NCBI RefSeq assembly: GCF_001941975.2
Contig: NZ_CP146991.1
Span: 736,001-800,000 of the forward strand
DNA length: 64,000 nucleotides
Source of the DNA: Sporomusa sphaeroides DSM 2875
Lineage (GTDB): Bacteria; Bacillota; Negativicutes; Sporomusales; Sporomusaceae
Direction of reading: 5' to 3'
A model generated the notes under the pieces. It searched no databases, was not told the DNA's origin, and worked only from the letters and a program-made list of their open reading frames with translations. Each line of letters begins with the position of its first letter. The first letter of the stretch is position 1. Position numbers and translations under genes: made by a program. Positions 1 through 64,000 of the stretch are shown here, one piece after another.

Positions 1-309
1 AGTGCTTCAACCGGCAGCACCGGCGGCGGGATAGCCCCGCCCGGCGTACTGAGCAGGGTAGAGCCTGTTTATCCGCAGGCCGCCAGGCAAACCGGAATAA
101 ATGGAACTGTGGTGGTGAAAGTGCAGGTTCTGGAGAACGGGAATCCGGCAAATGTAGTTCTGTTACGGACATCCGGGCATGCTTCCCTGGATCAGGCGGC
201 GATAGAAGCCGTACGGCAATGGCGGTTTGTACCGGCCCGCAACCGGGATACCGGGCGGGCAGTCGCGTGCGTCACCACAATTCCCGTATCCTTTCGCTTG
301 AATGGCTAA
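1..309 (+). CDS. TonB family protein, C-terminal domain (5' end outside window)
   Basis: The reading frame is open from base 1 and ends at a TAA at 307-309, so only the last ~102 residues are seen. They form a TonB C-terminal domain: the Y-P-Q-A-A-R segment, a G-x-V-V-V-K-V-Q-V strand, the S-G-H-x-x-L-D-Q-A-A helix and the W-R-F-V-P-A motif typical of the family. TonB carries inner-membrane proton-motive energy to outer-membrane receptors, and the window holds six such receptors. The ExbB/ExbD pair is about 50 kb away, so partnership with it is an inference. The first in-frame ATG, at 109, lies inside the domain and is not the true start. Confidence 0.9.
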   Translation, partial: SASTGSTGGGIAPPGVLSRVEPVYPQAARQTGINGTVVVKVQVLENGNPANVVLLRTSGHASLDQAAIEAVRQWRFVPARNRDTGRAVACVTTIPVSFRLNG

Positions 310-351
310 GCTGTCACCAGGCATTGCGGCAAGAAAAGAGAGGGTGGTTTT

Positions 352-783
352 ATGAAATATTTCCCCAAAATGCAATTACTTATTGCCGGCTTTTTAGTAA
401 TTCTTATCAGCCTGGCTGTTCCGGTTATGGCAAATAACAATTCGCCGGTGACTCCTCCTAAAATTATTAGTTTGGCTCCGGTTTCACTTTCGGATGATTT
501 ACGGGAAAAATATTCGGAACAAACCATAATGGTGAAGGTAAAGGCAACCGTATCGGCAATCGGAATCATAGACAGTGATATAAAAATAATCACAAGCTCC
601 GGCGATGCATTATTTGATCAGGCCGTCATTGATTCAATGAAGCAGTCCGTGTTCAGCCCGGCTTACACCAGTGATAATCAGGCGGTAGCCTGTTCCATTC
701 TTTTTCCCCTTCAGGTTAATGTGGAGAAATATGTGCCGGAAGAACAGGTAAATAACGAAGAAACCGTGAAGGCTGCGGAGTAG
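352..783 (+). CDS. Exported TonB C-terminal-domain-like protein
   Basis: This 143-residue protein has an N-terminal hydrophobic segment (about residues 8-25, ending near A-N-N) that could be a signal peptide or anchor. A TonB-C-like domain follows, with a V-K-V-K-A strand, an S-S-G-D-A-L-F-D-Q-A-V motif and an F-S-P-A-Y segment equivalent to W-R-F-x-P-A. No proline-rich spacer is visible, so it could not span the periplasm as classical TonB does. It starts 42 bases after the preceding TonB gene behind a GAGGGTGG ribosome site, so the two are probably co-transcribed. It may be an accessory or degenerate TonB. The exact role is unknown. Confidence 0.75.
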   Translation: MKYFPKMQLLIAGFLVILISLAVPVMANNNSPVTPPKIISLAPVSLSDDLREKYSEQTIMVKVKATVSAIGIIDSDIKIITSSGDALFDQAVIDSMKQSVFSPAYTSDNQAVACSILFPLQVNVEKYVPEEQVNNEETVKAAE

Positions 784-826
784 TAACAGGATACTGTTGC
801 TTGTAAGCAGCATCGACAGGATAAGC

Positions 827-855
827 TTGACAGACCTTATACGGCATGGTAATAT
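827..855 (+). promoter_or_regulatory. Promoter of riboswitch 1
   Basis: TTGACA (827-832) and TAATAT (850-855) are separated by 17 bases, with a TG one base upstream of the -10. This lies about 30 bases before the aptamer, so a start site near 862 would include the whole riboswitch. Confidence 0.6.
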
Positions 856-892
856 TTGAGTGATAATTGTAAAAATTTCATAGTATTTGGCC

Positions 893-1087
893 AGGTGCCT
901 GAAAAGGCTTAATAGGGAAGACCGGTGAAAAACCGGCGCGGTCCCGCCACTGTAATGGGGAGCAAACCCAAGATATACCACTGAGACGAAACCGTCTTGG
1001 GAAGGTTTGGGTGAGCCATGATCCAGAGCCAGGAGAACTGCCTGTCTGACAATCACCGTTTTACTCACGAGCGATGAGGAGGGGATT
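893..1087 (+). promoter_or_regulatory. Cobalamin riboswitch 1, upstream of RND efflux operon
   Basis: The element carries the full cobalamin aptamer consensus: AGGTGCC at the 5' side, AATAGGGAA, the GGTCCCGCCACTGTAATG core containing the B12 box (946-952), the GGGAAGGTTTGGG stem side, AGCCAGGAGAACTGCC, and a closing TCACGAGCGATGAGGAGGGG segment. The roughly 195-base size fits the adenosylcobalamin (Cbl-I) architecture; ligand class is inferred from size. The next gene on this strand is the RND adaptor at 1458, so the riboswitch most likely represses an efflux operon when cobalamin is plentiful. Confidence 0.95.
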
Positions 1088-1160
1088 TAGAGCGTATAAT
1101 TTTCCCGGCTGCTATAAAAACGCCGGGGTAGATTAGGAACGATGCTATTGTATTTTGTTG

Positions 1161-1188
1161 CCCCTTCCTGAATTTCAGGAAGGGGCTT
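1161..1188 (+). terminator. Intrinsic terminator after riboswitch 1
   Basis: CCCCTTCCTG pairs with CAGGAAGGGG across a 5-base AATTT loop and is followed by CTTTT. Its position between aptamer and first gene makes it the probable expression platform of riboswitch 1. Confidence 0.75.
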
Positions 1189-1326
1189 TTGCATGTTATA
1201 GCTGCTTTAATTATTGGGATTTGCCCTTTAACCGGATCCTGGCCTGGAATCATAAGTTGTAAAATCAGTTTATCATTGAGTACTAACCGGCAGGCCGGAA
1301 TTCTGGGCTGGTCTTAAACAGCTTGC

Positions 1327-1363
1327 GCCAATAACCGTCAACAAGGAGTTGACGGTTATTGGC
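1327..1363 (+). repeat. Perfect 16-bp hairpin presenting an SD-like loop
   Basis: GCCAATAACCGTCAAC (1327-1342) is exactly complementary to GTTGACGGTTATTGGC (1348-1363), leaving a 5-base AAGGA loop. No T-run follows, so it is not a standard terminator. It lies in the leader of the RND operon, after the riboswitch terminator and 94 bases before the first gene. Its role is unknown; an RNA-stability or protein-binding element is possible. Confidence 0.6.
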
Positions 1364-1457
1364 ACATCAGGAGATTCTTCCGCAAGGTGATTAACCGCTT
1401 CCGGCTGTTACCGCGATAACCGGCAGATGTAAGGAATGGAGTGAACACACATTACTG

Positions 1458-2699
1458 ATGAAGAAAGTTATACATAGCAAAAAGTGCCGGCAGATGCTGG
1501 GGATTGTGGTGGTGGCAGCAGTTTTGGCCGGTGCCCTGTTCTTCTGGAAAAGCCATAGCAGTCAGGGAAATACGGCAAAAGCCGGCGCAGTCAAGCCGCT
1601 GGTAGCGGTAGAGACAATCCGGCGGCAGGATATGTTTTCAAGGATTATCTTAAGCGGGCAAACGGTGGCGGCGGCGCAGGTCGATATTGCGCCCAAGTAC
1701 GCGGGGCATATTACCCGGGTTGCCGTAGAGTTAGGCCAGCAAGTAACAGCCGGACAAATACTTGTTGCGCAGGATTTGGAGGATATCGATCTGGCGATCG
1801 CCCAGACAACAGCCGCTATCCGGCAGGCCGGAGCGGACAGTATCGAAATCAAAGCCGCATTTGCTGCCGATTATCAAAAAGCCGAGGCCGATTATGAGCG
1901 GAATCTTGCTAATTACCGGCGGTATGAAGCCTTGTACAATATGGGGGCCATTTCCCGGGAAACGCTGGATACGGCCAAACAGCAAATAGTCAATGCAAAA
2001 GCAGCTCTGGACGTACTAAAGGAACAGTCGATGCCAAGTGGCGTTCCGGCGGTTTTAGAAAGCAAACAGGCAGCGCTGGCTAAAGCCAAATACGGCCTGG
2101 AAGCCTTGGAGAAACAGCGGGAAGACCGGCTGCTGCGGGCACCGCGGGACGGTATTATCGGCTACCGGCAGGTGGAAGCAGGAGCCTTTGTGCAGGCCGG
2201 GCAAAAGCTGCTGACGGTTGTTGATAATAGCAGCAGCTATGTTGATTGCCTTGTTTCCGAGCAGAATGCAGCGCAAATCCGGAGCGGCATGCAGGTAATG
2301 GTTGCCATTGATTCACTGGGGCAGGAGTATCCTGGCAGCATTATTTATATCAGTCCGGCAGCAGATGCCCAAACCCGGCTCTTTACTGTCAGGCTGGCGT
2401 TAACCCTGGCAGATGTTGCCGTCAAAAGCGGTATGTTCGCCCATGCCGGTATTGCCGGGCTGCTTAGAGAGCAGACTTTGTTTGTGGCAAAAACCGCGGT
2501 TACAGAAAAAAACGGCAAGCAGTATGTATTTGTCATTGATGACAAAAATCAGGCCGAACAGCGCCTGGTAACAACCGGACAACGCAATGATGAAACTGTA
2601 GAACTGCTTACAGGCATTCACGCAGGGGAGCGGGTGGCCGTCAGTAATGTATCCCGGCTTAAACCGGGGATGGCTGTTGAGGTGGATACGCACATATGA
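1458..2699 (+). CDS. RND efflux periplasmic adaptor subunit (HlyD/AcrA family)
   Basis: This 413-residue protein is the membrane-fusion subunit of a tripartite efflux pump, bridging an inner-membrane RND pump and an outer-membrane channel. It has an N-terminal transmembrane anchor (about residues 14-31), a lipoyl-like half motif (A-P-K-Y-A-G-H-I-T-R-V), a long alpha-hairpin (residues 115-215), the second lipoyl half (R-A-P-R-D-G-I-I-G), and beta-barrel and membrane-proximal domains ending in V-S-N-V-S-R-L-K-P-G-M. It overlaps the RND pump gene by 4 bases (ATGA). SD-like GGAG lies 16 bases before the ATG, which is long, so the start is only fairly certain. The operon sits behind cobalamin riboswitch 1. 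Confidence 0.92.
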   Translation: MKKVIHSKKCRQMLGIVVVAAVLAGALFFWKSHSSQGNTAKAGAVKPLVAVETIRRQDMFSRIILSGQTVAAAQVDIAPKYAGHITRVAVELGQQVTAGQILVAQDLEDIDLAIAQTTAAIRQAGADSIEIKAAFAADYQKAEADYERNLANYRRYEALYNMGAISRETLDTAKQQIVNAKAALDVLKEQSMPSGVPAVLESKQAALAKAKYGLEALEKQREDRLLRAPRDGIIGYRQVEAGAFVQAGQKLLTVVDNSSSYVDCLVSEQNAAQIRSGMQVMVAIDSLGQEYPGSIIYISPAADAQTRLFTVRLALTLADVAVKSGMFAHAGIAGLLREQTLFVAKTAVTEKNGKQYVFVIDDKNQAEQRLVTTGQRNDETVELLTGIHAGERVAVSNVSRLKPGMAVEVDTHI

Positions 2700-5600
2700 A
2701 TATCACCCGTTTTTCTATTCAACGTCCTGTCGGCATAACCATGATTGTCATGCTGTTTGTTGTGCTGGGGCTATACAGCTTTTTTCGTATCGGTGTGGAG
2801 CTGCTGCCGGCCCTGAACAGTCCCTATTTTTCCATAGCTGTTGAATATCCCGGCGCCAGCGTGGAAGAGGTTGAGGAAATGGTGGTCAAACCACTGGAAC
2901 AGGAATTGGTTTCCTTATCGCATTTAAAGCGGATTCTCGCCATTGCCAAGCCGGAACGGGCTACGATCGTCCTGGAATTTGACTATATGGCCAATGGCGA
3001 TATTGCCTCTATCGACGCTTCCAAGGCCATCAACCGGGTGCGGAAAAAACTGCCGGAGGATGTAGAGGAACCGGTGATAAGCCGGCGGGATGCCAACGCT
3101 GTGCCGGTTATGGAAATTGCGGTAAAGGCAAAATATCCATTGTCTGATATCTATGGCAAAGCCGATCACATTTTCAAAGAGCGGCTCCAACGGGCCGGCG
3201 GTGTATCCGATGTGGCTGTCGGCGGCGGTCGCGACCGGGAAATCGCCGTACTGGTTGACCGCGATAAACTAGCCTTATATAATTTGTCGCTAAACCAGAT
3301 TGCCGAGCGCATTAAAGGCGATAACCTGCTTTTGCCTGCCGGTTCCGTATATTCGGAAACACAGGAAAGTGATGTGCGTTTGGCCGCCCGCTACCAGTCT
3401 GCCGAAGAAATCAAGCGGGTATATCTTGCCAATACCGGTGGGGGTGCCGTACCCTTAACCGAGATTGCCGAGGTGAGCGGGCAGGACAGCCGCGCCACCC
3501 GCTATGGCAGGGTAAATGGCGATGATGCCATTACCCTGCAGGTATACAAAAACAGTGATGCCAATATTGTCAATACCGTTAAGCAGGTGCAGCATGAACT
3601 GGCGGCACTGCAGGACGAATATCCGGAGTATCAGTTTATTGTAGTAACCAATGACGCCAATTATATTGACAACGCCTTGCATAATACCCTTATTGCCCTG
3701 TTTGAGGGCATAATGACTACCGGACTGGTATTATTTTTATTTCTTCGCGGCTGGCGGTCAACGGTTGCCGTCATGATTGCCATCCCGACATCGCTGATTT
3801 CCACCTTTTTGGTTATGTATGCGGCAGGCTTTACCTTTAACATGATGTCCCTGATGGGCATGGCATTGTGCATCGGGATATTAGTGGATGATGCCATTGT
3901 TGTCCTGGAGAACATCCATAGACACCTGCAGCTGGGCAAACCGCCGGCCGTCGCTGCCGAAGAGGGGCGCAACGAAATCGGCACAGCGGCCATCGCCATT
4001 ACCCTGTGTGATGTGGTGGTATTCTTACCCATCGCCTTTATGACCGACATGACCGGGCAGTATTTTCGCCAATTTGGGTTAACCATTGTATTTGCCACAT
4101 TGTTTTCACTGTTCATTTCCTTTACTTTAACCCCGATGCTGGCTGCACGGCTGTTTTCCACCGGGGCAGCCCCGGTTAGCGGAAGGATCTGGACTTTTAT
4201 GGACAGCCTGGAAAAAACCGCTGTTGACAAGTATGAAAAGCTGCTGCGCCGGAGCCTGGCTCATGGCAGGCAAGTGATTGCCGGTGTACTTATTTTGCTG
4301 GTTAGTACTGTTGCCCTGATTCCTCTCGGGGTAATCGGAGCCGAATATATGCCGCGAACAGATGAAAGCAACTTCCGGGTCAGTGTCGAATTGCCTGTGG
4401 GACAGAACCTGGAAATGACCGATGCGGTGATCAGTCAATTGGAGCAGTATATCCTGACAATTCCGGAAGTGACCTACTGCCTGAGCAATGTCGGCGGCAG
4501 CAGCAGCAACTGGGGCAGGATGACCGTACAGCTTGTAGGGAAAAGGGAACGGGACCGCAGTATTTGGGAAATTACCGATGATGTCAGAAACTTTGCCCGC
4601 CGTCAGCTTGCTCACGCTTCGGTGCGGGTTTATGAAACCGAGTCGTCGGTGGCCGGTATTTCGACAGGCGGTGCCGAGATACACTCCCCGGTCTTAATTT
4701 ATCTTTTAGGGTCAGATATGGACGACTTAGTCAGGGCCTCCAATCAGCTGCAGGCCACTCTGGCTAACATCGAGGGCACCAAAGAGATCCGCAGCAACTA
4801 CCGGGTAGGGGTTCCCGAATTTAAGCTGACAGTTGACCGGGAAAAACTGAAATTCTTTACTACCTCGGTACAGGACGTTAAGGAGGCTTTTGCTGGCGCG
4901 ATTAACGGCAAAAAGGCCGGAGTGCTGCCCAATGACAGCAGCAACAACGGGCGTGACACCGATATTGTCGTCCGGCTAAAGGGCAGCGAATACTTTAAAC
5001 CCTCTGATCTGACCAATATTCCGGTTAAAGCCGATGGCAAAATGGTATTTCTGGGCGATGTGGCCCGGATTGAAGAGGGGGTAGGCCCTGTTGGCATTAC
5101 CCGGCTGAATAAGCAGCGCTCCCTTATTGTGCAGGCCAATATAACTGACCGCCCCTTAAACGAGGTGCTGCAGGAACTGGACAGCCTGCTTAAACAGGAA
5201 GCCTTGCCGGAAGGCGTGACCTACCGCTTTGGCGGACAGGCGGCCGAGATGGACAGCAGCTACGGAGAAATTATCCAGGCATTGGTTTTGTCTCTCCTGC
5301 TGGTGTATATGCTGCTGGCTGTGCTCTATGAATCGGCCTTTACGCCGGTTATCCGGATGTTATCACTGCCGTTGGGCCTAATCGGAAGCCTGCTGTTTTT
5401 GCTTTTTACCAATAATACCATTAATGTCTATTCCCTTGTCGGCTTTTTAGTCATGGACGGACTGGTGGCCAAGAACGGCACTTTGCTGCTGGATTACACA
5501 CTGACACTGATGGGGCGGGGCATGAGCGCCTATGAAGCATTGGTGGAAGCAGGCAAAACCCGTTTAAGGCCCATCTGTATGACTACTCTGACCATGGTGG

Positions 5601-5770
5601 TCGGTATGCTGCCCACTGCCCTGGCCCTGAGTGAAGGCGCCGAAACCAGGGTGAGTATGGCCTGGGTGCTTATTGGCGGCTTGCTCTCATCCACCGTATT
5701 TACCTTATTTGTTATCCCGATAGTTTTCCTGTTTTTTGACCGCCATCCTGTGCGGACTTGGTTTCAGTAA
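2696..5770 (+). CDS. RND family multidrug efflux pump, inner-membrane permease (AcrB-like)
   Basis: This 1024-residue protein has the length and layout of HAE-type RND pumps: a first transmembrane helix at residues 11-31, two large periplasmic loops, and twelve transmembrane helices. The TM4 motif G-I-L-V-D-D-A-I-V carries the paired aspartates of proton relay. The second-half V-A-K-N-G-T-L-L-L-D-Y motif is also typical. It overlaps the adaptor by 4 bases, so they are translationally coupled. No TolC-type outer-membrane channel follows. The substrate is unknown. Because a cobalamin riboswitch precedes the pair, a corrinoid-linked substrate or a product of corrinoid catabolism is possible, but that is inference. 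Confidence 0.93.
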   Translation: MNITRFSIQRPVGITMIVMLFVVLGLYSFFRIGVELLPALNSPYFSIAVEYPGASVEEVEEMVVKPLEQELVSLSHLKRILAIAKPERATIVLEFDYMANGDIASIDASKAINRVRKKLPEDVEEPVISRRDANAVPVMEIAVKAKYPLSDIYGKADHIFKERLQRAGGVSDVAVGGGRDREIAVLVDRDKLALYNLSLNQIAERIKGDNLLLPAGSVYSETQESDVRLAARYQSAEEIKRVYLANTGGGAVPLTEIAEVSGQDSRATRYGRVNGDDAITLQVYKNSDANIVNTVKQVQHELAALQDEYPEYQFIVVTNDANYIDNALHNTLIALFEGIMTTGLVLFLFLRGWRSTVAVMIAIPTSLISTFLVMYAAGFTFNMMSLMGMALCIGILVDDAIVVLENIHRHLQLGKPPAVAAEEGRNEIGTAAIAITLCDVVVFLPIAFMTDMTGQYFRQFGLTIVFATLFSLFISFTLTPMLAARLFSTGAAPVSGRIWTFMDSLEKTAVDKYEKLLRRSLAHGRQVIAGVLILLVSTVALIPLGVIGAEYMPRTDESNFRVSVELPVGQNLEMTDAVISQLEQYILTIPEVTYCLSNVGGSSSNWGRMTVQLVGKRERDRSIWEITDDVRNFARRQLAHASVRVYETESSVAGISTGGAEIHSPVLIYLLGSDMDDLVRASNQLQATLANIEGTKEIRSNYRVGVPEFKLTVDREKLKFFTTSVQDVKEAFAGAINGKKAGVLPNDSSNNGRDTDIVVRLKGSEYFKPSDLTNIPVKADGKMVFLGDVARIEEGVGPVGITRLNKQRSLIVQANITDRPLNEVLQELDSLLKQEALPEGVTYRFGGQAAEMDSSYGEIIQALVLSLLLVYMLLAVLYESAFTPVIRMLSLPLGLIGSLLFLLFTNNTINVYSLVGFLVMDGLVAKNGTLLLDYTLTLMGRGMSAYEALVEAGKTRLRPICMTTLTMVVGMLPTALALSEGAETRVSMAWVLIGGLLSSTVFTLFVIPIVFLFFDRHPVRTWFQ

Positions 5771-5811
5771 TCGCTTGTTGTTGGCTGCAACCGTAATAAT
5801 TTGTATTTTTA

Positions 5812-5820
5812 TGGTATAAT
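5812..5820 (+). promoter_or_regulatory. Extended -10 promoter of the molybdopterin oxidoreductase gene
   Basis: TGGTATAAT gives a consensus extended -10 element 58 bases before the start codon at 5878. No good -35 is visible at the usual distance, which is common for extended -10 promoters. Confidence 0.55.
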
Positions 5821-5877
5821 AGCCATAGAAAATCAACCAGAATTAATACCATCTAAAACAACAAGGGAGAGGATTTC

Positions 5878-7902
5878 ATGGAAATCTTGCGGTCCGTTTG
5901 TCCATATGATTGCCCTGACACCTGTGGCTTGCTTATCTATAAAGAGGGTGAAACGGTTGTCAAAGTTCAGGGTGATCCGGAACATTCGTTTACACGCGGG
6001 ACACTTTGTCCTAAAATGGCCCATTATGAAAGAACCGTCTATTCAAAGCGGCGGCTTTTAACGCCATTGCTGCGGTCCGGTCCCAAGGGCAGCGGTGCCT
6101 TCACGCCGGTTTCCTGGGAGGAAGCCATTGGCCTCATTGCTGATAAATGGAAGGGCATTATTGCCCAATATGGGGCGGAGGCAATATTACCCTACTCTTA
6201 CGCCGGAACCATGGGACTGGTTCAGCGTAATGCCGGTCATCCCTTTTTCTATAGCCTGGGCGCATCCCGGCTGGAGCGGACTATCTGTTCGCCGGCCAAA
6301 GACTATGGCTGGAAAGCGGTAATGGGGCAAACCATAGCGCCACACCCCGGCGAACTGCAGGCCAGTGATTTGATCATTTTGTGGGGTATCAGCGCTCTGG
6401 CGACAGATATTCATATTGTGCATGATATCAATATCGCCAAAGCCAAGGGCGCTAAAGTATGGCTGATTGATACTTATGAAACGCCTACTGCGAAAATTTC
6501 CGATCAGGTCATACTGGTTCGTCCGGGTAGCGATGGGGCTTTGGCACTGGGCATGCTGCATGTCATTGCGCGCGACAAGCTGGCAGATCAGCATTTTATC
6601 AGGCAATACGTCCAGGGGTATGAGGAACTGGCAGCAACGGTGCTGCCTCAGTATACACCGGCAGCAGTCAGTAAAATAACCGGAATTGCTGCCGGTACAA
6701 TCGAGGAGCTGGCAAGACAGTACGCTGCGGCAGAGGCTCCGTTTATCAGAATGGGGAGCGGTTTATCCCGCTATGGCAATGGAGCAATGACTGTACGGAT
6801 TCTCACCTGTTTGCCTGCAGTGTGTGGTGCGTGGAAAAAAAACGGTGGCGGCGTATTGACCGGAACCACTACGGCAGGTGCCTTTGACAGCAAGTTAATC
6901 ACCCGTGAAGATTTGCAGAAAAGTGCAACGCGGCTGATCAACATGAATGAATTGGGACATGCCCTGAATGAAGTAAAAGCGCCGCCGGTAATGGGGCTGT
7001 ATGTGTACAGCTCCAATCCGGCGATAACAGCTCCTGATCAAAACCGGGTCCTGCAGGGCTTGGCCCGGGAAGAACTCTTTACCGTGGTACATGAACGGTT
7101 CCTGACAGATACGGCTAACTACGCGGATGTTGTATTACCGGCGACCACTTCCCTTGAGCATAGTGATCTATACCGTGCTTACGGGCATTATGTCGTGCAG
7201 CGCGCTTTCAAGGTAATTAACGCGGTAGGGCAGTCAAAATCCAATTGGGAGGTATTCTGTCTCCTGGCTGCGGCGATGGGAATCGATGAGCCGTTCTTTC
7301 AGCAGACCGAGGATGCCCTGATTGACAGTATTCTGGCCAAGCCCACTTCCTGGCTGCAGCAAACCGAAATGGAAAAACTGCGGCAAGGATATCCGGTGGA
7401 TTTGCCGCTGCCTGATGAGTATAAGCTGCAATTTCAAACACCGTCAGGGAAGATTGAAATAATAAATCCCCGGGAAGAAGACCCTTTGCCCAAATACTTC
7501 GAGCCCTATGGCGACAAAGCCGAATTTTGGCTGGTTAATTCGCCCGATGCCCGGATACTGGATTCCTCCTTTAATGAGCGGGAGGACTTGACGAAAAACA
7601 ATACCATGATTTTGCAAATGAACCCGGGAGATGCCGCTCAAAAAGGCTTAAAAGACGGTCAGCTTGTTGTCGCTTGGAACGAACGCGGCAAAGCGGTTTT
7701 TACGCTGAAAACCAGCGCGAAAGTACCGGCAGCTGTTGTTGTGACCGAAGGCGTGTGGTGGCTTGAGCATGCCGTAGGCGACCGTTCGGTCAATGTGCTG
7801 ACATCCCAAAGACTTACAGATAAGGCGAAGGGAAGTACTTTTTATGATGTAAAAGTAAATGTTATCGCCCACACGGATAGTTGTCATATTGAGGGCAGAT
7901 GA
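5878..7902 (+). CDS. Molybdopterin (bis-MGD) oxidoreductase with N-terminal [4Fe-4S] cluster
   Basis: This 674-residue protein belongs to the DMSO reductase/formate dehydrogenase superfamily. Cysteines at 8, 12, 16 and 44 (C-P-Y-D-C-P-D-T-C, then T-L-C-P-K) form the Fe-S motif. Cys137 (T-I-C-S-P-A) falls where the molybdenum or tungsten ligand is expected. The C-terminal MGD-binding domain includes M-N-P-G-D-A. No Tat or Sec signal is visible, so it is probably cytoplasmic. There is a good AGGGAGAGGA ribosome site. It has its own promoter and no cobalamin riboswitch, so it seems unrelated to its neighbours. No electron-transfer or membrane subunit follows, and the substrate cannot be assigned. 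Confidence 0.9.
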   Translation: MEILRSVCPYDCPDTCGLLIYKEGETVVKVQGDPEHSFTRGTLCPKMAHYERTVYSKRRLLTPLLRSGPKGSGAFTPVSWEEAIGLIADKWKGIIAQYGAEAILPYSYAGTMGLVQRNAGHPFFYSLGASRLERTICSPAKDYGWKAVMGQTIAPHPGELQASDLIILWGISALATDIHIVHDINIAKAKGAKVWLIDTYETPTAKISDQVILVRPGSDGALALGMLHVIARDKLADQHFIRQYVQGYEELAATVLPQYTPAAVSKITGIAAGTIEELARQYAAAEAPFIRMGSGLSRYGNGAMTVRILTCLPAVCGAWKKNGGGVLTGTTTAGAFDSKLITREDLQKSATRLINMNELGHALNEVKAPPVMGLYVYSSNPAITAPDQNRVLQGLAREELFTVVHERFLTDTANYADVVLPATTSLEHSDLYRAYGHYVVQRAFKVINAVGQSKSNWEVFCLLAAAMGIDEPFFQQTEDALIDSILAKPTSWLQQTEMEKLRQGYPVDLPLPDEYKLQFQTPSGKIEIINPREEDPLPKYFEPYGDKAEFWLVNSPDARILDSSFNEREDLTKNNTMILQMNPGDAAQKGLKDGQLVVAWNERGKAVFTLKTSAKVPAAVVVTEGVWWLEHAVGDRSVNVLTSQRLTDKAKGSTFYDVKVNVIAHTDSCHIEGR

Positions 7903-7914
7903 AAGGAGCCTTAT

Positions 7915-8433
7915 ATGAAAAAACGAATATTGCTTGCTGTGTGCCTGCTCCTGCTTGCGGCCGTTTCCGTGCAGGCGGAGGAACCGCCTGCCAATCCGCC
8001 GCTGGACTGGGAGATCAGCGTCCGGCCTAAACCCAGTGAAGAGGAGATCGAGCGGCAGCGTTGGCTGCACGTATTTAGCAATGACATTGGTACGTTTGTC
8101 TTTGACCATAAATCCCTTAAGGTTGATGAAGCCGATAACAACCTGGTTCATGTCCTGACCAAAACCATCTTTACCGATCCGAAACTTATTGGCAGCTTAA
8201 ACGACAAATATCAGGAAAAATTGACAGCAGCGGACAAAGTTGCCTACAGCGAAATCTGGATGGCCTTTAAGACCAGGGATAAAACCTATGCAGTTACCGG
8301 GATAAAAGTGGTCAGCGAACAGGGAACCGTGTTGGAAGAACGTCAGCAAACCGCAAAGTTCGCCCCTGTTCCCGTAAAGACTTTCGCCGACTCTATGTAC
8401 GAAATTGTCAAAAATTATGTGCGGAATAATTAG
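7915..8433 (+). CDS. Exported protein of unknown function
   Basis: This 172-residue protein has a clear signal peptide (M-K-K-R, hydrophobic core, cleavage near V-Q-A-E-E). The mature part contains W-L-H-V-F-S-N-D-I-G-T-F-V-F-D-H-K-S-L, reminiscent of small periplasmic 'surface-adhesin E-like' proteins common in Negativicutes, but I do not recognise a defined function. An AAAGGAG ribosome site and a 12-base gap to the oxidoreductase suggest co-transcription. Confidence 0.75.
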   Translation: MKKRILLAVCLLLLAAVSVQAEEPPANPPLDWEISVRPKPSEEEIERQRWLHVFSNDIGTFVFDHKSLKVDEADNNLVHVLTKTIFTDPKLIGSLNDKYQEKLTAADKVAYSEIWMAFKTRDKTYAVTGIKVVSEQGTVLEERQQTAKFAPVPVKTFADSMYEIVKNYVRNN

Positions 8434-8492
8434 AACTGACACCACTTGCCGGCAGTAATACCTGGCACAGTATTGCTCAAAGTTTCCATAAG

Positions 8493-8534
8493 AACTTTGT
8501 CGAATTTAGTAGGATAAAAACTTTCGACAAAGTT
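8493..8534. promoter_or_regulatory. 12-bp inverted repeat overlapping the -35 of the riboswitch 2 promoter
   Basis: AACTTTGTCGAA (8493-8504) is the exact reverse complement of TTCGACAAAGTT (8523-8534), with an 18-base spacer. The right arm contains the -35 hexamer TCGACA (8524-8529). A repressor dimer could bind here, or the repeat may be a weak terminator for the upstream gene, although no T-run follows. Confidence 0.5.
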
Positions 8535-8552
8535 ATCCATTTATGATAAAAT
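8524..8552 (+). promoter_or_regulatory. Promoter of riboswitch 2
   Basis: TCGACA (8524-8529) and TAAAAT (8547-8552) each match the sigma-A consensus at five of six positions, with a 17-base spacer. The predicted start is about 35 bases before the aptamer. Confidence 0.65.
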
Positions 8553-8595
8553 TTAGAAAACAGACAACTAAATAAAAAATAAATATTTCCAGGTA

Positions 8596-8785
8596 CAGGT
8601 GTCCGCAAGGACATAATAGAGAAACCGGTTAAAAGCCGGTGCGGTCCCGCCACTGTAATGGGGAGCGAATCCATGATATGCCACTGAGACGATGGTCTTG
8701 GGAAGGTTTGGAGGAGTGATGATCCTAAGCCAGGAGAACTGCCTGTACAACAATCACCGTTGACCTGCGAGAGATGGGAAGGGGA
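8596..8785 (+). promoter_or_regulatory. Cobalamin riboswitch 2, upstream of secretin operon
   Basis: The aptamer shows CAGGTGTCC, the GGTCCCGCCACTGTAATG core, GGGAAGGTTTGG, AGCCAGGAGAACTGCC and a 3' GACCTGCGAGAGATGGGAAGGGG closing segment. The 5' side differs from the others (ATAATAGAG rather than TTAATAGGG). The first downstream gene encodes a secretin (8910). Confidence 0.93.
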
Positions 8786-8836
8786 TTTGGCTGCATGTTT
8801 TTTTTGCATGTAGTTCCGGCTGTTTGCCGGAATCTA

Positions 8837-8878
8837 AGAAGCCCCTGTCGGTTATTCGCAGGAGGCTTCTTTCTTTTT
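8837..8878 (+). terminator. Intrinsic terminator after riboswitch 2
   Basis: AAGAAGCC-CCTG pairs with CAGG-A-GGCTTCTT and is followed by a T-rich run (TTCTTTTTATT). It lies between aptamer and gene, so it is the probable riboswitch expression platform. Confidence 0.75.
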
Positions 8879-8909
8879 ATTAACTCATACTCCTACTAAC
8901 TGAAAGTCG

Positions 8910-10070
8910 GTGAATCGAGTGTACCATTGCCGCCGGTATCGTACTACCTTCTTCACCTTCCTGCTGCTGCTCTTCCTGCTGCCCTGGCTTGCTCAGGCCT
9001 CCCCGGCACCGCCGGCAGTCCTGCCGGATATGGCTGTTGACCGGCAGGCTGCGGTAAGCATTGGCGGTTCGCCGGAAAATGAATCCGGAACAACCCCCGG
9101 GATTACCGGCCAGGCAGGGCTTGCCACCGCCTCCGGTCTGGAACCGGGCGCTGCGCCGGAAGCCGGCCTGCAGCCTGCGCCCGAACCTGAACCTGATCTT
9201 CAGGGACCGCTGGTGGTACAGCTCAACTATCTAAAGGTCGATCAGGCCAGACCGCTGCTGAGTGTCCTGGTTCCGGAAGAAGACATTAAAACCGATCCGC
9301 TGCGAAATACCCTGGTGATTATGAGCACTCCCGACATATACAGACAAGTGGAGCAGCTGTTGGCAAAAATTGATACACCGCCGCAGCAGGTTATGTTTGA
9401 AGTGCAGGTACTGGAGATTAACCGCGATGATTTATCCAACCTCGGAGTTGACTGGGGGGCTAAGACCCTGCTGCCTTCCGAACGGCTTTACGACCATTCA
9501 AAATTCTGGATTACTACCGGCAGGTATGGCACAAATCTTCAGGGGATCATCAACCATTTAGTCGAAAAGAAAAAAGGCCGGCTGCTGGCAAGCCCGCGAA
9601 TCGCTACTTTAGACGGGGTAAGGGCGCAAATCCTTATCGGGGACAAGCTGGCTGTCGAAAGTTCGCAGCCTACCACCGGCAGCATGCCCATTATTTCTGT
9701 CATCTATGTCGAGGTGGGGATTAAATTAAGCGTTACCCCAACGGTGAACAAAAATGGGTTCATCACTACTCATATTCAGCCGGAAGTGAGCAACAAGACC
9801 GATACCACCAAGAACGGCAACCCCAATATCCGCACCCGTCAGGCCGACGCCACCCTAAGGGTTAAAAGCGGGGCAACCATTGTACTGGGCGGCTTAATTC
9901 AACGCCAGGAAACCAGCAGTACCTTCAAGGTTCCGGTGCTAGGGCAGCTGCCGCTGGTGGGAAAGCTTTTCCACTCAACCGAAAAGCAAGTTACTGAGAC
10001 CGAACTGGTGATTATGCTGACCCCGAAAATTATCGGTGACGACCTCTTGGCCGCCAACGTTCAGGAATAG
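8910..10070 (+). CDS. Secretin domain protein (GspD/PilQ family, short form)
   Basis: This 386-residue protein has a signal peptide (hydrophobic stretch about 14-30, ending A-Q-A). A low-complexity Pro/Glu/Ala-rich linker (about 31-98) follows, then an N1-type domain (L-N-Y-L-K-V-D-Q-A, D-P-L-R-N-T-L-V-I) and a secretin domain (L-L-A-S-P-R-I-A-T-L-D-G at ~224-236; V-P-V-L-G-Q-L-P-L-V-G-K-L-F). Secretins form multimeric outer-membrane channels for type II/III secretion or pili. It is short for the family, and no ATPase or inner-membrane secretion gene is near. The start used is GTG 8910; the in-frame GTG at 8919 is an alternative, and neither has a strong ribosome site. It lies directly under cobalamin riboswitch 2. 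Confidence 0.88.
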   Translation: MNRVYHCRRYRTTFFTFLLLLFLLPWLAQASPAPPAVLPDMAVDRQAAVSIGGSPENESGTTPGITGQAGLATASGLEPGAAPEAGLQPAPEPEPDLQGPLVVQLNYLKVDQARPLLSVLVPEEDIKTDPLRNTLVIMSTPDIYRQVEQLLAKIDTPPQQVMFEVQVLEINRDDLSNLGVDWGAKTLLPSERLYDHSKFWITTGRYGTNLQGIINHLVEKKKGRLLASPRIATLDGVRAQILIGDKLAVESSQPTTGSMPIISVIYVEVGIKLSVTPTVNKNGFITTHIQPEVSNKTDTTKNGNPNIRTRQADATLRVKSGATIVLGGLIQRQETSSTFKVPVLGQLPLVGKLFHSTEKQVTETELVIMLTPKIIGDDLLAANVQE

Positions 10071-10146
10071 GCTGCCGGTGTACCTCCGGTTGGCACTGTT
10101 TCTCGCATACGGCAAACAGCCTGTAGCTTTGGGAGTGATATCTGTT

Positions 10147-10551
10147 ATGCGTATACTGCTGAAGGCGATTAGCCTGGGCCTGTTAATCCTGTTGTTGAAC
10201 CTGCCGTTAACCCAGACTCATTCTGCCGCCACGGTGAATCAGCCTGTTTCCGGCGTTGCTTTGATGCCGCCAATGGTTCAGTTATCCGGTCATGTCACGC
10301 TCATAAATTGTTATGCGCCCTCCAATAGCTGTTATGCGGTTATTGAACTTCGCGAGCCGCCCGGAAAAGCCATTGTGGTCAGAACGTCCGAGCAAAAGCT
10401 GCAAAGCCTGCTGGAAACCGCTCTGGCGACAGGCAAGCTGATCTCCTTTGTCGGGCAAAACGTTATGATTGCGTCACCTCCCCGCGGCGGTACCTGGAAT
10501 ATGGAGGTATACGCCATTGACGAAATCACATTATATAACAAAACTTTGTAA
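10147..10551 (+). CDS. Small exported protein of unknown function
   Basis: This 134-residue protein has an N-terminal signal peptide (R-I-L-L-K then hydrophobic to about residue 27). ATG 10147 is preferred over the upstream ATG at 10036 because a GGGAGTGAT ribosome site precedes it and it gives a clean signal sequence. The mature part looks like a small beta-rich domain with two cysteines (N-C-Y-A-P-S-N-S-C-Y) that could form a disulfide. It lies between the secretin and another exported protein in the riboswitch 2 operon. I do not recognise a family. Confidence 0.65.
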   Translation: MRILLKAISLGLLILLLNLPLTQTHSAATVNQPVSGVALMPPMVQLSGHVTLINCYAPSNSCYAVIELREPPGKAIVVRTSEQKLQSLLETALATGKLISFVGQNVMIASPPRGGTWNMEVYAIDEITLYNKTL

Positions 10552-10586
10552 CCGACTTGCCACAATAGTTTTTTCAAGGAGAACCG

Positions 10587-11435
10587 ATGAAACAAAGCGT
10601 ATGCTGGATCATGCTTTTGCTTGCCTTGCTATTCGCACAGCCGGTTGCGGCGATAGCTGCGCCGGATATTGTCAGGCAGTGGGCGCCGGTCGTCTGCCAG
10701 TCTGATCACAGCGATGGCCTGGCAGCAAAGCAAAATGTATTTACCTTAGTGAATTATGACCTTGACTGGCGGCTCAATAATAATTGGTACAACCTGTACT
10801 TTTACCCGCTGGCGCATGCCATGTACTATTCTGTGGTGGAAAGCGATACCCATTATTATCTTGGCTATTATCAATACTATCCGCGCCATGGCCGCGGCCA
10901 TGAACATGCCATGACCGGTGTGCTGCTTGCCGTAAGGAAACTGTCGGATAACACCTGCGCTCTTGATTTGCTGGTGACCTACAGTAACGGTAAATGGAAA
11001 ACCCGGGATGGTGGGCGAGTGTTCCTGGCAGACGGGCACCCGGTATTGCAGCTTCGCGCCGGAACTCACGCCATTGCCGCCGCCGGCAAAAACAGCCGGT
11101 TGCTGCGGAAAAAGAATATGCAGGTGTTGAGTCCGGCCGGCAGTCGGCTGGGCAGCGACCACCAAGCCGGGTCGGGACATACGGACTATGTTCTGCTGCC
11201 CCTGACAGTCTTGTGGGAGCGCCGCCAGGATATTGGACAAGGCCGTGTTTTCTCCCGCTGGGGTTATTTCGACAGCTTTAATGCGGTTAGGGTTTCAGCC
11301 CCCTGGGCCTGGGAGTATCGCCGGCTTAACTGGCTGCTGAATCCCGGTGAGCTGACCCTGTATTTTACCGGCCAGCCTGTCAAAGCCTGCAACTACCTGA
11401 ACCATCCGTATCAAGCCGGTACAGGCAGCAAATAA
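10587..11435 (+). CDS. Exported protein with NPP1/VPS62-like His-rich motif, function unknown
   Basis: This 282-residue protein has a signal peptide (hydrophobic core about 6-24, cleavage near A-I-A-A). The mature protein is aromatic-rich. Around residues 95-112 it reads Y-Y-P-R-H-G-R-G-H-E-H-A-M-T-G, recalling the G-H-x-H-D-W-E motif of necrosis-inducing/VPS62-like folds, and several W residues follow. The resemblance is by eye and may only be convergent. It is the last gene of the riboswitch 2 group, with its own ribosome site (CAAGGAGA). With the secretin and the 134-residue protein it could form a surface or secretion module. Confidence 0.65.
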   Translation: MKQSVCWIMLLLALLFAQPVAAIAAPDIVRQWAPVVCQSDHSDGLAAKQNVFTLVNYDLDWRLNNNWYNLYFYPLAHAMYYSVVESDTHYYLGYYQYYPRHGRGHEHAMTGVLLAVRKLSDNTCALDLLVTYSNGKWKTRDGGRVFLADGHPVLQLRAGTHAIAAAGKNSRLLRKKNMQVLSPAGSRLGSDHQAGSGHTDYVLLPLTVLWERRQDIGQGRVFSRWGYFDSFNAVRVSAPWAWEYRRLNWLLNPGELTLYFTGQPVKACNYLNHPYQAGTGSK

Positions 11436-11481
11436 ATTATTATTTTGCCAAGCGGTTAAACAACAAAACTATATAGCGGTA

Positions 11482-11676
11482 CAGGTGCCCTTCGGGGCTT
11501 AATAGGGAAGTCCGGTGCAAAGCCGGCGCGGTCCCGCCACTGTAATGGGGAGTGAACCCAAGGATATGCCACTGGGACGAGGAGTCCTGGGAAGGTTTGG
11601 GCGAGCGATGAGCCAGAGTCAGGAGAACTGCCTGTACAACAATCACCGTTGACCTGCGAGCGATGGGTAGGGGATT
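11482..11676 (+). promoter_or_regulatory. Cobalamin riboswitch 3, first of a tandem pair
   Basis: This is a complete aptamer (CAGGTGCC, the GCCACTGTAATG core, GGGAAGGTTTGGG, GTCAGGAGAACTGCC, GACCTGCGAGCGATGGG). It is followed by a strong terminator (11736-11806) and then, with no gene between, by riboswitch 4. A possible promoter is TTGCCA (11445-11450) with CTATAT (11469-11474), spacing 18, which would start transcription almost at the aptamer edge. Confidence 0.93.
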
Positions 11677-11735
11677 ATCTGGGCAGTCTGTTTCATAGGC
11701 TGGTTATGGCAGCTTGCTGTAATAACACTGTGGAT

Positions 11736-11806
11736 AATGGATTTCTCATATAGTCAACACTCTGTGAACCCGGAGCGGTTGGCCTTATGAGAAATCCATT
11801 TTTTAT
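11736..11806 (+). terminator. Intrinsic terminator between riboswitches 3 and 4
   Basis: AATGGATTTCTCATA (11736-11750) is exactly complementary to TATGAGAAATCCATT (11786-11800), a 15-bp stem ended by TTTTTATT. The loop is 35 bases. It is the probable expression platform of riboswitch 3. Confidence 0.8.
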
Positions 11807-11851
11807 TGTAAAAATGGAATTTGGTACGAGGAAGCATCACAAAAAATGAGT

Positions 11852-12044
11852 ACAGGTGCCCTGCGGGGCTTAATAGGGAAGTCCGGTGCAAAACCGGCGC
11901 GGTCCCGCCACTGTAACACGGAGTCAGCCCTTACCATGCCACTGGAAACACTTTCGGGAAGGCTGGGCGGATGATGAACTGGAGCCAGGAGACCTGCCTG
12001 TACGGAAAGTCTTCGTTTGACCTGCGAGCGACAGGGAGAAGATA
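11852..12044 (+). promoter_or_regulatory. Cobalamin riboswitch 4, second of a tandem pair
   Basis: The aptamer core is intact (CAGGTGCC, GGTCCCGCCACTGTAAC, GAGCCAGGAG, GACCTGCGAGCGACAGGG), with a variant side stem (CCCTTACCATGCCACTGG, CTTTCGGGAAGGCTGGG). No terminator hairpin follows before the receptor start at 12154. I saw no good promoter between the riboswitch 3 terminator and this aptamer, so it probably acts on transcripts that passed riboswitch 3 and may control translation. Confidence 0.9.
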
Positions 12045-12153
12045 GGGAAAATCACTAGAGAAAGGAGACAGAGGACACAACAACACTGTAAACAAGCCAA
12101 TATTTCCGGAAATTTTGGCAAGAGCACTATTGGTAAAAAGGAGAGAGTGTTCG

Positions 12154-14787
12154 TTGAAACAAGGCAAATTAAGCAAAAAAGCCCTGGCGCTTGGCGTCTG
12201 CTGTACGCTGGCCCTGGGCATGGCTCCGGGGCTTCCGACCCCTGGTTCCAGCGGCATCGTTCATGCGGCCGAGGCCGGCGGCGAGCCGTCACAGGAAACA
12301 CAGGACACTGTGGCGGCAGACCCCGGGCAGGCGCAGGAATATGCCCTGGAAGCCATCACCGTTGAAGCAAAACGCCCTGACTGGGAATCCAAGCTGTCGC
12401 CAGGCACGGTGACCATCATCCGGCCTGATGATTACAAGGGCGAACAGAAGACACTGCCCGAACTGCTGAAAGATGTGCCTGGCGTCCATGTCCGTTATGT
12501 GTCCGGCAAAGGGCAGTATACCACCGTTACCGTTCGGGGCAGTACGGCGGCCCAGGTGGGGGTATTCGTGGATGGTGTATTGTCCAACCTCGGCGGGGAT
12601 GCGGCTGTCGATATTTCGACAATTCCCATCAGCAATGTCGAGCGGATCGAGGTCTACCGCGGCTATATCCCGGCCCGGTTTGGCGGCACCTATATGGGCG
12701 GGGTTATCAATATCGTCACCAAGAAGCCCGACAAAGCTAATATCTCGGCCCAAATCGGCAAAAGCTCCTGGGGCGGCACTACCGCCGGCCTGGAGATCAC
12801 CCAGCCGCTGGGGAAGGGCAGCCTGATGATCGGCATCAACCGCGATGAGAGCGACGGGGATTTCCGGTATAAGAATCCCGGATCGGATGCGGCCTATGCA
12901 AGATTTATGCCGGGGGTACAGGCGGATTTGGCAAATCACATTAATAACTTAAACTCTGATTTACACAGAGCGGGTATTGATTTTTCTACGGCGGAGGAAG
13001 CCATTGCGGCATTTAACAATCCTGCTGTATATGATACGCTTCAAACCACATATACAGACAATTATTGGAAAATATTTCCTCCATTTTTTGGCTTTACTAG
13101 TAAGGCGGATGCGATAATGAAACCTCCTCCTTTTGGTTGGGGGGGGAATGAAGACGCATATAATGCCGCGGCGAAAGCAGCGTTAAATGGTTCTAAAAAC
13201 TCGTTTCTTCATTCAACCGCAGCTTCGATAAAACAGAAGAACGAGCTTTCTGAGAATGCCACCCGCTGGCGCCGCAATAACGACTATAAAAATACTGACG
13301 CCATTATCAAATGGCAGGACGACCACTGGCTGGTCAAGGGTAGTTGGAAAAAAATTGACCGGGGGCTACCAACACCCATGTACCTTACCGGGGATATCTC
13401 GGAATCTGGTTACTCAGGTGTTGATATGCCAGGCTTGTTCGAGCGGAAGCGGCAGGAACTGACCAGTAAGGATTTGCTGGTAGGCCGGCGCGATATGGAC
13501 GGCAGTCTGGAATGGGGCTGGCAGTTCAACTATCTTGATCAGGATAAGCGCTACAGCAATCCGGATCATGCACTGGAGAACGGAGGGGAAAGGGCACTTG
13601 GCAAATGGAGTTCTTATGATTCCCGGCGGTTTGGCGGGGCCATTGACGGCACCTATAAGGCTGGTGACAACCATATGCTTGAGTTCCTGGCTAACTGGTC
13701 TAAGGAGAAAATGGATATTGACGGCAACCGGATGGACAAAAAGGACTTTGAAGATGGTATTACCAATGGTGAACGGTTTCGGACATATTATGAGCATACG
13801 CTGTTTAATCTCCAATTGCAGGATACCATTACCCTTAACCAGACCGCCGACTTCTGGCTAACCCCCAGCATTCGCTACAATTATTCTAAGGTCATGGGCA
13901 AGGCGATCAGACAATCTAATTTGAGCTGGATGAAACCGGAGGATTCTCAGGTCAGTGATAAGGTCACCTGGCAGTTGGCAGTGAAAAAACAGGTGGATGA
14001 CCATCTGACCCTGCGCTCTACTTATGGCACCTACTACCGGCTGCTCAACCTGTATGAGATTGCCGGCGATGGCGCTGGTATTATACCTCGTCCTAATGAT
14101 CCTGCCAGATACCCTGGACAAAGTATATTTCCGGTACCCGAGGAGGGAACCCAGTGGGATTTGTCGGCCATTTGGGACGGCAAGCTGCTGGGTGCCGACT
14201 CCTCCAGGGTGCAGTTAACCTATTTCGGCCGCGATTCGAAGAATATACTTCAACTTTACCGTTTCGGTTTGAATTTCTGGTCTTATACCAATGCGACCAA
14301 GGGACGGGCCAATGGTGTAGAACTGCAAGGCGATTTCCACTGGGACAAATGGGATATGAATCTGGCAGGTACCTATCTGCATACCAAGCAACATGACAAA
14401 TTTAATAAACCTGATTCGCATACCGGCGATACTTATTTCGGTATGCCGCACCTCTACGCTCCGGAATGGGAAGGCTCAATGCGTCTGACCTACCGCCCCG
14501 ACAACCGGCTGGCGATTTTCGGCGAACTAAAATATATTGACGAGATGTATTGCTGGCAGCAGCAACCGGAGCATGTACAAAGCTCCCTGACCACCGTCGG
14601 CCTAGGAGCTAAGTATAAAATTGATAAAGATTGCCAAATTATTGCCGGTGTCAACGATCTCTTTAACAAAGGGCCGGAGCAGACATTTACCAGTATAACC
14701 TATATACCGGGGGAAAAGCAGGACAAACTCATCGAATATCCTTTGCAGGGCCGTACCTATTATGTAACGCTGCAGTACAAGTATTAG
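12154..14787 (+). CDS. TonB-dependent outer-membrane receptor (large)
   Basis: This 877-residue receptor imports a bulky ligand through the outer membrane using TonB energy. TTG 12154 is chosen because AAAAAGGAGAGAG precedes it at the right distance and it gives a standard signal peptide; TTG 12115 would add 13 residues. A TonB-box-like segment (E-A-I-T-V-E-A), a plug domain (V-P-G-V-H-V-R-Y, T-V-R-G-S, V-F-V-D-G-V, E-R-I-E-V-Y-R-G, G-G-V-I-N-I-V-T-K) and a barrel ending in aromatic L-Q-Y-K-Y are visible. Residues about 250-370 (bases ~12,930-13,250) are an AT-richer insertion relative to flanking sequence. Tandem riboswitches 3 and 4 precede it, so a corrinoid ligand is likely but unproven. 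Confidence 0.93.
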   Translation: MKQGKLSKKALALGVCCTLALGMAPGLPTPGSSGIVHAAEAGGEPSQETQDTVAADPGQAQEYALEAITVEAKRPDWESKLSPGTVTIIRPDDYKGEQKTLPELLKDVPGVHVRYVSGKGQYTTVTVRGSTAAQVGVFVDGVLSNLGGDAAVDISTIPISNVERIEVYRGYIPARFGGTYMGGVINIVTKKPDKANISAQIGKSSWGGTTAGLEITQPLGKGSLMIGINRDESDGDFRYKNPGSDAAYARFMPGVQADLANHINNLNSDLHRAGIDFSTAEEAIAAFNNPAVYDTLQTTYTDNYWKIFPPFFGFTSKADAIMKPPPFGWGGNEDAYNAAAKAALNGSKNSFLHSTAASIKQKNELSENATRWRRNNDYKNTDAIIKWQDDHWLVKGSWKKIDRGLPTPMYLTGDISESGYSGVDMPGLFERKRQELTSKDLLVGRRDMDGSLEWGWQFNYLDQDKRYSNPDHALENGGERALGKWSSYDSRRFGGAIDGTYKAGDNHMLEFLANWSKEKMDIDGNRMDKKDFEDGITNGERFRTYYEHTLFNLQLQDTITLNQTADFWLTPSIRYNYSKVMGKAIRQSNLSWMKPEDSQVSDKVTWQLAVKKQVDDHLTLRSTYGTYYRLLNLYEIAGDGAGIIPRPNDPARYPGQSIFPVPEEGTQWDLSAIWDGKLLGADSSRVQLTYFGRDSKNILQLYRFGLNFWSYTNATKGRANGVELQGDFHWDKWDMNLAGTYLHTKQHDKFNKPDSHTGDTYFGMPHLYAPEWEGSMRLTYRPDNRLAIFGELKYIDEMYCWQQQPEHVQSSLTTVGLGAKYKIDKDCQIIAGVNDLFNKGPEQTFTSITYIPGEKQDKLIEYPLQGRTYYVTLQYKY

Positions 14788-14805
14788 AAAGCAGCCTGTG
14801 GCAGT

Positions 14806-14817
14806 AAAGGAGGTGAT
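14806..14817 (+). promoter_or_regulatory. Extended Shine-Dalgarno without a usable start (possible STAB-SD)
   Basis: AAAGGAGGTGAT matches the complement of the usual 16S rRNA 3' end over 12 bases. The only nearby ATG (14816) is too close for initiation and would encode 15 residues. It lies 117 bases before the secreted protein gene at 14934, as in the known cry3A STAB-SD, where a non-initiating SD stabilises a processed mRNA. That role is inferred. Confidence 0.5.
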
Positions 14818-14933
14818 GCCCGCATTTCAGGCAGGCAAGATCAATCTGGCAGGAAGGGAGTGATGGCGGGAAAGTAAGCTGGGTACCTCGGGATTTTTCA
14901 CATAGGAAAATTTTTAAAAAAGTGAGGTTATGA

Positions 14934-16295
14934 ATGATGAAGATGAAATTTGGTTTTCTCAAACGGGCTGTCGTAGCAGCCCTGACGCTGTCCGTGCTTG
15001 GCAGCTCAGCCGCGCTGGCCGCCACGGAAAACTTATTCGGCTACACGGTGGTTAATTCCAGCTATTCACAAGGTCTGGCCGGCGCCATCAATGGCGACCG
15101 GACCGCTGCCCCCACCACTTTTACATCCAGCACCAAGGTCACCGGCTTAAACAGCGATCCGGCGCTGTTCAACTTCTTCCGGGGTACGGAGAGCCAGCTG
15201 GTGTTGCGTCAGTATAATGTGTACTCTCCGGCAACTTTGATCGATAACAAAATCATTGATCCGTTTGCTTCTTCCTGGACGCCTTCACTTGCCGAAAAGA
15301 AATGGGATGCTGTGCGCAACCTGCATGCGGCAGCCACCAAGGGTAATTTCCTCTACGCTACTGGCTATGATCTGGGAAAAATTTCGGTTGTCAATATGAG
15401 TAGCGGTTATACGCAAATAAAAAGCTATCAGTTCCCGACTGACTGGTCAGCTATTTCTTTGCCGACCGGAGCTTCGGTTCACGGTGAAGGTTTAACTGTG
15501 GTTGGTGACTATTTGTATGCGCTGTTTACCGTAAATCCGAGCGGCGGTTATTCGGTGTATTCCGACAGTATCGTTGTAAAATTATACATTGACAGTTCAA
15601 CTGGCGATTTGTATTACATGGGTCACATCGCTGTTGGCAAAAACGCTTTCACCCTCGACCATTATAACAACAAGCTCTATGTTTGCGCCCTGGGCGGCAT
15701 GCAGAACGCCGGTAGCTCTAACGCCGACACCCGTCTGGACATCATTGACCTGTCTACCTTCACTAAGACTACCGTTAACAAGACTACTTCCATGACCGGT
15801 GATTTCCGTGATATTACCATCGTTGACGCCAATACTGCCTATGTTTTCCTCGGCAACTATGATACCTATTTTACCAATATGGTCGGCGGCGTGTACCGCA
15901 CCAGTGTCGCCAACCTTGCCACCCCTTCCGCCTGGACTAAGGTTAGTAACGTAAACTCGGGCGGCTATCTCTGGGGCATTTATGCTGACAGCAACCGTTT
16001 CTGGTTTGTCAAAGGCAATCAGATCGACATCTATCCCGGCCTGCCTGCCAGCACCTCTGATACATCTACCAAAACCTTCACTCCTGGCGATCTGGGCTAC
16101 ACCGGCGGTAACCTGAACTCCGCGATTATCCTTGCTCCGGATCAACCCTCCGGTTTTGCTGCCAAGAGCGCTTCCGGCGTGGCTAAATCCTTCGCTTCCC
16201 AGTCTGTCCTGGCACAACAAGCCCGCAAAGCAGCTGAAGAAGCCAAGACCGGTCTGAAAACCGTAAACGGCCAAAGAATCCTGAGCTTCAACTAA
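14934..16295 (+). CDS. Secreted repeat/propeller-like protein paired with TonB receptor
   Basis: This 453-residue protein has a signal peptide (M-K-F-G-F-L-K-R, hydrophobic to about residue 30, ending A-L-A-A-T). The mature chain shows recurring beta-strand segments such as F-L-Y-A-T-G-Y-D, Y-L-Y-A-L-F, K-L-Y-V-C-A-L, T-A-Y-V-F-L-G and R-F-W-F-V-K-G spaced about 45-60 residues apart, suggesting a beta-propeller; I could not confirm the blade count. No lipobox or sortase motif is seen. It follows the large TonB receptor and a possible mRNA-stabilising SD, so it may be an abundant ligand-binding partner of that receptor. ATG 14937 is an alternative start. The specific function is unknown. Confidence 0.72.
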   Translation: MMKMKFGFLKRAVVAALTLSVLGSSAALAATENLFGYTVVNSSYSQGLAGAINGDRTAAPTTFTSSTKVTGLNSDPALFNFFRGTESQLVLRQYNVYSPATLIDNKIIDPFASSWTPSLAEKKWDAVRNLHAAATKGNFLYATGYDLGKISVVNMSSGYTQIKSYQFPTDWSAISLPTGASVHGEGLTVVGDYLYALFTVNPSGGYSVYSDSIVVKLYIDSSTGDLYYMGHIAVGKNAFTLDHYNNKLYVCALGGMQNAGSSNADTRLDIIDLSTFTKTTVNKTTSMTGDFRDITIVDANTAYVFLGNYDTYFTNMVGGVYRTSVANLATPSAWTKVSNVNSGGYLWGIYADSNRFWFVKGNQIDIYPGLPASTSDTSTKTFTPGDLGYTGGNLNSAIILAPDQPSGFAAKSASGVAKSFASQSVLAQQARKAAEEAKTGLKTVNGQRILSFN

Positions 16296-16378
16296 TCACA
16301 AAACATGTAATTCATCATCTACATTATACTCCAAATTAAATTAGCTATGACTTTTAACCGAAAAAGTACTGCCACAAT

Positions 16379-16431
16379 CCCCTTGTCTTGGCTATCCGTT
16401 CGCCCCGGAGCCCCAAGACAAGGGGATTTTT
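16379..16431 (+). terminator. Intrinsic terminator of the receptor/secreted-protein operon
   Basis: CCCCTTGTCTTGG (16379-16391) pairs with CCAAGACAAGGGG (16413-16425) and is followed by ATTTTT. It ends the riboswitch 3/4 operon. Confidence 0.85.
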
Positions 16432-16433
16432 CC

Positions 16434-16462
16434 TGGGACAAGGGGACAGGTTCCTTGTCCCA
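16434..16462. repeat. REP-like palindrome, copy A
   Basis: TGGGACAAGG and CCTTGTCCCA form a 10-bp stem around GGACAGGTT. Three related copies occur at 21057, 41374 and 43063, all in intergenic DNA. Copies A and B share one orientation, while C and D match the reverse complement. I saw no transposase nearby. Confidence 0.75.
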
Positions 16463-16597
16463 CTTGATCTATCTATTCTACTTGTAGATACTCCAGTCAT
16501 CTTAGTTAATTGCCTTGTTGTGATAATGCTTTGTACGCCGGCTAATAGATTTTTCGCTTAGCAGTTAAGGGATTTCCTTGGTATATCTTTACAATAA

Positions 16598-16618
16598 ATA
16601 GTTTATATGCTAAACTAT
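16598..16618. promoter_or_regulatory. MarR-type operator at marR promoter
   Basis: ATAGTTTA-TATGC-TAAACTAT is an 8-bp inverted repeat with a 5-base centre, 18 bases upstream of the preferred marR start. A longer version of the same palindrome lies at 17156-17182 on the other side of the gene, so this is probably the regulator's own autoregulatory site. Confidence 0.75.
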
Positions 16619-16636
16619 TTGCGGGAGGTCGGAAAT

Positions 16637-17086
16637 ATGTGCTCATCATCGGAAAGCTGTGATCCCAAACAGGGAAGTGCTCGTATCGGGCGGCTTATTA
16701 TGCAGCTCAAGCGTCTGGAGCGGCACCCGCACCAGTTCGGTGCCGCAGGCTGTTTAACGCCCAGCGAAATTCATACCGTTGATGCGATAGGGATTAACGG
16801 TCGGATTTTGATGAGTGAACTGGCGGCACACCTAGGCGTTACTAAGGGGGCGGTGACTCAGCTTATCAGCCGGCTGGAGGCTAAAGATTGTGTTCAGCGC
16901 ACGCCGCACACCACCGACAACCGGGCGACGCTGGTTTCACTGACCGCAAAGGGCCGACAGGCGTATCTGGCGCATGAGCAGTTAAACCGGCAATTTTATG
17001 ATAAGCTCAGTGCCCAATTGACGGCTCAGGAAATAGCCATTTTTGAAAAATGCATTGATACGTTTTGTGAAGTACTAAAAAAGTGA
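16637..17086 (+). CDS. MarR family transcriptional regulator
   Basis: This 149-residue protein has a winged-helix domain: M-S-E-L-A-A-H-L-G-V-T-K-G-A-V-T-Q helix-turn-helix, followed by the wing with D-N-R-A-T-L-V-S-L-T-A-K-G, the D-x-R signature of MarR proteins. ATG 16637 is preferred because GGGAGG precedes it by 8 bases; the upstream ATG at 16607 falls inside the operator palindrome. The N-terminus carries two cysteines (C2 and C8), possibly redox- or metal-sensitive. Matching palindromes lie before this gene and before riboswitch 5, so it probably represses itself and the methyltransferase/receptor operon. The effector is unknown. Confidence 0.88.
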   Translation: MCSSSESCDPKQGSARIGRLIMQLKRLERHPHQFGAAGCLTPSEIHTVDAIGINGRILMSELAAHLGVTKGAVTQLISRLEAKDCVQRTPHTTDNRATLVSLTAKGRQAYLAHEQLNRQFYDKLSAQLTAQEIAIFEKCIDTFCEVLKK

Positions 17087-17155
17087 ATTCGGTTCAGTGC
17101 GGTTGGCACGTCGGGCTAGGCAGGAGTGTCGCCGCTAATATGGATTTTTTTTGCC

Positions 17156-17182
17156 GATATAGTTTAGATGCTAAACTATATC
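17156..17182. promoter_or_regulatory. MarR-type operator upstream of riboswitch 5
   Basis: GATATAGTTTA-GATGC-TAAACTATATC is an 11-bp inverted repeat with a 5-base centre. Its core ATAGTTTA/TAAACTAT and ATGC centre match the palindrome at the marR promoter. It ends 25 bases before the aptamer, so it should overlap the promoter of the riboswitch 5 operon. Confidence 0.78.
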
Positions 17183-17207
17183 GTAATCGTTAACTGCATA
17201 ATAGGAA

Positions 17208-17401
17208 CAGGTGCCCTTTGGGGCTTAATAGGGAAGTCCGGTTGAAAGCCGGCGCGGTCCCGCCACTGTAACGGGGAGTAAACCCAGGATATGCCACTGG
17301 AAGGAAAATTCCGGGAAGGTCTGGGTGCATGATGAGCCGGAGCCAGGAGAACTGCCTGTTTTACAATCACCGTTTGACCCGCGAGCGATGGGGAGGAGAT
17401 T
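17208..17401 (+). promoter_or_regulatory. Cobalamin riboswitch 5, upstream of methyltransferase/TonB receptor operon
   Basis: The aptamer is complete: AGGTGCCC, TTAATAGGGAAG, GGTCCCGCCACTGTAACG, ATGCCACTGG, GAGCCAGGAGAACTGCC and a GACCCGCGAGCGATGGGGAGG closing segment. A MarR-type operator lies just upstream, so the operon seems to need both low cobalamin and derepression. Confidence 0.94.
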
Positions 17402-17456
17402 AGCAAGCAGGGGCTTTCCGTTCCAAGGAACAATGCCGCCTGGTTGCAGCAGATCT

Positions 17457-17485
17457 TCTCCCGGCAATTTGCCGGGAGATTTTTA
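17457..17485 (+). terminator. Intrinsic terminator after riboswitch 5
   Basis: TCTCCCGGC pairs with GCCGGGAGA across an AATTT loop and is followed by TTTTTATA. The stem resembles the second terminators after riboswitches 6-9. It ends a few bases before the ribosome site of the methyltransferase gene. Confidence 0.82.
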
Positions 17486-17508
17486 TATATTATAAGGAGG
17501 TTATATGT

Positions 17509-18519
17509 ATGAAAAATCCAGGCCAGAATCCGGGGATGCTCTACCGGATGACGCAGCAGTTCAAGGAGGCCCAGTTGTTATTTGCCGGTATAGAACTTGA
17601 CGTCTTTTCGTATTTGCAGGAAGAAGCGGAAGCCGGTGTGGTCGCCGCGCAGACCGGATATGATGCCCGCAATCTCGCTTTGTTTTTAAACAGTCTGGCG
17701 GCAATCGACCTGCTCAAAAAGAACGGGGAGTATTTTCAGAATACCCCGGTGGCCGAGGCGTTTCTAAACAGGAACAGTTCCTTTTACCTGGGCGAATATC
17801 TGGTTTTTTGGAATGAGATGACCAGCCTGCACCGGGTGGCAGAGCAGGTGCGTATGGGGCCTGACGCCGGTACTCAGCAGCATAATCAGGGCGGCAGGGT
17901 TTATAATTTCCGGGAGCTGGCCCGGTTATCGGCCACAGAAATATATACCGGACGGGTGCAATCGTTTTTGCAGGCCATCCGGGGCGTATTTTTGCCGGAT
18001 AGCGCCTTGCGGCTGCTGGATCTGGGCGGTGGTTCCGGCATGATGGCGATAGAATGCGCCGCGTATTTCCCGCAGGCATCGGGGGTAATTTTTGAGCATC
18101 CCCTGGTTGCCGACATCCCGGAACAGTTTGTCAAGGAGCGGGGGCTGGCGGACCGCTTAGCGGTTTGGCGCGGGGATTTTACGACAGATGACATCGGGAC
18201 AGGCTATGACCTGATTATTGCTTCCGGCGTTCTGGATTTTGCCAGCGCCGATTTGCCGGGAATGGCCGCCCGGATTGCGCGGGCGCTAAAGCCTCATGGT
18301 TATTTGTATCTGGTCAGCCACCAGGTCAGCGCGGATTTCCTTACGCCCAAGGAGTCGATTGTCAATTGGCTGTCAAGCCATCTGGACGGGCTGAATCTGC
18401 TGCAGAGCCGGCAGAGTATTGACGCCGCGCTGGCTGCCGCCGGTCTGACAAAAATGAGCCAGCAAGCGCAGGCGGGTGTGATCTCCGGGTTGGTCGGCGA
18501 GCTGTATCATTTTGCCTAA
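17509..18519 (+). CDS. SAM-dependent O-methyltransferase (acetylserotonin/BzaC-type fold)
   Basis: This 336-residue protein has the layout of class II O-methyltransferases: an N-terminal helical dimerisation/winged-helix domain (residues 1-100, including A-x-x-L-F-A-G-I-E-L-D-V-F) and a C-terminal Rossmann domain with the SAM motif L-L-D-L-G-G-G-S-G (about 168-176). The start at 17509 follows AAGGAGG by 8 bases; ATG 17505 is in another frame. BzaC, which O-methylates 5-hydroxybenzimidazole during anaerobic lower-ligand synthesis, belongs to this family and is often under cobalamin riboswitches. A BzaC-like role is therefore plausible, although no bzaA/B/D/E genes are in the window and the substrate is not shown. 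Confidence 0.85.
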   Translation: MKNPGQNPGMLYRMTQQFKEAQLLFAGIELDVFSYLQEEAEAGVVAAQTGYDARNLALFLNSLAAIDLLKKNGEYFQNTPVAEAFLNRNSSFYLGEYLVFWNEMTSLHRVAEQVRMGPDAGTQQHNQGGRVYNFRELARLSATEIYTGRVQSFLQAIRGVFLPDSALRLLDLGGGSGMMAIECAAYFPQASGVIFEHPLVADIPEQFVKERGLADRLAVWRGDFTTDDIGTGYDLIIASGVLDFASADLPGMAARIARALKPHGYLYLVSHQVSADFLTPKESIVNWLSSHLDGLNLLQSRQSIDAALAAAGLTKMSQQAQAGVISGLVGELYHFA

Positions 18520-18559
18520 ATGACGGGTAATGACACAAGACAGGTTTGGAGGGATTGTA

Positions 18560-20518
18560 TTGTTTAAGGAACGCAAGGTTATTCCGGCACTGCTGGCAAC
18601 GTGGCTGATTGCGGCGCAGGCTTTTGCCGCCACCGGCGAAGAGATCGGGGCAGCGCCGGCTTTTGTCCTGGAGGAAATGGTGGTTACGGCCACTAAGACA
18701 CCGGTAGCGGTGCGGGAGGTTTCGGCTGATGTTGCCGTTATCACCCAAGAAGAGATTAAGGCTCAAAACGCCCGCACGCTGCGGGATATCATCGGTTCGG
18801 CAGCCGGTGTGGGCATTATGCGGGCGAATGGACGGGCGGCGTTGTCCATTCGCGGCTTTGATTCCCGCTATTCTATGATCCTGATGGACGGCAGGAGAAT
18901 TCCGGCCGAGCCGGATGCCAATTATGAACTGGACCGGATTTCACTGGATAATGTGGAGCGAATTGAAATTGTCAGAGGGCCGGTTACATCGCTCTATGGC
19001 GCCGACGCCCTCGGGGGCGTTGTCAACATCATAACCAAAGCATCGACGCAGAAAGCTTGGCATTTGGATCTGGATCAGGGATTGTGGACAGATAAGGGCG
19101 ACCGGCAGGGACGCTATGCGTTTTCCTACGATTCAGGCCGGCAGAATAAGCTGAGTGTTTTTCTTGCCGGCAATTATACAGATACCGCTGAGTCGCTTAA
19201 AAGTGACGGAACTACCTTTTTGCCCTTTGGCAAACGCAGGAATATTTCCGGCCGGGTGGATTATTTTCCCCGTGACGGGGAGTTGATTTCCCTGAGTGCC
19301 TCGTACATGGAGGAAAAACAGGAGGAATATGCTTCGATGCTGTCGATGGTGGGGACTTTGGCCACAGCAGTCCGGGACGACAACAACCGCACATATTACG
19401 GCGTCAGCTACAAAAAAACACTGACAGGCGGTGAGTTGTTTGTCAATGCCTATCAGACCATCTGGGACAAGTACAACGATACCGTCAACCGCAGCAACGG
19501 CCTGTATGTGAATTCGGTTTACGGCTATTACCGGATATCGGGAATCGAGGCCAGGGTCAGTAAAACGGCGGGGCCTGACCACCGCCTGACTATCGGCGGT
19601 GAGTTCCGGCCGGAACTGTACCGCGGGACCGGTATCCGGACAGGCCGGGGTACTTTCACCAAAACCTTTCATGGCAAAACCTATCAGGGCTCGGAGGTAA
19701 AAACCGATTATTCGGCGCTGTATGTGCAGGATGAGTGGGATATGGCTCCCAAGCTGTCTGTGACGACAGCCGCCCGCTATGACGGCAGCGACCGGTTCGC
19801 GGATAAGGTGAGCCCCAAGCTGGGCTTAACCTACAGGCCGGAGCCTGGCTGGCGCGTCAAAGCAAATACCGGCAAAGGCTACCGTGTCCCTTCCCCGAAT
19901 CAATTGTTTCTGGATTTAAATGTAGTCCGCAACGGCGCGCTGGTCAAGCTTGCCGGTAACAGCGACCTGAAGCCGGAAAGCTCTACTTTTTACGATTTGG
20001 CTGTTGAACGGGACTGGGGCCAGGCAACCGGCAAGCTGACCTTCTTTTCCAGCAAGGTCAGGGATATGATTGACGAGGCGTGGGTCAGCGCCGCCCATAT
20101 TGAGTATCAGAATATCGGCAGGGCCAGCCTGCGCGGGCTGGAAGGCGAAATCACTTGTCCGCTCACTGACAGGCTGAGCTGGTCGGGAAACTATACTTAT
20201 CTGGACGCCGGCAATGATCTGACCGGCACCCGGTTGTTCAACCGGGCGCGCCACAAGGTATCCTCCCGTTTTTCCTACCGGCCGGCGCCGGATTTAAGTG
20301 CCAGCATCTGGGTAGATGCTTACCGGGATTATTTGTTTCAGCAAAGCTCGGGCAGCGGGGTGAATAAATCGTTTGCTGTTTGGAATATGAATGTTACAAA
20401 AAAAATTAACGAGAACCAAACGATAGCGGTGGGGGTGGAGAACCTTTTCAATCATCAGGATGAGGAGCTTTCACTGCCGGGTACCTTTGTCCATATGAAT
20501 GTCAGGTTTACCCTGTGA
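18560..20518 (+). CDS. TonB-dependent receptor, BtuB-like
   Basis: This 652-residue receptor starts at TTG 18560, six bases after GGAGGG; the ATG at 18530 lacks a good ribosome site. It has a signal peptide ending A-F-A-A, a TonB box (L-E-E-M-V-V-T-A-T), a plug (S-I-R-G-F-D-S-R, L-M-D-G-R-R-I-P, E-R-I-E-I-V-R-G, G-G-V-V-N-I-I-T) and a 22-strand-sized barrel with terminal R-F-T-L. The length is close to BtuB and related receptors. It follows the methyltransferase in the riboswitch 5 operon and precedes an S-component-like membrane protein. A corrinoid or corrinoid-precursor ligand is inferred from the context. Confidence 0.93.
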   Translation: MFKERKVIPALLATWLIAAQAFAATGEEIGAAPAFVLEEMVVTATKTPVAVREVSADVAVITQEEIKAQNARTLRDIIGSAAGVGIMRANGRAALSIRGFDSRYSMILMDGRRIPAEPDANYELDRISLDNVERIEIVRGPVTSLYGADALGGVVNIITKASTQKAWHLDLDQGLWTDKGDRQGRYAFSYDSGRQNKLSVFLAGNYTDTAESLKSDGTTFLPFGKRRNISGRVDYFPRDGELISLSASYMEEKQEEYASMLSMVGTLATAVRDDNNRTYYGVSYKKTLTGGELFVNAYQTIWDKYNDTVNRSNGLYVNSVYGYYRISGIEARVSKTAGPDHRLTIGGEFRPELYRGTGIRTGRGTFTKTFHGKTYQGSEVKTDYSALYVQDEWDMAPKLSVTTAARYDGSDRFADKVSPKLGLTYRPEPGWRVKANTGKGYRVPSPNQLFLDLNVVRNGALVKLAGNSDLKPESSTFYDLAVERDWGQATGKLTFFSSKVRDMIDEAWVSAAHIEYQNIGRASLRGLEGEITCPLTDRLSWSGNYTYLDAGNDLTGTRLFNRARHKVSSRFSYRPAPDLSASIWVDAYRDYLFQQSSGSGVNKSFAVWNMNVTKKINENQTIAVGVENLFNHQDEELSLPGTFVHMNVRFTL

Positions 20519-20544
20519 CCGGCTGGCGAGGAAAGGAGCGACAT

Positions 20545-21048
20545 ATGATTGCCAGGGGGTCTTTGCTGCTGGCGCTTATGATCCTGCTGCAGTCGCTGCG
20601 GCTGCTGGTGCCGGTGCCGCCCTTTGTATCCATGTTTGTCATCGGCAGTGCGGTTAATGCCTGCCTATTGCTAGCTGCCGAGACCGCCGGGCTGAGAGCC
20701 GGATTCATTATCGCCTGTCTGGCGCCGGTTGTCGCCTATTTTCAGCAGGCCTTGCCTCTGCCGGTCTTTATTTTGCCGGTGGCTGTCACTAATATTGTTT
20801 ATATTCTGCTATATGAAGCCGGCCGGAAACACCATTTGTGGCTGGCAGTACTGCTGGCGTCTGTGGGGCGGATGGCTGCTTTATATTTTTCTGCCACCTG
20901 GATTTTCAGTTTTATTTCCCTGCCGGCCGGACAGGCCTTTTTTCTCAAGACTGCAATGAGCTGGCCGCAGTTGGTTACCGGTCTTGCCGGAGGTGTTCTG
21001 TGTCATTGGCTGTATAAACGCCTGCCAGCAGCCGGTAAAGTAAGATAA
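20545..21048 (+). CDS. Small membrane protein resembling ECF-transporter S components
   Basis: This 167-residue protein has about five or six hydrophobic helices and short loops. Its pattern resembles the uncharacterised ECF-type S components of Firmicutes (L-R-L-L-V-P-V-P-P-F-V-S, then L-P-L-P-V-F-I-L-P-V-A, then A-M-S-W-P-Q-L-V-T). S components bind small vitamins or precursors and work with a shared EcfAAT module, which is not in this window. ATG 20545 is chosen because AAAGGAGCG precedes it; the GTG at 20515 overlaps the receptor stop. Co-transcription behind riboswitch 5 suggests import of a corrinoid precursor, possibly a lower-ligand base. Confidence 0.6.
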   Translation: MIARGSLLLALMILLQSLRLLVPVPPFVSMFVIGSAVNACLLLAAETAGLRAGFIIACLAPVVAYFQQALPLPVFILPVAVTNIVYILLYEAGRKHHLWLAVLLASVGRMAALYFSATWIFSFISLPAGQAFFLKTAMSWPQLVTGLAGGVLCHWLYKRLPAAGKVR

Positions 21049-21056
21049 AACAATTA

Positions 21057-21086
21057 GTGGGACAAGGGACAGGTCCCTTGTCCCAC
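21057..21086. repeat. REP-like palindrome, copy B
   Basis: GTGGGACAAGGGAC and GTCCCTTGTCCCAC form a near-perfect palindrome around AG. The orientation is the same as copy A. It lies just after the S-component-like gene. Confidence 0.75.
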
Positions 21087-21160
21087 TTCAACTATATCAT
21101 GTGAGATATGGAGACTGTGTTTATGTATTTGTTGTGAAACAACGACTTTTAAAGAATAGC

Positions 21161-21191
21161 TTGACTATATGACCGCTATATAGAGTAAAGT
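21161..21191 (+). promoter_or_regulatory. MerR-type promoter of the 110-residue protein gene
   Basis: TTGACT (21161-21166) and TAAAGT (21186-21191) are 19 bases apart, the long spacing typical of MerR-activated promoters. The spacer contains CTATAT-GACCGC-TATATAG. The same TTGACTATATGACCG sequence recurs at 22757, on the other side of the merR gene. Confidence 0.65.
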
Positions 21192-21225
21192 AGACAGAAA
21201 AGCTATATTTTAAGGGGTGAAAATA

Positions 21226-21558
21226 ATGAATACGGAAAGAAAGCATCCTAAGTATCAAATTCCTAATGAACCGCATGCCAAGCATCGTTATGAAAGTGCA
21301 CTAAAGCATGTTCAACTGGCGCGAGAAGCCGGGAAAAATTCGGAAGAAATTCATGAGATTTTTCGCAAAGTAATGAATTTCGACTCTAAAAATATCGAAA
21401 ACATTTCTCAAGATGAGGCACACAAAAAATACCGCACCGCAGTGATTCATGCCCGGAAGGCGTTAGAAAATGGCAAAAATCCTGAAGAAGCTCATGAAAT
21501 TTACCGGAATATTCTCTCGGGAAATACGGCAGGAAAATGTCATCACAAAGTTGATTAA
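21226..21558 (+). CDS. Small charged protein with two internal repeats, function unknown
   Basis: This 110-residue protein is soluble and highly charged. Residues ~16-51 and ~66-101 are two copies of one helical unit: H-x-x-Y-x-x-A-x-x-H-x-x-x-A-x-x-x-G-K-N-x-E-E-x-H-E-I-x-R. The pattern suggests a tandem helical-hairpin repeat. ATG 21226 is favoured over GTG 21217 because AAGGGG lies at a normal distance. It has its own MerR-type promoter. The C-terminus has a K-C-H-H-K segment that could bind metal. I do not recognise a family. Confidence 0.65.
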   Translation: MNTERKHPKYQIPNEPHAKHRYESALKHVQLAREAGKNSEEIHEIFRKVMNFDSKNIENISQDEAHKKYRTAVIHARKALENGKNPEEAHEIYRNILSGNTAGKCHHKVD

Positions 21559-21570
21559 CTGGTGGTAAGC

Positions 21571-21650
21571 TTATGCCAGGCTATGAAAGCTATGAGTCCG
21601 GGAAGGTTTAGGCAATGATGATCCAGTTCAAGGAGCATGAAATGCCTGAG
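21571..21650 (+). promoter_or_regulatory. Decayed cobalamin riboswitch remnant (3' half)
   Basis: The segment aligns with the 3' half of the neighbouring aptamers: ATGCCA-GG, GAGTCCGGGAAGGTTTAGGC, ATGATCCAG, CAAGGAGCATG and ATGCCTGAG. The 5' half, including the GTCCCGCCACTG core, is missing, and the AGCCAGGAGA box is disrupted. It starts 12 bases after the small gene's stop and ends in a terminator, so it should not bind cobalamin. It looks like the scar of a deleted or replaced riboswitch unit. Confidence 0.65.
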
Positions 21651-21667
21651 TATACCCTAAATGATGG

Positions 21668-21722
21668 AAAAGGCGGAATTGAGCTTAGTTAAAGAAACTG
21701 AGCCCAATTCCGCCTTTTGTTT
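21668..21722. terminator. Bidirectional intrinsic terminator
   Basis: AAAAGGCGGAATTG pairs with CAATTCCGCCTTTT, giving a 14-bp stem with T-rich tails on both strands. It serves both the small-protein gene on + and the merR gene on -, whose stop is at 21722. Confidence 0.85.
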
Positions 21723-22561
21723 TAGCAGGTGGTGTACTCCACCTGAAAAGAGATTTGATTGATATATGTTTTTGTATCAGTAGTAAGCCAGTGGTTTTTC
21801 AGCGGGAAAACATATACATTACTGACAATCTGCAAGGCATTGCGTTGCACAAAATCGAGGATTTCCTTATATACGGAAGCTACTTGTTGGTAATAAGTTC
21901 CTTGGAAGCGTATGGTGAGATATAATCCCTCCGGACGGATAAAGCAGTGCTTCTTAGGAATGGAATGAGAAACAGGCGTAAAATATTGTATTGTTTTATT
22001 AAATTTTTCTGCAAAAAAATCATCTTTATCTATGATCCAGCCGGTAGTAAATTCCTTGAAGTGTTTTTTGGAGAAGGCGGTTTGATTATGTTTGGACAGA
22101 AGCCTGAACCGTTCCCGCAAAGACATGGTTTCGGTTAAAGGTTCACTGACAAATAGAATTTTTTCTTTTTGAAAGTTTACTTGAATTTGATTGAACCGGG
22201 TTTTGCGTATTTTTTCTATTGTTTGTAAAGACAAATGTAAGCTCTTTTTAATGTTTAGCGTATCTTCTATAATTTTATCACATTCTTTTTCTTTCGCCAG
22301 TAATATCTGTTCGAAATTATCAACATTGCGATCTTGCAGATAATTCTTTATGCCCTGAATGGAAATATTTAATTTCCTCATATTTAGAATAATTTCCAGC
22401 AAGAGATATTGAGAAACCGAGTAATAGCGATAGCCGTTTTCGCTGACATAGGCTGGAACTAATAGTCCGTGTTTGTCGTAATAAAGCAAGGTTTGCTTGG
22501 GAATAGCATAGAGAGAGGCCAATTCACCGGCGGTAATATAGTTTTCTTTGTTAATTGTCAT
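21722..22561 (-). CDS. MerR family transcriptional regulator with C-terminal effector domain
   Basis: This 279-residue protein has an N-terminal MerR winged helix (Y-I-T-A-G-E-L-A-S-L-Y-A-I-P-K-Q-T-L-L-Y-Y-D-K-H-G-L) with N-G-Y-R-Y-Y-S recognition wing, a coiled-coil linker (about 75-125) and a C-terminal domain of about 150 residues resembling GyrI/SOUL-like effector domains of BmrR-type regulators. Such proteins twist promoters with 19-bp spacers. Two matching promoters flank the gene: one for the 110-residue protein and one before riboswitch 6. The C-terminal fold could bind a hydrophobic or tetrapyrrole-like ligand (inference). Confidence 0.88.
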   Translation of the reverse strand: MTINKENYITAGELASLYAIPKQTLLYYDKHGLLVPAYVSENGYRYYSVSQYLLLEIILNMRKLNISIQGIKNYLQDRNVDNFEQILLAKEKECDKIIEDTLNIKKSLHLSLQTIEKIRKTRFNQIQVNFQKEKILFVSEPLTETMSLRERFRLLSKHNQTAFSKKHFKEFTTGWIIDKDDFFAEKFNKTIQYFTPVSHSIPKKHCFIRPEGLYLTIRFQGTYYQQVASVYKEILDFVQRNALQIVSNVYVFPLKNHWLTTDTKTYINQISFQVEYTTC

Positions 22562-22918
22562 ATGTTGTATTCTCCTACGCTTATTACATATAGGAATCCA
22601 GGTGCATAAAACAATGGTTGAACCTAAAACCTTCTTTTATCCCCATTATTAATGATGAATTGGGTTTGTGTCAAGAAAGGTTAGTTTTTATTTAGGATAA
22701 AAGCTAGCTCCTCTTATGTCGGGATAACAAAAGTGGTCAGGCCTGGGAAAAAAGACTTGACTATATGACCGGTATATAGTTTACCCTTATAATCCAGAGT
22801 AAATTTTGACATATATCTTCTAAAAACGACGATTTTTGATAATGTTTGCTAAAATGGTGAAGTGAAGTTGTATATTGAGTTAAGTGTTCTTCTCTGATGT
22901 GAATTGAATATTGCTAGA
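22562..22918. other. Divergent intergenic region between merR and riboswitch 6
   Basis: The region holds the MerR-type promoter at 22757. Bases 22794-22918 are AT-rich leader before the aptamer. I found no small gene. Confidence 0.6.
22757..22787 (+). promoter_or_regulatory. MerR-type promoter of riboswitch 6 transcript
   Basis: TTGACT (22757-22762) is followed after 19 bases by TACCCT (22782-22787). The spacer contains the palindrome ACTATAT-GACCGGT-ATATAGT, matching the promoter at 21161. A perfect TATAAT at 22788-22793 is too far for the usual spacing. The aptamer begins about 130 bases downstream. Confidence 0.6.
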
Positions 22919-23112
22919 CAGGTGCCCTGTAAAGGGCTTAATAGGGAAGTCCGGTGCAAGACCGGCGCGGTCCCGCCACTGTAATGGGGAGCAAACCAAA
23001 ATACCACTGGGATGAGAGTCCTGGGAAGGTTTGGGAGAGCTATGATCCAGAGCCAGGAGAACTGCCTGTCTAAAGATCGCCGTTTTACCCACGAGTGATG
23101 GGGAGGAGATTA
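22919..23112 (+). promoter_or_regulatory. Cobalamin riboswitch 6, upstream of TonB receptor
   Basis: The aptamer is complete (CAGGTGCCC, AATAGGGAAGTCC, GGTCCCGCCACTGTAATG, GAGCCAGGAGAACTGCC, ACCCACGAGTGATGGGGAGGAG). One internal stem is a few bases shorter than in riboswitches 7-8. The 3' flank, including two terminators, is shared with riboswitches 7, 8 and 9. Confidence 0.95.
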
Positions 23113-23172
23113 CAGTTACACTAGCTTATTTGGAATATATTCCAGGTGAGTTTTGTTGTTTTGCTGAATTTG

Positions 23173-23250
23173 CTCCTGGTTCTAGACCAGGAGTTTTTAT
23201 TTGGCTGTTGCTGTAGAATCCTCCCGGCTGTCATGGCCGGGAGTTTTTTA
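23173..23250 (+). terminator. Tandem intrinsic terminators after riboswitch 6
   Basis: The first hairpin is CTCCTGGT/ACCAGGAG with TTTTTA (23173-23199). The second is CTCCCGGC/GCCGGGAG with TTTTTTA (23221-23250). The same pair, with conserved stems and spacing, follows riboswitches 7, 8, 9 and (diverged) 10. Confidence 0.85.
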
Positions 23251-23275
23251 TTTTATTATGAAAGGAAGAATGAGG

Positions 23276-25249
23276 ATGAAAAAGAAAAGCGTTCTGAAAA
23301 AGCGTATGTTAGTCACGGCCATCATTACCGGCTTATGCTGTGGGGGAGGGCCGGCAGCTTTGGCTGCCGGTGCAGTGGAGGATTTTACCCTTGATTCGAT
23401 AATTGTAACGGCTACCCGTTCTGAAAAACCTGATGTTGAGGTTCCGGCTTCTACTACCATTTTGACGAATCAAGATTTAAAAAATACCGGTGCTGAGAAT
23501 ATACAAATGGCTTTGCAAAAAATTTCCGGTTTTTCCTACAGTACTTATGGACCTAACGGAAATCCTTATTCTACTATGTCCAATCCAATTATTATCCGCG
23601 GCGTAAGTAATGGCACATTGGTCTTAGTAAATGGAGTCCCGATTAATATGTCCGGCAGCTACTATCTGGATTCCATTCCGGTGGAAAATGTTGAACGGGT
23701 GGAAATTGTAAAAGGTGGTGGCGCGGTTTTATATGGCAGTGAAGCCATGGGCGGCGTTATCAATATTATTATGAAAAAGCAATTTGATAATACGATATCG
23801 ACAGGTTTTGGCAATTATGGCCAGCAAAATCACAATGCAACCTTTAATATGGGAAAATTGAATCTGAGCTACAGTAAGACAAGATGGGGCAGTTTGGATA
23901 AAATTCAAATTACTAACAGTGCTGCAGGGGACAGAACGACTACCTTTAGGGGTTCTGATAAAGACAGTGTATCAGTAGAATATAATTTTAATGATAAGTT
24001 ATCGCTTTCGTATAACTATATGGACAATGAAAATGGATATCAGACCTGGTTTGGCGATAACTGGAAGAAATTATTGGATGCGCAAGCAGGCGATTTACAA
24101 AATGATAAAACCTATACAAACAAGTATAATATAGCACAGCTTAGATATAGTGATGAAAATCTAAAAGCCAGTTTGTATTATAATCACAATAAGCCTACTT
24201 CAAGAGGGTTTGCTAATTATAATAGTTCTGGAAAACTGAGTCCCGCGCCTGATAAAGTCGATCAAAAGGATAGAACTTACGGGATTGACGCCCAGAAACA
24301 TTGGCAGATAAATGACAGGGTCAATACTATTTTTGGATTTACATATAAAAATGAATATTTTAATCAGATTAAACACATCGTTGGGACTAAAACAGAGCAG
24401 GAAAGAAAGGTTTATGGTATTTACGGACAATGGGAACAAAAACTCAGTGATGCGAACTCTTTCATCTTAAGTGCCCGTGAAACCTGGACTGCCGGTGCTG
24501 CCCAAGATGCAAATTACAACAATTTCAGCACATCCGGACAATTTATTCACAAATTAGGTGAAAAGGATAATATATACGCCAGTATTGGCCAGTCGTTTAT
24601 TTTGCCTACCTTTAAGCAAATATACGGCAGCGCCTACAATCTGTTGCCGGCACCGGAATTAAAGCCGCAAACCGGTGTTAATTATGAGCTCGGCTGGAAG
24701 AAGATAGATGGTGGTCATAGGTGGAAGGCGGCGGTGTATCATATTGATATTACCGATAATATTACTGCGACCTGGGACTCGACAACAGGAATATCAAAAT
24801 ATACGAATGAAGATTTTAAGAACACCGGCGTTGAGTTAACCTGTGATATAAGCGGGGAAAATAGCTGGTCATATAGCTGGGGGATTAATTATGGCAATCC
24901 TCAAACAAAAGCTAAAGGCAATGATCCGAGAGTGAAAAAATACTGGGACAGACAATATGGACGTCTGCAATTGACAGGAGGAGTAACTTATCAAAAGGAT
25001 AAATGGAGTACAAGCTTGAATGGAACTTATTTAACAGAACGTGTTGCCGCAACAGCTACTGCGCATTCTCAAAAAATGAAGCCATATTTACTGACTAGCT
25101 TGAGCACCACTTACAAAATGGATGAAAACAATGAAGCTTCTTTGACTGTAGACAATCTGTTGGATAGAAACGATATTGTAAACCACACGGGAACGAATTA
25201 TTATGCAACCCCATTAAATTTCTTACTAACTTTTAAACATAAATATTAA
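23276..25249 (+). CDS. TonB-dependent receptor
   Basis: This 657-residue receptor has a signal peptide (K-K-K-S-V-L-K-K-R, hydrophobic, cleavage near L-A-A-G-A), a TonB box (L-D-S-I-I-V-T-A-T), a plug (I-I-R-G-V-S-N-G-T-L-V-L-V-N-G-V-P-I, E-R-V-E-I-V-K-G-G-G-A, G-G-V-I-N-I-I-M) and a barrel ending in F-K-H-K-Y. ATG 23276 follows AAGGAAG by seven bases; in-frame ATGs at 23258 and 23270 are alternatives. It is alone in its transcription unit, behind riboswitch 6 and a MerR-type promoter. Its plug resembles those of the receptors at 26014 and 39339, so these three are likely paralogues. Confidence 0.93.
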   Translation: MKKKSVLKKRMLVTAIITGLCCGGGPAALAAGAVEDFTLDSIIVTATRSEKPDVEVPASTTILTNQDLKNTGAENIQMALQKISGFSYSTYGPNGNPYSTMSNPIIIRGVSNGTLVLVNGVPINMSGSYYLDSIPVENVERVEIVKGGGAVLYGSEAMGGVINIIMKKQFDNTISTGFGNYGQQNHNATFNMGKLNLSYSKTRWGSLDKIQITNSAAGDRTTTFRGSDKDSVSVEYNFNDKLSLSYNYMDNENGYQTWFGDNWKKLLDAQAGDLQNDKTYTNKYNIAQLRYSDENLKASLYYNHNKPTSRGFANYNSSGKLSPAPDKVDQKDRTYGIDAQKHWQINDRVNTIFGFTYKNEYFNQIKHIVGTKTEQERKVYGIYGQWEQKLSDANSFILSARETWTAGAAQDANYNNFSTSGQFIHKLGEKDNIYASIGQSFILPTFKQIYGSAYNLLPAPELKPQTGVNYELGWKKIDGGHRWKAAVYHIDITDNITATWDSTTGISKYTNEDFKNTGVELTCDISGENSWSYSWGINYGNPQTKAKGNDPRVKKYWDRQYGRLQLTGGVTYQKDKWSTSLNGTYLTERVAATATAHSQKMKPYLLTSLSTTYKMDENNEASLTVDNLLDRNDIVNHTGTNYYATPLNFLLTFKHKY

Positions 25250-25257
25250 ATTTAAAA

Positions 25258-25287
25258 GCAAATAGCCGGCATATGTCGGCTATTTGC
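25258..25287 (+). terminator. Hairpin after TonB receptor (weak terminator)
   Basis: GCAAATAGCCG pairs with CGGCTATTTGC directly after the receptor gene. The T-run is poor, so it may only be an mRNA 3'-end hairpin. A second hairpin, CCAACCTG/CAGGTTGG, follows at 25306-25334. Confidence 0.5.
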
Positions 25288-25396
25288 TATGCGGATATAA
25301 TCGAACCAACCTGACGGGAAAACTCCCAGGTTGGCTGCCTTAGCATTTAACTTCATCCCTTATATGGTGATGGCAGGCGGAATCGGCAGAATTTAC

Positions 25397-25426
25397 TTGA
25401 CAATCCTTGACAAAGGGTGATAGATT
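25397..25426 (+). promoter_or_regulatory. Promoter of riboswitch 7
   Basis: TTGACA (25397-25402), an 18-base spacer and TAGATT (25421-25426) with an extended TG are conserved in the promoter of riboswitch 8. A second TTGACA lies 10 bases downstream of the first in both promoters, giving a direct repeat TTGACAATCCTTGACA that could also be a regulator site. Confidence 0.6.
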
Positions 25427-25461
25427 ATAATTAGTTTCAATAGAATTGAATATAGTTAAGT

Positions 25462-25662
25462 CAGGTGCCCTGTAGAGGGCTTAATAGGGAAGTCCGGTGC
25501 AATACCGGCGCGGTCCCGCCACTGTAATGGGGAGCAAACCCGAAGATATACCACTGGGACGAGAGTCTTGGGAAGGTTTGGGCGAGCTATGATCCAGAGC
25601 CAGGAGAACTGCCTGTCTGAAGATCGCCGTTTTACCCACGAGTGATGGGGAGGAGATTACAG
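25462..25662 (+). promoter_or_regulatory. Cobalamin riboswitch 7, upstream of receptor / 2-HAD-like operon
   Basis: This full aptamer is nearly identical to riboswitch 8 over promoter, aptamer and terminators, indicating a recent duplication. All core boxes are intact, including GCCACTG and GCCAGGAGAACTGCC. The operon downstream has six genes and no visible internal terminator to 32944. Confidence 0.95.
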
Positions 25663-25718
25663 TGCGCTTGCTTATTTGGAATGTATTCCAAGTAAGTGAT
25701 GTTGCTTTGCTGAATTTA

Positions 25719-25802
25719 CTCCTGGCATAGACCAGGAGTTTTTAGTTGGTTTCACGCTGTAGAAATCCTCCCGGCTGCCTGCCATAGCAGCCGGGAGTTT
25801 CT
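25719..25802 (+). terminator. Tandem intrinsic terminators after riboswitch 7
   Basis: CTCCTGG/CCAGGAG with TTTTTA is followed by CTCCCGGCTGC/GCAGCCGGGAG with TTTCTT. The second stem is longer than in the other copies. Confidence 0.83.
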
Positions 25803-25832
25803 TATAAGCCATCTTTTTCACTCCTTTGATTA

Positions 25833-25861
25833 GCGGGTCAATTATGACCCGCGCTTTTTTT
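25833..25861 (+). terminator. Third terminator, GCGGGTC family copy 1
   Basis: GCGGGTC-AATTAT-GACCCGC followed by GCTTTTTTT. Related copies lie at 41406 and 43572. Here it makes a third stop signal between riboswitch 7 and its first gene. Confidence 0.8.
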
Positions 25862-26013
25862 CTGGAGCGCCTGGTTATACAGCCGGTACAGTGAATAGTT
25901 CCGACTTATAAAAACGATACGCGGGGGGGATTTCATGGATAAGCATTGAGAGTTTTTGCGGTACTAATGGAGTCAGCGTTATGGATCAGATTATGAGGGG
26001 AGTATGCGAACAG

Positions 26014-27957
26014 ATGATACACAATAAGAAACAACTTACTCAATTGCTGGCCATGGTGTTGCTGCTAAATGCGGCGACTAATGTTAGTGCGGAAAATAGC
26101 AAAGATGAGGACTTCTCTTTTGACAAAATTGTAGTAACGGCGCAACGGATGGAAACAAAAGAACTGGACACTCCGGCCTCTACGATAGTTATCACGGCCC
26201 AGGAGTTGAAGGATACCGGGGCTATTAACGTGTTTGACGCCCTGGATCATACCATTGGCGTTAACAGTTTTTCCTATGGCACCGGCGGCGGGGAATACGG
26301 CGCGATGATGTCGCGGGTGATAGTTCGCGGTCTGGACAAAGGGACGCTGGTATTGGTGAACGGGGCGCCGGTGAACTTAATGAACTACAATACCATGAGG
26401 GTTATTCCCGTGGAAGCCGTAGAGCGGATTGAGATTGTCAAGGGCTCTAACGCCGTTCTGTACGGTGCGGAAGCCATGGGCGGCGTAGTCAATATCATTA
26501 CTAAAAAAGCGACAGGCGACAACTCCGGTTCGATTAGCAGCACCTATGGAAATTATTACAAGGGTAATTCGCTGTTGGTAAACGGCAAAGATTTTATGTT
26601 TTTTTACAAGAAAGAATTCTCGGCGGAAGTGGACGAACAGAATCGCATATTTACTAAAGATAGCACGACAGGCGCGAAGACGGACAAGATTAGCCTCGGT
26701 AAAGGGAATAACGAGTCCATGTTTTTGAACCTCAACTTGAACGATAAGCTGTCACTCAACTACTCTTATTCCAATGCGGAGAGCACTTACAACAGATGGA
26801 GCGGCAAGACCGCTACCAAGCCATACAGTCTCAGCAAATCTATTTACTATGATAAAAGAAGCAATGTTAACTTAGTGTATGACAATAAGGAGGCGGCCTT
26901 TAAGTCTGTCCTGGCCTATAATTCCACTAACCTTAAGGGCGGCGGCGCTGCGACCACAGACTATGATATGTACAGCATCAATTTTGACAATCAGAAAACC
27001 TGGTGGCTGCGGGACGGCAAGGATTCGCTGATAGCCGGCCTGACGCTGCAGCGGGAACATAACGGCAAAAACTATTCTTCTGCAAATTTTGACAGAGACA
27101 GTTATGCGCTATACGGATCTTACAGCCGCGAGATGACCGACAAATTCACCGTAACCCTCGGTTTGCGCGAGCACATTGTAAAAGCGAATGAATATGACGC
27201 CTCGCAAAATATTATGCTGCCGCAGCTGCAGACCTTATACAAAATCAATGACAATACTTCCTGGTACACCAATATCGGCAAATCCTTCGAGATGCCGGCC
27301 ACAAGCTCGCCCTTTACCAAAAATGTATCAACGGCAATTAAGTTAAAGCCGCAGGAAGGCTGGACCTATGAAACCGGCTTGAAGCGTATTAACGGCAACG
27401 AAGCGTTTAAGGTCGCGCTGTTTGCCATGAACATCGACAACAAGTTTGCTTGGGTGAAAGAGAACACAGTCATTCCCGGCGGGGACAAAAATCTGAGCGT
27501 TCAGATAAACCGGGACAAATTTCGCAACAAAGGGATTGAAATGGAATACAGCAAAAAACTAAACGAAAGCTGGCAATACAATCTGGGCGCTTCTTTCTCC
27601 GACCCGGAATCAAAAACCGGCACTGGTGACTGGGCCCAGGATGCGGCCAAGCTGCAGTTGTCCACCGGCGTTACCTATACGGAGAAAAAGCTGTTGACCA
27701 ACCTTAACTTTTTTTATGCAGGGAAAAGAGAGCCTGCCTACTATACTATGAACGGGTCTACAGCCTCCTCTCCGAATTACGATCACCGCCTTGGGAACCG
27801 GATTGATTTGAATGCCACCGTCCGCTATAAAGCGACGGATAGCGATGTTATCACGTTAAGCGGCTACAACTTATTAGACAAGGATAATCCCGTCAGTAAT
27901 ACGGAATATTGGTCGACTCCTTTAAATTACCGCCTGACTTATACCCATAATTTCTAA
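26014..27957 (+). CDS. TonB-dependent receptor of the 2-HAD-like operon
   Basis: This 647-residue receptor has a signal peptide (M-I-H-N-K-K, hydrophobic, ending V-S-A-E), a TonB box (F-D-K-I-V-V-T-A-Q), a plug (V-R-G-L-D-K-G-T-L-V-L-V-N-G-A-P-V, E-R-I-E-I-V-K-G-S-N-A, G-G-V-V-N-I-I-T) and a barrel ending Y-T-H-N-F. It is close to the receptor at 39339 (shared A-Q-R-x-E-T, T-L-Y-K-I-N-D-N-T-S-W-Y-T-N-I-G-K-S-F). The start is uncertain: ATG 26014 gives the better signal peptide with GAGGGGAG upstream, and ATG 25981 would add 11 residues. A four-codon ORF at 25935 with a G-rich ribosome site precedes the gene. Confidence 0.92.
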   Translation: MIHNKKQLTQLLAMVLLLNAATNVSAENSKDEDFSFDKIVVTAQRMETKELDTPASTIVITAQELKDTGAINVFDALDHTIGVNSFSYGTGGGEYGAMMSRVIVRGLDKGTLVLVNGAPVNLMNYNTMRVIPVEAVERIEIVKGSNAVLYGAEAMGGVVNIITKKATGDNSGSISSTYGNYYKGNSLLVNGKDFMFFYKKEFSAEVDEQNRIFTKDSTTGAKTDKISLGKGNNESMFLNLNLNDKLSLNYSYSNAESTYNRWSGKTATKPYSLSKSIYYDKRSNVNLVYDNKEAAFKSVLAYNSTNLKGGGAATTDYDMYSINFDNQKTWWLRDGKDSLIAGLTLQREHNGKNYSSANFDRDSYALYGSYSREMTDKFTVTLGLREHIVKANEYDASQNIMLPQLQTLYKINDNTSWYTNIGKSFEMPATSSPFTKNVSTAIKLKPQEGWTYETGLKRINGNEAFKVALFAMNIDNKFAWVKENTVIPGGDKNLSVQINRDKFRNKGIEMEYSKKLNESWQYNLGASFSDPESKTGTGDWAQDAAKLQLSTGVTYTEKKLLTNLNFFYAGKREPAYYTMNGSTASSPNYDHRLGNRIDLNATVRYKATDSDVITLSGYNLLDKDNPVSNTEYWSTPLNYRLTYTHNF

Positions 27958-28021
27958 GTTGTAAAGTATTCAGGGGATGAGCCTGAGCCGGGAAATCTGT
28001 TCCGGCCGGCGTTGTTTCTGA

Positions 28022-28052
28022 GAGAGATACGGCAACTATTTCCGTATCTCTC
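28022..28052 (+). repeat. Intercistronic hairpin
   Basis: GAGAGATACGG pairs exactly with CCGTATCTCTC across a 9-base loop. No T-run follows. It lies between the receptor and kinase-like genes, where it could protect the upstream mRNA or lower downstream expression. Confidence 0.55.
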
Positions 28053-28075
28053 ATAAAACAGGGGGTTAGGTAATT

Positions 28076-29023
28076 ATGAATCTGTGTGAACTGCCGCATC
28101 CAATCATTCAGGCTGATTTGAATCTGAGCCGGTTTGCCCTGACAGGTATTAGTAGCGGCATTTCGAAAAAGGTGTACGCAGTGACCGGGGAGGATGGACA
28201 TAAAACGATCCTCTATATCTGGCAAAAGCCTTTTTTAGGATTAACGGAAGCCCGCACCGAAGGCTTGCATTACTTGCATGCGGAAGGCTTTGAATATTTT
28301 TGCTACAACACCCAGTTGTTGAGCGATGCGGGCATCCGGGTTCCCAAGATAATAAAAACAGGACATTTTTCCGGAGATGGGAACTTCGATTATGCGTATG
28401 TGGAATGTTTTGACGGTGTTAGTCTGCAGGAATATCTGCAGTACGGTAATGTGAAAGACATTACCGCCCGGCTGGCTGTCGAGCTAAATAAGTTCTACGC
28501 CTGCCGCCGGGATTACTATGGACCGCCGCTATTAACTGCCCCATATTCAAAAACCTGTCAACTGCTGTGCTATGAGCATGCTGTGGAGGAACTGGAAATT
28601 GCCTGCAGTCTGGACGGTGACGCTAACCGGCTTAAGAATCTGGTTTTGCAGCAGTTGAACCATTTCATGGTTTTTTTTGCCTGTCAGGCCAAGCCGTTCA
28701 GCTATGCGCTCATCCATGGCGAAGCAACACCGGCGCATGCCTGGCTGCTGGCAGACGGCACAATTGGTTTTATTGATATCGAAGGTATTAAATTTTTCGA
28801 TATTGAATTTGAATATGCTCTCCTTGATATGATGTATGACTATTTGAGGATAAGCAAACCGAAGAGTTATGACCGGCATAAACTGTTATTTTATAAGCTG
28901 TATCACCGCATATGCTGGTTATCGGTTGCTGTGGATTATTTGCGAAATGTTGACGCTGCCAACAAATTTTTCATACAGCTGAGACGTATGACGCTGCGGG
29001 ACTTGGCCAGAGGTGACCGGTAA
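28076..29023 (+). CDS. Aminoglycoside-phosphotransferase-fold kinase-like protein (divergent)
   Basis: This 315-residue protein has the layout of APH/choline-kinase-like proteins: an N-lobe (I-S-S-G-I-S-K-K-V-Y, T-I-L-Y-I-W), a hinge (Y-A-Y-V-E-C-F-D-G-V), a catalytic-loop equivalent A-L-I-H-G-E-A-T-P-A-H-A, and a metal-site equivalent G-F-I-D-I-E-G. The family's catalytic Asp (H-G-D) is Glu here and the following Asn is His. Its activity is therefore doubtful, or the substrate unusual. It is the second gene of the riboswitch 7 operon. A small-molecule kinase in corrinoid salvage is conceivable, but nothing in the sequence identifies the substrate. Confidence 0.7.
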   Translation: MNLCELPHPIIQADLNLSRFALTGISSGISKKVYAVTGEDGHKTILYIWQKPFLGLTEARTEGLHYLHAEGFEYFCYNTQLLSDAGIRVPKIIKTGHFSGDGNFDYAYVECFDGVSLQEYLQYGNVKDITARLAVELNKFYACRRDYYGPPLLTAPYSKTCQLLCYEHAVEELEIACSLDGDANRLKNLVLQQLNHFMVFFACQAKPFSYALIHGEATPAHAWLLADGTIGFIDIEGIKFFDIEFEYALLDMMYDYLRISKPKSYDRHKLLFYKLYHRICWLSVAVDYLRNVDAANKFFIQLRRMTLRDLARGDR

Positions 29024-29090
29024 AGTTATATCATTTATCTGTGAAAAAAGATGTTTCAGGCGTTTTGGGGCGGGGAGGGAGGATTAAGCT

Positions 29091-29990
29091 TTGTATAATA
29101 CCCCAATATATTTCATACTACGGGCTATACCGGCATGTATTGCTTTGGCCATCCTGCTGTTTTTCCACGCCGCTGCGGCAGGCGGCAGTCTGGAAGATAG
29201 AACTTTTCTCTGGCTGGAGTATGGTACGAAACAGGAGGAGACGGACGGTTCGATAACCCAGCTTATCTATATAAACAGCAGCAGCGCCTCCCTGAAGCTT
29301 GCTGAACTTGCCGATCTGACCGCTTTTTACCGTGACGGACGGCAAAAAGATGAAAAACAGTATTACCGGATTCCCGTCGAGCAAAGAGATGGCCGCTATT
29401 TCCTGAGAATCAACAGCTCTTCCCGATTTCTTTATCAGGTGTTTGTCACCGGCAGCCGCCAGGGAGAACATTTTACGGCCCAGACGATCTTTCCCCTGTA
29501 TGCGGATGGGCTGGACAAGCGCGGACAACAAACGCCGGTGCTGCTGGAAAGTGAAAAAAGAAATCCCGCTATTGAGCTGGACCGATCTGGTAATCCATAC
29601 AGGTCACTGATGACAGGTCAAACGCTCCGATTTTTGTATAAGCCGGTTCAGCCGTCCGGGCCTGGGGTTCGGGCAGTGCAAATCAATGATGTACGCAATA
29701 AGACTTCGGCAGATCTTCTGCCGGATGCCGCCGGTATATTTTCCTTTACCCCGGCCCACGATGAACGCCTGGATAACGGCGGTTACAACGAGTATAAGGA
29801 GCTCATCGTTTATGCCGAGGAAACTGCCGGCAATGAAGTGTACAAAACCTCAATGAATCTTTTGCTGCGCCGTTCATACTCCGCTCACAACAACCTTCCT
29901 CAGGGTTTACTTCTCTTCTTTTTAGCCGTGACAGTCAGTATCGCCATTGTATTATTCCGCAGAAGGAGCTTCCGGTATCATGGTGGATAA
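29091..29990 (+). CDS. Exported, C-terminally anchored protein of unknown function
   Basis: This 299-residue protein starts at TTG 29091 after a GGGAGGGAGGA site. It has an N-terminal signal or anchor segment (about 7-30), an extracytoplasmic region of about 235 residues rich in beta structure, and a C-terminal transmembrane helix (about 272-290) followed by R-R-R-S. The outer domain faintly recalls the DUF4198-type domains of metal-uptake proteins (visual impression only). Its 3' end overlaps the NapH-like gene, so the two are likely coupled in translation and perhaps form a membrane complex. Confidence 0.65.
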   Translation: MYNTPIYFILRAIPACIALAILLFFHAAAAGGSLEDRTFLWLEYGTKQEETDGSITQLIYINSSSASLKLAELADLTAFYRDGRQKDEKQYYRIPVEQRDGRYFLRINSSSRFLYQVFVTGSRQGEHFTAQTIFPLYADGLDKRGQQTPVLLESEKRNPAIELDRSGNPYRSLMTGQTLRFLYKPVQPSGPGVRAVQINDVRNKTSADLLPDAAGIFSFTPAHDERLDNGGYNEYKELIVYAEETAGNEVYKTSMNLLLRRSYSAHNNLPQGLLLFFLAVTVSIAIVLFRRRSFRYHGG

Positions 29991-30927
29991 TTTACGTTCA
30001 CTAATCCAGACTTTGATGTTTGTTTTCTGGACCTATGGCGGCCGGGCCGGAGTAAACCTTGGCTACTCTGTTCCCTGCTTTTCCTGTCCTTATGTTTCTG
30101 GCTGCGCCGGGCATTGTTATCTTATGGCCTTGCAGGGGCAATGGAGCCTGGCGTTTTTATTTTCCGGGCTGCTTTCCTATAAGAGCTTTAAGGTAGTCCT
30201 GTATTTTCTCCTCTTTGTTCTGTTGGCCATCCTGCTGTCAAAACTTTGGTGCGGCTGGGTCTGTCCGTTCGGTACCCTGCAGGACTGGCTGGCCCAACTG
30301 AGAAAAAGGCTGAGAATCCGGGAAACGGAGTTTTCCTGGAAAACCCGGGAGCGTTTGAAGCCGGTTAAATATGTATTGCTGGCCCTGCTGATCACTACAC
30401 CGCTTTTAATTACTTTTGCGGGCTTGCACCGGGATTTTTATCTGCTGTTCTGTCAAATTTGCCCGGCTAAGCCGATTATGCCGCTGTTTGTCGGGGAAAC
30501 CCGCAATCTTGCATTGGATTATACGAACACGATTACGCTGACTTTCTCGGTTTTATCCCTCACTATTGCCGCCGTCACCCTGGTCGGCAGTTTTTTCAAA
30601 GACCGGTTTTTCTGCCTGTTCTGTCCGATGCTTCCTTTGATTCAAATGTCGAAAAAAATCAGCTTTATCCGCTTTGAGAAAAAAGGTCATACCTGCTTAG
30701 GCTGCGGCAACTGCCAAAGAATGTGTCCGGTGGATATCCGGGACGTACATCTGGAAAAGAGGGAAAAAAACGTAATGAGTGAAGACTGTATGCTTTGCCT
30801 GCGCTGCATCGAATCTTGTCCGGAAGATAGTGCGTTAACTGTAAAATTCTTCAATTACAATATATTTTCATCGTCACGCAGGTATGTTGCAAAAAATTAT
30901 CAACAGGGGAAATCTGCAAATGGATAA
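29980..30927 (+). CDS. NapH/NosR-like membrane protein with two [4Fe-4S] ferredoxin motifs
   Basis: This 315-residue polytopic protein has four or five transmembrane helices, the paired C-G-W-V-C-P-F-G and C-x-x-C-P motifs (C-Q-I-C-P, C-L-F-C-P) of the NapH/NosR/CcoG family, and a C-terminal domain with C-L-G-C-G-N-C-Q-R-M-C-P and C-M-L-C-L-R-C-I-E-S-C-P. An extra cysteine cluster near the N-terminus (C-F-S-C-P-Y-V-S-G-C-A-G-H-C) is unusual. Such proteins pass electrons from quinols or membrane carriers to partners. It overlaps the next gene by 8 bases, which suggests it feeds electrons to the 2-HAD-like system. ATG 29980 is chosen because AAGGAG lies upstream. Confidence 0.85.
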   Translation: MVDNLRSLIQTLMFVFWTYGGRAGVNLGYSVPCFSCPYVSGCAGHCYLMALQGQWSLAFLFSGLLSYKSFKVVLYFLLFVLLAILLSKLWCGWVCPFGTLQDWLAQLRKRLRIRETEFSWKTRERLKPVKYVLLALLITTPLLITFAGLHRDFYLLFCQICPAKPIMPLFVGETRNLALDYTNTITLTFSVLSLTIAAVTLVGSFFKDRFFCLFCPMLPLIQMSKKISFIRFEKKGHTCLGCGNCQRMCPVDIRDVHLEKREKNVMSEDCMLCLRCIESCPEDSALTVKFFNYNIFSSSRRYVAKNYQQGKSANG

Positions 30928-32158
30928 CATGGTATCTAAAGAGGAAGAGCGGCGTCTGAGGCAGCGGGCCAAGGCATATGAAAAAACCTGTGAAGAATAC
31001 GATCAGGAAATTGCCGCATTAAAAGCAAGAGCCGACTATGTCGCCGAGTTCGACTATTTCCTGGATTTATTGGCGCGGCCGCTACAGCCTTCCCAGCTCA
31101 GGGAAAAGGTTGGGCGGCCTCTCATTGGTCTGTTTTGTATCCAGGCACCATGGGAGCTGTTCCACGCTTTCGGGGTTCATCCGGTGAAACTGTGCAGCGG
31201 CTCCTATACGGCGCAGCGGCTTGCTGCAGCCTATCTGCCGGTGCTGATGTGCCCCATGCTCAAATCGTATATTGGCAGTACGGACTTTGCCGGTTCAGCG
31301 GCCGGTTATGACGCCACAATTGTCCCGACAACCTGTGACTGGGTTGTGAAAATGCCGGAGATCGCCAAGGAAAAAATCGGGCACCTGCATTATCTGGAGC
31401 TTCCTCATGTCAAGCAGAACGAAAAGGGTCAAAAGCGCTGGCTTGAGGAAATCTATGCCTTAAAACAGTTTTTGGAAGAAAAAACAGGAGCTAAATTAAA
31501 ACGGCAAGACCTCCTGCATTCGATGAATGCTTTTATGAATGTCTGGAAGCTGTTTCAAGAGTTGATTGACCTAAAAAGAAGCAATATTTTTCCCGGAATC
31601 TGGTTTTTCTGTATTGCCAATACGTTTATGCTGGATGACCTGGGACGCTGGGCAAAGCATCTGGCGCTTGCAGTAAAACGGTTCCAGGCGGAAGTACCGC
31701 GGCCGAATCCTTACAGGGTATTTCTCGCCGGCTCCCCGGTGATCTTTCCGAATCTGAAGCTGCTGCAGCTTATTGAGCAGGCAGGGATGACCGTCTGCGC
31801 TGACGACCTCTGTTCTTCCGAGAGAATACTTCCCGGCGCGACGGTATACGACGACCCGTCGGAACACGGCCTGTTAAGAGCGTTGGCCGAAAGGTACCAT
31901 CAGGGCTGTATCTGTCCAACCTTTGCGGATAACGACCGGCGCGTCAATAATATTTTAAAGACAACTGGTGACTGCCAGACAAGAGGGATTGTCTTTCATG
32001 TGTTGAAAGGCTGCCATCCCTATGATATTGAGAGTTTCTCCATCGAAGAAAAAGTGAAGAACAGTGGACGAAAGTTTCTCAAAATTGAAACCGATTATGT
32101 AAAAGAAGACAGCCAGAACATATTGACCCGCTTGGAAGCTTTTAAACAAACTCTATAG
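30920..32158 (+). CDS. 2-hydroxyacyl-CoA dehydratase / double-cubane-cluster-type protein
   Basis: This 412-residue protein belongs to the HgdB/FldBC/BcrBC superfamily. Cysteines occur at 73, 92, 111, 139, 293, 298, 330, 332, 352 and 365, including M-C-P-M-L-K-S-Y, T-T-C-D-W, A-D-D-L-C-S-S and G-C-I-C-P-T-F. Dehydratases and benzoyl-CoA reductases need two different subunits, but only one gene is here, with one activator. That matches the double-cubane-cluster proteins (DCCP), which carry [8Fe-9S] and reduce small molecules such as acetylene. No CoA-transferase or acyl-CoA genes are near. The partner ferredoxin and riboswitch 7 point to a corrinoid- or tetrapyrrole-linked reduction (inference). 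ATG 30920 is preferred over 30884. Confidence 0.82.
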   Translation: MDNMVSKEEERRLRQRAKAYEKTCEEYDQEIAALKARADYVAEFDYFLDLLARPLQPSQLREKVGRPLIGLFCIQAPWELFHAFGVHPVKLCSGSYTAQRLAAAYLPVLMCPMLKSYIGSTDFAGSAAGYDATIVPTTCDWVVKMPEIAKEKIGHLHYLELPHVKQNEKGQKRWLEEIYALKQFLEEKTGAKLKRQDLLHSMNAFMNVWKLFQELIDLKRSNIFPGIWFFCIANTFMLDDLGRWAKHLALAVKRFQAEVPRPNPYRVFLAGSPVIFPNLKLLQLIEQAGMTVCADDLCSSERILPGATVYDDPSEHGLLRALAERYHQGCICPTFADNDRRVNNILKTTGDCQTRGIVFHVLKGCHPYDIESFSIEEKVKNSGRKFLKIETDYVKEDSQNILTRLEAFKQTL

Positions 32159-32173
32159 AAAAAGGTGAGCGCT

Positions 32174-32944
32174 ATGAGTTATAAGATTGGTATTGATCTC
32201 GGCAGCACCGCCATCAAGGCAGTGATCGTCAAAGACACCGAGCTGATCTGGAAAAAAGCGGTGCCGACCGCTCCCGGCCAGGAAGCCTTGGCCCGTAACT
32301 TGCTGGATGAGGGACTGGCGGAGCTTGCCATCAGTAACCAGGACATGGAAGGTATCTCGGTCACCGGTTACGGCAAAAATCTGATTGCCGATGCGCATAC
32401 CGTTATCGATGAGGTTTCTGCCAATGCCTGGGGCGTTTACTTGTTAAGCGGCCGGAAAGCGCGCACAGTCATCAATATCGGCGGTCAGGACATAAAAATT
32501 ATCCGGCTGGCCGAGGATGGCAAATTGAGTGATTTTAAAATGAATGATAAATGTGCGGCCGGGACCGGACGGTTTTTCGAAATGGCCGGGCGTATTCTGG
32601 ACACGTCCATTTATGATTTTGCGGCTTTAGCGGATAAGGCCGATGCTTCCGTCAGCCTCAACAGTACCTGTGCGGTATTTGCGGAAAGTGAGATCGTATC
32701 CCTTATCGCTAAAGGAACAAAGAAGGAAAACATCATCCGCGGGCTGCATGAATCAATAGCCAGACGCATAGCCGGCATGATGGGAAATCAGGACTTTGCC
32801 GATGAACTGTACCTTGACGGCGGATCAGCCAATAATGGCGGGCTGGCGGTAGCAATCGAAGATGAACTTCTCCGGGATGTGTATGTTCTTCCCCATCCTC
32901 AGTTCACGGTCGCCTATGGAGCGGCCTGTTTGCTGCGAAGATAG
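32174..32944 (+). CDS. ATP-dependent reductive activator (HgdC/BadG/DCCP-reductase family, ASKHA fold)
   Basis: This 256-residue protein uses ATP hydrolysis to push an electron at very low potential into its partner. It has the phosphate-binding G-I-D-L-G-S-T-A motif at the N-terminus, the G-G-Q-D motif, both conserved cluster-binding cysteines (D-K-C-A-A-G-T-G and N-S-T-C-A-V-F-A-E-S-E) and a C-terminal adenosine site (L-D-G-G-S-A-N-N). The [4Fe-4S] cluster bridges the homodimer. It begins 15 bases after the 2-HAD-like gene with AAAGGTGAG, and is the last gene of the riboswitch 7 operon. Confidence 0.92.
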   Translation: MSYKIGIDLGSTAIKAVIVKDTELIWKKAVPTAPGQEALARNLLDEGLAELAISNQDMEGISVTGYGKNLIADAHTVIDEVSANAWGVYLLSGRKARTVINIGGQDIKIIRLAEDGKLSDFKMNDKCAAGTGRFFEMAGRILDTSIYDFAALADKADASVSLNSTCAVFAESEIVSLIAKGTKKENIIRGLHESIARRIAGMMGNQDFADELYLDGGSANNGGLAVAIEDELLRDVYVLPHPQFTVAYGAACLLRR

Positions 32945-33011
32945 GACTTATATAGTTTTTCTGTTACCGGCACTTCCTTTTTCAATGGCAGGCGGAATTG
33001 GAGGGATTTAC

Positions 33012-33041
33012 TTGACAATACTTGACAAAAGGTGATAGATT
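33012..33041 (+). promoter_or_regulatory. Promoter of riboswitch 8
   Basis: TTGACA (33012-33017), 18 bases, TAGATT (33036-33041), as for riboswitch 7, including the second TTGACA 10 bases downstream (33022). About 30 bases upstream of the -35, a GGCAGGCGGAAT segment is also shared. Confidence 0.6.
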
Positions 33042-33089
33042 GGAATAAATAAACTAAGTTGTTTCAATAAGAATTGAATATAGCTAAGT

Positions 33090-33290
33090 CAGGTGCCCTG
33101 TAGAGGGCTTAATAGGGAAGTCCGGTGTAATACCGGCGCGGTCCCGCCACTGTAATGGGGAGCAAACCCGAAGATATACCACTGGGACGAGAGTCTTGGG
33201 AAGGTTTGGGAGAGCTATGATCCAGAGCCAGGAGAACTGCCTGTCTGAAGATCGCCGTTTTACCCACGAGTGATGGGGAGGAGATTACAA
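33090..33290 (+). promoter_or_regulatory. Cobalamin riboswitch 8, upstream of BtuFC / CobN-like operon
   Basis: This full aptamer is nearly identical to riboswitch 7 (CAGGTGCCCTGTAGAGGGC, GCCACTGTAATG, GAGCCAGGAGAACTGCC, ACCCACGAGTGATGGGGAGG). The downstream operon runs from 33504 to 42999. Confidence 0.95.
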
Positions 33291-33346
33291 TGCGCTTGCC
33301 TGACTTGGAACGGTTCTAAGTGAGGCTGCGTAGATTTGCTGAATTC

Positions 33347-33422
33347 ACTCCTGGTCTTAGACCAGGAGTTTTATTTGGTGTACGCTGTAGAATCCTCCCG
33401 GCTGTTATGGCCGGGAGTTTCT
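33347..33422 (+). terminator. Tandem intrinsic terminators after riboswitch 8
   Basis: ACTCCTGGT/ACCAGGAGT with TTTTAT (33347-33373) is followed by CTCCCGGC/GCCGGGAG with TTTCTT (33395-33422). A further small hairpin ACCATTGG/CCAATGGT at 33465-33483 lies just before the ribosome site of the first gene. Confidence 0.83.
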
Positions 33423-33503
33423 TATTGGTGCCATAGAGAGCAGATAGTCCGCAGTCAGGTGCAAACCATTGGAAACCAATGGTGAAAGAGGTTTGATTGG
33501 TTC

Positions 33504-34490
33504 ATGCAGCTATTAGAAATTATAAAAATAAAGCGGCTCGCCAGCCTGGTATTTCTTTGCCTTATTTGCCTGCTGCTGGCCGGTTGTCCCGCCAGGCAGA
33601 CAGGCGGCAAAGTGCAAAACTCTCAGGGAAGCTATACTGTAACCGACGACAGCGGGTATACTATGACGCTGGCAGCTAAGCCGCAGCGGATTGCATCGCT
33701 GTCCTATGGCACGGATGAAATGCTGGTTGAGCTTGTTGCCATGGACAGGATTCTTGCGTTCAGCCGGTGGGCCGACGACCCGGAAATCACGTTTATTACC
33801 GCCGGGCAGGCGGCTCAGGTAAAAAAGCGGGCGTTACCCTACGCCGAGGCGCTCATCGCGCTTAGGCCGGATCTGATCGTGGCGGCCGCTTCCACCCTTC
33901 GGCCGGAAGCGCTGCAGACACTCAGGGAGGTCGGCATTCCGGTGTATATATCGAAAAGCCCCAAAAATCTGGAAGAAGTAAAGCACAAAGTCGGGAATTT
34001 AGCCCGGGTGGTGGGCGAGGAAAACAACGGGCAGCGTATCATAAACCGGATGGAGGAAGCGCTGCAGCGGCTTGAAGAAAAGTTAGCCCCGGTTACACCG
34101 GATAAGAGAAAATGCGGTATGGCGTTTGATTTTAGCGGAGTTATCGGCAATAAGAACAATCTTCTGGCAGATATATTCAATTATGCCCGCATAAAAAACG
34201 GTGCTCTCCGGGAAGGCGGTATCGGCCAGGGGGAAAATCGCCTTTCCAAAGAGCAGATTGTGGCTATAAATCCAGACATATTTCTGTTGCCTACCTGGAA
34301 TTATGACGGATACAGCGGGGTTCAAGCCTACCGGCAGCAGATAATGAATGACCCGGCTTTCCGGCATGTCGCCGCCGTGCGCAATAATCAGGTGAAACTG
34401 GTTTCCGATAGGTATCGCTATGTCACTTCGCAGCATGTTGTTATAAGTATTGAGGTTTTTGCGAGAACAGCCTATCCGGAGCTTTTTTAG
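33504..34490 (+). CDS. Cobalamin/iron-complex ABC transporter substrate-binding lipoprotein (BtuF-like)
   Basis: This 328-residue protein has a lipoprotein signal with lipobox L-L-A-G-C, then a class III substrate-binding fold: P-Q-R-I-A-S-L-S, an A-L-R-P-D-L-I segment, a rigid connecting helix (L-E-E-V-K-H-K-V-G-N-L) and a C-terminal lobe with N-P-D-I-F-L-L-P-T-W. It captures the ligand at the outer face of the inner membrane and hands it to BtuC. It is paralogous to the protein at 50155. It is the first gene of the riboswitch 8 operon. A corrinoid is the likely ligand, but heme or other metal chelates use the same fold. Confidence 0.9.
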   Translation: MQLLEIIKIKRLASLVFLCLICLLLAGCPARQTGGKVQNSQGSYTVTDDSGYTMTLAAKPQRIASLSYGTDEMLVELVAMDRILAFSRWADDPEITFITAGQAAQVKKRALPYAEALIALRPDLIVAAASTLRPEALQTLREVGIPVYISKSPKNLEEVKHKVGNLARVVGEENNGQRIINRMEEALQRLEEKLAPVTPDKRKCGMAFDFSGVIGNKNNLLADIFNYARIKNGALREGGIGQGENRLSKEQIVAINPDIFLLPTWNYDGYSGVQAYRQQIMNDPAFRHVAAVRNNQVKLVSDRYRYVTSQHVVISIEVFARTAYPELF

Positions 34491-34526
34491 TCCTGCCAGC
34501 AAGTACGTTTTGTAAAGAAGGTTATT

Positions 34527-35561
34527 ATGCCAAATCTGTATCAACGGAATCAAAGTAAAGTTCTGGTATTGGTGGTATCTTTTTTTCTTGTAATAATTCT
34601 TTCGCTTACCCTTGGACAAGTTGATATTTCACTAGCCGGTGCGGTTGCCGTTATCGGTTATCAATGGTATGTGCCGGTATTTAGCGGCTTTGATTTTACG
34701 CCAGATGAGCAGGCTATTCTTTGGCATATCCGGATGCCGCGAACCTTAACCGGCCTCATGGTAGGGGCGGCGCTGGCCGTCTCCGGCGCTGTTATGCAAG
34801 GGGTTTTTGGCAACTCTTTGGCAGACCCCGGTATTATTGGCGTTTCCAGTGGTGCGGCTGCCGGCGCGGTGATTGCCATTGCCTCCGGTATTGGCTTTCT
34901 ACATATTTTTTATTTGCCGCTGTTTGCCTTTATCGGTGCGCTGGTCACGGTGGCGGTCACGGTTTTTCTGGTAATGCGCCACGGAAAGATACCGGTACTG
35001 CCGCTGTTATTGGCAGGTGTGGCTATAAGTATGATTCTGGGTGCTATTACTTCCGGTATCCTGACCTATATTAATGAACAGAAAATGCAGCAATATCTGT
35101 TCTGGATGGTTGGCGGTCTGGATTTTAGACGCTGGGAGCACGTATATCTGGCTTTTTGGCCGGTTAGCCTGGGTGTTGCCGCCCTGATTACACTGTCGCG
35201 CCATCTCAACATCCTCGTACTGGGTGAAACCGAAGCCAGGGCAGTCGGGATGCCTCTTGCACAGCTCAGGCTGCTGCTGCTGGCTATCGCTTCCCTAACG
35301 ACGGCAACGGCTGTATGCGTCAGCGGCAATATCGGGTTTGTCGGTCTGGTAATACCGCATATTATGCGGTTGATTATCGGCCCTGATCACCGTATCTTGC
35401 TGCCGTGCAGCGCTCTAGCCGGCGGCATGTTTTTATTGATTTGCGATACCCTGGGACGGCTGCTGCTTTGTCCGTCCGAAATTCGTGTAGGTATTATGAC
35501 GGCGCTGCTGGGGGTCCCCTATTTTTTGTATTTGTTAAGGAAAATGAACAGGCAGCAGTAA
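34527..35561 (+). CDS. Cobalamin/iron-complex ABC transporter permease (BtuC/FecCD family)
   Basis: This 344-residue protein has about ten transmembrane helices, the family signature R-M-P-R-T-L-T-G-L-M-V-G-A-A-L-A-V-S-G, the G-N-S-L-A-D-P-G-I-I-G-V-S-S-G-A loop and the coupling-helix region V-G-L-V-I-P-H-I-M-R. It is very similar to the permease at 57079. No ATPase gene is present in this operon, so it presumably uses the BtuD encoded at 58119 or one elsewhere. Confidence 0.93.
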   Translation: MPNLYQRNQSKVLVLVVSFFLVIILSLTLGQVDISLAGAVAVIGYQWYVPVFSGFDFTPDEQAILWHIRMPRTLTGLMVGAALAVSGAVMQGVFGNSLADPGIIGVSSGAAAGAVIAIASGIGFLHIFYLPLFAFIGALVTVAVTVFLVMRHGKIPVLPLLLAGVAISMILGAITSGILTYINEQKMQQYLFWMVGGLDFRRWEHVYLAFWPVSLGVAALITLSRHLNILVLGETEARAVGMPLAQLRLLLLAIASLTTATAVCVSGNIGFVGLVIPHIMRLIIGPDHRILLPCSALAGGMFLLICDTLGRLLLCPSEIRVGIMTALLGVPYFLYLLRKMNRQQ

Positions 35562-35591
35562 CAGCAGGCCGGTAATAAAGGAGTTTTTGCA

Positions 35592-38500
35592 ATGCTAACT
35601 ATTTTTACTAATGTGGAAAGACAATGCAAAATGCTGCAGCAGGCCGGAGCGTATCTTGCTGCCAAAACGCTTGGTTTGCCGGAGATCCGGAGTATTTATT
35701 TTGATGATTCTACCGCCTGGTCAAAGCAGGTTAGTGCTCTGCTTAAGGCAAGTGATATTGTTATTTTCCTGTGGCAAGGCCCGGTTTATCCGTGCGAACT
35801 GGCAAATAAGGCATTATCCTTTCTAAAGAATGAGGGTAAAACGGCATATGCCTTTATGTCCACTGCCGATAGTGCGGCAAACACGATCAGCGGCTTTGCT
35901 GACGGGGAAGTACAGCAAATTCGTGACTATATCCTGTGCAGCGGCAGCAGTAACTATCAAAATTTCTTATTGAGGCTGGCAAACAAAACCGGCAGAGGAA
36001 TCTGGGCGTGCCAGCCGCCGCAGGAGCTTGTCTGGCAGGGGATTTATCACCCCGCAGCCCCGGCCGTTTTGCTTGCGACAGACGATTATCTGGCAGCGTT
36101 GTGCCCTCAAAACCGGCCGCTGGTGGGCCTGTTGTTTTCGCGTGAGTCCTGGATATGGCAGGATACGGCTTATATTGACGCCCTTATCAGGGAACTGGAT
36201 GTCCGGGGATTTGGCGCACTGCCCGTATTTGGCCTGTGGGAGGACAACCAGGCGCTCAATGCGGCAGGTATCAGCCAGGCGGTGGAACGGTTTTTTTATC
36301 ATCAGGGGCAAGTTGTTGTTTCCGCTGTAATCAATACTTTTAAAGTAGGGCTCACGCTGAGCCGGCAGAACCGGCCAGGTTTTTTTACCCGTCTGAATGT
36401 ACCTGTTATTCAGGCGTATAATTTGCTGCGTCCCGAGTGCGAGTGGCGGCAAGGGTTTACCGGCATGAATCCGGTTGAGCTTTCGGTTAATGTGGTACAG
36501 CCGGAATTTGACGGGGTGATTCATGGCGGGGTAGTTTCCGGCAAGGAAGCCGACAGCCAGGGGATCAGCCGATATTTGCCGGTGTCGGAGCGGGTTGTGG
36601 CGCTGGCTGATAAGGCTAAAAAGTGGGCCAGTTTGCATTATTCCGGCAATGCAGAGAAAAAAATAGCCATTATTTTCCACAATTATCCACCGACAAATGC
36701 CAGTATCGGCAGTGCGCAGGGACTGGATTCACCGGAAAGTGTGGCTGCTTTGCTGAGAGTAATGGCAGCAAAGGGGTATCATATCGACAGCCTTCCGGCA
36801 AATGGCAGGCAACTGTTAGAGGATTTGCTGACCGGTGTTACTAATGACCGGCGGTTTCTGACCGATGAACAAATCGGGCAGGCGGTTGGCAAAGTCGGTA
36901 AAGGCGACTATAAGATCTGGTTCGACAGTCTGGACCCCAGTGTTAGGGAAGAGTTGACCGCAGAATGGGGGCTGCCGCCGGGGGATGTGTTTTTTGCCAA
37001 TGACAGTCTGATTGTTCCAGGAAGGCTGAACGGTAATATCCTGATTACTCTGCAGCCGCCGCGGGGGTTTGGCGAAGATCCGAATAAAATCATTCATTCA
37101 CCGACCTGTCCGCCGCCGCATCACTATTTGGCTTTTTATGCCTGGATCAGGGAGGTCTGGCAGGCTGATGCCGTTATTCATGTGGGCACACATGGTTCGC
37201 TGGAGTGGCTGCCGGGGAAAAATGCCGGTCTGTCGCACTGCTGCTATCCTGAGCTGGCCTTGCAGGATTTACCGAATATTTATCCTTATTATGTTACTAT
37301 TGTCGGCGAGGGGATTCAGGCCAAACGGCGCGGCGCGGCCTGTCTTATCGGACATCTTTGCCCGCCGATGAGTCATGCCGATACCTATGAAGAACTGGCA
37401 GAATTGGAGGAACTGCTTCAGGAATACGCACATTATAAGGATACACAGCCAGCTAATGCCGCGTTAGTTGGCGAGCAGCTTGCAAGCAAAATAGCCGCAT
37501 TGCATCTTGAGGAAGATTTGCCCAGACAGACCGGGCAGCCGCTGGCTGACTATATTTTGCGTGTGCATGCCTATCTCGAAACTTTAAAGCATATGCAAAT
37601 ACGGACAGGGCTGCATGTTTTAGGCAAAGCGCCGCAGGACGAAGTTTTAACCGAATTCATTCTGGCGCTTACCCGGGTGGATAACGGGGCTGTCCCGTCA
37701 TTGCCGCAGGTGATTGCCAAGGCGGCATACGGCTATGATTATTATCAACTGCTTGAAAAAAGCGGCGAGTTATTGTCTGACGGCAGCCGCAGTTATGCCA
37801 GTGTAATTGATGAAATTTGGGCGACCTGCAAAGCTGCTGTTGTTTGTTTACAGGACAATGGGTTTTCTGAGCAGGGTATTGCAGCCGTTTTCATGCTGCC
37901 GGAGGTGCAAGCACTTGAGCTTGCCGGTACTGTGGTTGAGGAATTGAAGGCTGTTTTAACGTATATCTGTCAGGAACTGTCGGTAAAACTGGCCGCCACG
38001 GTGCACGAGATTACCAATACACTCAGGGCGCTAAACGGAGAATATGTCGAACCCGGACCGGGCGGGGCGCCCAGTAACGGCCGGGCGGATATCCTGCCGA
38101 CAGGGCGAAATTTCTATGGTGTCGATCCCAATAACCTGCCAACTCCCACTGCCTGGCAACTCGGGCAGACTCTGGCCGACCAGGTCATCACCCGCTATAT
38201 AACTGAAGAAGGGGAGTATCCGGAAAGTATTGGCATTGTGTTATGGTCTGATTCCAATATGCGGACAAACGGGCAATGTATTGCCGAGCTGCTCTGCCTC
38301 ATGGGAGTAAGACCTGTCTGGCAAAAGGGCAGCAGACGGGTTATTGGCCTGGAAGTTATTGAGCTTGAGGAACTGAAGCGTCCGCGGATTGATGTTATGG
38401 CCCGAGTAAGCGGATTGTTTCGCGATACCTTATTTAGTGCCATTCAGTTAATGGAACAGGCGACAGCGCTGGTGGCCGGACTGGATGAACCGGAGGATAT

Positions 38501-39314
38501 GAATTTTGTCAAAAAGCATATTATGGCCGACAGTGCAGCCCTTGCCGGTCAGGGCATGGATGAAAAGACAGCCTGGCAACAGGCAAGCTGCCGCATCTTC
38601 GGCTGTCCGCCCGGCGGTTACGGCGCCGGTGTGGCTGCGCTCATAGAGGCTAAGAACTGGAGTAGTATTCATGATATTGCCGATGTTTATGTGCGCTGGG
38701 GGGCACATGCCTATGGCTCCCGGCAGCAGGGCGAGTTTTTGCCCCGGCTGTTCCGGCAGAACCTAGGAAGATTGGCTATCACCATCAAGAATATTGACAA
38801 TCATGAAGTGCACTTGCTTAACTCTGATGATTTCAATGCTTATTGCGGCGGAATGAACGCCGCTGTTCGCAGTATTCGCGGCAAGGCACCGCGGTGCTAT
38901 ATCGGCGACAGTGCTGATCAAAGCCACACCCAGACGAAAAGCCTTGATGAGGAGTTCCGGCGCGTACTGCGTGGGGAATCGCTAAACCCTAAGTTTATCG
39001 AAAGCATGAAAAAGCATGGCTATAAAGGCGCGGCCGACTTAGCGGCACTGGTAGGACATTGCTATGGCTGGGACGCAACCAGTGAGGTGATGCGCGACTG
39101 GATGTACGAAAACCTGGCTGAAAAATTCGCCCTTGACGGCAAGATGCAGGAATGGATGACAGCGGTTAACCCCTGGGCTCTGCAACGAATTGCTGAAAAA
39201 CTGCTGGAGGCGGAACGCCGCGGCATGTGGGAGGCCAAGCCGGAAACCAAAAAAGAACTGGAAAACCTGTATCTTTCCATTGAAGGCGAATTGGAAGACC
39301 GCGCAGATCAATAA
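35592..39314 (+). CDS. CobN/BchH/HmuS family chelatase large subunit
   Basis: This 1240-residue cytoplasmic protein has the family hallmark H-V-G-T-H-G-S-L-E-W-L-P-G-K near residue 530, then D-L-P-N-I-Y-P-Y and G-E-G-I-Q-A-K-R-R. CobN inserts cobalt into hydrogenobyrinate diamide only with its AAA+ partners CobS and CobT; BchH likewise needs BchI and BchD. None of these is in the window. HmuS, a CobN relative, acts without them and removes iron from heme anaerobically. Placement after BtuFC and before a TonB receptor, under riboswitch 8, suggests it acts on an imported tetrapyrrole, possibly as a dechelatase. The start at 35592 follows AAAGGAG. Confidence 0.88.
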   Translation: MLTIFTNVERQCKMLQQAGAYLAAKTLGLPEIRSIYFDDSTAWSKQVSALLKASDIVIFLWQGPVYPCELANKALSFLKNEGKTAYAFMSTADSAANTISGFADGEVQQIRDYILCSGSSNYQNFLLRLANKTGRGIWACQPPQELVWQGIYHPAAPAVLLATDDYLAALCPQNRPLVGLLFSRESWIWQDTAYIDALIRELDVRGFGALPVFGLWEDNQALNAAGISQAVERFFYHQGQVVVSAVINTFKVGLTLSRQNRPGFFTRLNVPVIQAYNLLRPECEWRQGFTGMNPVELSVNVVQPEFDGVIHGGVVSGKEADSQGISRYLPVSERVVALADKAKKWASLHYSGNAEKKIAIIFHNYPPTNASIGSAQGLDSPESVAALLRVMAAKGYHIDSLPANGRQLLEDLLTGVTNDRRFLTDEQIGQAVGKVGKGDYKIWFDSLDPSVREELTAEWGLPPGDVFFANDSLIVPGRLNGNILITLQPPRGFGEDPNKIIHSPTCPPPHHYLAFYAWIREVWQADAVIHVGTHGSLEWLPGKNAGLSHCCYPELALQDLPNIYPYYVTIVGEGIQAKRRGAACLIGHLCPPMSHADTYEELAELEELLQEYAHYKDTQPANAALVGEQLASKIAALHLEEDLPRQTGQPLADYILRVHAYLETLKHMQIRTGLHVLGKAPQDEVLTEFILALTRVDNGAVPSLPQVIAKAAYGYDYYQLLEKSGELLSDGSRSYASVIDEIWATCKAAVVCLQDNGFSEQGIAAVFMLPEVQALELAGTVVEELKAVLTYICQELSVKLAATVHEITNTLRALNGEYVEPGPGGAPSNGRADILPTGRNFYGVDPNNLPTPTAWQLGQTLADQVITRYITEEGEYPESIGIVLWSDSNMRTNGQCIAELLCLMGVRPVWQKGSRRVIGLEVIELEELKRPRIDVMARVSGLFRDTLFSAIQLMEQATALVAGLDEPEDMNFVKKHIMADSAALAGQGMDEKTAWQQASCRIFGCPPGGYGAGVAALIEAKNWSSIHDIADVYVRWGAHAYGSRQQGEFLPRLFRQNLGRLAITIKNIDNHEVHLLNSDDFNAYCGGMNAAVRSIRGKAPRCYIGDSADQSHTQTKSLDEEFRRVLRGESLNPKFIESMKKHGYKGAADLAALVGHCYGWDATSEVMRDWMYENLAEKFALDGKMQEWMTAVNPWALQRIAEKLLEAERRGMWEAKPETKKELENLYLSIEGELEDRADQ

Positions 39315-39338
39315 CAATATGTTGAGAGGGGATTTACA

Positions 39339-41285
39339 TTGAAAAAACAATACCTTACCAAGCAGGCTATATGGAAAAAGATGTGTTTAGGTCTGTTAGT
39401 TGCTAACTATCTATGTTTTTCGGGCAGCGGTGCTTTGGCGGCAGCCAAAAGTGAGGCGGAGACTTTCAGTTTAGACTCAGTGGTGGTTACGGCCCAAAGA
39501 AGTGAAACCAGGGATCTGAATACACCGGCGGCAGTAACAGTTATTACTGCCGCAGAATTGAAAGAAACCGGCGCTATTAGTGTGTTTGATGCTCTGGAGC
39601 ATACAATTGGTTTTAACAGTATTTCGTTTGGACCGGCAGGGACGGACTATGGAATGTCTGCTGGCAGAACCATTATTCGCGGCTTGGAAAGGGGGGCCTT
39701 GATTCTGGTTAACGGCTCGCCCATCAATTTATTGAATTATAACGGCTCCAACGGCATTCCCCTGGAAGCGGTGGAAAAAGTTGAAGTTATCAGAGGCGCC
39801 GGCTCTACGCTGTACGGCTCGGAGGCTTTGGCCGGGGTTGTCAACATTATTACTAAAAAACCGGGAAGCAGTCAGCAGAATACCATTGGTATTACCGGCG
39901 GCAATTATAATCAAAACTGGTCGGTAAGCTCAGAGTTCGGCAATAGCGCAATTTATCTGAAACGGGAGTATATTGCCGCCGTTGACAGAACTTCAAGAGA
40001 TAATCTTACCTCCAAAAAAGACAATGCACTAGTCCAGCCTTATGGCCTGGATAAAGGCACGAAGGATAGCTTTTACTTTACAACTCAGTTAAGTGATGAA
40101 CTCAATTTTAACTGGTCCTATACTGACCTGCAATCTAACCGTCCACGGTATAATACAGACGGTTCCCGCTATATGTTATATAAATATGATGATGTCCGCA
40201 ATAATCTAAATCTCAGTTATGACAACAAAGACGATAATTTTAAGTCGGTTCTGTCGTTTAATAAACGACATGCCTTTGGCGACAAATATGACTATGATAC
40301 CGGCGACTGGGGCATTAGCGAACGATACAATATGTACGGCATAAACTGGGACAATCAAAAGGCCTGGAAACTGAGAGATGACCGTGACACACTGATTGCC
40401 GGCGTTACCCTGGCACGGGAGCATTATAACGGTCTGCCCGGCAATACTGCAGTCAAATATAATAATGCGCTGCGCAACAGTTTTGCTGTCTATGGAGCTT
40501 ATACCTATAATATTAACCCTGAATTCAGTACAACCTTAGGCCTGCGGGAAAATGTTATTAAAGACTATGCTACCGACAAAAACGTCTTTTTACCGCAAAT
40601 CCAGACATTATATAAGATCAATGACAATACGTCCTGGTATACCAATATTGGCAAATCCTTTCAGATGCCGGCGCTAAACCAGTATTTTTCCAAACAAAGT
40701 ACTGATTTTAACAGGCTAAAACCGCAGCAAGGCTGGAACTATGAAACAGGGATAAAAATCATTGACAATAATCAATCGTTCAAAGCAGCTCTTTATCATA
40801 TGGATATCAAGGACCAGTTTGTCTGGAAAAAGAATCCCGACAAAACCGATTATATGGCTAATGCCGGGAACTTCCGCAATACCGGTATGGAATTGGAATA
40901 TGTAAAAATTCTTAACAATAACTGGAAATACAATTTGGGATTTAGTTATTCCAATCCGGAAAATAATGAAAATGGCTCCTGGGAGCAGTGTAACAGCAGA
41001 ATACAGACAACCGCGGGTATAACCTACAATCAGGAAAAATGGCTGACAAATGTTAATTTCTTATTCCTGGGCGACCGGGAAGAAAGTTATTACAAAATCA
41101 ACGGCAACATCAGCGATATTCCGGATCGTGTACAGTTAAACGCCATGATTAGATATCAGCCGGAACGCAATCAGTCGGTGATTCTGAATTTGTACAATAT
41201 CCTTGACCGTAATAACTCTGTGAACAAATATGAGAATCTGGATCTGCCTTTTAACTGGGCACTGAGCTATAACTATACTTTTTAG
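39339..41285 (+). CDS. TonB-dependent receptor of the CobN-like operon
   Basis: This 648-residue receptor starts at TTG 39339 after GAGAGGGGA. It has a signal peptide ending A-L-A-A-A, a TonB box (L-D-S-V-V-V-T-A-Q), a plug (I-I-R-G-L-E-R-G-A-L-I-L-V-N-G, E-K-V-E-V-I-R-G-A-G-S, A-G-V-V-N-I-I-T) and a barrel ending Y-N-Y-T-F. It follows the CobN-like gene by 24 bases, so it should be co-transcribed. It is a close paralogue of the receptor at 26014. The pairing with a CobN homologue suggests they handle the same metallated macrocycle. Confidence 0.93.
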   Translation: MKKQYLTKQAIWKKMCLGLLVANYLCFSGSGALAAAKSEAETFSLDSVVVTAQRSETRDLNTPAAVTVITAAELKETGAISVFDALEHTIGFNSISFGPAGTDYGMSAGRTIIRGLERGALILVNGSPINLLNYNGSNGIPLEAVEKVEVIRGAGSTLYGSEALAGVVNIITKKPGSSQQNTIGITGGNYNQNWSVSSEFGNSAIYLKREYIAAVDRTSRDNLTSKKDNALVQPYGLDKGTKDSFYFTTQLSDELNFNWSYTDLQSNRPRYNTDGSRYMLYKYDDVRNNLNLSYDNKDDNFKSVLSFNKRHAFGDKYDYDTGDWGISERYNMYGINWDNQKAWKLRDDRDTLIAGVTLAREHYNGLPGNTAVKYNNALRNSFAVYGAYTYNINPEFSTTLGLRENVIKDYATDKNVFLPQIQTLYKINDNTSWYTNIGKSFQMPALNQYFSKQSTDFNRLKPQQGWNYETGIKIIDNNQSFKAALYHMDIKDQFVWKKNPDKTDYMANAGNFRNTGMELEYVKILNNNWKYNLGFSYSNPENNENGSWEQCNSRIQTTAGITYNQEKWLTNVNFLFLGDREESYYKINGNISDIPDRVQLNAMIRYQPERNQSVILNLYNILDRNNSVNKYENLDLPFNWALSYNYTF

Positions 41286-41373
41286 CCTTGTGAGTAATAA
41301 ATAGTTGCGAATAAAAAAACAAGCTGAAACCTGCCCTCAAGGGTGGAAAATTTGTCTGGATTTTCTTTTTGCT

Positions 41374-41400
41374 GGGACAAGGGACCTGTCCCCTTGTCCC
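41374..41400. repeat. REP-like palindrome, copy C
   Basis: GGGACAAGGGAC and CCCTTGTCCC flank CTGTC. The orientation is inverted relative to copies A and B. It lies after the TonB receptor of the CobN-like operon, directly joined to a GCGGGTC-type terminator. Confidence 0.75.
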
Positions 41401-41405
41401 GCGTA

Positions 41406-41434
41406 GCGGGTCTATTATGACCCGCGCTTTTTTT
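41406..41434 (+). terminator. Intrinsic terminator, GCGGGTC family copy 2
   Basis: GCGGGTC-TATTAT-GACCCGC followed by GCTTTTTTT. It falls between the TonB receptor and the ABC-2 transporter genes and should limit read-through to them. Confidence 0.82.
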
Positions 41435-41497
41435 CTGCTTGGCATACATGTTTCAAAAATTTGCCTGGAGAAGATTCGAGAGTAAGGAAAGTAGTTG

Positions 41498-42265
41498 ATG
41501 AAAATGTCGGAGAAGTTATCAGGTTTTGATTATGCTGTGGAGTTAACAGGACTGACTAAGATATATGACGGACGAAAAATTGTTGATAATTTGTCGCTGA
41601 CAATACCGCAAGGGAAGATATTCGGCCTGCTTGGTCCTAATGGCGCGGGTAAATCGACGGTAATGAAGATGATTGCCGGTTTGACGCGCGCTACGAGCGG
41701 ATCGGTGCGGATTTTTGGGATTGATAGGCTGATGGAACCGCTCGCTACTAAAAAACTAGTCGGCTTGGTGCCGCAGGAGAATAACTTGGAACGGGATTTG
41801 ACAGTGGAAGAGGTTTTGCTGGTTTACGGCAGGCTTTTTGGGGTGGAGCGGCTTAAACACCGGCTGGAAGAGGTTTTGACAAAGTTTAATTTAGAGCAAA
41901 GCCGGCATATAAAGGTGGGGGTGCTGTCAGGGGGGACCGCACGACGGACACTGATTGCCAGGGCTCTGCTGCCTGAGCCCGAGCTGCTGCTGCTGGACGA
42001 GCCAACAGTGGGACTTGATCCTGACATCCGCCAGGAATTGTGGAGTATTGTACGCCTTTTAACCAGTGAAGGCAAAAGCATAATATTGACAACACACTAT
42101 ATGGAGGAAGCCGAGCAGCTCTGTGAGCAGGTGGCTATGCTGCGTTCCGGCCGTCTTGCTTTGCTGGATACACCGGCAGGCATTAAACATCGGACAGGCA
42201 AGGGCCAGGCAAGCGGAGCGCTTGAGACCATGTTTATCAAACTGGCTAAGGAAGGCGATGGCTGA
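41498..42265 (+). CDS. ABC-2 type transporter ATP-binding protein
   Basis: This 255-residue ATPase has Walker A (G-P-N-G-A-G-K-S-T), a Q-loop (L-V-P-Q-E-N), a modified signature (L-S-G-G-T-A-R-R), Walker B (L-L-L-L-D-E-P-T) and the H-loop (T-T-H-Y-M-E-E-A-E). It powers the permease encoded by the overlapping next gene. The Thr-Ala after the signature glycine pair differs from the usual Met/Gln-Arg. ATG 41498 or TTG 41495 can both be used with AAGGA upstream. Systems of this type mostly export small molecules. Its substrate is unknown. Confidence 0.9.
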   Translation: MKMSEKLSGFDYAVELTGLTKIYDGRKIVDNLSLTIPQGKIFGLLGPNGAGKSTVMKMIAGLTRATSGSVRIFGIDRLMEPLATKKLVGLVPQENNLERDLTVEEVLLVYGRLFGVERLKHRLEEVLTKFNLEQSRHIKVGVLSGGTARRTLIARALLPEPELLLLDEPTVGLDPDIRQELWSIVRLLTSEGKSIILTTHYMEEAEQLCEQVAMLRSGRLALLDTPAGIKHRTGKGQASGALETMFIKLAKEGDG

Positions 42266-42999
42266 TGGGCTGGTATGCCGTATATTGGCGGGAAATGATT
42301 ATACTGTGGAAGAAAATCGGCAGAATGGGCTACGTATTTTCCACTATTGTTTTTCCCTTTATTTATCTGTTTTCTTTTGGACTGGGGTTAGGCGGCAGAG
42401 TGAATGTGGATGGCGGCTATTTACCGTTTCTGGCCAAAGGTATTATGGGTGTCACTGTGTTGTTAAACTCTTTTCAACAGACCGCATCCTCTGTGAGTAC
42501 AGGACGGCTGTATTTCCGAAATTTTCAAAGTGTGGTTTTAAGTCCGGTAGCTGCCTGGGAAGTGGTTTTGGGAATCATAGCAGCAGGTTCGGTGCGGGGA
42601 ATATTTTTTGGCAGCCTGGTTTTTGTCATTGCCTGGGGTGCTTTTGGGGTAGGCGGGTTAAATGTCCTGGCTGTTGCCGGCCTTATTCTGGGTTCTTGCT
42701 GCTTTGCCGCCATGGGGGTGGTTGTAGGCATGCTTGTTAAGCATCCTGACGATGTTTCGCTGATTAATAATTTTTTTATTACGCCGATGATATTTTTTGG
42801 CGGTTCGTTTTTTCCGTTGCACAATCTGCCGCCCTGGCTGGCTGCAGTTGCCCAGTTATCGCCCATTGGTACGCTTAATGCCCTGTTGCGGGCACCTGGC
42901 TGGAATAGCGGGGCCGTATGGGCGGCAGGCACGCTGATAGTACTGACTGGTTGCTTTTTTACCTGGAGTGTGTGGCTGTACAGCCGGTATAGTGAGTAG
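42265..42999 (+). CDS. ABC-2 type transporter permease
   Basis: This 244-residue protein has six transmembrane helices, the N-terminal amphipathic segment W-R-E-M-I-I-L-W-K-K, and a late F-F-G-G-S-F-F-P-L-H-N-L-P-P-W-L motif typical of ABC-2 permeases (drug, nodulation-factor and polysaccharide exporters). The start codon overlaps the ATPase stop (TGATG). As last gene of the riboswitch 8 region, it might export a macrocycle by-product or metal-free tetrapyrrole, which is only an inference. Confidence 0.9.
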   Translation: MGWYAVYWREMIILWKKIGRMGYVFSTIVFPFIYLFSFGLGLGGRVNVDGGYLPFLAKGIMGVTVLLNSFQQTASSVSTGRLYFRNFQSVVLSPVAAWEVVLGIIAAGSVRGIFFGSLVFVIAWGAFGVGGLNVLAVAGLILGSCCFAAMGVVVGMLVKHPDDVSLINNFFITPMIFFGGSFFPLHNLPPWLAAVAQLSPIGTLNALLRAPGWNSGAVWAAGTLIVLTGCFFTWSVWLYSRYSE

Positions 43000-43062
43000 G
43001 TCTGGGAAAAGGTTGACCCGGAGCGGGTGAATTGTTTGTTTGAACCACCGGGCAGTCTGCGA

Positions 43063-43095
43063 CCTGGGACAAGGGACCTGTCCCCTTGTCCCAGG
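43063..43095. repeat. REP-like palindrome, copy D
   Basis: CCTGGGACAAGG and CCTTGTCCCAGG form a 12-bp stem around GACCTGTCC or its shift. The orientation is that of copy C. It separates the ABC-2 genes from the riboswitch 9 promoter. Confidence 0.75.
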
Positions 43096-43119
43096 TCTTT
43101 GTCCCACGGTAGAATTCGC

Positions 43120-43148
43120 TTGACAAAACCTGCCAGGCAATATACTAT
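43120..43148 (+). promoter_or_regulatory. Promoter of riboswitch 9
   Basis: TTGACA (43120-43125) and TACTAT (43143-43148) are 17 bases apart. The aptamer starts about 45 bases after the -10. Confidence 0.55.
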
Positions 43149-43198
43149 AGTAGTAGCATAATGTATTTGTGTTTATTGAAAATTGTATATTGATGAGC

Positions 43199-43395
43199 CA
43201 GGTGCCCGCAAGGGCTTAATAGGGAAGACCGGTGTAATGCCGGCGCGGTCCCGCCACTGTAATGGGGAGTGAACCCAAGGTATGCCACTGGGACGAAGGT
43301 CTCGGGAAGGTTTGGGCAAGCTATGAGCCAGAGCCAGGAGAACTGCCTGTCTAAAGATCGCCGTTTTACCCACGAGTGATGGGGAGGAGATTACA
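43199..43395 (+). promoter_or_regulatory. Cobalamin riboswitch 9, upstream of nitrogenase-like operon
   Basis: The aptamer is complete (CCAGGTGCCC, AATAGGGAAGACCGG, GGTCCCGCCACTGTAATG, TATGCCACTGGGACGAAGG, GAGCCAGGAGAACTGCC, ACCCACGAGTGATGGGGAGG). The next gene encodes a NifH-like protein. Confidence 0.95.
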
Positions 43396-43453
43396 GTTGC
43401 ACTAGCTTATTTGGAATGTATTCCAAGTGAGTTGTGTTGCCTTGCTGAATTTG

Positions 43454-43533
43454 CTCCTGGTCATAGACCAGGAGTTTTTATTTGGATTTATGCTGTAGAA
43501 TTCTCCCGGCTGCCATGGCGACCGGGAGTTTCT
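43454..43533 (+). terminator. Tandem intrinsic terminators after riboswitch 9
   Basis: CTCCTGGT/ACCAGGAG with TTTTTA (43454-43479) is followed by CTCCCGG/CCGGGAG with TTTCTT (43503-43533). Confidence 0.83.
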
Positions 43534-43571
43534 TATTTAGTTGCCATTTCTTCTAACTCCTTCATGCTTTT

Positions 43572-43601
43572 GCGGGTCTATTATGACCCGCGCTTTTTTT
43601 T
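43572..43601 (+). terminator. Third terminator, GCGGGTC family copy 3
   Basis: GCGGGTC-TATTAT-GACCCGC followed by GCTTTTTTTT. As with riboswitch 7, it gives three stop signals between aptamer and first gene. Confidence 0.8.
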
Positions 43602-43602
43602 C

Positions 43603-43655
43603 CTAACAGAAAGTATATAACTTTTTTAAAAGCAGGATAAAGGCAACAGCGGCTT
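43603..43655 (+). repeat. Dispersed 50-base element, copy 1
   Basis: CTAACA, an AT-rich stretch, AGGATAAAGG, AAC and GGCTTC recur in the same order and spacing at 61131-61182 before the anti-sigma gene. The similarity is about 70 percent by eye. Its nature is unknown; it could be a shared promoter-proximal element. Confidence 0.4.
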
Positions 43656-43727
43656 CCGCGCCGCCAAAAGCTTGGTGTAAACCGTGTTTTCTTTATGAAT
43701 TGATAAAACAAGGAGCGGATAAGGCAT

Positions 43728-44543
43728 ATGCAAAAAAAGATTGCCTTTTACGGCAAGGGCGGCATCGGCAAGTCGACGACAGCCGCCAATGTATCGGCCG
43801 CACTGGCGGAAATGGGACACAGAGTTTGCCAAATTGGCTGTGATCCCAAAAATGATTCCACCCGCCTTTTATTAGGGAAGGTTTGTTCACAGACGGTATT
43901 GGATATGGTTAAGCAATATGGGGAGGAAGTCAGGACCGAGGACTTGGTACATAGCGGCTTTGGCGGCGTACAGTGTATCGAGGCCGGAGGGCCCGAGCCA
44001 GGAGTAGGCTGCGCCGGACGCGGCATAATTGTGGCATTGGAAAAGCTAAAAGCCTTGCAGGCTTTGCCCGAAGATGCCATTATTCTGTACGATGTACTGG
44101 GAGATGTGGTGTGCGGCGGCTTTGCCGTACCCATACGGGAAGGCTATGCCAGCGATATTTACATTGTATCTTCCGGTGAACTCATGTCACTCTATGCGGC
44201 CAATAATATTGCCAAAGGGGTGGCCCGCTATGCTGCCCGGGGGGCGGTGCGGCTTGGCGGCATTATCGGCAATAGCCGCGGCATTGCTAATGAGCAGGCA
44301 TTGCTTGAGGAATTTGCCAAACGGCTGCATACTTCTTTAGTTGCCTATATTCCCAGGGATCGTACCGTTAATAAAGCGGAAATTCATCGTAAAACAGTCA
44401 TCGAATTTGCGGCAGACTCGCCACAGGCGGCGATTTACCGTCAGTTAGCCGGTTTTATTTGTGAGAATACGGCGCTGAGTGTGCCGACCCCCATGTCCTT
44501 TGCAGAATTAGAGGAGCTGGTGCTTGACTATGGTGATGAATAA
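43728..44543 (+). CDS. NifH/BchL/CfbC-like ATPase iron protein
   Basis: This 271-residue protein is a nitrogenase-type iron protein that hydrolyses ATP to deliver electrons to a NifDK-like partner. It has the P-loop G-K-G-G-I-G-K-S-T (9-17), C-D-P-K-N-D-S-T, the switch I-adjacent cluster cysteine G-C-A-G-R-G (Cys95) and the second cluster cysteine D-V-V-C-G-G-F-A-V-P (Cys129). These hold a [4Fe-4S] cluster between two subunits. It is slightly shorter than NifH. The start at 43728 follows AAGGAG. No nifB, nifE/N or nifV genes are near, so it is not a dinitrogen-fixing set. It overlaps the NifD-like gene by 20 bases. Confidence 0.93.
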   Translation: MQKKIAFYGKGGIGKSTTAANVSAALAEMGHRVCQIGCDPKNDSTRLLLGKVCSQTVLDMVKQYGEEVRTEDLVHSGFGGVQCIEAGGPEPGVGCAGRGIIVALEKLKALQALPEDAIILYDVLGDVVCGGFAVPIREGYASDIYIVSSGELMSLYAANNIAKGVARYAARGAVRLGGIIGNSRGIANEQALLEEFAKRLHTSLVAYIPRDRTVNKAEIHRKTVIEFAADSPQAAIYRQLAGFICENTALSVPTPMSFAELEELVLDYGDE

Positions 44544-45831
44544 ACGGGCGAAAACAGCCCGCAAACGGGGTTACAGCTGTGCGATGCCGGGCGTGTGGCG
44601 CGCCGTTTCCCACAATGAAGGCGCGCTTGTTATTTACCATAGTCCCAAAGCCTGCGGGCATATCGGCCGGGAAATGGATTTGGGAATGCATTTCCGTTCA
44701 CTGGCAAAGCGGCAATTTATGCCGGAGCAGTACTCGGCACCACTGATCATCAGCGGGCTGACGGAAGAGCATTCGATTTTCGGTGGGGCCGGCTTACTCA
44801 GGGAATGTATTGAATATGCAGCCGAAAGGTACAAGCCGGCCTATATTTTGATTGCCAATTCCTGTGTGGCCGGCGTAATTGGTGATGATACGGCTGCGGT
44901 GGCAGGCGAGGCAGAGGCGGCTCTGGGCATACCGGTGATGTCTGTTCCCTGTTATGGTTACCTGGACGGCGACTATTATGCCGGGTTTTATCATGCCGGA
45001 AAAACACTGGCAGAGCGCTTTATGATTGCCCAGCCAAAGGTGGTTAATACGGTAACTCTCTTGGGTGACCGCGGCGGCCCCAATGGCATGGATGTGCAGG
45101 AAATTAAACGTTTGCTGGGCTATTTTAGCCTAAAAGTGTATTGTCATTTTCCGGCATATGCTTCGCTGGAGGATATAAGACGGGTGCCGTTTACCGCACT
45201 GACAGTACCGCTTAGCGGAACAAGACAGTCCAATCCCTGGATGTGCAAGCTGGGGCAGGAACTGGAGGAGATGCTGGGAGTGCCTGCTTTTGACGGGGAT
45301 TATCCGGCAGGCTGGCAGGCGACGGTTTTATGGCTGACGAACTTAGGCCGGTTTCTCAACCGGCAGCAGCAGGCTGAAGCTGCCATTAAGCAGGAGGCGG
45401 AGCGGTTAAACCGGCATATCGCTGAGTATAGCAGCCAGTTGCAGGATAAGCGGATTGTATTGTATCTCGGACGGCCGCTGCTGTATTTTGATCCGGCCTG
45501 GGTACTGGAGTTATTTTCTTTGTATAAGCTGAATTTGGCAGGCATTGTGGTGCTGGATGATGTGTTGAGCAAGGACCAGCAGCTTGATTTATATCAGGAA
45601 CTGAAGCAGCAAACCGGCATACCCTGTTTTTCTCAGGCAGAGGGAAAAGGCATAGTTGAAACAGCAGATATTGTTGTGACCACGCATGAGTTGACTGTAG
45701 CAGCCAGGAAAAAGCAGCTCTTTCTGCCCTTGCTGCCGCTGGCCGGGGTAGGGGGCGTTACTGCCCTGATGACTAAGCTGGTGCGCCTGGCGCAGCGTCA
45801 TGACCGACGGGGAGGAATTATGTATGTGTAA
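44524..45831 (+). CDS. NifD/BchN-like nitrogenase-superfamily subunit
   Basis: This 435-residue protein has the three cluster cysteines of the D-type subunit in the usual context: Y-S-C-A-M-P (Cys19), P-K-A-C-G-H (Cys44) and N-S-C-V-A-G-V-I-G-D-D (Cys114). Beyond these it is too divergent for me to place in a known clade (BchN, CfbD, MarD, or NifD). TTG 44524 is favoured by GAGGAG seven bases upstream; ATGs at 44530 and 44536 are alternatives. It overlaps both neighbours, indicating tight translational coupling. The active-site cofactor or substrate is unknown. Cobalamin riboswitch control points to corrinoid or related tetrapyrrole chemistry. Confidence 0.85.
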   Translation: MTMVMNKRAKTARKRGYSCAMPGVWRAVSHNEGALVIYHSPKACGHIGREMDLGMHFRSLAKRQFMPEQYSAPLIISGLTEEHSIFGGAGLLRECIEYAAERYKPAYILIANSCVAGVIGDDTAAVAGEAEAALGIPVMSVPCYGYLDGDYYAGFYHAGKTLAERFMIAQPKVVNTVTLLGDRGGPNGMDVQEIKRLLGYFSLKVYCHFPAYASLEDIRRVPFTALTVPLSGTRQSNPWMCKLGQELEEMLGVPAFDGDYPAGWQATVLWLTNLGRFLNRQQQAEAAIKQEAERLNRHIAEYSSQLQDKRIVLYLGRPLLYFDPAWVLELFSLYKLNLAGIVVLDDVLSKDQQLDLYQELKQQTGIPCFSQAEGKGIVETADIVVTTHELTVAARKKQLFLPLLPLAGVGGVTALMTKLVRLAQRHDRRGGIMYV

Positions 45832-47119
45832 TAGTCAGTGGTCAGATGCGCGGACTTTGGTGGAAGCCTGCGCGCTCACCGGCGTAGCCGCTTTCTTTGC
45901 CGGTATTCCTGATGCTGTATTGGTGGCCAATGGCCCCATGTGGTGTTATTTTTATGCGCTGCGCTATCTGGAAAGGCAGTGTCCGGCGGTCAGTTCACAA
46001 TTTTACTGCACCCAGGCTGATAATCATGCGGTTGTCTATGGTACTGAGGAATGTTTGCTGGAAACCTTGGCTATCATTCGCCAGCAGGCCCGGCCGTCGG
46101 TTGTATTGATAGAAAATAGCTGCTCTGTCAGCTTGATTGGCGATGATATCGCGGGCATTGCCAGACAGGCGGATTTATCTTGCCCGGTGGTCTGTGTGGA
46201 CAGCGGCGGACTGGCCGGCGGCTTTGCCGCAGGCTACCGCGCTGCTGCGGGAGCGTATCTGGAGCAGCTGCCGCTAAGCCGTCCGGGGGCGATACGGCCC
46301 GGTACTGTCAATCTGCTGGGCTGCACGGTTGGCTACTACAATGCCGATAATGATGTTCAGGAATTGAAACGTATGCTTAAACTGGCAGGCTATGAAGTGC
46401 TGGCTTGTCCGGGAGCAGGCAGCAGCACCCAGGTTATAAGCGGCATGACCGGCGCGTCGCTCAACATTGTTGTCCATGAGGAATTGGGTCTTGACCTGGC
46501 CAAACAGCTTAATGAGCAGTATGGTATGCCTTATGTATCTTTGCCGCCGCCTTATGGTTTGCAGGGGTCGCTGGCCTGGCTGCAAAGCTTGCGGCACTAT
46601 GCGACAGGCGGTGCCGGTGATTTGCGCAAGGTTTGGCAGGAAATCAGCGGCCTGGAGCGGAAAATTCAGGCAAGTACTCTGGAAATGCAGCGGGTCTGGG
46701 GCGATATGTGGTTTGAAAAAACGCTCCTTGCCGCACCGGGTTCTGCGGCTGTAGCCATGGCCGAGGCTGTCCGTACCGAGTGGCTGGATACAGGCCGGCT
46801 GACTGTCATGGCCTATGGTCAAATTCCGGCTTATACTGTGCCGGATTGCATTGATACCCTTATAGAGGCCGGCGGCGACAGTCAGGTCACGGAGCAGCTG
46901 CTGGCAGAGCTGGAGGGTGGATTATTGCTGGCCGGCAGCAATGAAAAGGCCATATTGCAGCAAAAGCTGGTGCCTAATGTGGTTTGCCAGAATATTGCGC
47001 TGCCGGTATATGATGAAGTCATTTTAAGCGACCGGCCATTTATGGGGTTGCAGGGAGCCTGCTATATGCTGGAACGGCTTTGGAATCAGTATATTACTTT
47101 TTGTCAACGGCGTAAGTAA
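45824..47119 (+). CDS. NifK/BchB-like nitrogenase-superfamily subunit
   Basis: This 431-residue protein has the K-type cysteine pattern: V-E-A-C-A-L-T-G (Cys16), P-M-W-C-Y-F (Cys41) and N-S-C-S-V-S-L-I-G-D-D (Cys100), matching NifK cysteines 70, 95 and 153 in context. With three more in the D-like subunit this allows a six-cysteine cluster, as in the nitrogenase P-cluster. Protochlorophyllide reductase (BchNB) instead uses three cysteines and an aspartate. ATG 45824 follows GGGGAGGAA; ATG 45800 would add eight residues. No FeMo-cofactor assembly genes are seen, so substrate may bind directly, as in tetrapyrrole reductases. Confidence 0.83.
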   Translation: MCNSQWSDARTLVEACALTGVAAFFAGIPDAVLVANGPMWCYFYALRYLERQCPAVSSQFYCTQADNHAVVYGTEECLLETLAIIRQQARPSVVLIENSCSVSLIGDDIAGIARQADLSCPVVCVDSGGLAGGFAAGYRAAAGAYLEQLPLSRPGAIRPGTVNLLGCTVGYYNADNDVQELKRMLKLAGYEVLACPGAGSSTQVISGMTGASLNIVVHEELGLDLAKQLNEQYGMPYVSLPPPYGLQGSLAWLQSLRHYATGGAGDLRKVWQEISGLERKIQASTLEMQRVWGDMWFEKTLLAAPGSAAVAMAEAVRTEWLDTGRLTVMAYGQIPAYTVPDCIDTLIEAGGDSQVTEQLLAELEGGLLLAGSNEKAILQQKLVPNVVCQNIALPVYDEVILSDRPFMGLQGACYMLERLWNQYITFCQRRK

Positions 47120-47148
47120 AAATAAACTGTACAAGGAGGGGAAAAAAT

Positions 47149-47346
47149 ATGTTACAATATATTCCTGAAAATTGGCCGTATGATCATGCACATCCCTCTG
47201 AGCAGGAGGATAGGGCAGTCGAGGATAAAGCAGTTCTTTATTTTGTTGTTTTCAAGCAACCGGATGCGGCAAGATACGCAAGCGGGTGTTTTAAAGCCAG
47301 GCAGATGATTGATTTTTGGCAACGGAGAATGAATGTTTATGCATAG
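47149..47346 (+). CDS. Small protein of unknown function in nitrogenase-like operon
   Basis: This 65-residue protein lacks a signal or membrane segment. It has a strong AAGGAGGGG ribosome site and lies between the NifK-like and CobO genes, so it is likely translated. Features are Y-I-P-E-N-W-P-Y-D-H-A-H-P near the start, a central A-V-L-Y-F-V-V-F strand and a C-terminal S-G-C-F-K-A-R-Q-M-I-D-F-W helix with one cysteine. I do not recognise a family. It could be a small accessory subunit of the reductase. Confidence 0.65.
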   Translation: MLQYIPENWPYDHAHPSEQEDRAVEDKAVLYFVVFKQPDAARYASGCFKARQMIDFWQRRMNVYA

Positions 47347-47365
47347 AAAAAGGAGTATTGTCAGT

Positions 47366-47899
47366 ATGGCAGACACTAAAGGCTTAGTTATTGTAAATAC
47401 CGGAAACGGCAAAGGAAAAACAACAGCGGCTTTGGGGCTGGGTATGCGGGCCTGGGGCCAGGGGCTCCGGGTGCTCGTATTACAATTTATTAAAGGCAAT
47501 TGGACCTATGGCGAATTGCAGGCTGCCGAACGAATGGGCGCGGATTTTGTTATCCGCCAAATGGGTGAAGGATTTGTAAGAAATAGTGCCGATGATGAAA
47601 GAGCCGATCATATGCAGGCATCCAAAGAAGCCCTGGAGGATGCCAGACAGGAAATCATGTCCGGAGCGTGGGGGATGATTATCCTGGATGAGATTAACTA
47701 CGCTCTTGGCTATGGGCTGCTTCCGGTGGATGAAGTACTGGAATTGATAGCTGCAAAGCCGGATTATCTGCACCTGGTGCTTACCGGCCGCAGCGCGTGT
47801 AAGGAAATCATTGATAAAGCCGATTTGGTAACCGAAATGGGAGAAATTAAGCACCCATATAAACAGGGAATCAGGGCGCAAAAGGGTATTGAATTTTAA
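47366..47899 (+). CDS. cobO: Cob(I)alamin adenosyltransferase, CobA/CobO/BtuR type
   Basis: This 177-residue enzyme transfers the adenosyl group of ATP to cob(I)alamin or cobinamide to make the coenzyme form. It has the P-loop G-N-G-K-G-K-T-T, the W-G-Q-G-L-R segment, F-I-K-G-N-W, the Walker-B-like I-I-L-D-E-I-N-Y and the conserved L-V-L-T-G-R. ATG 47366 follows AAAAAGGAG and gives the same length as the paralogue at 59394, so the upstream ATG at 47333 is rejected. The two copies are about 80 percent identical by eye. Placement with a nitrogenase-like reductase suggests the reductase product, or its corrinoid substrate, is adenosylated. Confidence 0.95.
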   Translation: MADTKGLVIVNTGNGKGKTTAALGLGMRAWGQGLRVLVLQFIKGNWTYGELQAAERMGADFVIRQMGEGFVRNSADDERADHMQASKEALEDARQEIMSGAWGMIILDEINYALGYGLLPVDEVLELIAAKPDYLHLVLTGRSACKEIIDKADLVTEMGEIKHPYKQGIRAQKGIEF

Positions 47900-47922
47900 C
47901 TGGCTGCCGGGCTGCTGACTTT

Positions 47923-49614
47923 CTACTGCTGCGGTTGTTCAGAATAGCTCCAGCCGCCGGTGCCGTTTAATTTTAATATCTTGCGGTGGTATGACGTTAG
48001 CGTATCCCGGTGGCCAATACTGATTACTGCGGCATCAGGTAGCTTCTCTTTAAGTATCTGGTATATTTCTGCTTCCATGGCAGCGTCAATACAAGCGGTT
48101 GTCTCATCGAGGAAGATCCACTTTGGCCGGTGCAAGATGGCCCGGGCCAGGGAAAGTCGTTGGAGTTCACCCGGTGAAAGGTTTTTTGACCAGTCTGTTT
48201 CGATATCCAGGCGTGGGAGCAGCGCGGCTAATTTGCATATATGCAGTGCCTCTTCCACCTTATTGTCCGTTACGCTGACGTGTTTGTACGGGTATAGTAC
48301 CGCCGCGCGCAGTGAGCCAATCGGGATATAAGGTTTTTGCGGCAGAAACAGGACACTGCTATCCGGCGGGCAGGACATTTGCCCGGAGAAATAGGGCCAG
48401 ACTCCGGCTAATGTTTGTAATAATGTGGTTTTGCCACAGCCCGAAGGACCGGTAATCAGCAGGCTTTCACCGCTAGGGAGCGCTAAGGTAAGCTTGTTCA
48501 CCAGGATATGGCCGGCAGGAGAAAATACGGAAAGTTCTTTGGTTATGAGTGTATCCGGATTGTAAAAGAAAGTGTTTGATGCCAGGTGCTGTGACTGGAT
48601 AAGCCGGAGCTGGGTGCAAAACTCCCGCAGACGGTTAGTTACAGCCTGCCATTGAGCGATTTTCCCAAAGCTTTCAATAATATAGGCGAGCGCGGAATGA
48701 ACATACCAATAAGCCCCCGATATTTCGAATAATTGTCCAAGCTGCAGCTCGTCATTGAAATATTTGGGAGACGCGATCAAAAAGGCAAATACGGTAGACA
48801 ACTGTGTATAGGCTGAGGATATCCAGGTAATGTCCCTGGTGGTTTTAATTATTGCAAGCTGGGTAATTACAATATTTGAAAACCATTTTAATAAGTTGTG
48901 CTTTTCCCAGGTATCTCCTTTGCATAATACAACACCTTCGGCATATTCCTTCAGCCTGATTAAGCTGTAGCGGAAGTTGGCTTCATTGCTTTGCTGAAGG
49001 TTATTTTGCAGCATAAGAGGACGCCCTATCTTTATGGTTACCCAGGTGCCGAAAGCGGAATACAGGAGGGCGGACCAGACCAGGTAGCCGGGAATTATAA
49101 CTTCGGTTGTCAATAAGGAGACCCGGATTTCCCCTGATAACCGCCAAAGGACAACTGAAAATACGATAAGCGTTATCAAATGACGCAGCAGCCCCACGGC
49201 CAAGTCCAGTGAATGGGTAACAAACAGCTGAATGTCCTCGCCGATACGCTGGTCCGGATTATCGATAGCCTTGACAAGAAATTTCATATGAAAATAGTTC
49301 TGTTTGTGCAGCCACAGTGTGATATATTTATTCGTTAACCACTGGCGCCACCGCAGCTGCAGCAGCATTTTGACATGTGTCTGCCAGCCTGAGGCTGCGA
49401 CGAGAATGGAACAAATCAGAGCAAATTGAACTAAGGAATGATAAAAACCGGCGAGGTTATGCTGCTGCAGGTGATTGTAGAAGCCTACCTGCCAATTATT
49501 AAGCTGCATATGGAGCAGTACCAGCAAACCGGTGCAAAGGATGAGAAGCAGGGTTAATATCCAGGCTTTGGGAGCAGCTTTCGACAACCAATAGGACAGT
49601 GCCATTCTTACCAA
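47923..49614 (-). CDS. SbmA/BacA/Rv1819c-like ABC transporter (fused permease-ATPase)
   Basis: This protein of about 563 residues has an N-terminal membrane domain (about 1-330) with the N-P-D-Q-R-I-G-E-D motif of the SbmA/peroxisomal-ABC type and a C-terminal ATPase: Walker A G-P-S-G-C-G-K-T-T, signature L-S-P-G-E-L-Q-R, Walker B W-I-F-L-D-E-T-T. Relatives such as Rv1819c import vitamin B12 and hydrophilic peptides. TTG 49614 (ATG 49605 nine bases on) follows GAGGAG on the minus strand. Longer translations run antisense through riboswitch 10 and are rejected. It is the only minus-strand gene in the cobalamin region besides merR, and has no riboswitch of its own. Confidence 0.85.
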   Translation of the reverse strand: MVRMALSYWLSKAAPKAWILTLLLILCTGLLVLLHMQLNNWQVGFYNHLQQHNLAGFYHSLVQFALICSILVAASGWQTHVKMLLQLRWRQWLTNKYITLWLHKQNYFHMKFLVKAIDNPDQRIGEDIQLFVTHSLDLAVGLLRHLITLIVFSVVLWRLSGEIRVSLLTTEVIIPGYLVWSALLYSAFGTWVTIKIGRPLMLQNNLQQSNEANFRYSLIRLKEYAEGVVLCKGDTWEKHNLLKWFSNIVITQLAIIKTTRDITWISSAYTQLSTVFAFLIASPKYFNDELQLGQLFEISGAYWYVHSALAYIIESFGKIAQWQAVTNRLREFCTQLRLIQSQHLASNTFFYNPDTLITKELSVFSPAGHILVNKLTLALPSGESLLITGPSGCGKTTLLQTLAGVWPYFSGQMSCPPDSSVLFLPQKPYIPIGSLRAAVLYPYKHVSVTDNKVEEALHICKLAALLPRLDIETDWSKNLSPGELQRLSLARAILHRPKWIFLDETTACIDAAMEAEIYQILKEKLPDAAVISIGHRDTLTSYHRKILKLNGTGGWSYSEQPQQ

Positions 49615-49700
49615 GTGACCTGCTCCTCTCGCGTGAAGATGGAAGTCAGATATGGCATGTATATGCCATCTTGAGCAGAGATATACAAAATAAGAACAAC

Positions 49701-49729
49701 TTGACACTATTTGGACTGAAGTATATACT
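49701..49729 (+). promoter_or_regulatory. Promoter of riboswitch 10
   Basis: TTGACA (49701-49706), 17 bases, TATACT (49724-49729), a near-consensus sigma-A promoter in the divergent region with the SbmA-like gene. The aptamer starts 27 bases after the -10. Confidence 0.75.
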
Positions 49730-49755
49730 GGAAACAATAAACAGAATATTTGAGG

Positions 49756-49952
49756 TAGGTGCCCAACTGGGCTTAATAGGGAAGACCGGTGAAAAGCCGG
49801 CGCGGTCCCGCCACTGTAACGGGGAGTAAGCTTAAGATATGCCACTGGGATGAGTTTCTGGGAAGGTTTAAGCGAGCTATGATCCGGAGTCAGGAGAACT
49901 GCCTGTCTGACAATCACCGTTTGTTACCCACGAGGGTTTGGGGAGGGGATTA
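49756..49952 (+). promoter_or_regulatory. Cobalamin riboswitch 10, upstream of BtuF-ExbBD-CbiZ-BtuCD operon
   Basis: The aptamer is complete (TAGGTGCCC, AATAGGGAAGACCGG, GGTCCCGCCACTGTAACG, GATATGCCACTGGGATGAG, GTCAGGAGAACTGCC, TTACCCACGAGG...GGGGAGGGG). It controls the longest conventional corrinoid-uptake operon in the window, running to 60933. Confidence 0.95.
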
Positions 49953-49982
49953 CAGTAGGCGTTTTGCGGCGTAGCTGAATTC

Positions 49983-50071
49983 ACTTCTGGTTTTATCGCC
50001 AGAAGTTTTTTATTCTAACTAGTAACCTACTGTTTGTTACTCCCGACTTTTTATACGGTCGGGAGTTTTTC
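49983..50071 (+). terminator. Tandem intrinsic terminators after riboswitch 10
   Basis: ACTTCTGG/CCAGAAGT with TTTTTT (49983-50012) is followed by CTCCCGAC/GTCGGGAG with TTTTTC (50040-50071). The pair matches the layout of riboswitches 6-9 but the stems have compensatory changes, which supports selection on the hairpins. Confidence 0.83.
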
Positions 50072-50154
50072 TGTTTGCAGCTGTTTTTGCTCTGTTTGGC
50101 CGCAATGCTGCTGCATAATGTTTACTTAAGAGACAACCTACAGGAGATGAAACG

Positions 50155-51150
50155 ATGATGTTGGCAACCCTGGCTAAACCGTCATGTCGCCTGAGTATGC
50201 TCGTGGTTTTAGTAGTGCTGCTCTTCTTTACAGGTGGTTGTACGGGAAAAAATAATACAGGTTCGCCGCAAGGCGGCAATGGAAATATAGCCGGTTCCGG
50301 CGGCTATGAAATAGTGGATAGTACCGGCTATGTACTACAGCTTCCGCAAAAACCGCAAAAGATTGTGCCGCTTTCCGTCAGTACCGACGAAATTCTTTTG
50401 GCACTGGTAACCCCGGAGCGTATTGCGGCCCTGACGCATCTTGTGGATGATGCCGGAGTTTCCAATGTTGTGGAAGAGGCCAAAGTTGTTCCCAAGAGAA
50501 TACGTATTCATGCCGAAAGTATTATTGCGCTTCAGCCGGATCTTGTGCTTATGCCGGATTGGCTGCCGCCGGTGCTGAGCCAAACACTCAGGGAGACAGG
50601 TATTCCTGTCTATGTTTATAAAACCGCCGCCAACGTTGACGAGGTTAAGCAATCTATTATCGCGCTTGCCCGGGTTGTCGGTGAAGAACAGGCCGGTGAA
50701 CGGCTGGTGGCTGAGATGGAAACGCAGTTGGCGCAAATTAACGAAAAAACCAGCACGATTCCAGCCGACAAGCGCCCGGTAGTTATCCGGTTTTCCCTGA
50801 TGGGCGATAGTGGCGGTAAAGGGAGTACTTTTGAAGATATTTGCCGCCAGGCGGGGGCAATTGAAGGTGTGGCAGCCGCCGGTTTAAACAATGATGACCT
50901 ATTGTCCAAAGAACAGCTTGTCCGTATTAATCCGGATATCATTCTGCTGCCGGTCTGGGATTATACCGGCAAAACAGACATTCAGAAGTTTGCTGAGGAT
51001 GTGCAAAATGATCCGGCTTTGCAGATCGTGAAAGCCATTCAAAACAAAAAAATGATTGTTGTGCCTGACAGACACCTGACTTCCACCTCACAGTACATTG
51101 TTTACGGCGTGCAGGCTGTAGCCCGGGCCGCCTATCCTCAGCTTTTTTAA
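50155..51150 (+). CDS. Cobalamin ABC transporter substrate-binding lipoprotein (BtuF-like)
   Basis: This 331-residue protein has a lipoprotein signal (lipobox F-T-G-G-C) and the class III binding fold: P-Q-K-I-V-P-L-S-V-S-T-D-E, A-L-Q-P-D-L-V-L-M-P-D-W, the connecting helix and N-P-D-I-I-L-L-P-V-W-D-Y. It is a paralogue of the protein at 33504. BtuC and BtuD homologues lie in the same operon at 57079 and 58119, and CbiZ and CobO support corrinoids as the ligand. It starts at ATG 50155, or ATG 50158, after CAGGAGATG. Confidence 0.9.
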   Translation: MMLATLAKPSCRLSMLVVLVVLLFFTGGCTGKNNTGSPQGGNGNIAGSGGYEIVDSTGYVLQLPQKPQKIVPLSVSTDEILLALVTPERIAALTHLVDDAGVSNVVEEAKVVPKRIRIHAESIIALQPDLVLMPDWLPPVLSQTLRETGIPVYVYKTAANVDEVKQSIIALARVVGEEQAGERLVAEMETQLAQINEKTSTIPADKRPVVIRFSLMGDSGGKGSTFEDICRQAGAIEGVAAAGLNNDDLLSKEQLVRINPDIILLPVWDYTGKTDIQKFAEDVQNDPALQIVKAIQNKKMIVVPDRHLTSTSQYIVYGVQAVARAAYPQLF

Positions 51151-51182
51151 GGTTATTGATAGATACAAACGGGGGGAGAAGA

Positions 51183-51818
51183 ATGAGTTTTATTGCCAAG
51201 TGCTTTCAGATATTTCATCAGGGCGGCCCGGTCATGTATCTGATTCTGGCCTGTTCCGTACTGGTGGCCGCCATTGGGGTGGAACGGTTCATGTATTATA
51301 GAAAAATGGACACCGATATGCACGAGTTTACCGGACGGCTTACCGCTTTACTGGAGCGGGATGACTGGGCGGCAGCTCATGAATTATGCCGGCAGACCCA
51401 GGGGATTGCCGCTATGGTTGCCGCCAAGGGTATTGCCCATGTGCAGCGGGGCTGCGCGAATATCGAAAGCGTGCTGGAGGGAGAAGCTTCTTTAGCTGTT
51501 GCCGGCCTCCGGGCATATTTAAACCATTTGGACACTATTGTAACCATTGCGCCGCTGCTTGGTCTCTTAGGCACAGTTATCGGTATGATTGACTCCTTTA
51601 GTGTCATGAATATCAAAGCCGGTCAGCCTCAGGCCATTACCGGCGGTGTCGGGGAAGCGCTCATTGCCACGGCTTCCGGCTTGTGTGTGGCCACCCTGGC
51701 CATGATTGTATACAGTTATTTTAATCACCGGTTAGATCACCTGCTTACGACTATTGAGCAGACCTGCCTGCTGGTGATGGGGCATATCAAACAGGAGAAG
51801 CGTCATGAAATTGCGTAA
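51183..51818 (+). CDS. exbB: ExbB/TolQ-type proton channel subunit
   Basis: This 211-residue protein forms the pentameric proton channel that energises TonB. It has three transmembrane helices (first at about residues 15-35; the other two near 105-130 and 150-175) and the family's A-P-L-L-G-L-L-G-T-V-I-G-M motif. ATG 51183 follows GGGGGGAG; TTG 51156 would add nine residues. Its 3' end overlaps exbD by 14 bases. No TonB gene is in this operon; TonB-domain proteins are at the left edge of the window. Confidence 0.93.
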   Translation: MSFIAKCFQIFHQGGPVMYLILACSVLVAAIGVERFMYYRKMDTDMHEFTGRLTALLERDDWAAAHELCRQTQGIAAMVAAKGIAHVQRGCANIESVLEGEASLAVAGLRAYLNHLDTIVTIAPLLGLLGTVIGMIDSFSVMNIKAGQPQAITGGVGEALIATASGLCVATLAMIVYSYFNHRLDHLLTTIEQTCLLVMGHIKQEKRHEIA

Positions 51819-52215
51819 TTTGCGTTCAGAGCGTCAGCCTAAGCTGATGATTATTCCCATGATTGATATCATTTTCTTTTTACTGGTATTTTTTATCATG
51901 AGCACTCTCTATATGGTTGACCAGCAGACAATACCTGTTAACTTGCCGCAAGCCGCTTCGGCCCAGAGTGACAAGCCGCACAGTGTGGCTATTGCCGTTA
52001 CCAAAGAAGGCCGGATTATGTTCGAGCAGGAAGAGATACCGCTGGAACTGCTGCAAAAGCGGGTAAAGCTGGAGATGGCTAAGCAGGGCGACCTGGTTTT
52101 TATCCTGCGTTCGGATAAAACAGCCGAATATGGCAAGGTGGTAGCCGTTCTTGATGAATTAAAGCTGGCCGGGGCGCACCGGGTGGCTATTGCTACTGAA
52201 AGGAAGGAGAAGTAA
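51805..52215 (+). CDS. exbD: ExbD/TolR-type subunit
   Basis: This 136-residue protein has one N-terminal transmembrane helix with the essential aspartate (P-M-I-D-I-I-F-F-L-L-V-F-F) and a periplasmic peptidoglycan-binding-like domain (L-V-F-I-L-R-S-D-K-T-A-E-Y-G-K-V-V). It partners ExbB to couple proton flow to TonB. Its start overlaps exbB, and it is followed by the TonB receptor at 52308. Confidence 0.94.
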   Translation: MKLRNLRSERQPKLMIIPMIDIIFFLLVFFIMSTLYMVDQQTIPVNLPQAASAQSDKPHSVAIAVTKEGRIMFEQEEIPLELLQKRVKLEMAKQGDLVFILRSDKTAEYGKVVAVLDELKLAGAHRVAIATERKEK

Positions 52216-52307
52216 TAATTTGGGTGGCAGGTAGGAGGCTGGCAGTTAATTACGGCCAAATTACCATGTATTTAAATTGAAAGCGTAATACGAAGGAGAG
52301 AAGAAGG

Positions 52308-54290
52308 ATGACAAGAAAAAGTGGCACCGGTACAAGCAAGAGCTGGCTGTGTGCGATGGTAACCAGTGCGTTGTTATTGCAAATGCCGGCTGCTGTGCTG
52401 GCAGAAGAGACAGACAACCAGGAAACATTTTCACTTGATGCAATGGTGATAACCGCTAACCGGGTACCGACAGAGGCGGCAAAGACGGCAGCCAATGTCA
52501 CGGTTGTTTCTCAGGAGCAGATTGAAAATGGGCCTTATGCCAATTTGGGGGATGTGTTAAGAGATATTAACGGCGTTGCTGTTACGACCAAAGGCTTTGC
52601 CGGTGCCGGTCAGACTGTTTATCTAAACGGCGATGACCGGGTGCTGGTGATGATTGACGGGCGCAGGCTCAGCCGACCGCAGGGCACAGCAAGTGGTGGC
52701 CGGGCCAGCATTGAGCTCAACTCGATTGTTTCGCTGGATAATATTGAACGCATTGAGATTGTTAAAGGCGGCGCGTCTGCGTTATACGGTTCCGACGCTG
52801 TCGGCGGGGTGATTAATATTATTACCCGCAAAGGCACCGAGGCCAAGACCACGGTGGACTTTTCCGCCGGTTCCTGGGGTATACGCAATTACGGGTTGAG
52901 TACTCAGGGCAGTGAAAATGGGTTTAGCTGGTATATTACTGCCAATAAAAAAGAACAGGATTATGCGGAATACAATGTGCTCAATCCTGCGTTAACAGCA
53001 GGCAGCAGCAAAGGGGACAACCGGCGTTGGCCTAATTCCCGGTACGAGGGAGAAGGGTTTACTATGCGGCTGGATAAAACCATTGACGACAACCGTTCTC
53101 TTACTTTTAATTTTGAACATTGGAATGATGAGGGCGGACGGCCGATTTCGGTTTTAAAGCCTGATGGACCTTTCGATCAATTAACAAGTCTATCAAACAA
53201 TTGGGCACTGACCTATGATTTCAATAAACAAAAAGCTGTGCCGGGGTTTGCCCGGATATATGCCAACTATGCCAATCAGGGTTTTTACGGTACTTATAAG
53301 AGCAGGGTGCAAGGGTTTGCCTACCAGACAGGCTGGCAACTTGATGACAAACAAAAATTGGTTGCCGGCGTTGACTGGGAAAGGGGCGAAGTCCTGGAAA
53401 ATAGATTTCAGGACGAATATCAAGAGGCTGGAAACTATAGCAATAAATCGGTTACAAACACGGCAATTTATTTGCAGGATATCTTTGCGTTAAACGACAA
53501 ATGGACAATGACTCCAGGCATACGCTATGATCATCACAGTAAGTTTGGCGGCCAAACGACCCCCAAAGTGAATGTGAATTACAGCGCCGACAGCACCACC
53601 GATATTTACTTCTCGTACAACAGGGTGTTCAAGGCACCAACATTGGATGATCTGTATTATGATCTTTACTATCCGTTTTATGGTTCAACTGCAAAAGGAG
53701 ATCCTAATCTCAAACCCGAAAAGGGCCATGTAATCAGTGCCGGGGTGAATAAGAAACTTAATGAAAAGACATCGGTGACAGCTAACTACTTTACCAGCGA
53801 GCTGACCAATGCTATTGATTGGGATTATGACGATTTTATGAATTCACAGGTATGCAACATTGCCAAACAAAAAAAACGCGGCTTTGAACTTGATCTTAAG
53901 CACAAGTTATCGGACCGCTACTATACGGAACTGGGCTATTCCTATGTGAATATTAAAGAAAATAGAGACAATGCCGGCTACCTTGTCGACCCCAAAAACA
54001 GTCAGCCTAACGGCTATCGGGTAAAAGTAGGTTATACAGATGCCAAGTGGGATGTGAACGTCAATGGGCAAAGTGCGAGTGGCCTTGACCGGGATTACTT
54101 TGTTGACAGCAACTACTGGGTGTGGAACCTGGCTGCCAATTATAAGATGACGCCTGATGCCAGTGTTTACTTCAATGTCTATAATTTGGGTGATAAAGCC
54201 TATGAACTTACTTCCAGCGGCAGCAGCAACCGGGGCAATTACCCTATGACCTCCCGCCATTTCGTAATGGGAGTCAAATATTCTTTCTAA
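52308..54290 (+). CDS. TonB-dependent receptor, BtuB-like
   Basis: This 660-residue receptor follows AAGGAGAG. It has a signal peptide ending V-L-A-E, a TonB box (L-D-A-M-V-I-T-A-N), a plug (V-Y-L-N-G-D-D-R-V-L-V-M-I-D-G-R, E-R-I-E-I-V-K-G-G-A-S, G-G-V-I-N-I-I-T) and a barrel ending G-V-K-Y-S-F. Its operon holds BtuF, ExbBD, CbiZ, BtuCD and CobO, so of the six receptors this is the best candidate for general corrinoid uptake. Confidence 0.94.
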   Translation: MTRKSGTGTSKSWLCAMVTSALLLQMPAAVLAEETDNQETFSLDAMVITANRVPTEAAKTAANVTVVSQEQIENGPYANLGDVLRDINGVAVTTKGFAGAGQTVYLNGDDRVLVMIDGRRLSRPQGTASGGRASIELNSIVSLDNIERIEIVKGGASALYGSDAVGGVINIITRKGTEAKTTVDFSAGSWGIRNYGLSTQGSENGFSWYITANKKEQDYAEYNVLNPALTAGSSKGDNRRWPNSRYEGEGFTMRLDKTIDDNRSLTFNFEHWNDEGGRPISVLKPDGPFDQLTSLSNNWALTYDFNKQKAVPGFARIYANYANQGFYGTYKSRVQGFAYQTGWQLDDKQKLVAGVDWERGEVLENRFQDEYQEAGNYSNKSVTNTAIYLQDIFALNDKWTMTPGIRYDHHSKFGGQTTPKVNVNYSADSTTDIYFSYNRVFKAPTLDDLYYDLYYPFYGSTAKGDPNLKPEKGHVISAGVNKKLNEKTSVTANYFTSELTNAIDWDYDDFMNSQVCNIAKQKKRGFELDLKHKLSDRYYTELGYSYVNIKENRDNAGYLVDPKNSQPNGYRVKVGYTDAKWDVNVNGQSASGLDRDYFVDSNYWVWNLAANYKMTPDASVYFNVYNLGDKAYELTSSGSSNRGNYPMTSRHFVMGVKYSF

Positions 54291-54377
54291 AATATAATGC
54301 TACAAGAGCAAGTGCAGTCACCTAAATTTACAATGCTTTCGATCTGATTTTCTTGCCAGTGATGAGGAGAAGGTAGC

Positions 54378-55751
54378 ATGGACAAGGTATATTCAGAGGA
54401 AAGTAACACTTCTTTTCGGCAGATTATAAAAATTACATATCCTGTTGTCCTTTCCATGCTTTCCTTTAATGCTTTGGTGTTTGTTGATCGGCTGTATGTA
54501 TCCTGGTATGATCTCACCCAATTTGCCGCTATGCTGCCAGCTAGTTTTACGGCTATTGGTCTTGCCAGCATTTTTACGGGAATTGTCGGCTATGTTTCCA
54601 CTTTGTCTGCACAATACTATGGTGCAGGGCGCTACCCTCAATGTGCTGCGGCCATGTGGCAGGGAATCTATTTGAGCATTCTTTTTGCTTTGCTTCTGTT
54701 GGGTATTTCGCCTATAGTTGCCTCTGTTTTTCAATTGATGGGACATACCGGAAGTTTGTTAGCATATGAAGTAGAATATTTTTATCTTATTATCATAGCT
54801 GAGTGCATCCAAATGTTCTCTATCGCATTTTTTGGTTTTTATTGCGGCATTGGTGATACGAAAACGACTATGCAGGTAGCCGTGCTTATGAATATAATCA
54901 ATGTCATTTTGGCCGGGGGGCTCGTGTTTGGTAAGTTCGGTCTGCCGGAATTGGGAATGATGGGGTCAGGGTTGGCAGCTATTATCAGTTGCCTGGTAGG
55001 GCTGTTTTGTTATGTGCTGTTTTTACATAAAGCTGTAATGCGCCAATATCAGCCTTGGCAGCATTATCGGCCAAACAAGTCTTTGCTCTGCAGCCTGCTG
55101 CGCTTTGGCTTATTTGCCGGGATTCAGTCTTTTGCGGAAATGGGATACTTTAGTATCTTTCTCCTGATAATTGGCTCAATGGGTGCAATGAATCTGGCTG
55201 CGGTGAATGCCGCTTTTGCCATGGAAGCCGTTTTTATTTTACCGGTAATTGGTATGACAACGGCGGTGGGCATTCTTGCAGGTCAGGAGAAAGGGGCTGG
55301 CAGGCTAGGCAATATCCCGGAGATTTTAAAAAAAGGGTTGGTCTTGGGGCTTAGTTTTAATGTTCTAATCCTAATTTCATGCAATTTCTTTCCGGAGCAG
55401 TTGATTTCTATTTTTCATTCGGATACCGATGCGGATCAGCATCACTTGGTTTCTATAGCTACTCCCTTGTTACAGCTTACCTCGTTGTGGCTGGTGTTTG
55501 ATACCATTCATTTAATGGTAGGCAGCGTATTAAAATCTACAGGGGATACGCGTTTTATGATGCTGGTTTATACGGTGGTCCCTTTATTCTTTTATGTGAT
55601 TATGCCCTATGTGTTTTGTGTCTGGTATCCCTTGCCTTTGAGCTGGTTATGGCTGCTTTTGGTTGTCTATAGCGCTACAATGCTGTTGTTGATGGCCACC
55701 CGGTTTGTAAATGGGAAATGGAAAAGTATCAAAGTCATTGAGCAAACCTAA
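54378..55751 (+). CDS. MATE family efflux transporter
   Basis: This 457-residue protein has about twelve transmembrane helices in two homologous halves (P-V-V-L-S-M-L-S in the first, L-R-F-G-L-F-A-G-I-Q-S in the second), as in NorM/DinF-type MATE exporters driven by Na+ or H+. It follows GGAGAAGG. In a corrinoid-uptake operon a MATE gene is unexpected. It may expel lower-ligand fragments released by CbiZ remodelling or other by-products, but this is inference. Confidence 0.92.
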   Translation: MDKVYSEESNTSFRQIIKITYPVVLSMLSFNALVFVDRLYVSWYDLTQFAAMLPASFTAIGLASIFTGIVGYVSTLSAQYYGAGRYPQCAAAMWQGIYLSILFALLLLGISPIVASVFQLMGHTGSLLAYEVEYFYLIIIAECIQMFSIAFFGFYCGIGDTKTTMQVAVLMNIINVILAGGLVFGKFGLPELGMMGSGLAAIISCLVGLFCYVLFLHKAVMRQYQPWQHYRPNKSLLCSLLRFGLFAGIQSFAEMGYFSIFLLIIGSMGAMNLAAVNAAFAMEAVFILPVIGMTTAVGILAGQEKGAGRLGNIPEILKKGLVLGLSFNVLILISCNFFPEQLISIFHSDTDADQHHLVSIATPLLQLTSLWLVFDTIHLMVGSVLKSTGDTRFMMLVYTVVPLFFYVIMPYVFCVWYPLPLSWLWLLLVVYSATMLLLMATRFVNGKWKSIKVIEQT

Positions 55752-55808
55752 CGTTTGCTTGGTGGTGCGGCACCAGGCGCAGCTTTATAGAGGAGAGGTG
55801 GAAATACA

Positions 55809-57002
55809 TTGTATTGGCAGGCGAAATCTGAAACCATGAAAAAACTGTCTTTGCGCCTAGTGTTGCTACTGTCTGTTATTTTCTACTACAGTACAGCTCA
55901 GTGTATGGCGAATGAGCGGAGCGATTTGTACATACTATCTACCGGTGATACTGTTTACCGGCAGGATACCAGTGTGATAGTTGCCTTTAACAGCCCTAAG
56001 GCGGTGCTAAGTACATCCAAGTTCAATGGCGGCTACCAGGATAATCTCTCTGCAGTATTTAACCATGATATGAAACAGGCTGTTGGCGTAACGGCTGATA
56101 ATTACCTGGATTATTTGAAGCATGTGGCGAAAAACTTGCAGCTTAATCCCAAACGGGTAACCGGTATGGGAACAGCGGCATCCATGGAAAATACCGCCAT
56201 AAATTCGGCAAGCTACCAGACGCTTACGGTGACTGCTATTGCCACCGGCGGTGTGGAGGGAAATGGCGGACGGGCCGGTGATCAGGCAGATTATTTTCTG
56301 ACTGGGAAAAAGAGAGCTTTGTATAAGCCGGGGACCATTAACATTATACTGGTGATTGATGCCGATATTCCGCCGGCGATAATGGCCAGGGCATTGGTGA
56401 CCTGCACCGAAGCCAAAACTGCTGCTTTGCAGGAGCTGATGGCCGGCAGCAAGTTTTCCAGCGGGCTGGCAACCGGTTCAGGGACAGATCAGACGATGAT
56501 CATTGCCAATCCAAGTTCTTCACTCTATCTGGAAGATGCGGGCAAGCATTCCAAACTAGGCGAATTGATCGGCCGTACCGTCAAACAAACGGTCAAGGAA
56601 GCGCTGCTAAAGCAGACAGGTTTATCGCCGCAAAAACAGCACAGTGTGCTGCGGCGCATGAATCGCTACGGTGTTATCGAGGAAACATTGTATCAACAAT
56701 ATGTACAGGATATTGGCTTGATTGACAAAGAGCGGTTTTTAACGTCACTGCGGCAACTGGACAAAGAATCGCCTCTGGTAACCGGTGCGTCATTGTATAT
56801 CCACTTGCTGGATCAATTTCAGTGGGAACTAGTAAGCGGTGATGAACTAATCCAGGCAGGAAATGAACTCCTGGCATTGACGGCAGGCAAATATCATGTT
56901 TCGCCGCCGGTCATGCATTCAGCCGAAGTGACACCTGCTATTTATGCATGGTCTTCTCTGGTAGTGAAGATTTTAGCTGACAGGCTGCAGGTGGAATCTT
57001 AA
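55809..57002 (+). CDS. cbiZ: Exported CbiZ-type adenosylcobinamide amidohydrolase with C-terminal extension
   Basis: CbiZ cleaves the nucleotide-loop linker of cobinamide so that cobyric acid can be rebuilt with a preferred lower ligand. The family motifs are clear: V-L-S-T-S-K-F-N-G-G-Y, G-G-V-E-G-N-G-G-R-A-G-D, P-G-T-I-N-I-I-L, T-E-A-K-T-A-A-L-Q-E-L, A-T-G-S-G-T-D and A-G-K-H-S-K-L-G-E-L-I-G (to about residue 260). Two features are unusual: an N-terminal signal peptide (hydrophobic about 14-31, cleavage near C-M-A-N) and about 135 extra C-terminal residues of unknown, mostly helical nature. TTG 55809 follows AGGAGAGGTGG; ATG 55836 is possible. An exported CbiZ would act before inner-membrane transport. 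Confidence 0.88.
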   Translation: MYWQAKSETMKKLSLRLVLLLSVIFYYSTAQCMANERSDLYILSTGDTVYRQDTSVIVAFNSPKAVLSTSKFNGGYQDNLSAVFNHDMKQAVGVTADNYLDYLKHVAKNLQLNPKRVTGMGTAASMENTAINSASYQTLTVTAIATGGVEGNGGRAGDQADYFLTGKKRALYKPGTINIILVIDADIPPAIMARALVTCTEAKTAALQELMAGSKFSSGLATGSGTDQTMIIANPSSSLYLEDAGKHSKLGELIGRTVKQTVKEALLKQTGLSPQKQHSVLRRMNRYGVIEETLYQQYVQDIGLIDKERFLTSLRQLDKESPLVTGASLYIHLLDQFQWELVSGDELIQAGNELLALTAGKYHVSPPVMHSAEVTPAIYAWSSLVVKILADRLQVES

Positions 57003-57078
57003 TCCCCGCGGAATACAGGAATAGACTTGTGAAATTACAGCAAGGACAAGTAACAGAAGACAAGAAGGACTGGATACT

Positions 57079-58122
57079 ATGACTGGTAGGGTTAAAAATA
57101 AAGCCATTTTTTTCAGCGGGATGGGTGTGCTGCTGGTGGTGGTAATTATGGTTTCGCTAGCCTGGGGGCAGGTAGCGGTGCCGCTTGATGCCACACTGTC
57201 GGTTATTGGCCAGCAATTGCACCTGCCCGGCACAGAGGGGATTGAGGTTACACAGGAGCATACCTCTGTTATCTGGCATATCCGGATGCCGCGTACTTTG
57301 GTCGGGCTGCTGGTAGGAGCGGCACTGGCGGTGTCAGGCGCTGTTATGCAAGGCGTATTTGGCAATTCACTGGCCGACCCGGGAATTATCGGGGTATCAA
57401 GCGGGGCGGCGTTAGGGGCTGTTATTGCCATTGCTTTGGGGGTGACGGCTAACGGAATCTTTTATATGCCGTTTTTTGCTTTGACCGGTGCGCTGCTGGC
57501 AGTGGGGTTGACAGTTGCATTAGCTATGCGGAACGGCAAAATCCCGGTGATGGTGCTGCTGTTAGCCGGTGTTGCCGTGAGTATGCTGCTGGGAGCTATG
57601 ACTTCCGGAATATTGACTTTTATCAATGAATACCGGTTGCGGGAATTTTTATTCTGGATTGTGGGAGGGCTGGATTACCGTCGTTGGGAGCATGTGTATC
57701 TTGCCGCCGGTCCGGTTATTGCCGGTATTCTCATTTTGTTTTTATTGGCCAGACATCTTAACATTCTGACTTTAGGCGAACAGGAAGCGCGTTCGGTAGG
57801 TGTTCCGGTTGCGTTTCTCCGGATGGTGCTGCTCACTGTATCGGCTGTGACAACTGCCACTGCGGTATGTGTCAGCGGCACAATCGGCTTTGTGGGTTTA
57901 ATCGTGCCGCATATTATGCGCCTGTTACTGGGGCCGGAACATCGCACCTTGCTGCCTGCCTGTGCAGTGGCCGGGGGCTTGTTTCTGGTGGCCTGTGATA
58001 CGGCGGGGCGGCTGTTGATTCCACCGTCTGAGGTTCGGGTTGGTATTATGACGGCGCTGCTGGGGGCGCCCTACTTTTTGTATCTGCTGCGTAAAGCGCA
58101 GAAAGGAGGAGGGTTGTCATGA
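57079..58122 (+). CDS. btuC: Cobalamin ABC transporter permease (BtuC-like)
   Basis: This 347-residue protein has about ten transmembrane helices, the R-M-P-R-T-L-V-G-L-L-V-G-A-A-L-A-V-S-G signature, the G-N-S-L-A-D-P-G-I-I-G-V-S-S-G-A loop and V-G-L-I-V-P-H-I-M-R. It overlaps btuD by 4 bases (ATGA). Very high similarity to the permease at 34527 suggests duplication of the whole BtuFC unit. Confidence 0.94.
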   Translation: MTGRVKNKAIFFSGMGVLLVVVIMVSLAWGQVAVPLDATLSVIGQQLHLPGTEGIEVTQEHTSVIWHIRMPRTLVGLLVGAALAVSGAVMQGVFGNSLADPGIIGVSSGAALGAVIAIALGVTANGIFYMPFFALTGALLAVGLTVALAMRNGKIPVMVLLLAGVAVSMLLGAMTSGILTFINEYRLREFLFWIVGGLDYRRWEHVYLAAGPVIAGILILFLLARHLNILTLGEQEARSVGVPVAFLRMVLLTVSAVTTATAVCVSGTIGFVGLIVPHIMRLLLGPEHRTLLPACAVAGGLFLVACDTAGRLLIPPSEVRVGIMTALLGAPYFLYLLRKAQKGGGLS

Positions 58123-59372
58123 ATGCGGCCACTCAGATAGCATTAGCTGCCGTTAATGTGGGTGTAACTATCGGTGATAAAGTCATTTTACAGGATATTT
58201 CTCTAACCATTAAACCAGGCGAATTTGTCGGCATTATTGGTCCTAATGGCGCAGGCAAAAGCACGCTACTCAGGGGCTTGCGCGGCATGGGAGCCATTAC
58301 TTCCGGAGCTGTCCGGGTTTTTGGCCAGCCTGTACGCACGATGGGCGACAAACAGTTGGCGCGCATGATTGCTTATATGCAGCAGGAAGTAAATCTTGGC
58401 TTCGGCTTTACCGCACTGGAGGTGGTAATGGCCGGACGCTATCCTCATCTGAAATGGTGGCAGAACGAACAGGCTGAGGATTACGAAATTGCCAGGAAGT
58501 ATATGGAATTTACCGGGGTTGAGGCGTTAGCGGAAAAATCGGTGCAGCAGATGTCCGGCGGGGAACGTCAGCGCGTATTGCTGGCAAAAGTACTGGCGCA
58601 GGAGACACCGCTGATTTTTCTCGATGAGCCGACAGCCAGCCTGGATCTTTTGTATCAGGAAGAAATTTTTCGCTACTGCCAGAGTGTGTGCCAAGCAGGA
58701 AAAACCGTGCTGATTATTGCTCATGATATCAAATTAGCTGCCAAATTTTGTTCCCGGCTGGTTTTGCTTGCCCGGGGTTCAGTCATTGCCGATGGAGCGC
58801 CCGAAGATGTTATTACTGCAGCGAATTTGGAACAGGCATATGGCTTGCATTCGGCTGTTTTTATCAATAAAGTAACAGGTAACCTGGATATTCATACCTA
58901 TGAGGCTGCCGGTACTTTGGGCGGCCGTCCGGCAGTTCATATTGTCGGTGGCGGGGGTTCGGCCGGACATATCATGCGCCTATTGCATGAACGGGCATAT
59001 ACTATGAGTGGCGGTGTTTTTCAACAAGGTGACACCGATGCAGAGGTTGCTGCGGCATTTGGCATTAAGGCTGTCATCGGCCAACCCTTTTGTCCGGTTA
59101 GCGAAGAACAGGCAAGGGAAAATCGGGAGAAAATCCTGACAGCAGACATTACGGTATTATGCAACCTGTACTACAGCCAGCAAAATCTGGCTAATCTTGA
59201 GGTGGCGTTTGACGCTAAGAAACTTATTGTCATTGAAGATACCGTCATCGAAGACCGTGATTTTACCGGCGGCAAAGCAAGCGAACTTTATCGTAAGTTA
59301 CTCAGTCTGCCGCAGGTGACGGTTTTGAGTTCCAGCCAGTTTACCGAACAGATCATTAAAGACAGATTGTAA
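58119..59372 (+). CDS. btuD: Cobalamin ABC transporter ATPase (BtuD-like) with extra C-terminal domain
   Basis: Residues 1-255 of 417 form the ATPase: Walker A G-P-N-G-A-G-K-S-T, signature M-S-G-G-E-R-Q-R, Walker B L-I-F-L-D-E-P-T and H-loop. It drives import with the overlapping BtuC. The remaining ~160 residues, from about T-G-N-L-D-I-H-T-Y, form a Rossmann-like domain starting V-H-I-V-G-G-G-G-S-A-G-H-I-M and with D-I-T-V-L-C-N-L-Y-Y. Some BtuD proteins are fused to CbiZ, but this domain lacks CbiZ motifs and I do not recognise it. It may sense or bind corrinoid or nucleotide. Confidence 0.9.
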   Translation: MNAATQIALAAVNVGVTIGDKVILQDISLTIKPGEFVGIIGPNGAGKSTLLRGLRGMGAITSGAVRVFGQPVRTMGDKQLARMIAYMQQEVNLGFGFTALEVVMAGRYPHLKWWQNEQAEDYEIARKYMEFTGVEALAEKSVQQMSGGERQRVLLAKVLAQETPLIFLDEPTASLDLLYQEEIFRYCQSVCQAGKTVLIIAHDIKLAAKFCSRLVLLARGSVIADGAPEDVITAANLEQAYGLHSAVFINKVTGNLDIHTYEAAGTLGGRPAVHIVGGGGSAGHIMRLLHERAYTMSGGVFQQGDTDAEVAAAFGIKAVIGQPFCPVSEEQARENREKILTADITVLCNLYYSQQNLANLEVAFDAKKLIVIEDTVIEDRDFTGGKASELYRKLLSLPQVTVLSSSQFTEQIIKDRL

Positions 59373-59393
59373 GGAGAGAGGAGTGTTGTTGGC

Positions 59394-59927
59394 TTGGCAG
59401 AATCCCAAGGATTAATTATTGTGAATACCGGAAATGGCAAAGGCAAAACAACGGCAGCCCTGGGGCTGGGCATGCGGGCCTGGGGACAGGGTCTGCGGGT
59501 GCTTGTGCTGCAATTCATCAAAGGGAATTGGAAGTATGGCGAATTAACAGCTGCTGAAAGAATGGGGGCAGATTTTGTTATCCGCCAGTTGGGCGAGGGC
59601 TTTGTGGGAAATAGCAGTGGCGATGAAAAGGAGGACCATAAGAAAGCGGCCCAAGCGGCATTGGAAGATGCCAGACAGGAAATCATGTCAGGAAAGTGGG
59701 ACATGATTATTCTGGATGAAATTAATTATGCCATCGGCTATGGGCTGATTTCGGCAGACGAAGTGCTGGATGTATTAGCAAAAAAAACGGGCTCTTTACA
59801 CCTTGTCCTTACCGGACGTGGTGCCCGGCAGGAAATTATTGATAAAGCTGATTTAGTAACAGAAATGAGAGAAATTAAACACCCCCTTAAACAGGGAATA
59901 AAAGCGCAAAAGGGTATTGAATTTTGA
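59394..59927 (+). CDS. cobO: Cob(I)alamin adenosyltransferase, CobA/CobO/BtuR type (second copy)
   Basis: This 177-residue enzyme is colinear with and about 80 percent identical (by eye) to the copy at 47366, with the same P-loop, W-G-Q-G-L-R and I-I-L-D-E-I-N-Y motifs. Differences cluster in residues 70-90 and 130-145. The start is TTG 59394 after AGGAGAGAGGAG. It follows BtuD by 21 bases, so newly imported corrinoid is adenosylated at once. Its 3' end runs to 59927, 28 bases before the next start. Confidence 0.95.
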   Translation: MAESQGLIIVNTGNGKGKTTAALGLGMRAWGQGLRVLVLQFIKGNWKYGELTAAERMGADFVIRQLGEGFVGNSSGDEKEDHKKAAQAALEDARQEIMSGKWDMIILDEINYAIGYGLISADEVLDVLAKKTGSLHLVLTGRGARQEIIDKADLVTEMREIKHPLKQGIKAQKGIEF

Positions 59928-59955
59928 TCGGGAAAACTTAAGTGAGGAGCTTGGC

Positions 59956-60933
59956 ATGCTGCAACTTGTGAATTTATCGAACTATCATACCGACAATGCG
60001 CTCATTGGCAACAGCCCTGAGTATCTGCAGGCTTTTTTGACACAGTATAAGCTGGACGGTTTGGAAATGATGTTCTGCGCTCCCTGGGATACCGAACTCC
60101 ACCAGCGCAAATGGCTGCAAGGCTGCCATTTGCGCTTCTGGCCCTGGTGGCTGGATTTTTGGCGCGGCGATCAACAGGCGCTGTGCCGGGAGTTTGCCAG
60201 CCAGGAGGAAATTGCCGCCTGCTATGGGGGGACAACCCGCGAAGCATGGCTGGATATCTATCGCGATAATATCCGGACTGCTACGGCGGCAGGGGTCAAG
60301 TACCTGGTGTTTCATGTCAGCAATGCCAGAGTTGCCGAGTTGTTTAGCTGGCAGTTTCATGCTGCCTGCCGTGAAGTAATAGAAGCCACGATTGAAGTGG
60401 TCAATGCGTTGGCACCGGATATTCCGGCAGATACCGCCCTGTTATTTGAAAATTTATGGTGGCCGGGATTAACGCTTAGGGATAAAGAACTGACAGCCAT
60501 GCTGCTGGATAGTGTCACCCACCGTAATGTCGGCATAATGCTTGATACCGGTCATCTTATGAACACCAACCCAGATTTAAGAACCGAGGCTGAAGGGGTG
60601 GAGTATGTCCTGACTACGCTGGATAACCTGGGAAGTTATGCCCGTTATATCAGAGGTATACATTTACATAAATCCTTGGCAGGAAAATATATTCGCTATA
60701 GTCAAAGCAATACCGGCAAGCTCAAGGCAACGTATAATATGGAAGAAGTTATGCATCATGTATTAAAAATTGATGAACACCGTCCTTTTACTACGCCTGC
60801 GGTCAAGAATATCATCAATTATGTTCAGCCTGAATTCGTGGTGCATGAATTTATGTACCGATCGTTAACCGACTGGGAAGGAAAACTTAGTCAGCAGTTG
60901 CAGGCGCTTGGCCTAATGCATAATGGAATATGA
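59956..60933 (+). CDS. TIM-barrel protein, xylose-isomerase/AP-endonuclease-2 family
   Basis: This 325-residue protein has the metal-site pattern of the sugar isomerase/epimerase superfamily: V-F-H-V-S-N, L-L-F-E-N-L-W-W-P-G, M-L-D-T-G-H-L-M and G-I-H-L-H-K-S. These would supply His, Glu and Asp ligands to a divalent metal. ATG 59956 follows AGTGAGGAG; TTG 59917 overlaps cobO and is rejected. It ends the riboswitch 10 operon. A role in corrinoid metabolism is unproven; it might process a sugar or nucleotide-loop fragment. Confidence 0.8.
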   Translation: MLQLVNLSNYHTDNALIGNSPEYLQAFLTQYKLDGLEMMFCAPWDTELHQRKWLQGCHLRFWPWWLDFWRGDQQALCREFASQEEIAACYGGTTREAWLDIYRDNIRTATAAGVKYLVFHVSNARVAELFSWQFHAACREVIEATIEVVNALAPDIPADTALLFENLWWPGLTLRDKELTAMLLDSVTHRNVGIMLDTGHLMNTNPDLRTEAEGVEYVLTTLDNLGSYARYIRGIHLHKSLAGKYIRYSQSNTGKLKATYNMEEVMHHVLKIDEHRPFTTPAVKNIINYVQPEFVVHEFMYRSLTDWEGKLSQQLQALGLMHNGI

Positions 60934-60967
60934 TTATTTTTCTAGATAACCAACAATGTGACAGTCA

Positions 60968-60995
60968 TTGTCGATTGTCGATTGACAATCGACAA
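60968..60995. repeat. 12-bp inverted repeat
   Basis: TTGTCGATTGTC (60968-60979) is exactly complementary to GACAATCGACAA (60984-60995) across GATT. A TTGACA follows immediately at 60996, but no good -10 is found at 16-18 bases. It may end the long operon or be an operator for the anti-sigma genes. Confidence 0.5.
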
Positions 60996-61130
60996 TTGAC
61001 AAAGTTATACTAATATTGTCAGGATATGAAAGTCTCGGCAATATTTGCGGTTAGAGTAATATATTTACAGCAGTACGGTGACAGGGAGCTTCGGAAGAAT
61101 TTTTTGTTGTTTCATGTCCATTTTTTTTCT

Positions 61131-61182
61131 CTAACAAACAGCATGACTTTCTTAAGCACAGGATAAAGGTAACGTTGGCTTC
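61131..61182 (+). repeat. Dispersed 50-base element, copy 2
   Basis: This matches the element at 43603-43655 in order and spacing (CTAACA, AT-rich, AGGATAAAGG, AAC, GGCTTC). It lies 42 bases before the anti-sigma ATPase gene. Confidence 0.4.
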
Positions 61183-61223
61183 TTTATCCTGACAGCGGAA
61201 ATGTAGTGCGCGAGGTGAGAATT

Positions 61224-61676
61224 ATGTATTGTTTTTCGACAATGGAGGAATTCTCGAGATTACGTGAATCTGTGCGGCAAAAATTGGGACAACTGTTGGA
61301 TAACGGGGTTGAGCCACTGTTTGTTGCGGTCAACGAGGCTGTGAACAATGCTATCTTGCATGGAAACAAGCAGGATAAAACCAAAAAGGTATATCTGACA
61401 ATAACAAGTTCGCCAAATGAAATCAAAGTCATTATTCGGGATGAAGGCAGAGGCTTTAAGCCGGTAAAGCAGCAGGAAACTGAAGAAAATGATTTGCGTG
61501 AAAGTGGGCGTGGCCTTGCTATCATCGGAGTTTGTGTCGACCGGTACTATTTTACCGTACAACCAAGTGAAATAGTTTTGATCAAGAACGTAACGCTTTC
61601 GCCGGCTCGGGGTAAAGAAAAAGCTGTCAGAAGGGGGCGCTTAGCAAATGCGCATCAGTACCAGTATTATCAATAA
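61224..61676 (+). CDS. Anti-sigma factor ATPase, RsbW/SpoIIAB type
   Basis: This 150-residue protein is a GHKL-fold kinase that would phosphorylate the STAS protein encoded next. It has the N-box N-E-A-V-N-N-A-I-L-H-G-N, G1 box D-E-G-R-G-F and G2 box E-S-G-R-G-L-A-I. ATG 61224 follows GAGGTG; GTG 61206 is an alternative. The C-terminal ~25 residues are basic (K-A-V-R-R-G-R) and overlap the STAS gene. No sigma factor gene is visible, so the switch may act on another partner. Confidence 0.9.
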   Translation: MYCFSTMEEFSRLRESVRQKLGQLLDNGVEPLFVAVNEAVNNAILHGNKQDKTKKVYLTITSSPNEIKVIIRDEGRGFKPVKQQETEENDLRESGRGLAIIGVCVDRYYFTVQPSEIVLIKNVTLSPARGKEKAVRRGRLANAHQYQYYQ

Positions 61677-61950
61677 CCAAGTGATCGTCGATTTGTCGGG
61701 CAGCATGTATGTCGAAGGGGCTGAAATCCTGAGAGAAAAGCTCATTAAACACGTAGAAAGCGGCGAAAAACATTTTCTAATAAAAATGGATAAGGTTGAC
61801 TATATTGACAGTTCGGGACTTGGTGTCCTGGTTTCCATCCATAAGCGGACACGGCAATGCAACGGCAGCCTGGTTATTAGCGGCACAACCGGCTTTGTTA
61901 AGGAGTTATTTGAATTGACTCGCCTGGACAAGGTATTTGACATGCAGTAA
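61648..61950 (+). CDS. STAS domain anti-anti-sigma factor (SpoIIAA/RsbV type)
   Basis: This 100-residue protein has the phosphorylation-site motif D-S-S-G-L-G-V-L-V at about residues 51-59 after the strand V-D-Y-I. It overlaps the RsbW-type gene by 29 bases. It is dephosphorylated in known systems by a PP2C phosphatase such as the next gene product. Confidence 0.92.
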   Translation: MRISTSIINNQVIVDLSGSMYVEGAEILREKLIKHVESGEKHFLIKMDKVDYIDSSGLGVLVSIHKRTRQCNGSLVISGTTGFVKELFELTRLDKVFDMQ

Positions 61951-61970
61951 ACCGATAGGGAGATGGAACC

Positions 61971-63029
61971 ATGAGTGTGGCGCAAACACTGCTCAGCCAG
62001 GATATGTGTGAATATTGCCAGCGGTTTGATTTGTTGGACATGCTCAACGATGCCGTGCTGTTGCTTGATGCACAGGATGGGGATATTCTGTTTATGAATC
62101 AAAAGGCATTGGAACTGTACCAGTATGACAAAAGCGAAATGAAGGCCTTGTCGATTACAGTCCTCAGTCATGATGCTGCTGAAACCACTAAAGACCAAAT
62201 GGCTATGGTGATTAACCAGTCCAAGAAAGGCTTTGTTTTTACGGCAAATCACGTGAGGAAAAACGGAACCATCTTTAAAGTGGAGATAAGCGCCCGCCAC
62301 TTAATGATGCATGGCAGGAATGTAGTTGCTGCTTTGATCAGAAATGTAACTATTGATGCTAAAATACGTGAAGAGGTGGCAATAACCGGAAAAATTCAAC
62401 GGCGTCTGCTGCCGGGAGATTTAGAGACGGTATTGTTCCATATGTGTACTATTTATCAGCCATTACAAGGTTTGAGCGGTGACCTGTATGATGTCAAATA
62501 TGATGATGAGAACCGGGTCTTGTATGGATTTATTGTGGATGTTATGGGGCATGGACTGGTAGCAACCGGTCAGAGCGGCATTCTACGGTATCTTTTCCGG
62601 CAGGCTGTAGAAAAACGCGTTCCGATAAACGGTAAGCTGGCCTGGATCAATAATGAGGTTATACCTTTCTTTAGCAGTGGTGGCTTTGCGGCTTCGCTGC
62701 TATTTGAATTTGATTTTACCCGCAAAATACTGTCATATTCCTCAGCCGGAATTAATCAATTTTTCTATCTGGGTGGTGAAGAACCTGCGGTCATAAAGAG
62801 TCCGGGCCTGTTTCTGGGTATTAATCAAGATGAAACTTACGATCAGAGTCTTTTATCCTTTCAGTCAGGCGACAGTTTTTTCTTTATGACTGACGGTTTG
62901 TTTGAAATGATACAACAACCTCTGGCACATTCACACACTTTCCGGAGTATGCATGAATTGTGCAAAAACCTGGCGGTTAGTCAAGCGATTGCTGATGATG
63001 CTTCCGCCATTGGTATATTAATTCGGTAA
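61971..63029 (+). CDS. PAS-domain PP2C phosphatase (RsbU/SpoIIE type)
   Basis: This 352-residue protein has an N-terminal PAS domain (about 20-135: D-A-V-L-L-L-D-A, F-M-N-Q-K-A-L-E-L) and a C-terminal SpoIIE phosphatase domain with L-S-G-D-L-Y-D-V and D-V-M-G-H-G, then F-F-M-T-D-G. It would dephosphorylate the STAS protein in response to a PAS signal. Two cysteines near the start (M-C-E-Y-C) stand out. It completes a three-gene partner switch. Confidence 0.92.
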   Translation: MSVAQTLLSQDMCEYCQRFDLLDMLNDAVLLLDAQDGDILFMNQKALELYQYDKSEMKALSITVLSHDAAETTKDQMAMVINQSKKGFVFTANHVRKNGTIFKVEISARHLMMHGRNVVAALIRNVTIDAKIREEVAITGKIQRRLLPGDLETVLFHMCTIYQPLQGLSGDLYDVKYDDENRVLYGFIVDVMGHGLVATGQSGILRYLFRQAVEKRVPINGKLAWINNEVIPFFSSGGFAASLLFEFDFTRKILSYSSAGINQFFYLGGEEPAVIKSPGLFLGINQDETYDQSLLSFQSGDSFFFMTDGLFEMIQQPLAHSHTFRSMHELCKNLAVSQAIADDASAIGILIR

Positions 63030-63158
63030 AGAAAACATAACTTGCGCCGAGCCTTGGGGCGATGGTGGAAGCCGATACTGCCCTTATCCCGCTCAGGGGT
63101 TGTACAGTTGGTTAGCCATTGGAAAAGTGATATAGAAGCTTTGTGGAGAGTGGATATT

Positions 63159-64000
63159 TTGAATATAAAAATGAAATTGGGATTAAAATTTGCGGTCAGT
63201 TTTGGCGTTATTTTGTTGTTGATGGTTGTTATGACAATCAATTCTTTTGTCAATTTGCAAAACATGAAGACCGATGTCACTCAAATCAGTGCGGCCAATG
63301 AACGGATGGCTCTGGCTGATACTATTGCCATTAACTATAAAGACGCTGTGGCAACTCTTCGTGCCTATGCTGCTTATGGTGATGCCGGTTACTTGGGACA
63401 GACGATCAGCAGTTTCGATAACCTATTGAAATCAGAAGATGAGTTATTGGCACTGGCCAGGCCGGAAAAACGGCAAGAGTGTCAGATCTTGATTGAGGAA
63501 ACGACACAGTACCGGGATATTGTTATCAACGAATATCTGCCGGTGGTTAAACTTTATCATGCTGCCAAGGCGGCGGGAAACTTTGTGCAGGGGCAGGAAT
63601 ACGAGCGCAGGATGACTGACATTGCCAAGCGTGTTGCGCCGCTGGCCAAATCAATATCCGACCGGGCCGACAGCATTGCTGTTAATAACGCAAGTGTTGC
63701 CAAAACCTTGATTGATGACAGTCAAGTGCGTGTTGACCGGATCAATCAGGTTTCGCTTGTAGTTAGCCTTATCGTGCTAGTTCTTGGCATGGCTATTGCC
63801 ATTGTGTTAACCAATATGGTCCGTAAGCCGATGCTGGCCCTGACGACTATTGCCAAACAATATGCGGAGGGGAACCTGCGTAATATTCCTGAAATCAAAA
63901 CAACTGACGAAATAGGGGAACTGGCTGATTCATTGAAGGTGATGCATAATAATTTTGTCAGAATGATTACTAATATCCGTACTGCTTCCGATCAACTAGC
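63159..64000 (+). CDS. Methyl-accepting chemotaxis protein, N-terminal part (runs off window)
   Basis: The frame is open from TTG 63159 (GGAG ten bases upstream; ATG 63171 is an alternative) to the window end, about 280 residues. It has a first transmembrane helix (about 10-30), a four-helix-bundle type extracytoplasmic domain (about 31-200), a second transmembrane helix (about 205-225) and a HAMP domain (N-M-V-R-K-P-M-L-A-L, D-E-I-G-E-L-A). The signalling domain would lie beyond 64000. A link to the preceding partner switch is possible. Confidence 0.88.
   Translation, partial: MNIKMKLGLKFAVSFGVILLLMVVMTINSFVNLQNMKTDVTQISAANERMALADTIAINYKDAVATLRAYAAYGDAGYLGQTISSFDNLLKSEDELLALARPEKRQECQILIEETTQYRDIVINEYLPVVKLYHAAKAAGNFVQGQEYERRMTDIAKRVAPLAKSISDRADSIAVNNASVAKTLIDDSQVRVDRINQVSLVVSLIVLVLGMAIAIVLTNMVRKPMLALTTIAKQYAEGNLRNIPEIKTTDEIGELADSLKVMHNNFVRMITNIRTASDQL

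Follow-up and report, generated by a model that had tools for sequence, protein, structure and literature searches.

Upstream of a CobO-type adenosyltransferase gene and behind a cobalamin riboswitch, Sporomusa sphaeroides DSM 2875 carries a nitrogenase-like gene set, H, D and K (together HDK), whose D and K proteins form, by sequence, a new clade of nitrogenase relatives for which a new class of substrate is predicted. Enzymes related to nitrogenase have known roles with N2, chlorophyll rings, F430 and C–S bonds; to our knowledge corrinoids are a substrate class not yet known among them. The chances are about even that the clade acts on corrinoids, as P-cluster enzymes that have no metal cofactor and use ATP to push electrons into B12-type macrocycles, and that it belongs to a wider pairing with TonB/BtuFCD-type metallophore importers. 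For HDK itself the role proposed, with a probability of roughly one in three, is that of an ATP-driven low-potential electron donor for salvaged corrinoids, with the cobalt as the most likely acceptor, enabling adenosylation by CobO.

Operon, leader and neighbouring genes

The operon lies within a stretch of 64,000 nt (NZ_CP146991.1, 736,001–800,000; hereafter the window) and runs, all on the forward strand, from the riboswitch through terminator-like hairpins to H, D, K, a 65-residue ORF and CobO, an arrangement that agrees with the original prediction. The riboswitch aptamer (43183..43364) scores 113.3 bits with RF00174, whose gathering score is 31.5, and 190.3 bits with the R1 model, which itself includes this copy. 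By position it is the ninth of ten in the window; the whole genome holds 31. A sigma-70-like promoter (TTGACA-17-TACTAT, 43120..43148, +) is a consensus match only, agreeing at 10/12 positions, with 7 such sites in the region versus 4.8 expected from shuffles. Terminator-like hairpins are located at 43453..43483 (+; stem −16.5 kcal/mol) and, also in the leader, at 43571..43600 (+). The 5′ arm of the former, CTCCTGG, is complementary to CCAGGAG at 43334 in the aptamer, the duplex of both regions amounting to −17.9 kcal/mol; this pairing is a possible anti-terminator switch.

H (43728..44543, +) matches PF00142 (Pfam scan; E 2.7e-107, 358.7 bits), and the P-loop, Cys95 and Cys129 ascribed to a NifH-like ATPase are read directly from its sequence. 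D (44530..45831, +) occupies an ORF of 44524–45831, the start at 44530 being suggested by relatives. Both D and K (45800..47119, +) match PF00148, with E 3.1e-53 and 181.5 bits and with E 1.2e-50 and 173.0 bits, respectively, against a curated cut-off of 28.6. Overlaps join H to D, D to K, and the 65-residue ORF to CobO. No family match was found for the 65-residue ORF (47149..47346, +) in Pfam and NCBIfam scans. Across 46 loci of relatives it has one match, a weak one in Sporomusa acidovorans (L045, 14990–15148; 33 % over 57 aa, E 1e-4) that sits just before CobO, the CobO match there starting at 15171. The last gene (47333..47899, +) encodes a CobO/CobA-type ATP:corrinoid adenosyltransferase, with PF02572 (E 5.4e-66) and TIGR00708 both over cut-off.

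Other cobalamin-linked genes are present in the window. Another cobalamin riboswitch (33074..33258, +; RF00174) precedes a run of BtuF-like, FecCD, CobN and TonB-receptor genes, in which the CobN-type chelatase subunit (35592..39314, +) is over the cut-offs of both PF02514 and TIGR02257. A CbiZ-type adenosylcobinamide amidohydrolase is found at 55809..57002 (+; PF01955), with an N terminus that, read by eye, resembles a signal peptide. A further run (29091..32944, +) consists of a 299-aa gene, a Fer4_5 protein, a double-cubane-like reductase that is below cut-off for NF040772 (240.2 of 350 bits) and its ATPase activator, which is over cut-off for TIGR00241. In Sporomusa ovata the same run lies directly 3′ of K. 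Nitrogenase-like reductases paired with TonB/BtuFCD-type metallophore importers occur three times in the S. sphaeroides genome.

Cluster cysteines and placement of D and K

Three cluster cysteines in each of the overlapping NifD- and NifK-like subunits, in a six-cysteine pattern resembling that of a P-cluster, had been predicted. These are C17, C42 and C112 in D (C19, C44 and C114 when counted from 44524) and C24, C49 and C108 in K. They align with cysteines of NifD and NifK from the same genome, and all six are kept in 17/17 representatives, comprising the window's set and 16 loci. In a larger D alignment of 29 rows C44 and C114 are invariant and C19 nearly so, as P0079 starts after C19; in the corresponding K alignment of 30 rows all three cysteines are invariant. 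The pattern is consistent with a P-cluster-like centre held by a D/K complex. Equivalents of the FeMo-cofactor ligands Cys275 and His442 are found in D in 0/17 representatives for both, the alignment being gappy around the His, and the cysteine common to MarD and NifD at the cofactor site is likewise absent from D. FeMo-cofactor assembly genes had been described as missing. This holds for the Pfam-scanned proteins of the window but not for the genome, which has a separate NifDKEN-type set at 4.466–4.472 Mb.

H remains below the NCBIfam cut-offs for NifH (381.6 of 394.35 bits) and CfbC (369.4 of 402 bits). D and K are far below every Nif cut-off in NCBIfam and reach neither those for BchN/BchB, where the best score is that of K for TIGR01278 (79.9 of 490.35 bits), nor that for CfbD (31.5 and 28.8 of 268.4 bits). 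In the tree D and K each form one clade with 100/100 support, separate from NifDKEN and MarDK, from a single partial BchB row and from four further pairs encoded in this genome. MarD/MarK and the genome's Mar-like pairs lie across a fully supported branch (100/100) from D and K. Thus D and K do not fall into any characterised clade tested, these being NifDKEN, MarDK and BchB as one partial row, with CfbD, BchN and BchYZ not among the rows. Long-branched rows, namely BchB and the genome's two importer-linked pairs, are placed unsurely. Structures predicted as single chains have pLDDT values of 84.8 (D) and 89.2 (K); by structure comparison BchB and MarK tie as the closest to the K model. Among PDB sequences, D matches MarD best.

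Recurrence with corrinoid genes

The 46 loci fetched from relatives are nearly all from Negativicutes by title, plus Pelotomaculum. H–D–K gene order is kept in 42 of them, and CobN, CbiZ, CbiK or CobO is nearby in 40. By family, CobN recurs in 30 loci, CbiZ in 25 and ChlI/ChlD-type proteins in 24, and a radical-SAM gene is directly 3′ of CobN in 13. A cobalamin riboswitch was detected ≤3 kb upstream in 13 of the 46 loci, with none found within that distance in the other 33. A survey of 380 genomes of the class gave 76 bearing D, counted by D alone and with the best match partial or weak in three (G073, G377 and G082). Of these 76 genomes, 71 also encode CobN and 57 encode a SPASM radical-SAM protein, while 66 of the 68 genomes with the SPASM protein have CobN; Fisher tests of these co-occurrences consider kinship by genus count only. 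The link to cobalamin genes expected in related genomes is therefore seen at the level of both loci and genomes. CbiD, of the anaerobic route, is encoded in 332/380 genomes and in 73/76 of those with D (counted by eye), so that a role of HDK confined to organisms lacking B12 synthesis finds no support. A plasmid search returned distant relatives only.

The operon is found in cultured organisms, among them Sporomusa, Selenomonas, Veillonella and Phascolarctobacterium faecium, and is therefore directly testable. Through host-associated relatives, HDK would also bear on how members of microbial communities exchange B12.

Proposed role and comparison with known systems

In the aerobic B12 pathway Co(II) is inserted by CobN and reduced to Co(I) by CobR, after which CobO carries out adenosylation. 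HDK could constitute the middle step, formation of Co(I), in an anaerobe, beside CobN–ChlI–ChlD and CobO. Regulation by corrinoid would take the form of the riboswitch letting transcription past the terminators when corrinoid is scarce. H would then reduce the D/K pair, using ATP, and electrons would pass through the P-cluster-like centre into an empty cofactor cavity, in which a corrinoid imported by TonB/BtuFCD-type systems may bind much like protochlorophyllide in BchNB. The original prediction also named a lower-ligand precursor as a substrate, for which the analysis gave no evidence.

A possible though doubtful alternative is ring reduction: HDK would act, like DPOR and CfbCD, on a tetrapyrrole that has been imported or remodelled, in a pathway with CobN–ChlI–ChlD and the SPASM radical-SAM protein by which a new metallo-tetrapyrrole is built or taken apart. 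The nearness of the K model to BchB (tied with MarK), the lack of a cofactor ligand in D/K and the joint recurrence of CobN and radical-SAM proteins (66/68 genomes, adjacent in 13/46 loci) are in keeping with this, as is the pairing of nitrogenase-like and radical-SAM proteins known for Isr, Mar and Nfa in the accessible text of PMC11423573. However, no ring product is known, no further ring-modifying enzyme is recognised among the labelled recurrent neighbour families (part of the families having been scanned), and the riboswitch and CbiZ fit a role in supplying corrinoid better than the making of a new pigment.

That HDK reduces a metal macrocycle, corrinoid or other, to let the CobN-type chelatase extract its metal (reductive demetallation, with cobalt recycling) is unlikely. 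CobN does co-occur with D (71/76 genomes), and its relative HmuS takes iron out of heme in gut anaerobes, but HmuS de-chelation needs no ATP (both from the accessible part of PMC12583661), whereas ChlI/ChlD-type ATP partners of metal insertion are found in 24/46 loci. Destruction of corrinoid would also be odd when the riboswitch reports low corrinoid. An HmuS-type heme reading of CobN itself is weakened because ChlI/ChlD-type proteins recur and the riboswitch is of the cobalamin class. Quite unlikely, too, is a non-tetrapyrrole substrate, for instance a C–S bond as for methylthio-alkane reductase, with HDK merely B12-regulated, e.g. for a B12-independent route. MarD is the best PDB match of D, yet the clade stands apart from MarDK with full support, D lacks the cofactor-site cysteine common to MarD and NifD, and corrinoid genes recur in the loci, with no sulfur gene among the labelled recurrent families; the tree and the missing cysteine rule out membership of the methylthio-alkane reductases. 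Identity as a nitrogenase or NifEN-like assembly scaffold is effectively ruled out by the cofactor Cys and His absent in 17/17 and the scores far below all Nif cut-offs, beside a full NifDKEN-type set elsewhere in the genome.

If the clade is indeed linked to corrinoids, the substrate range of the nitrogenase relatives would widen by one class, and the presence of CobN-type chelatases in B12-making anaerobes could be explained. HDK would additionally give a cofactor-free P-cluster enzyme for comparison with nitrogenase.

Among known systems, DPOR (BchNB, of BchLNB/ChlLNB) holds a [4Fe–4S] cluster on a 3-Cys-1-Asp site, whereas D and K have six cysteines, three each. F430 synthesis has chelatase genes nearby, as does HDK, and H comes close to CfbC (369.4 of 402 bits); CfbD, however, is a single subunit and HDK has a D/K pair. 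MarHDK (Group IV) is a separate clade, and MarD has a Cys aligned with the NifD cofactor ligand that D lacks; among the labelled neighbours of HDK are corrinoid genes, not sulfur genes. Isethionate reductase, IsrBHDK, resembles HDK as a nitrogenase-like set that works with a radical-SAM partner, but according to the accessible text of PMC11423573 one of the three cysteines remains in IsrD, where D has three, and the genomic context also differs.

The original prediction held that a corrinoid-linked member would be new. This stands for the clade and the predicted substrate class, but cobalamin reduction had been suggested in 2012 for NflD, a single subunit adjoining cobyrinic acid diamide synthase (Dos Santos et al. 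2012; PMC3464626, as far as accessible). The same portion of that paper cites a proposed F430 role for NflD in methanogens and, unlike for HDK, describes NflD without a riboswitch, CobN or a D/K pair. One literature search joining nitrogenase-like enzymes to a cobalamin riboswitch found no paper, and the paper listed in a related search concerns mlp clusters. Late cobalt insertion by CobNST–CobR–CobO is comparable in that CobN and CobO types are also present with HDK; that pathway is aerobic, whereas the anaerobic-route protein CbiD is encoded in 73/76 genomes with D.

The riboswitch-preceded operon and its control region

Ten cobalamin riboswitches are located in the window and 31 in the genome. 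Behind the ninth of the window (43183–43364) lie terminator-like hairpins and, after them, the HDK operon: the NifH-like H (43728–44543, PF00142 match), the D and K subunits (44530–45831 and 45800–47119, both PF00148 matches), and, beyond K, a 65-residue ORF (47149–47346) and CobO (47333–47899), which scores over the cut-offs of PF02572 and TIGR00708. H has all three features that the original prediction read in it, the P-loop, Cys95 and Cys129. A second CobO-type adenosyltransferase gene lies at 59394–59927, thus the CobO beside HDK is not the sole copy. On the minus strand, the called start of an SbmA/BacA-type ABC transporter (47923–49917) overlaps a plus-strand riboswitch (49740–49920), so its true start is probably further in. 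Tandem cobalamin riboswitches (11466–11649 and 11837–12015, 187 bases apart) are found upstream of a TonB-plug protein.

A promoter-like TTGACA-17-TACTAT, a consensus match only, is located at 43120–43148. The first hairpin after the aptamer (43453–43475) has a 5′ arm, CTCCTGG, complementary to CCAGGAG on the aptamer's 3′ side; the hairpin stem is calculated at −16.5 kcal/mol, against −17.9 kcal/mol for the two regions paired as a duplex, and this pairing is a plausible anti-terminator. Across ten leaders the arm complementarity is the same in Sporomusa acidovorans (L045) and shorter in the relatives L046 and L049; in the other six, pairing, if any, makes no comparable use of the motif. Terminator-like hairpins between riboswitch and operon (or CbiK) are present in 13/14 leaders vs 1.35 expected from 60 base shuffles per leader; L048 is the one with none, and the hairpin of L089 is weak. 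The accessible text of a reporter study describes Negativicutes riboswitches as predominantly promiscuous toward corrinoids (PMC9600662). Given this promiscuity, the aptamer/hairpin complementarity and the leader hairpins, the operon is likely to be switched by corrinoid.

Relatives, riboswitch linkage and gene neighbourhood

A scan of public genomes yielded 46 loci, nearly all Negativicutes by title, plus Pelotomaculum and one MAG labelled Acholeplasmataceae. K is directly 3′ of D in 46/46 and H directly 5′ of D in 42/46; no H precedes D in L049, L061, L077 and L088, with little upstream DNA in L061 and L088.

Nineteen of the genome's own riboswitches were used to build a covariance model, which placed a plus-strand riboswitch no more than 3 kb 5′ of D in 13/46 loci (41/46 have at least 1 kb of upstream DNA). 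Under random circular shifting within loci the count averaged 5.3 and was as high as 13 in one of 5000 shifts. A CbiK-family gene is located between riboswitch and operon in L071, L072 and L049 (the one of these also without adjacent H), and the riboswitch-operon gap is longer, with another ORF inside, in L045 and L063. The same model found no plus-strand riboswitch within 3 kb 5′ of D in the other 33 loci; an Rfam scan of 16 of these, including three with under 0.8 kb before D (L055, L061, L062), likewise found none upstream, and one 3′ of K in L053. With 13 linked loci set against 33 where none was found, the riboswitch link is not universal; it is frequent among Sporomusaceae, with examples in some other families.

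Neighbour families were counted within the fetched DNA, several loci being cut by contig ends, by our own clustering with labels from one or a few members each. BtuF-like binding proteins are found in 33/46 loci, FecCD permeases and CobN in 30 each, CbiZ and the TonB-receptor family in 25 each, ChlI/ChlD-type AAA proteins in 24, a SPASM radical-SAM protein and a TIM-barrel protein in 19 each, CbiK in nine and CobO in five. At least one of CobN, CbiZ, CbiK and CobO is present in the fetched DNA of 40/46 loci; none was found in L047, L051, L061, L065, L084 and L085, three of which are on contigs under 6.3 kb. By eye, CbiZ-type proteins of the window (55809–57002), S. acidovorans, S. ovata and L063 have a signal-peptide-like N terminus, which suggests that the lower loop may be removed outside the cytoplasm; those of most other listed relatives have no such start.

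In a survey of 380 genomes of the class, D was called in 76 (E ≤ 1e-60). CobN is present in 71 of these (112/380 overall), the radical-SAM protein in 57 (68/380 overall), and CobN in 66/68 radical-SAM genomes. The pattern recurs among 102 genera, kinship being corrected no deeper: D with CobN in 27/29, D with radical-SAM in 24/29 and radical-SAM with CobN in 27/28. The radical-SAM gene is directly 3′ of CobN in 13/46 loci; in S. sphaeroides the two are located at 707–711 kb and ChlI/ChlD at 725–728 kb, in the same riboswitch-rich region.

Cluster ligands and proposed function

An alignment of 17 representatives (the window's and those of 16 loci) to NifD and NifK of this S. sphaeroides genome upheld the six-cysteine pattern noted earlier, with three P-cluster cysteines in D and three in K in 17/17 each. 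The FeMo-cofactor cysteine and histidine were found in 0/17 D sequences, in an alignment that is gappy near the histidine; MarD, in contrast, has a cysteine at the cofactor column. A fourth D cysteine (95, counted from start 44524) is invariant in a 29-row alignment and present in 15/17 rows of the ligand alignment.

In the aerobic pathway, CobN-type insertion is followed by reduction to Co(I) and then by adenosylation by CobO. The middle step would be the one taken by HDK, and a corrinoid-salvage reductase is the best-supported reading of the genes. However, CobO is near HDK at only those five loci, most of these genomes carry the early-insertion pathway (CbiD), and this reading leaves the radical-SAM protein unaccounted for. 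It is nearly as probable that HDK reduces the ring, in the manner of DPOR and CfbCD; a role in metal removal is less likely.

The window also has a plus-strand run after another riboswitch (25446–32944): riboswitch, TonB receptor, two unassigned genes, Fer4_5 protein, double-cubane-like reductase and activator ATPase, the last four genes spanning 29091–32944. The reductase scores 240.2 bits to NF040772, below the cut-off of 350, and matches PDB 6eno, a double-cubane protein, at E 1e-40. In S. ovata these four genes are directly 3′ of K, the activator matching in two reading frames; the four-gene run was not found in any other of the 46 loci. Its position after a riboswitch in the window and after K in S. 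ovata suggests that strongly reducing ATP-driven chemistry may be part of the HDK regulon.

Other nitrogenase-like sets and known systems

Further sets are located on the genome's own contig (G000:C1). In L124 (4174001–4190000, at 802–10427) a TonB siderophore-type receptor, binding protein, two FecCD, ATPase and NifH/D/K-like genes form one run, with three cluster cysteines in D and none in K. In six relatives fetched (L142–L147), D and K recur throughout, as do the two FecCD genes and the gene for the binding protein, while 5/6 have the receptor and 4/6 have H by simple ORF call; by gene content, L124 combines a nitrogenase-like set with a metallophore importer. In L123 (2976001–2992000, at 3991–12102) a minus-strand cobalamin riboswitch and, after it, an unassigned 366-aa gene precede another H/D/K set, which is accompanied by BtuFCD-like importer genes and has three cluster cysteines in D and one in K.

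No description of the D/K clade or its riboswitch link was found in a literature search whose coverage largely excludes subscription journals. In the accessible portions of the literature, Dos Santos et al. 2012 describe nitrogenase-like genes adjoining ABC transporters and propose cobalamin reduction for the single-subunit NflD (PMC3464626), and Isr, Mar and Nfa are nitrogenase-like enzymes with radical-SAM partners (PMC11423573). A third set on the contig, L125 (1092001–1108000), is a Mar-like D/K pair whose K scores 299.9 bits against MarK; a URO-D family gene comes next, and the arrangement resembles the mlp clusters in the accessible text of PMC10418091.
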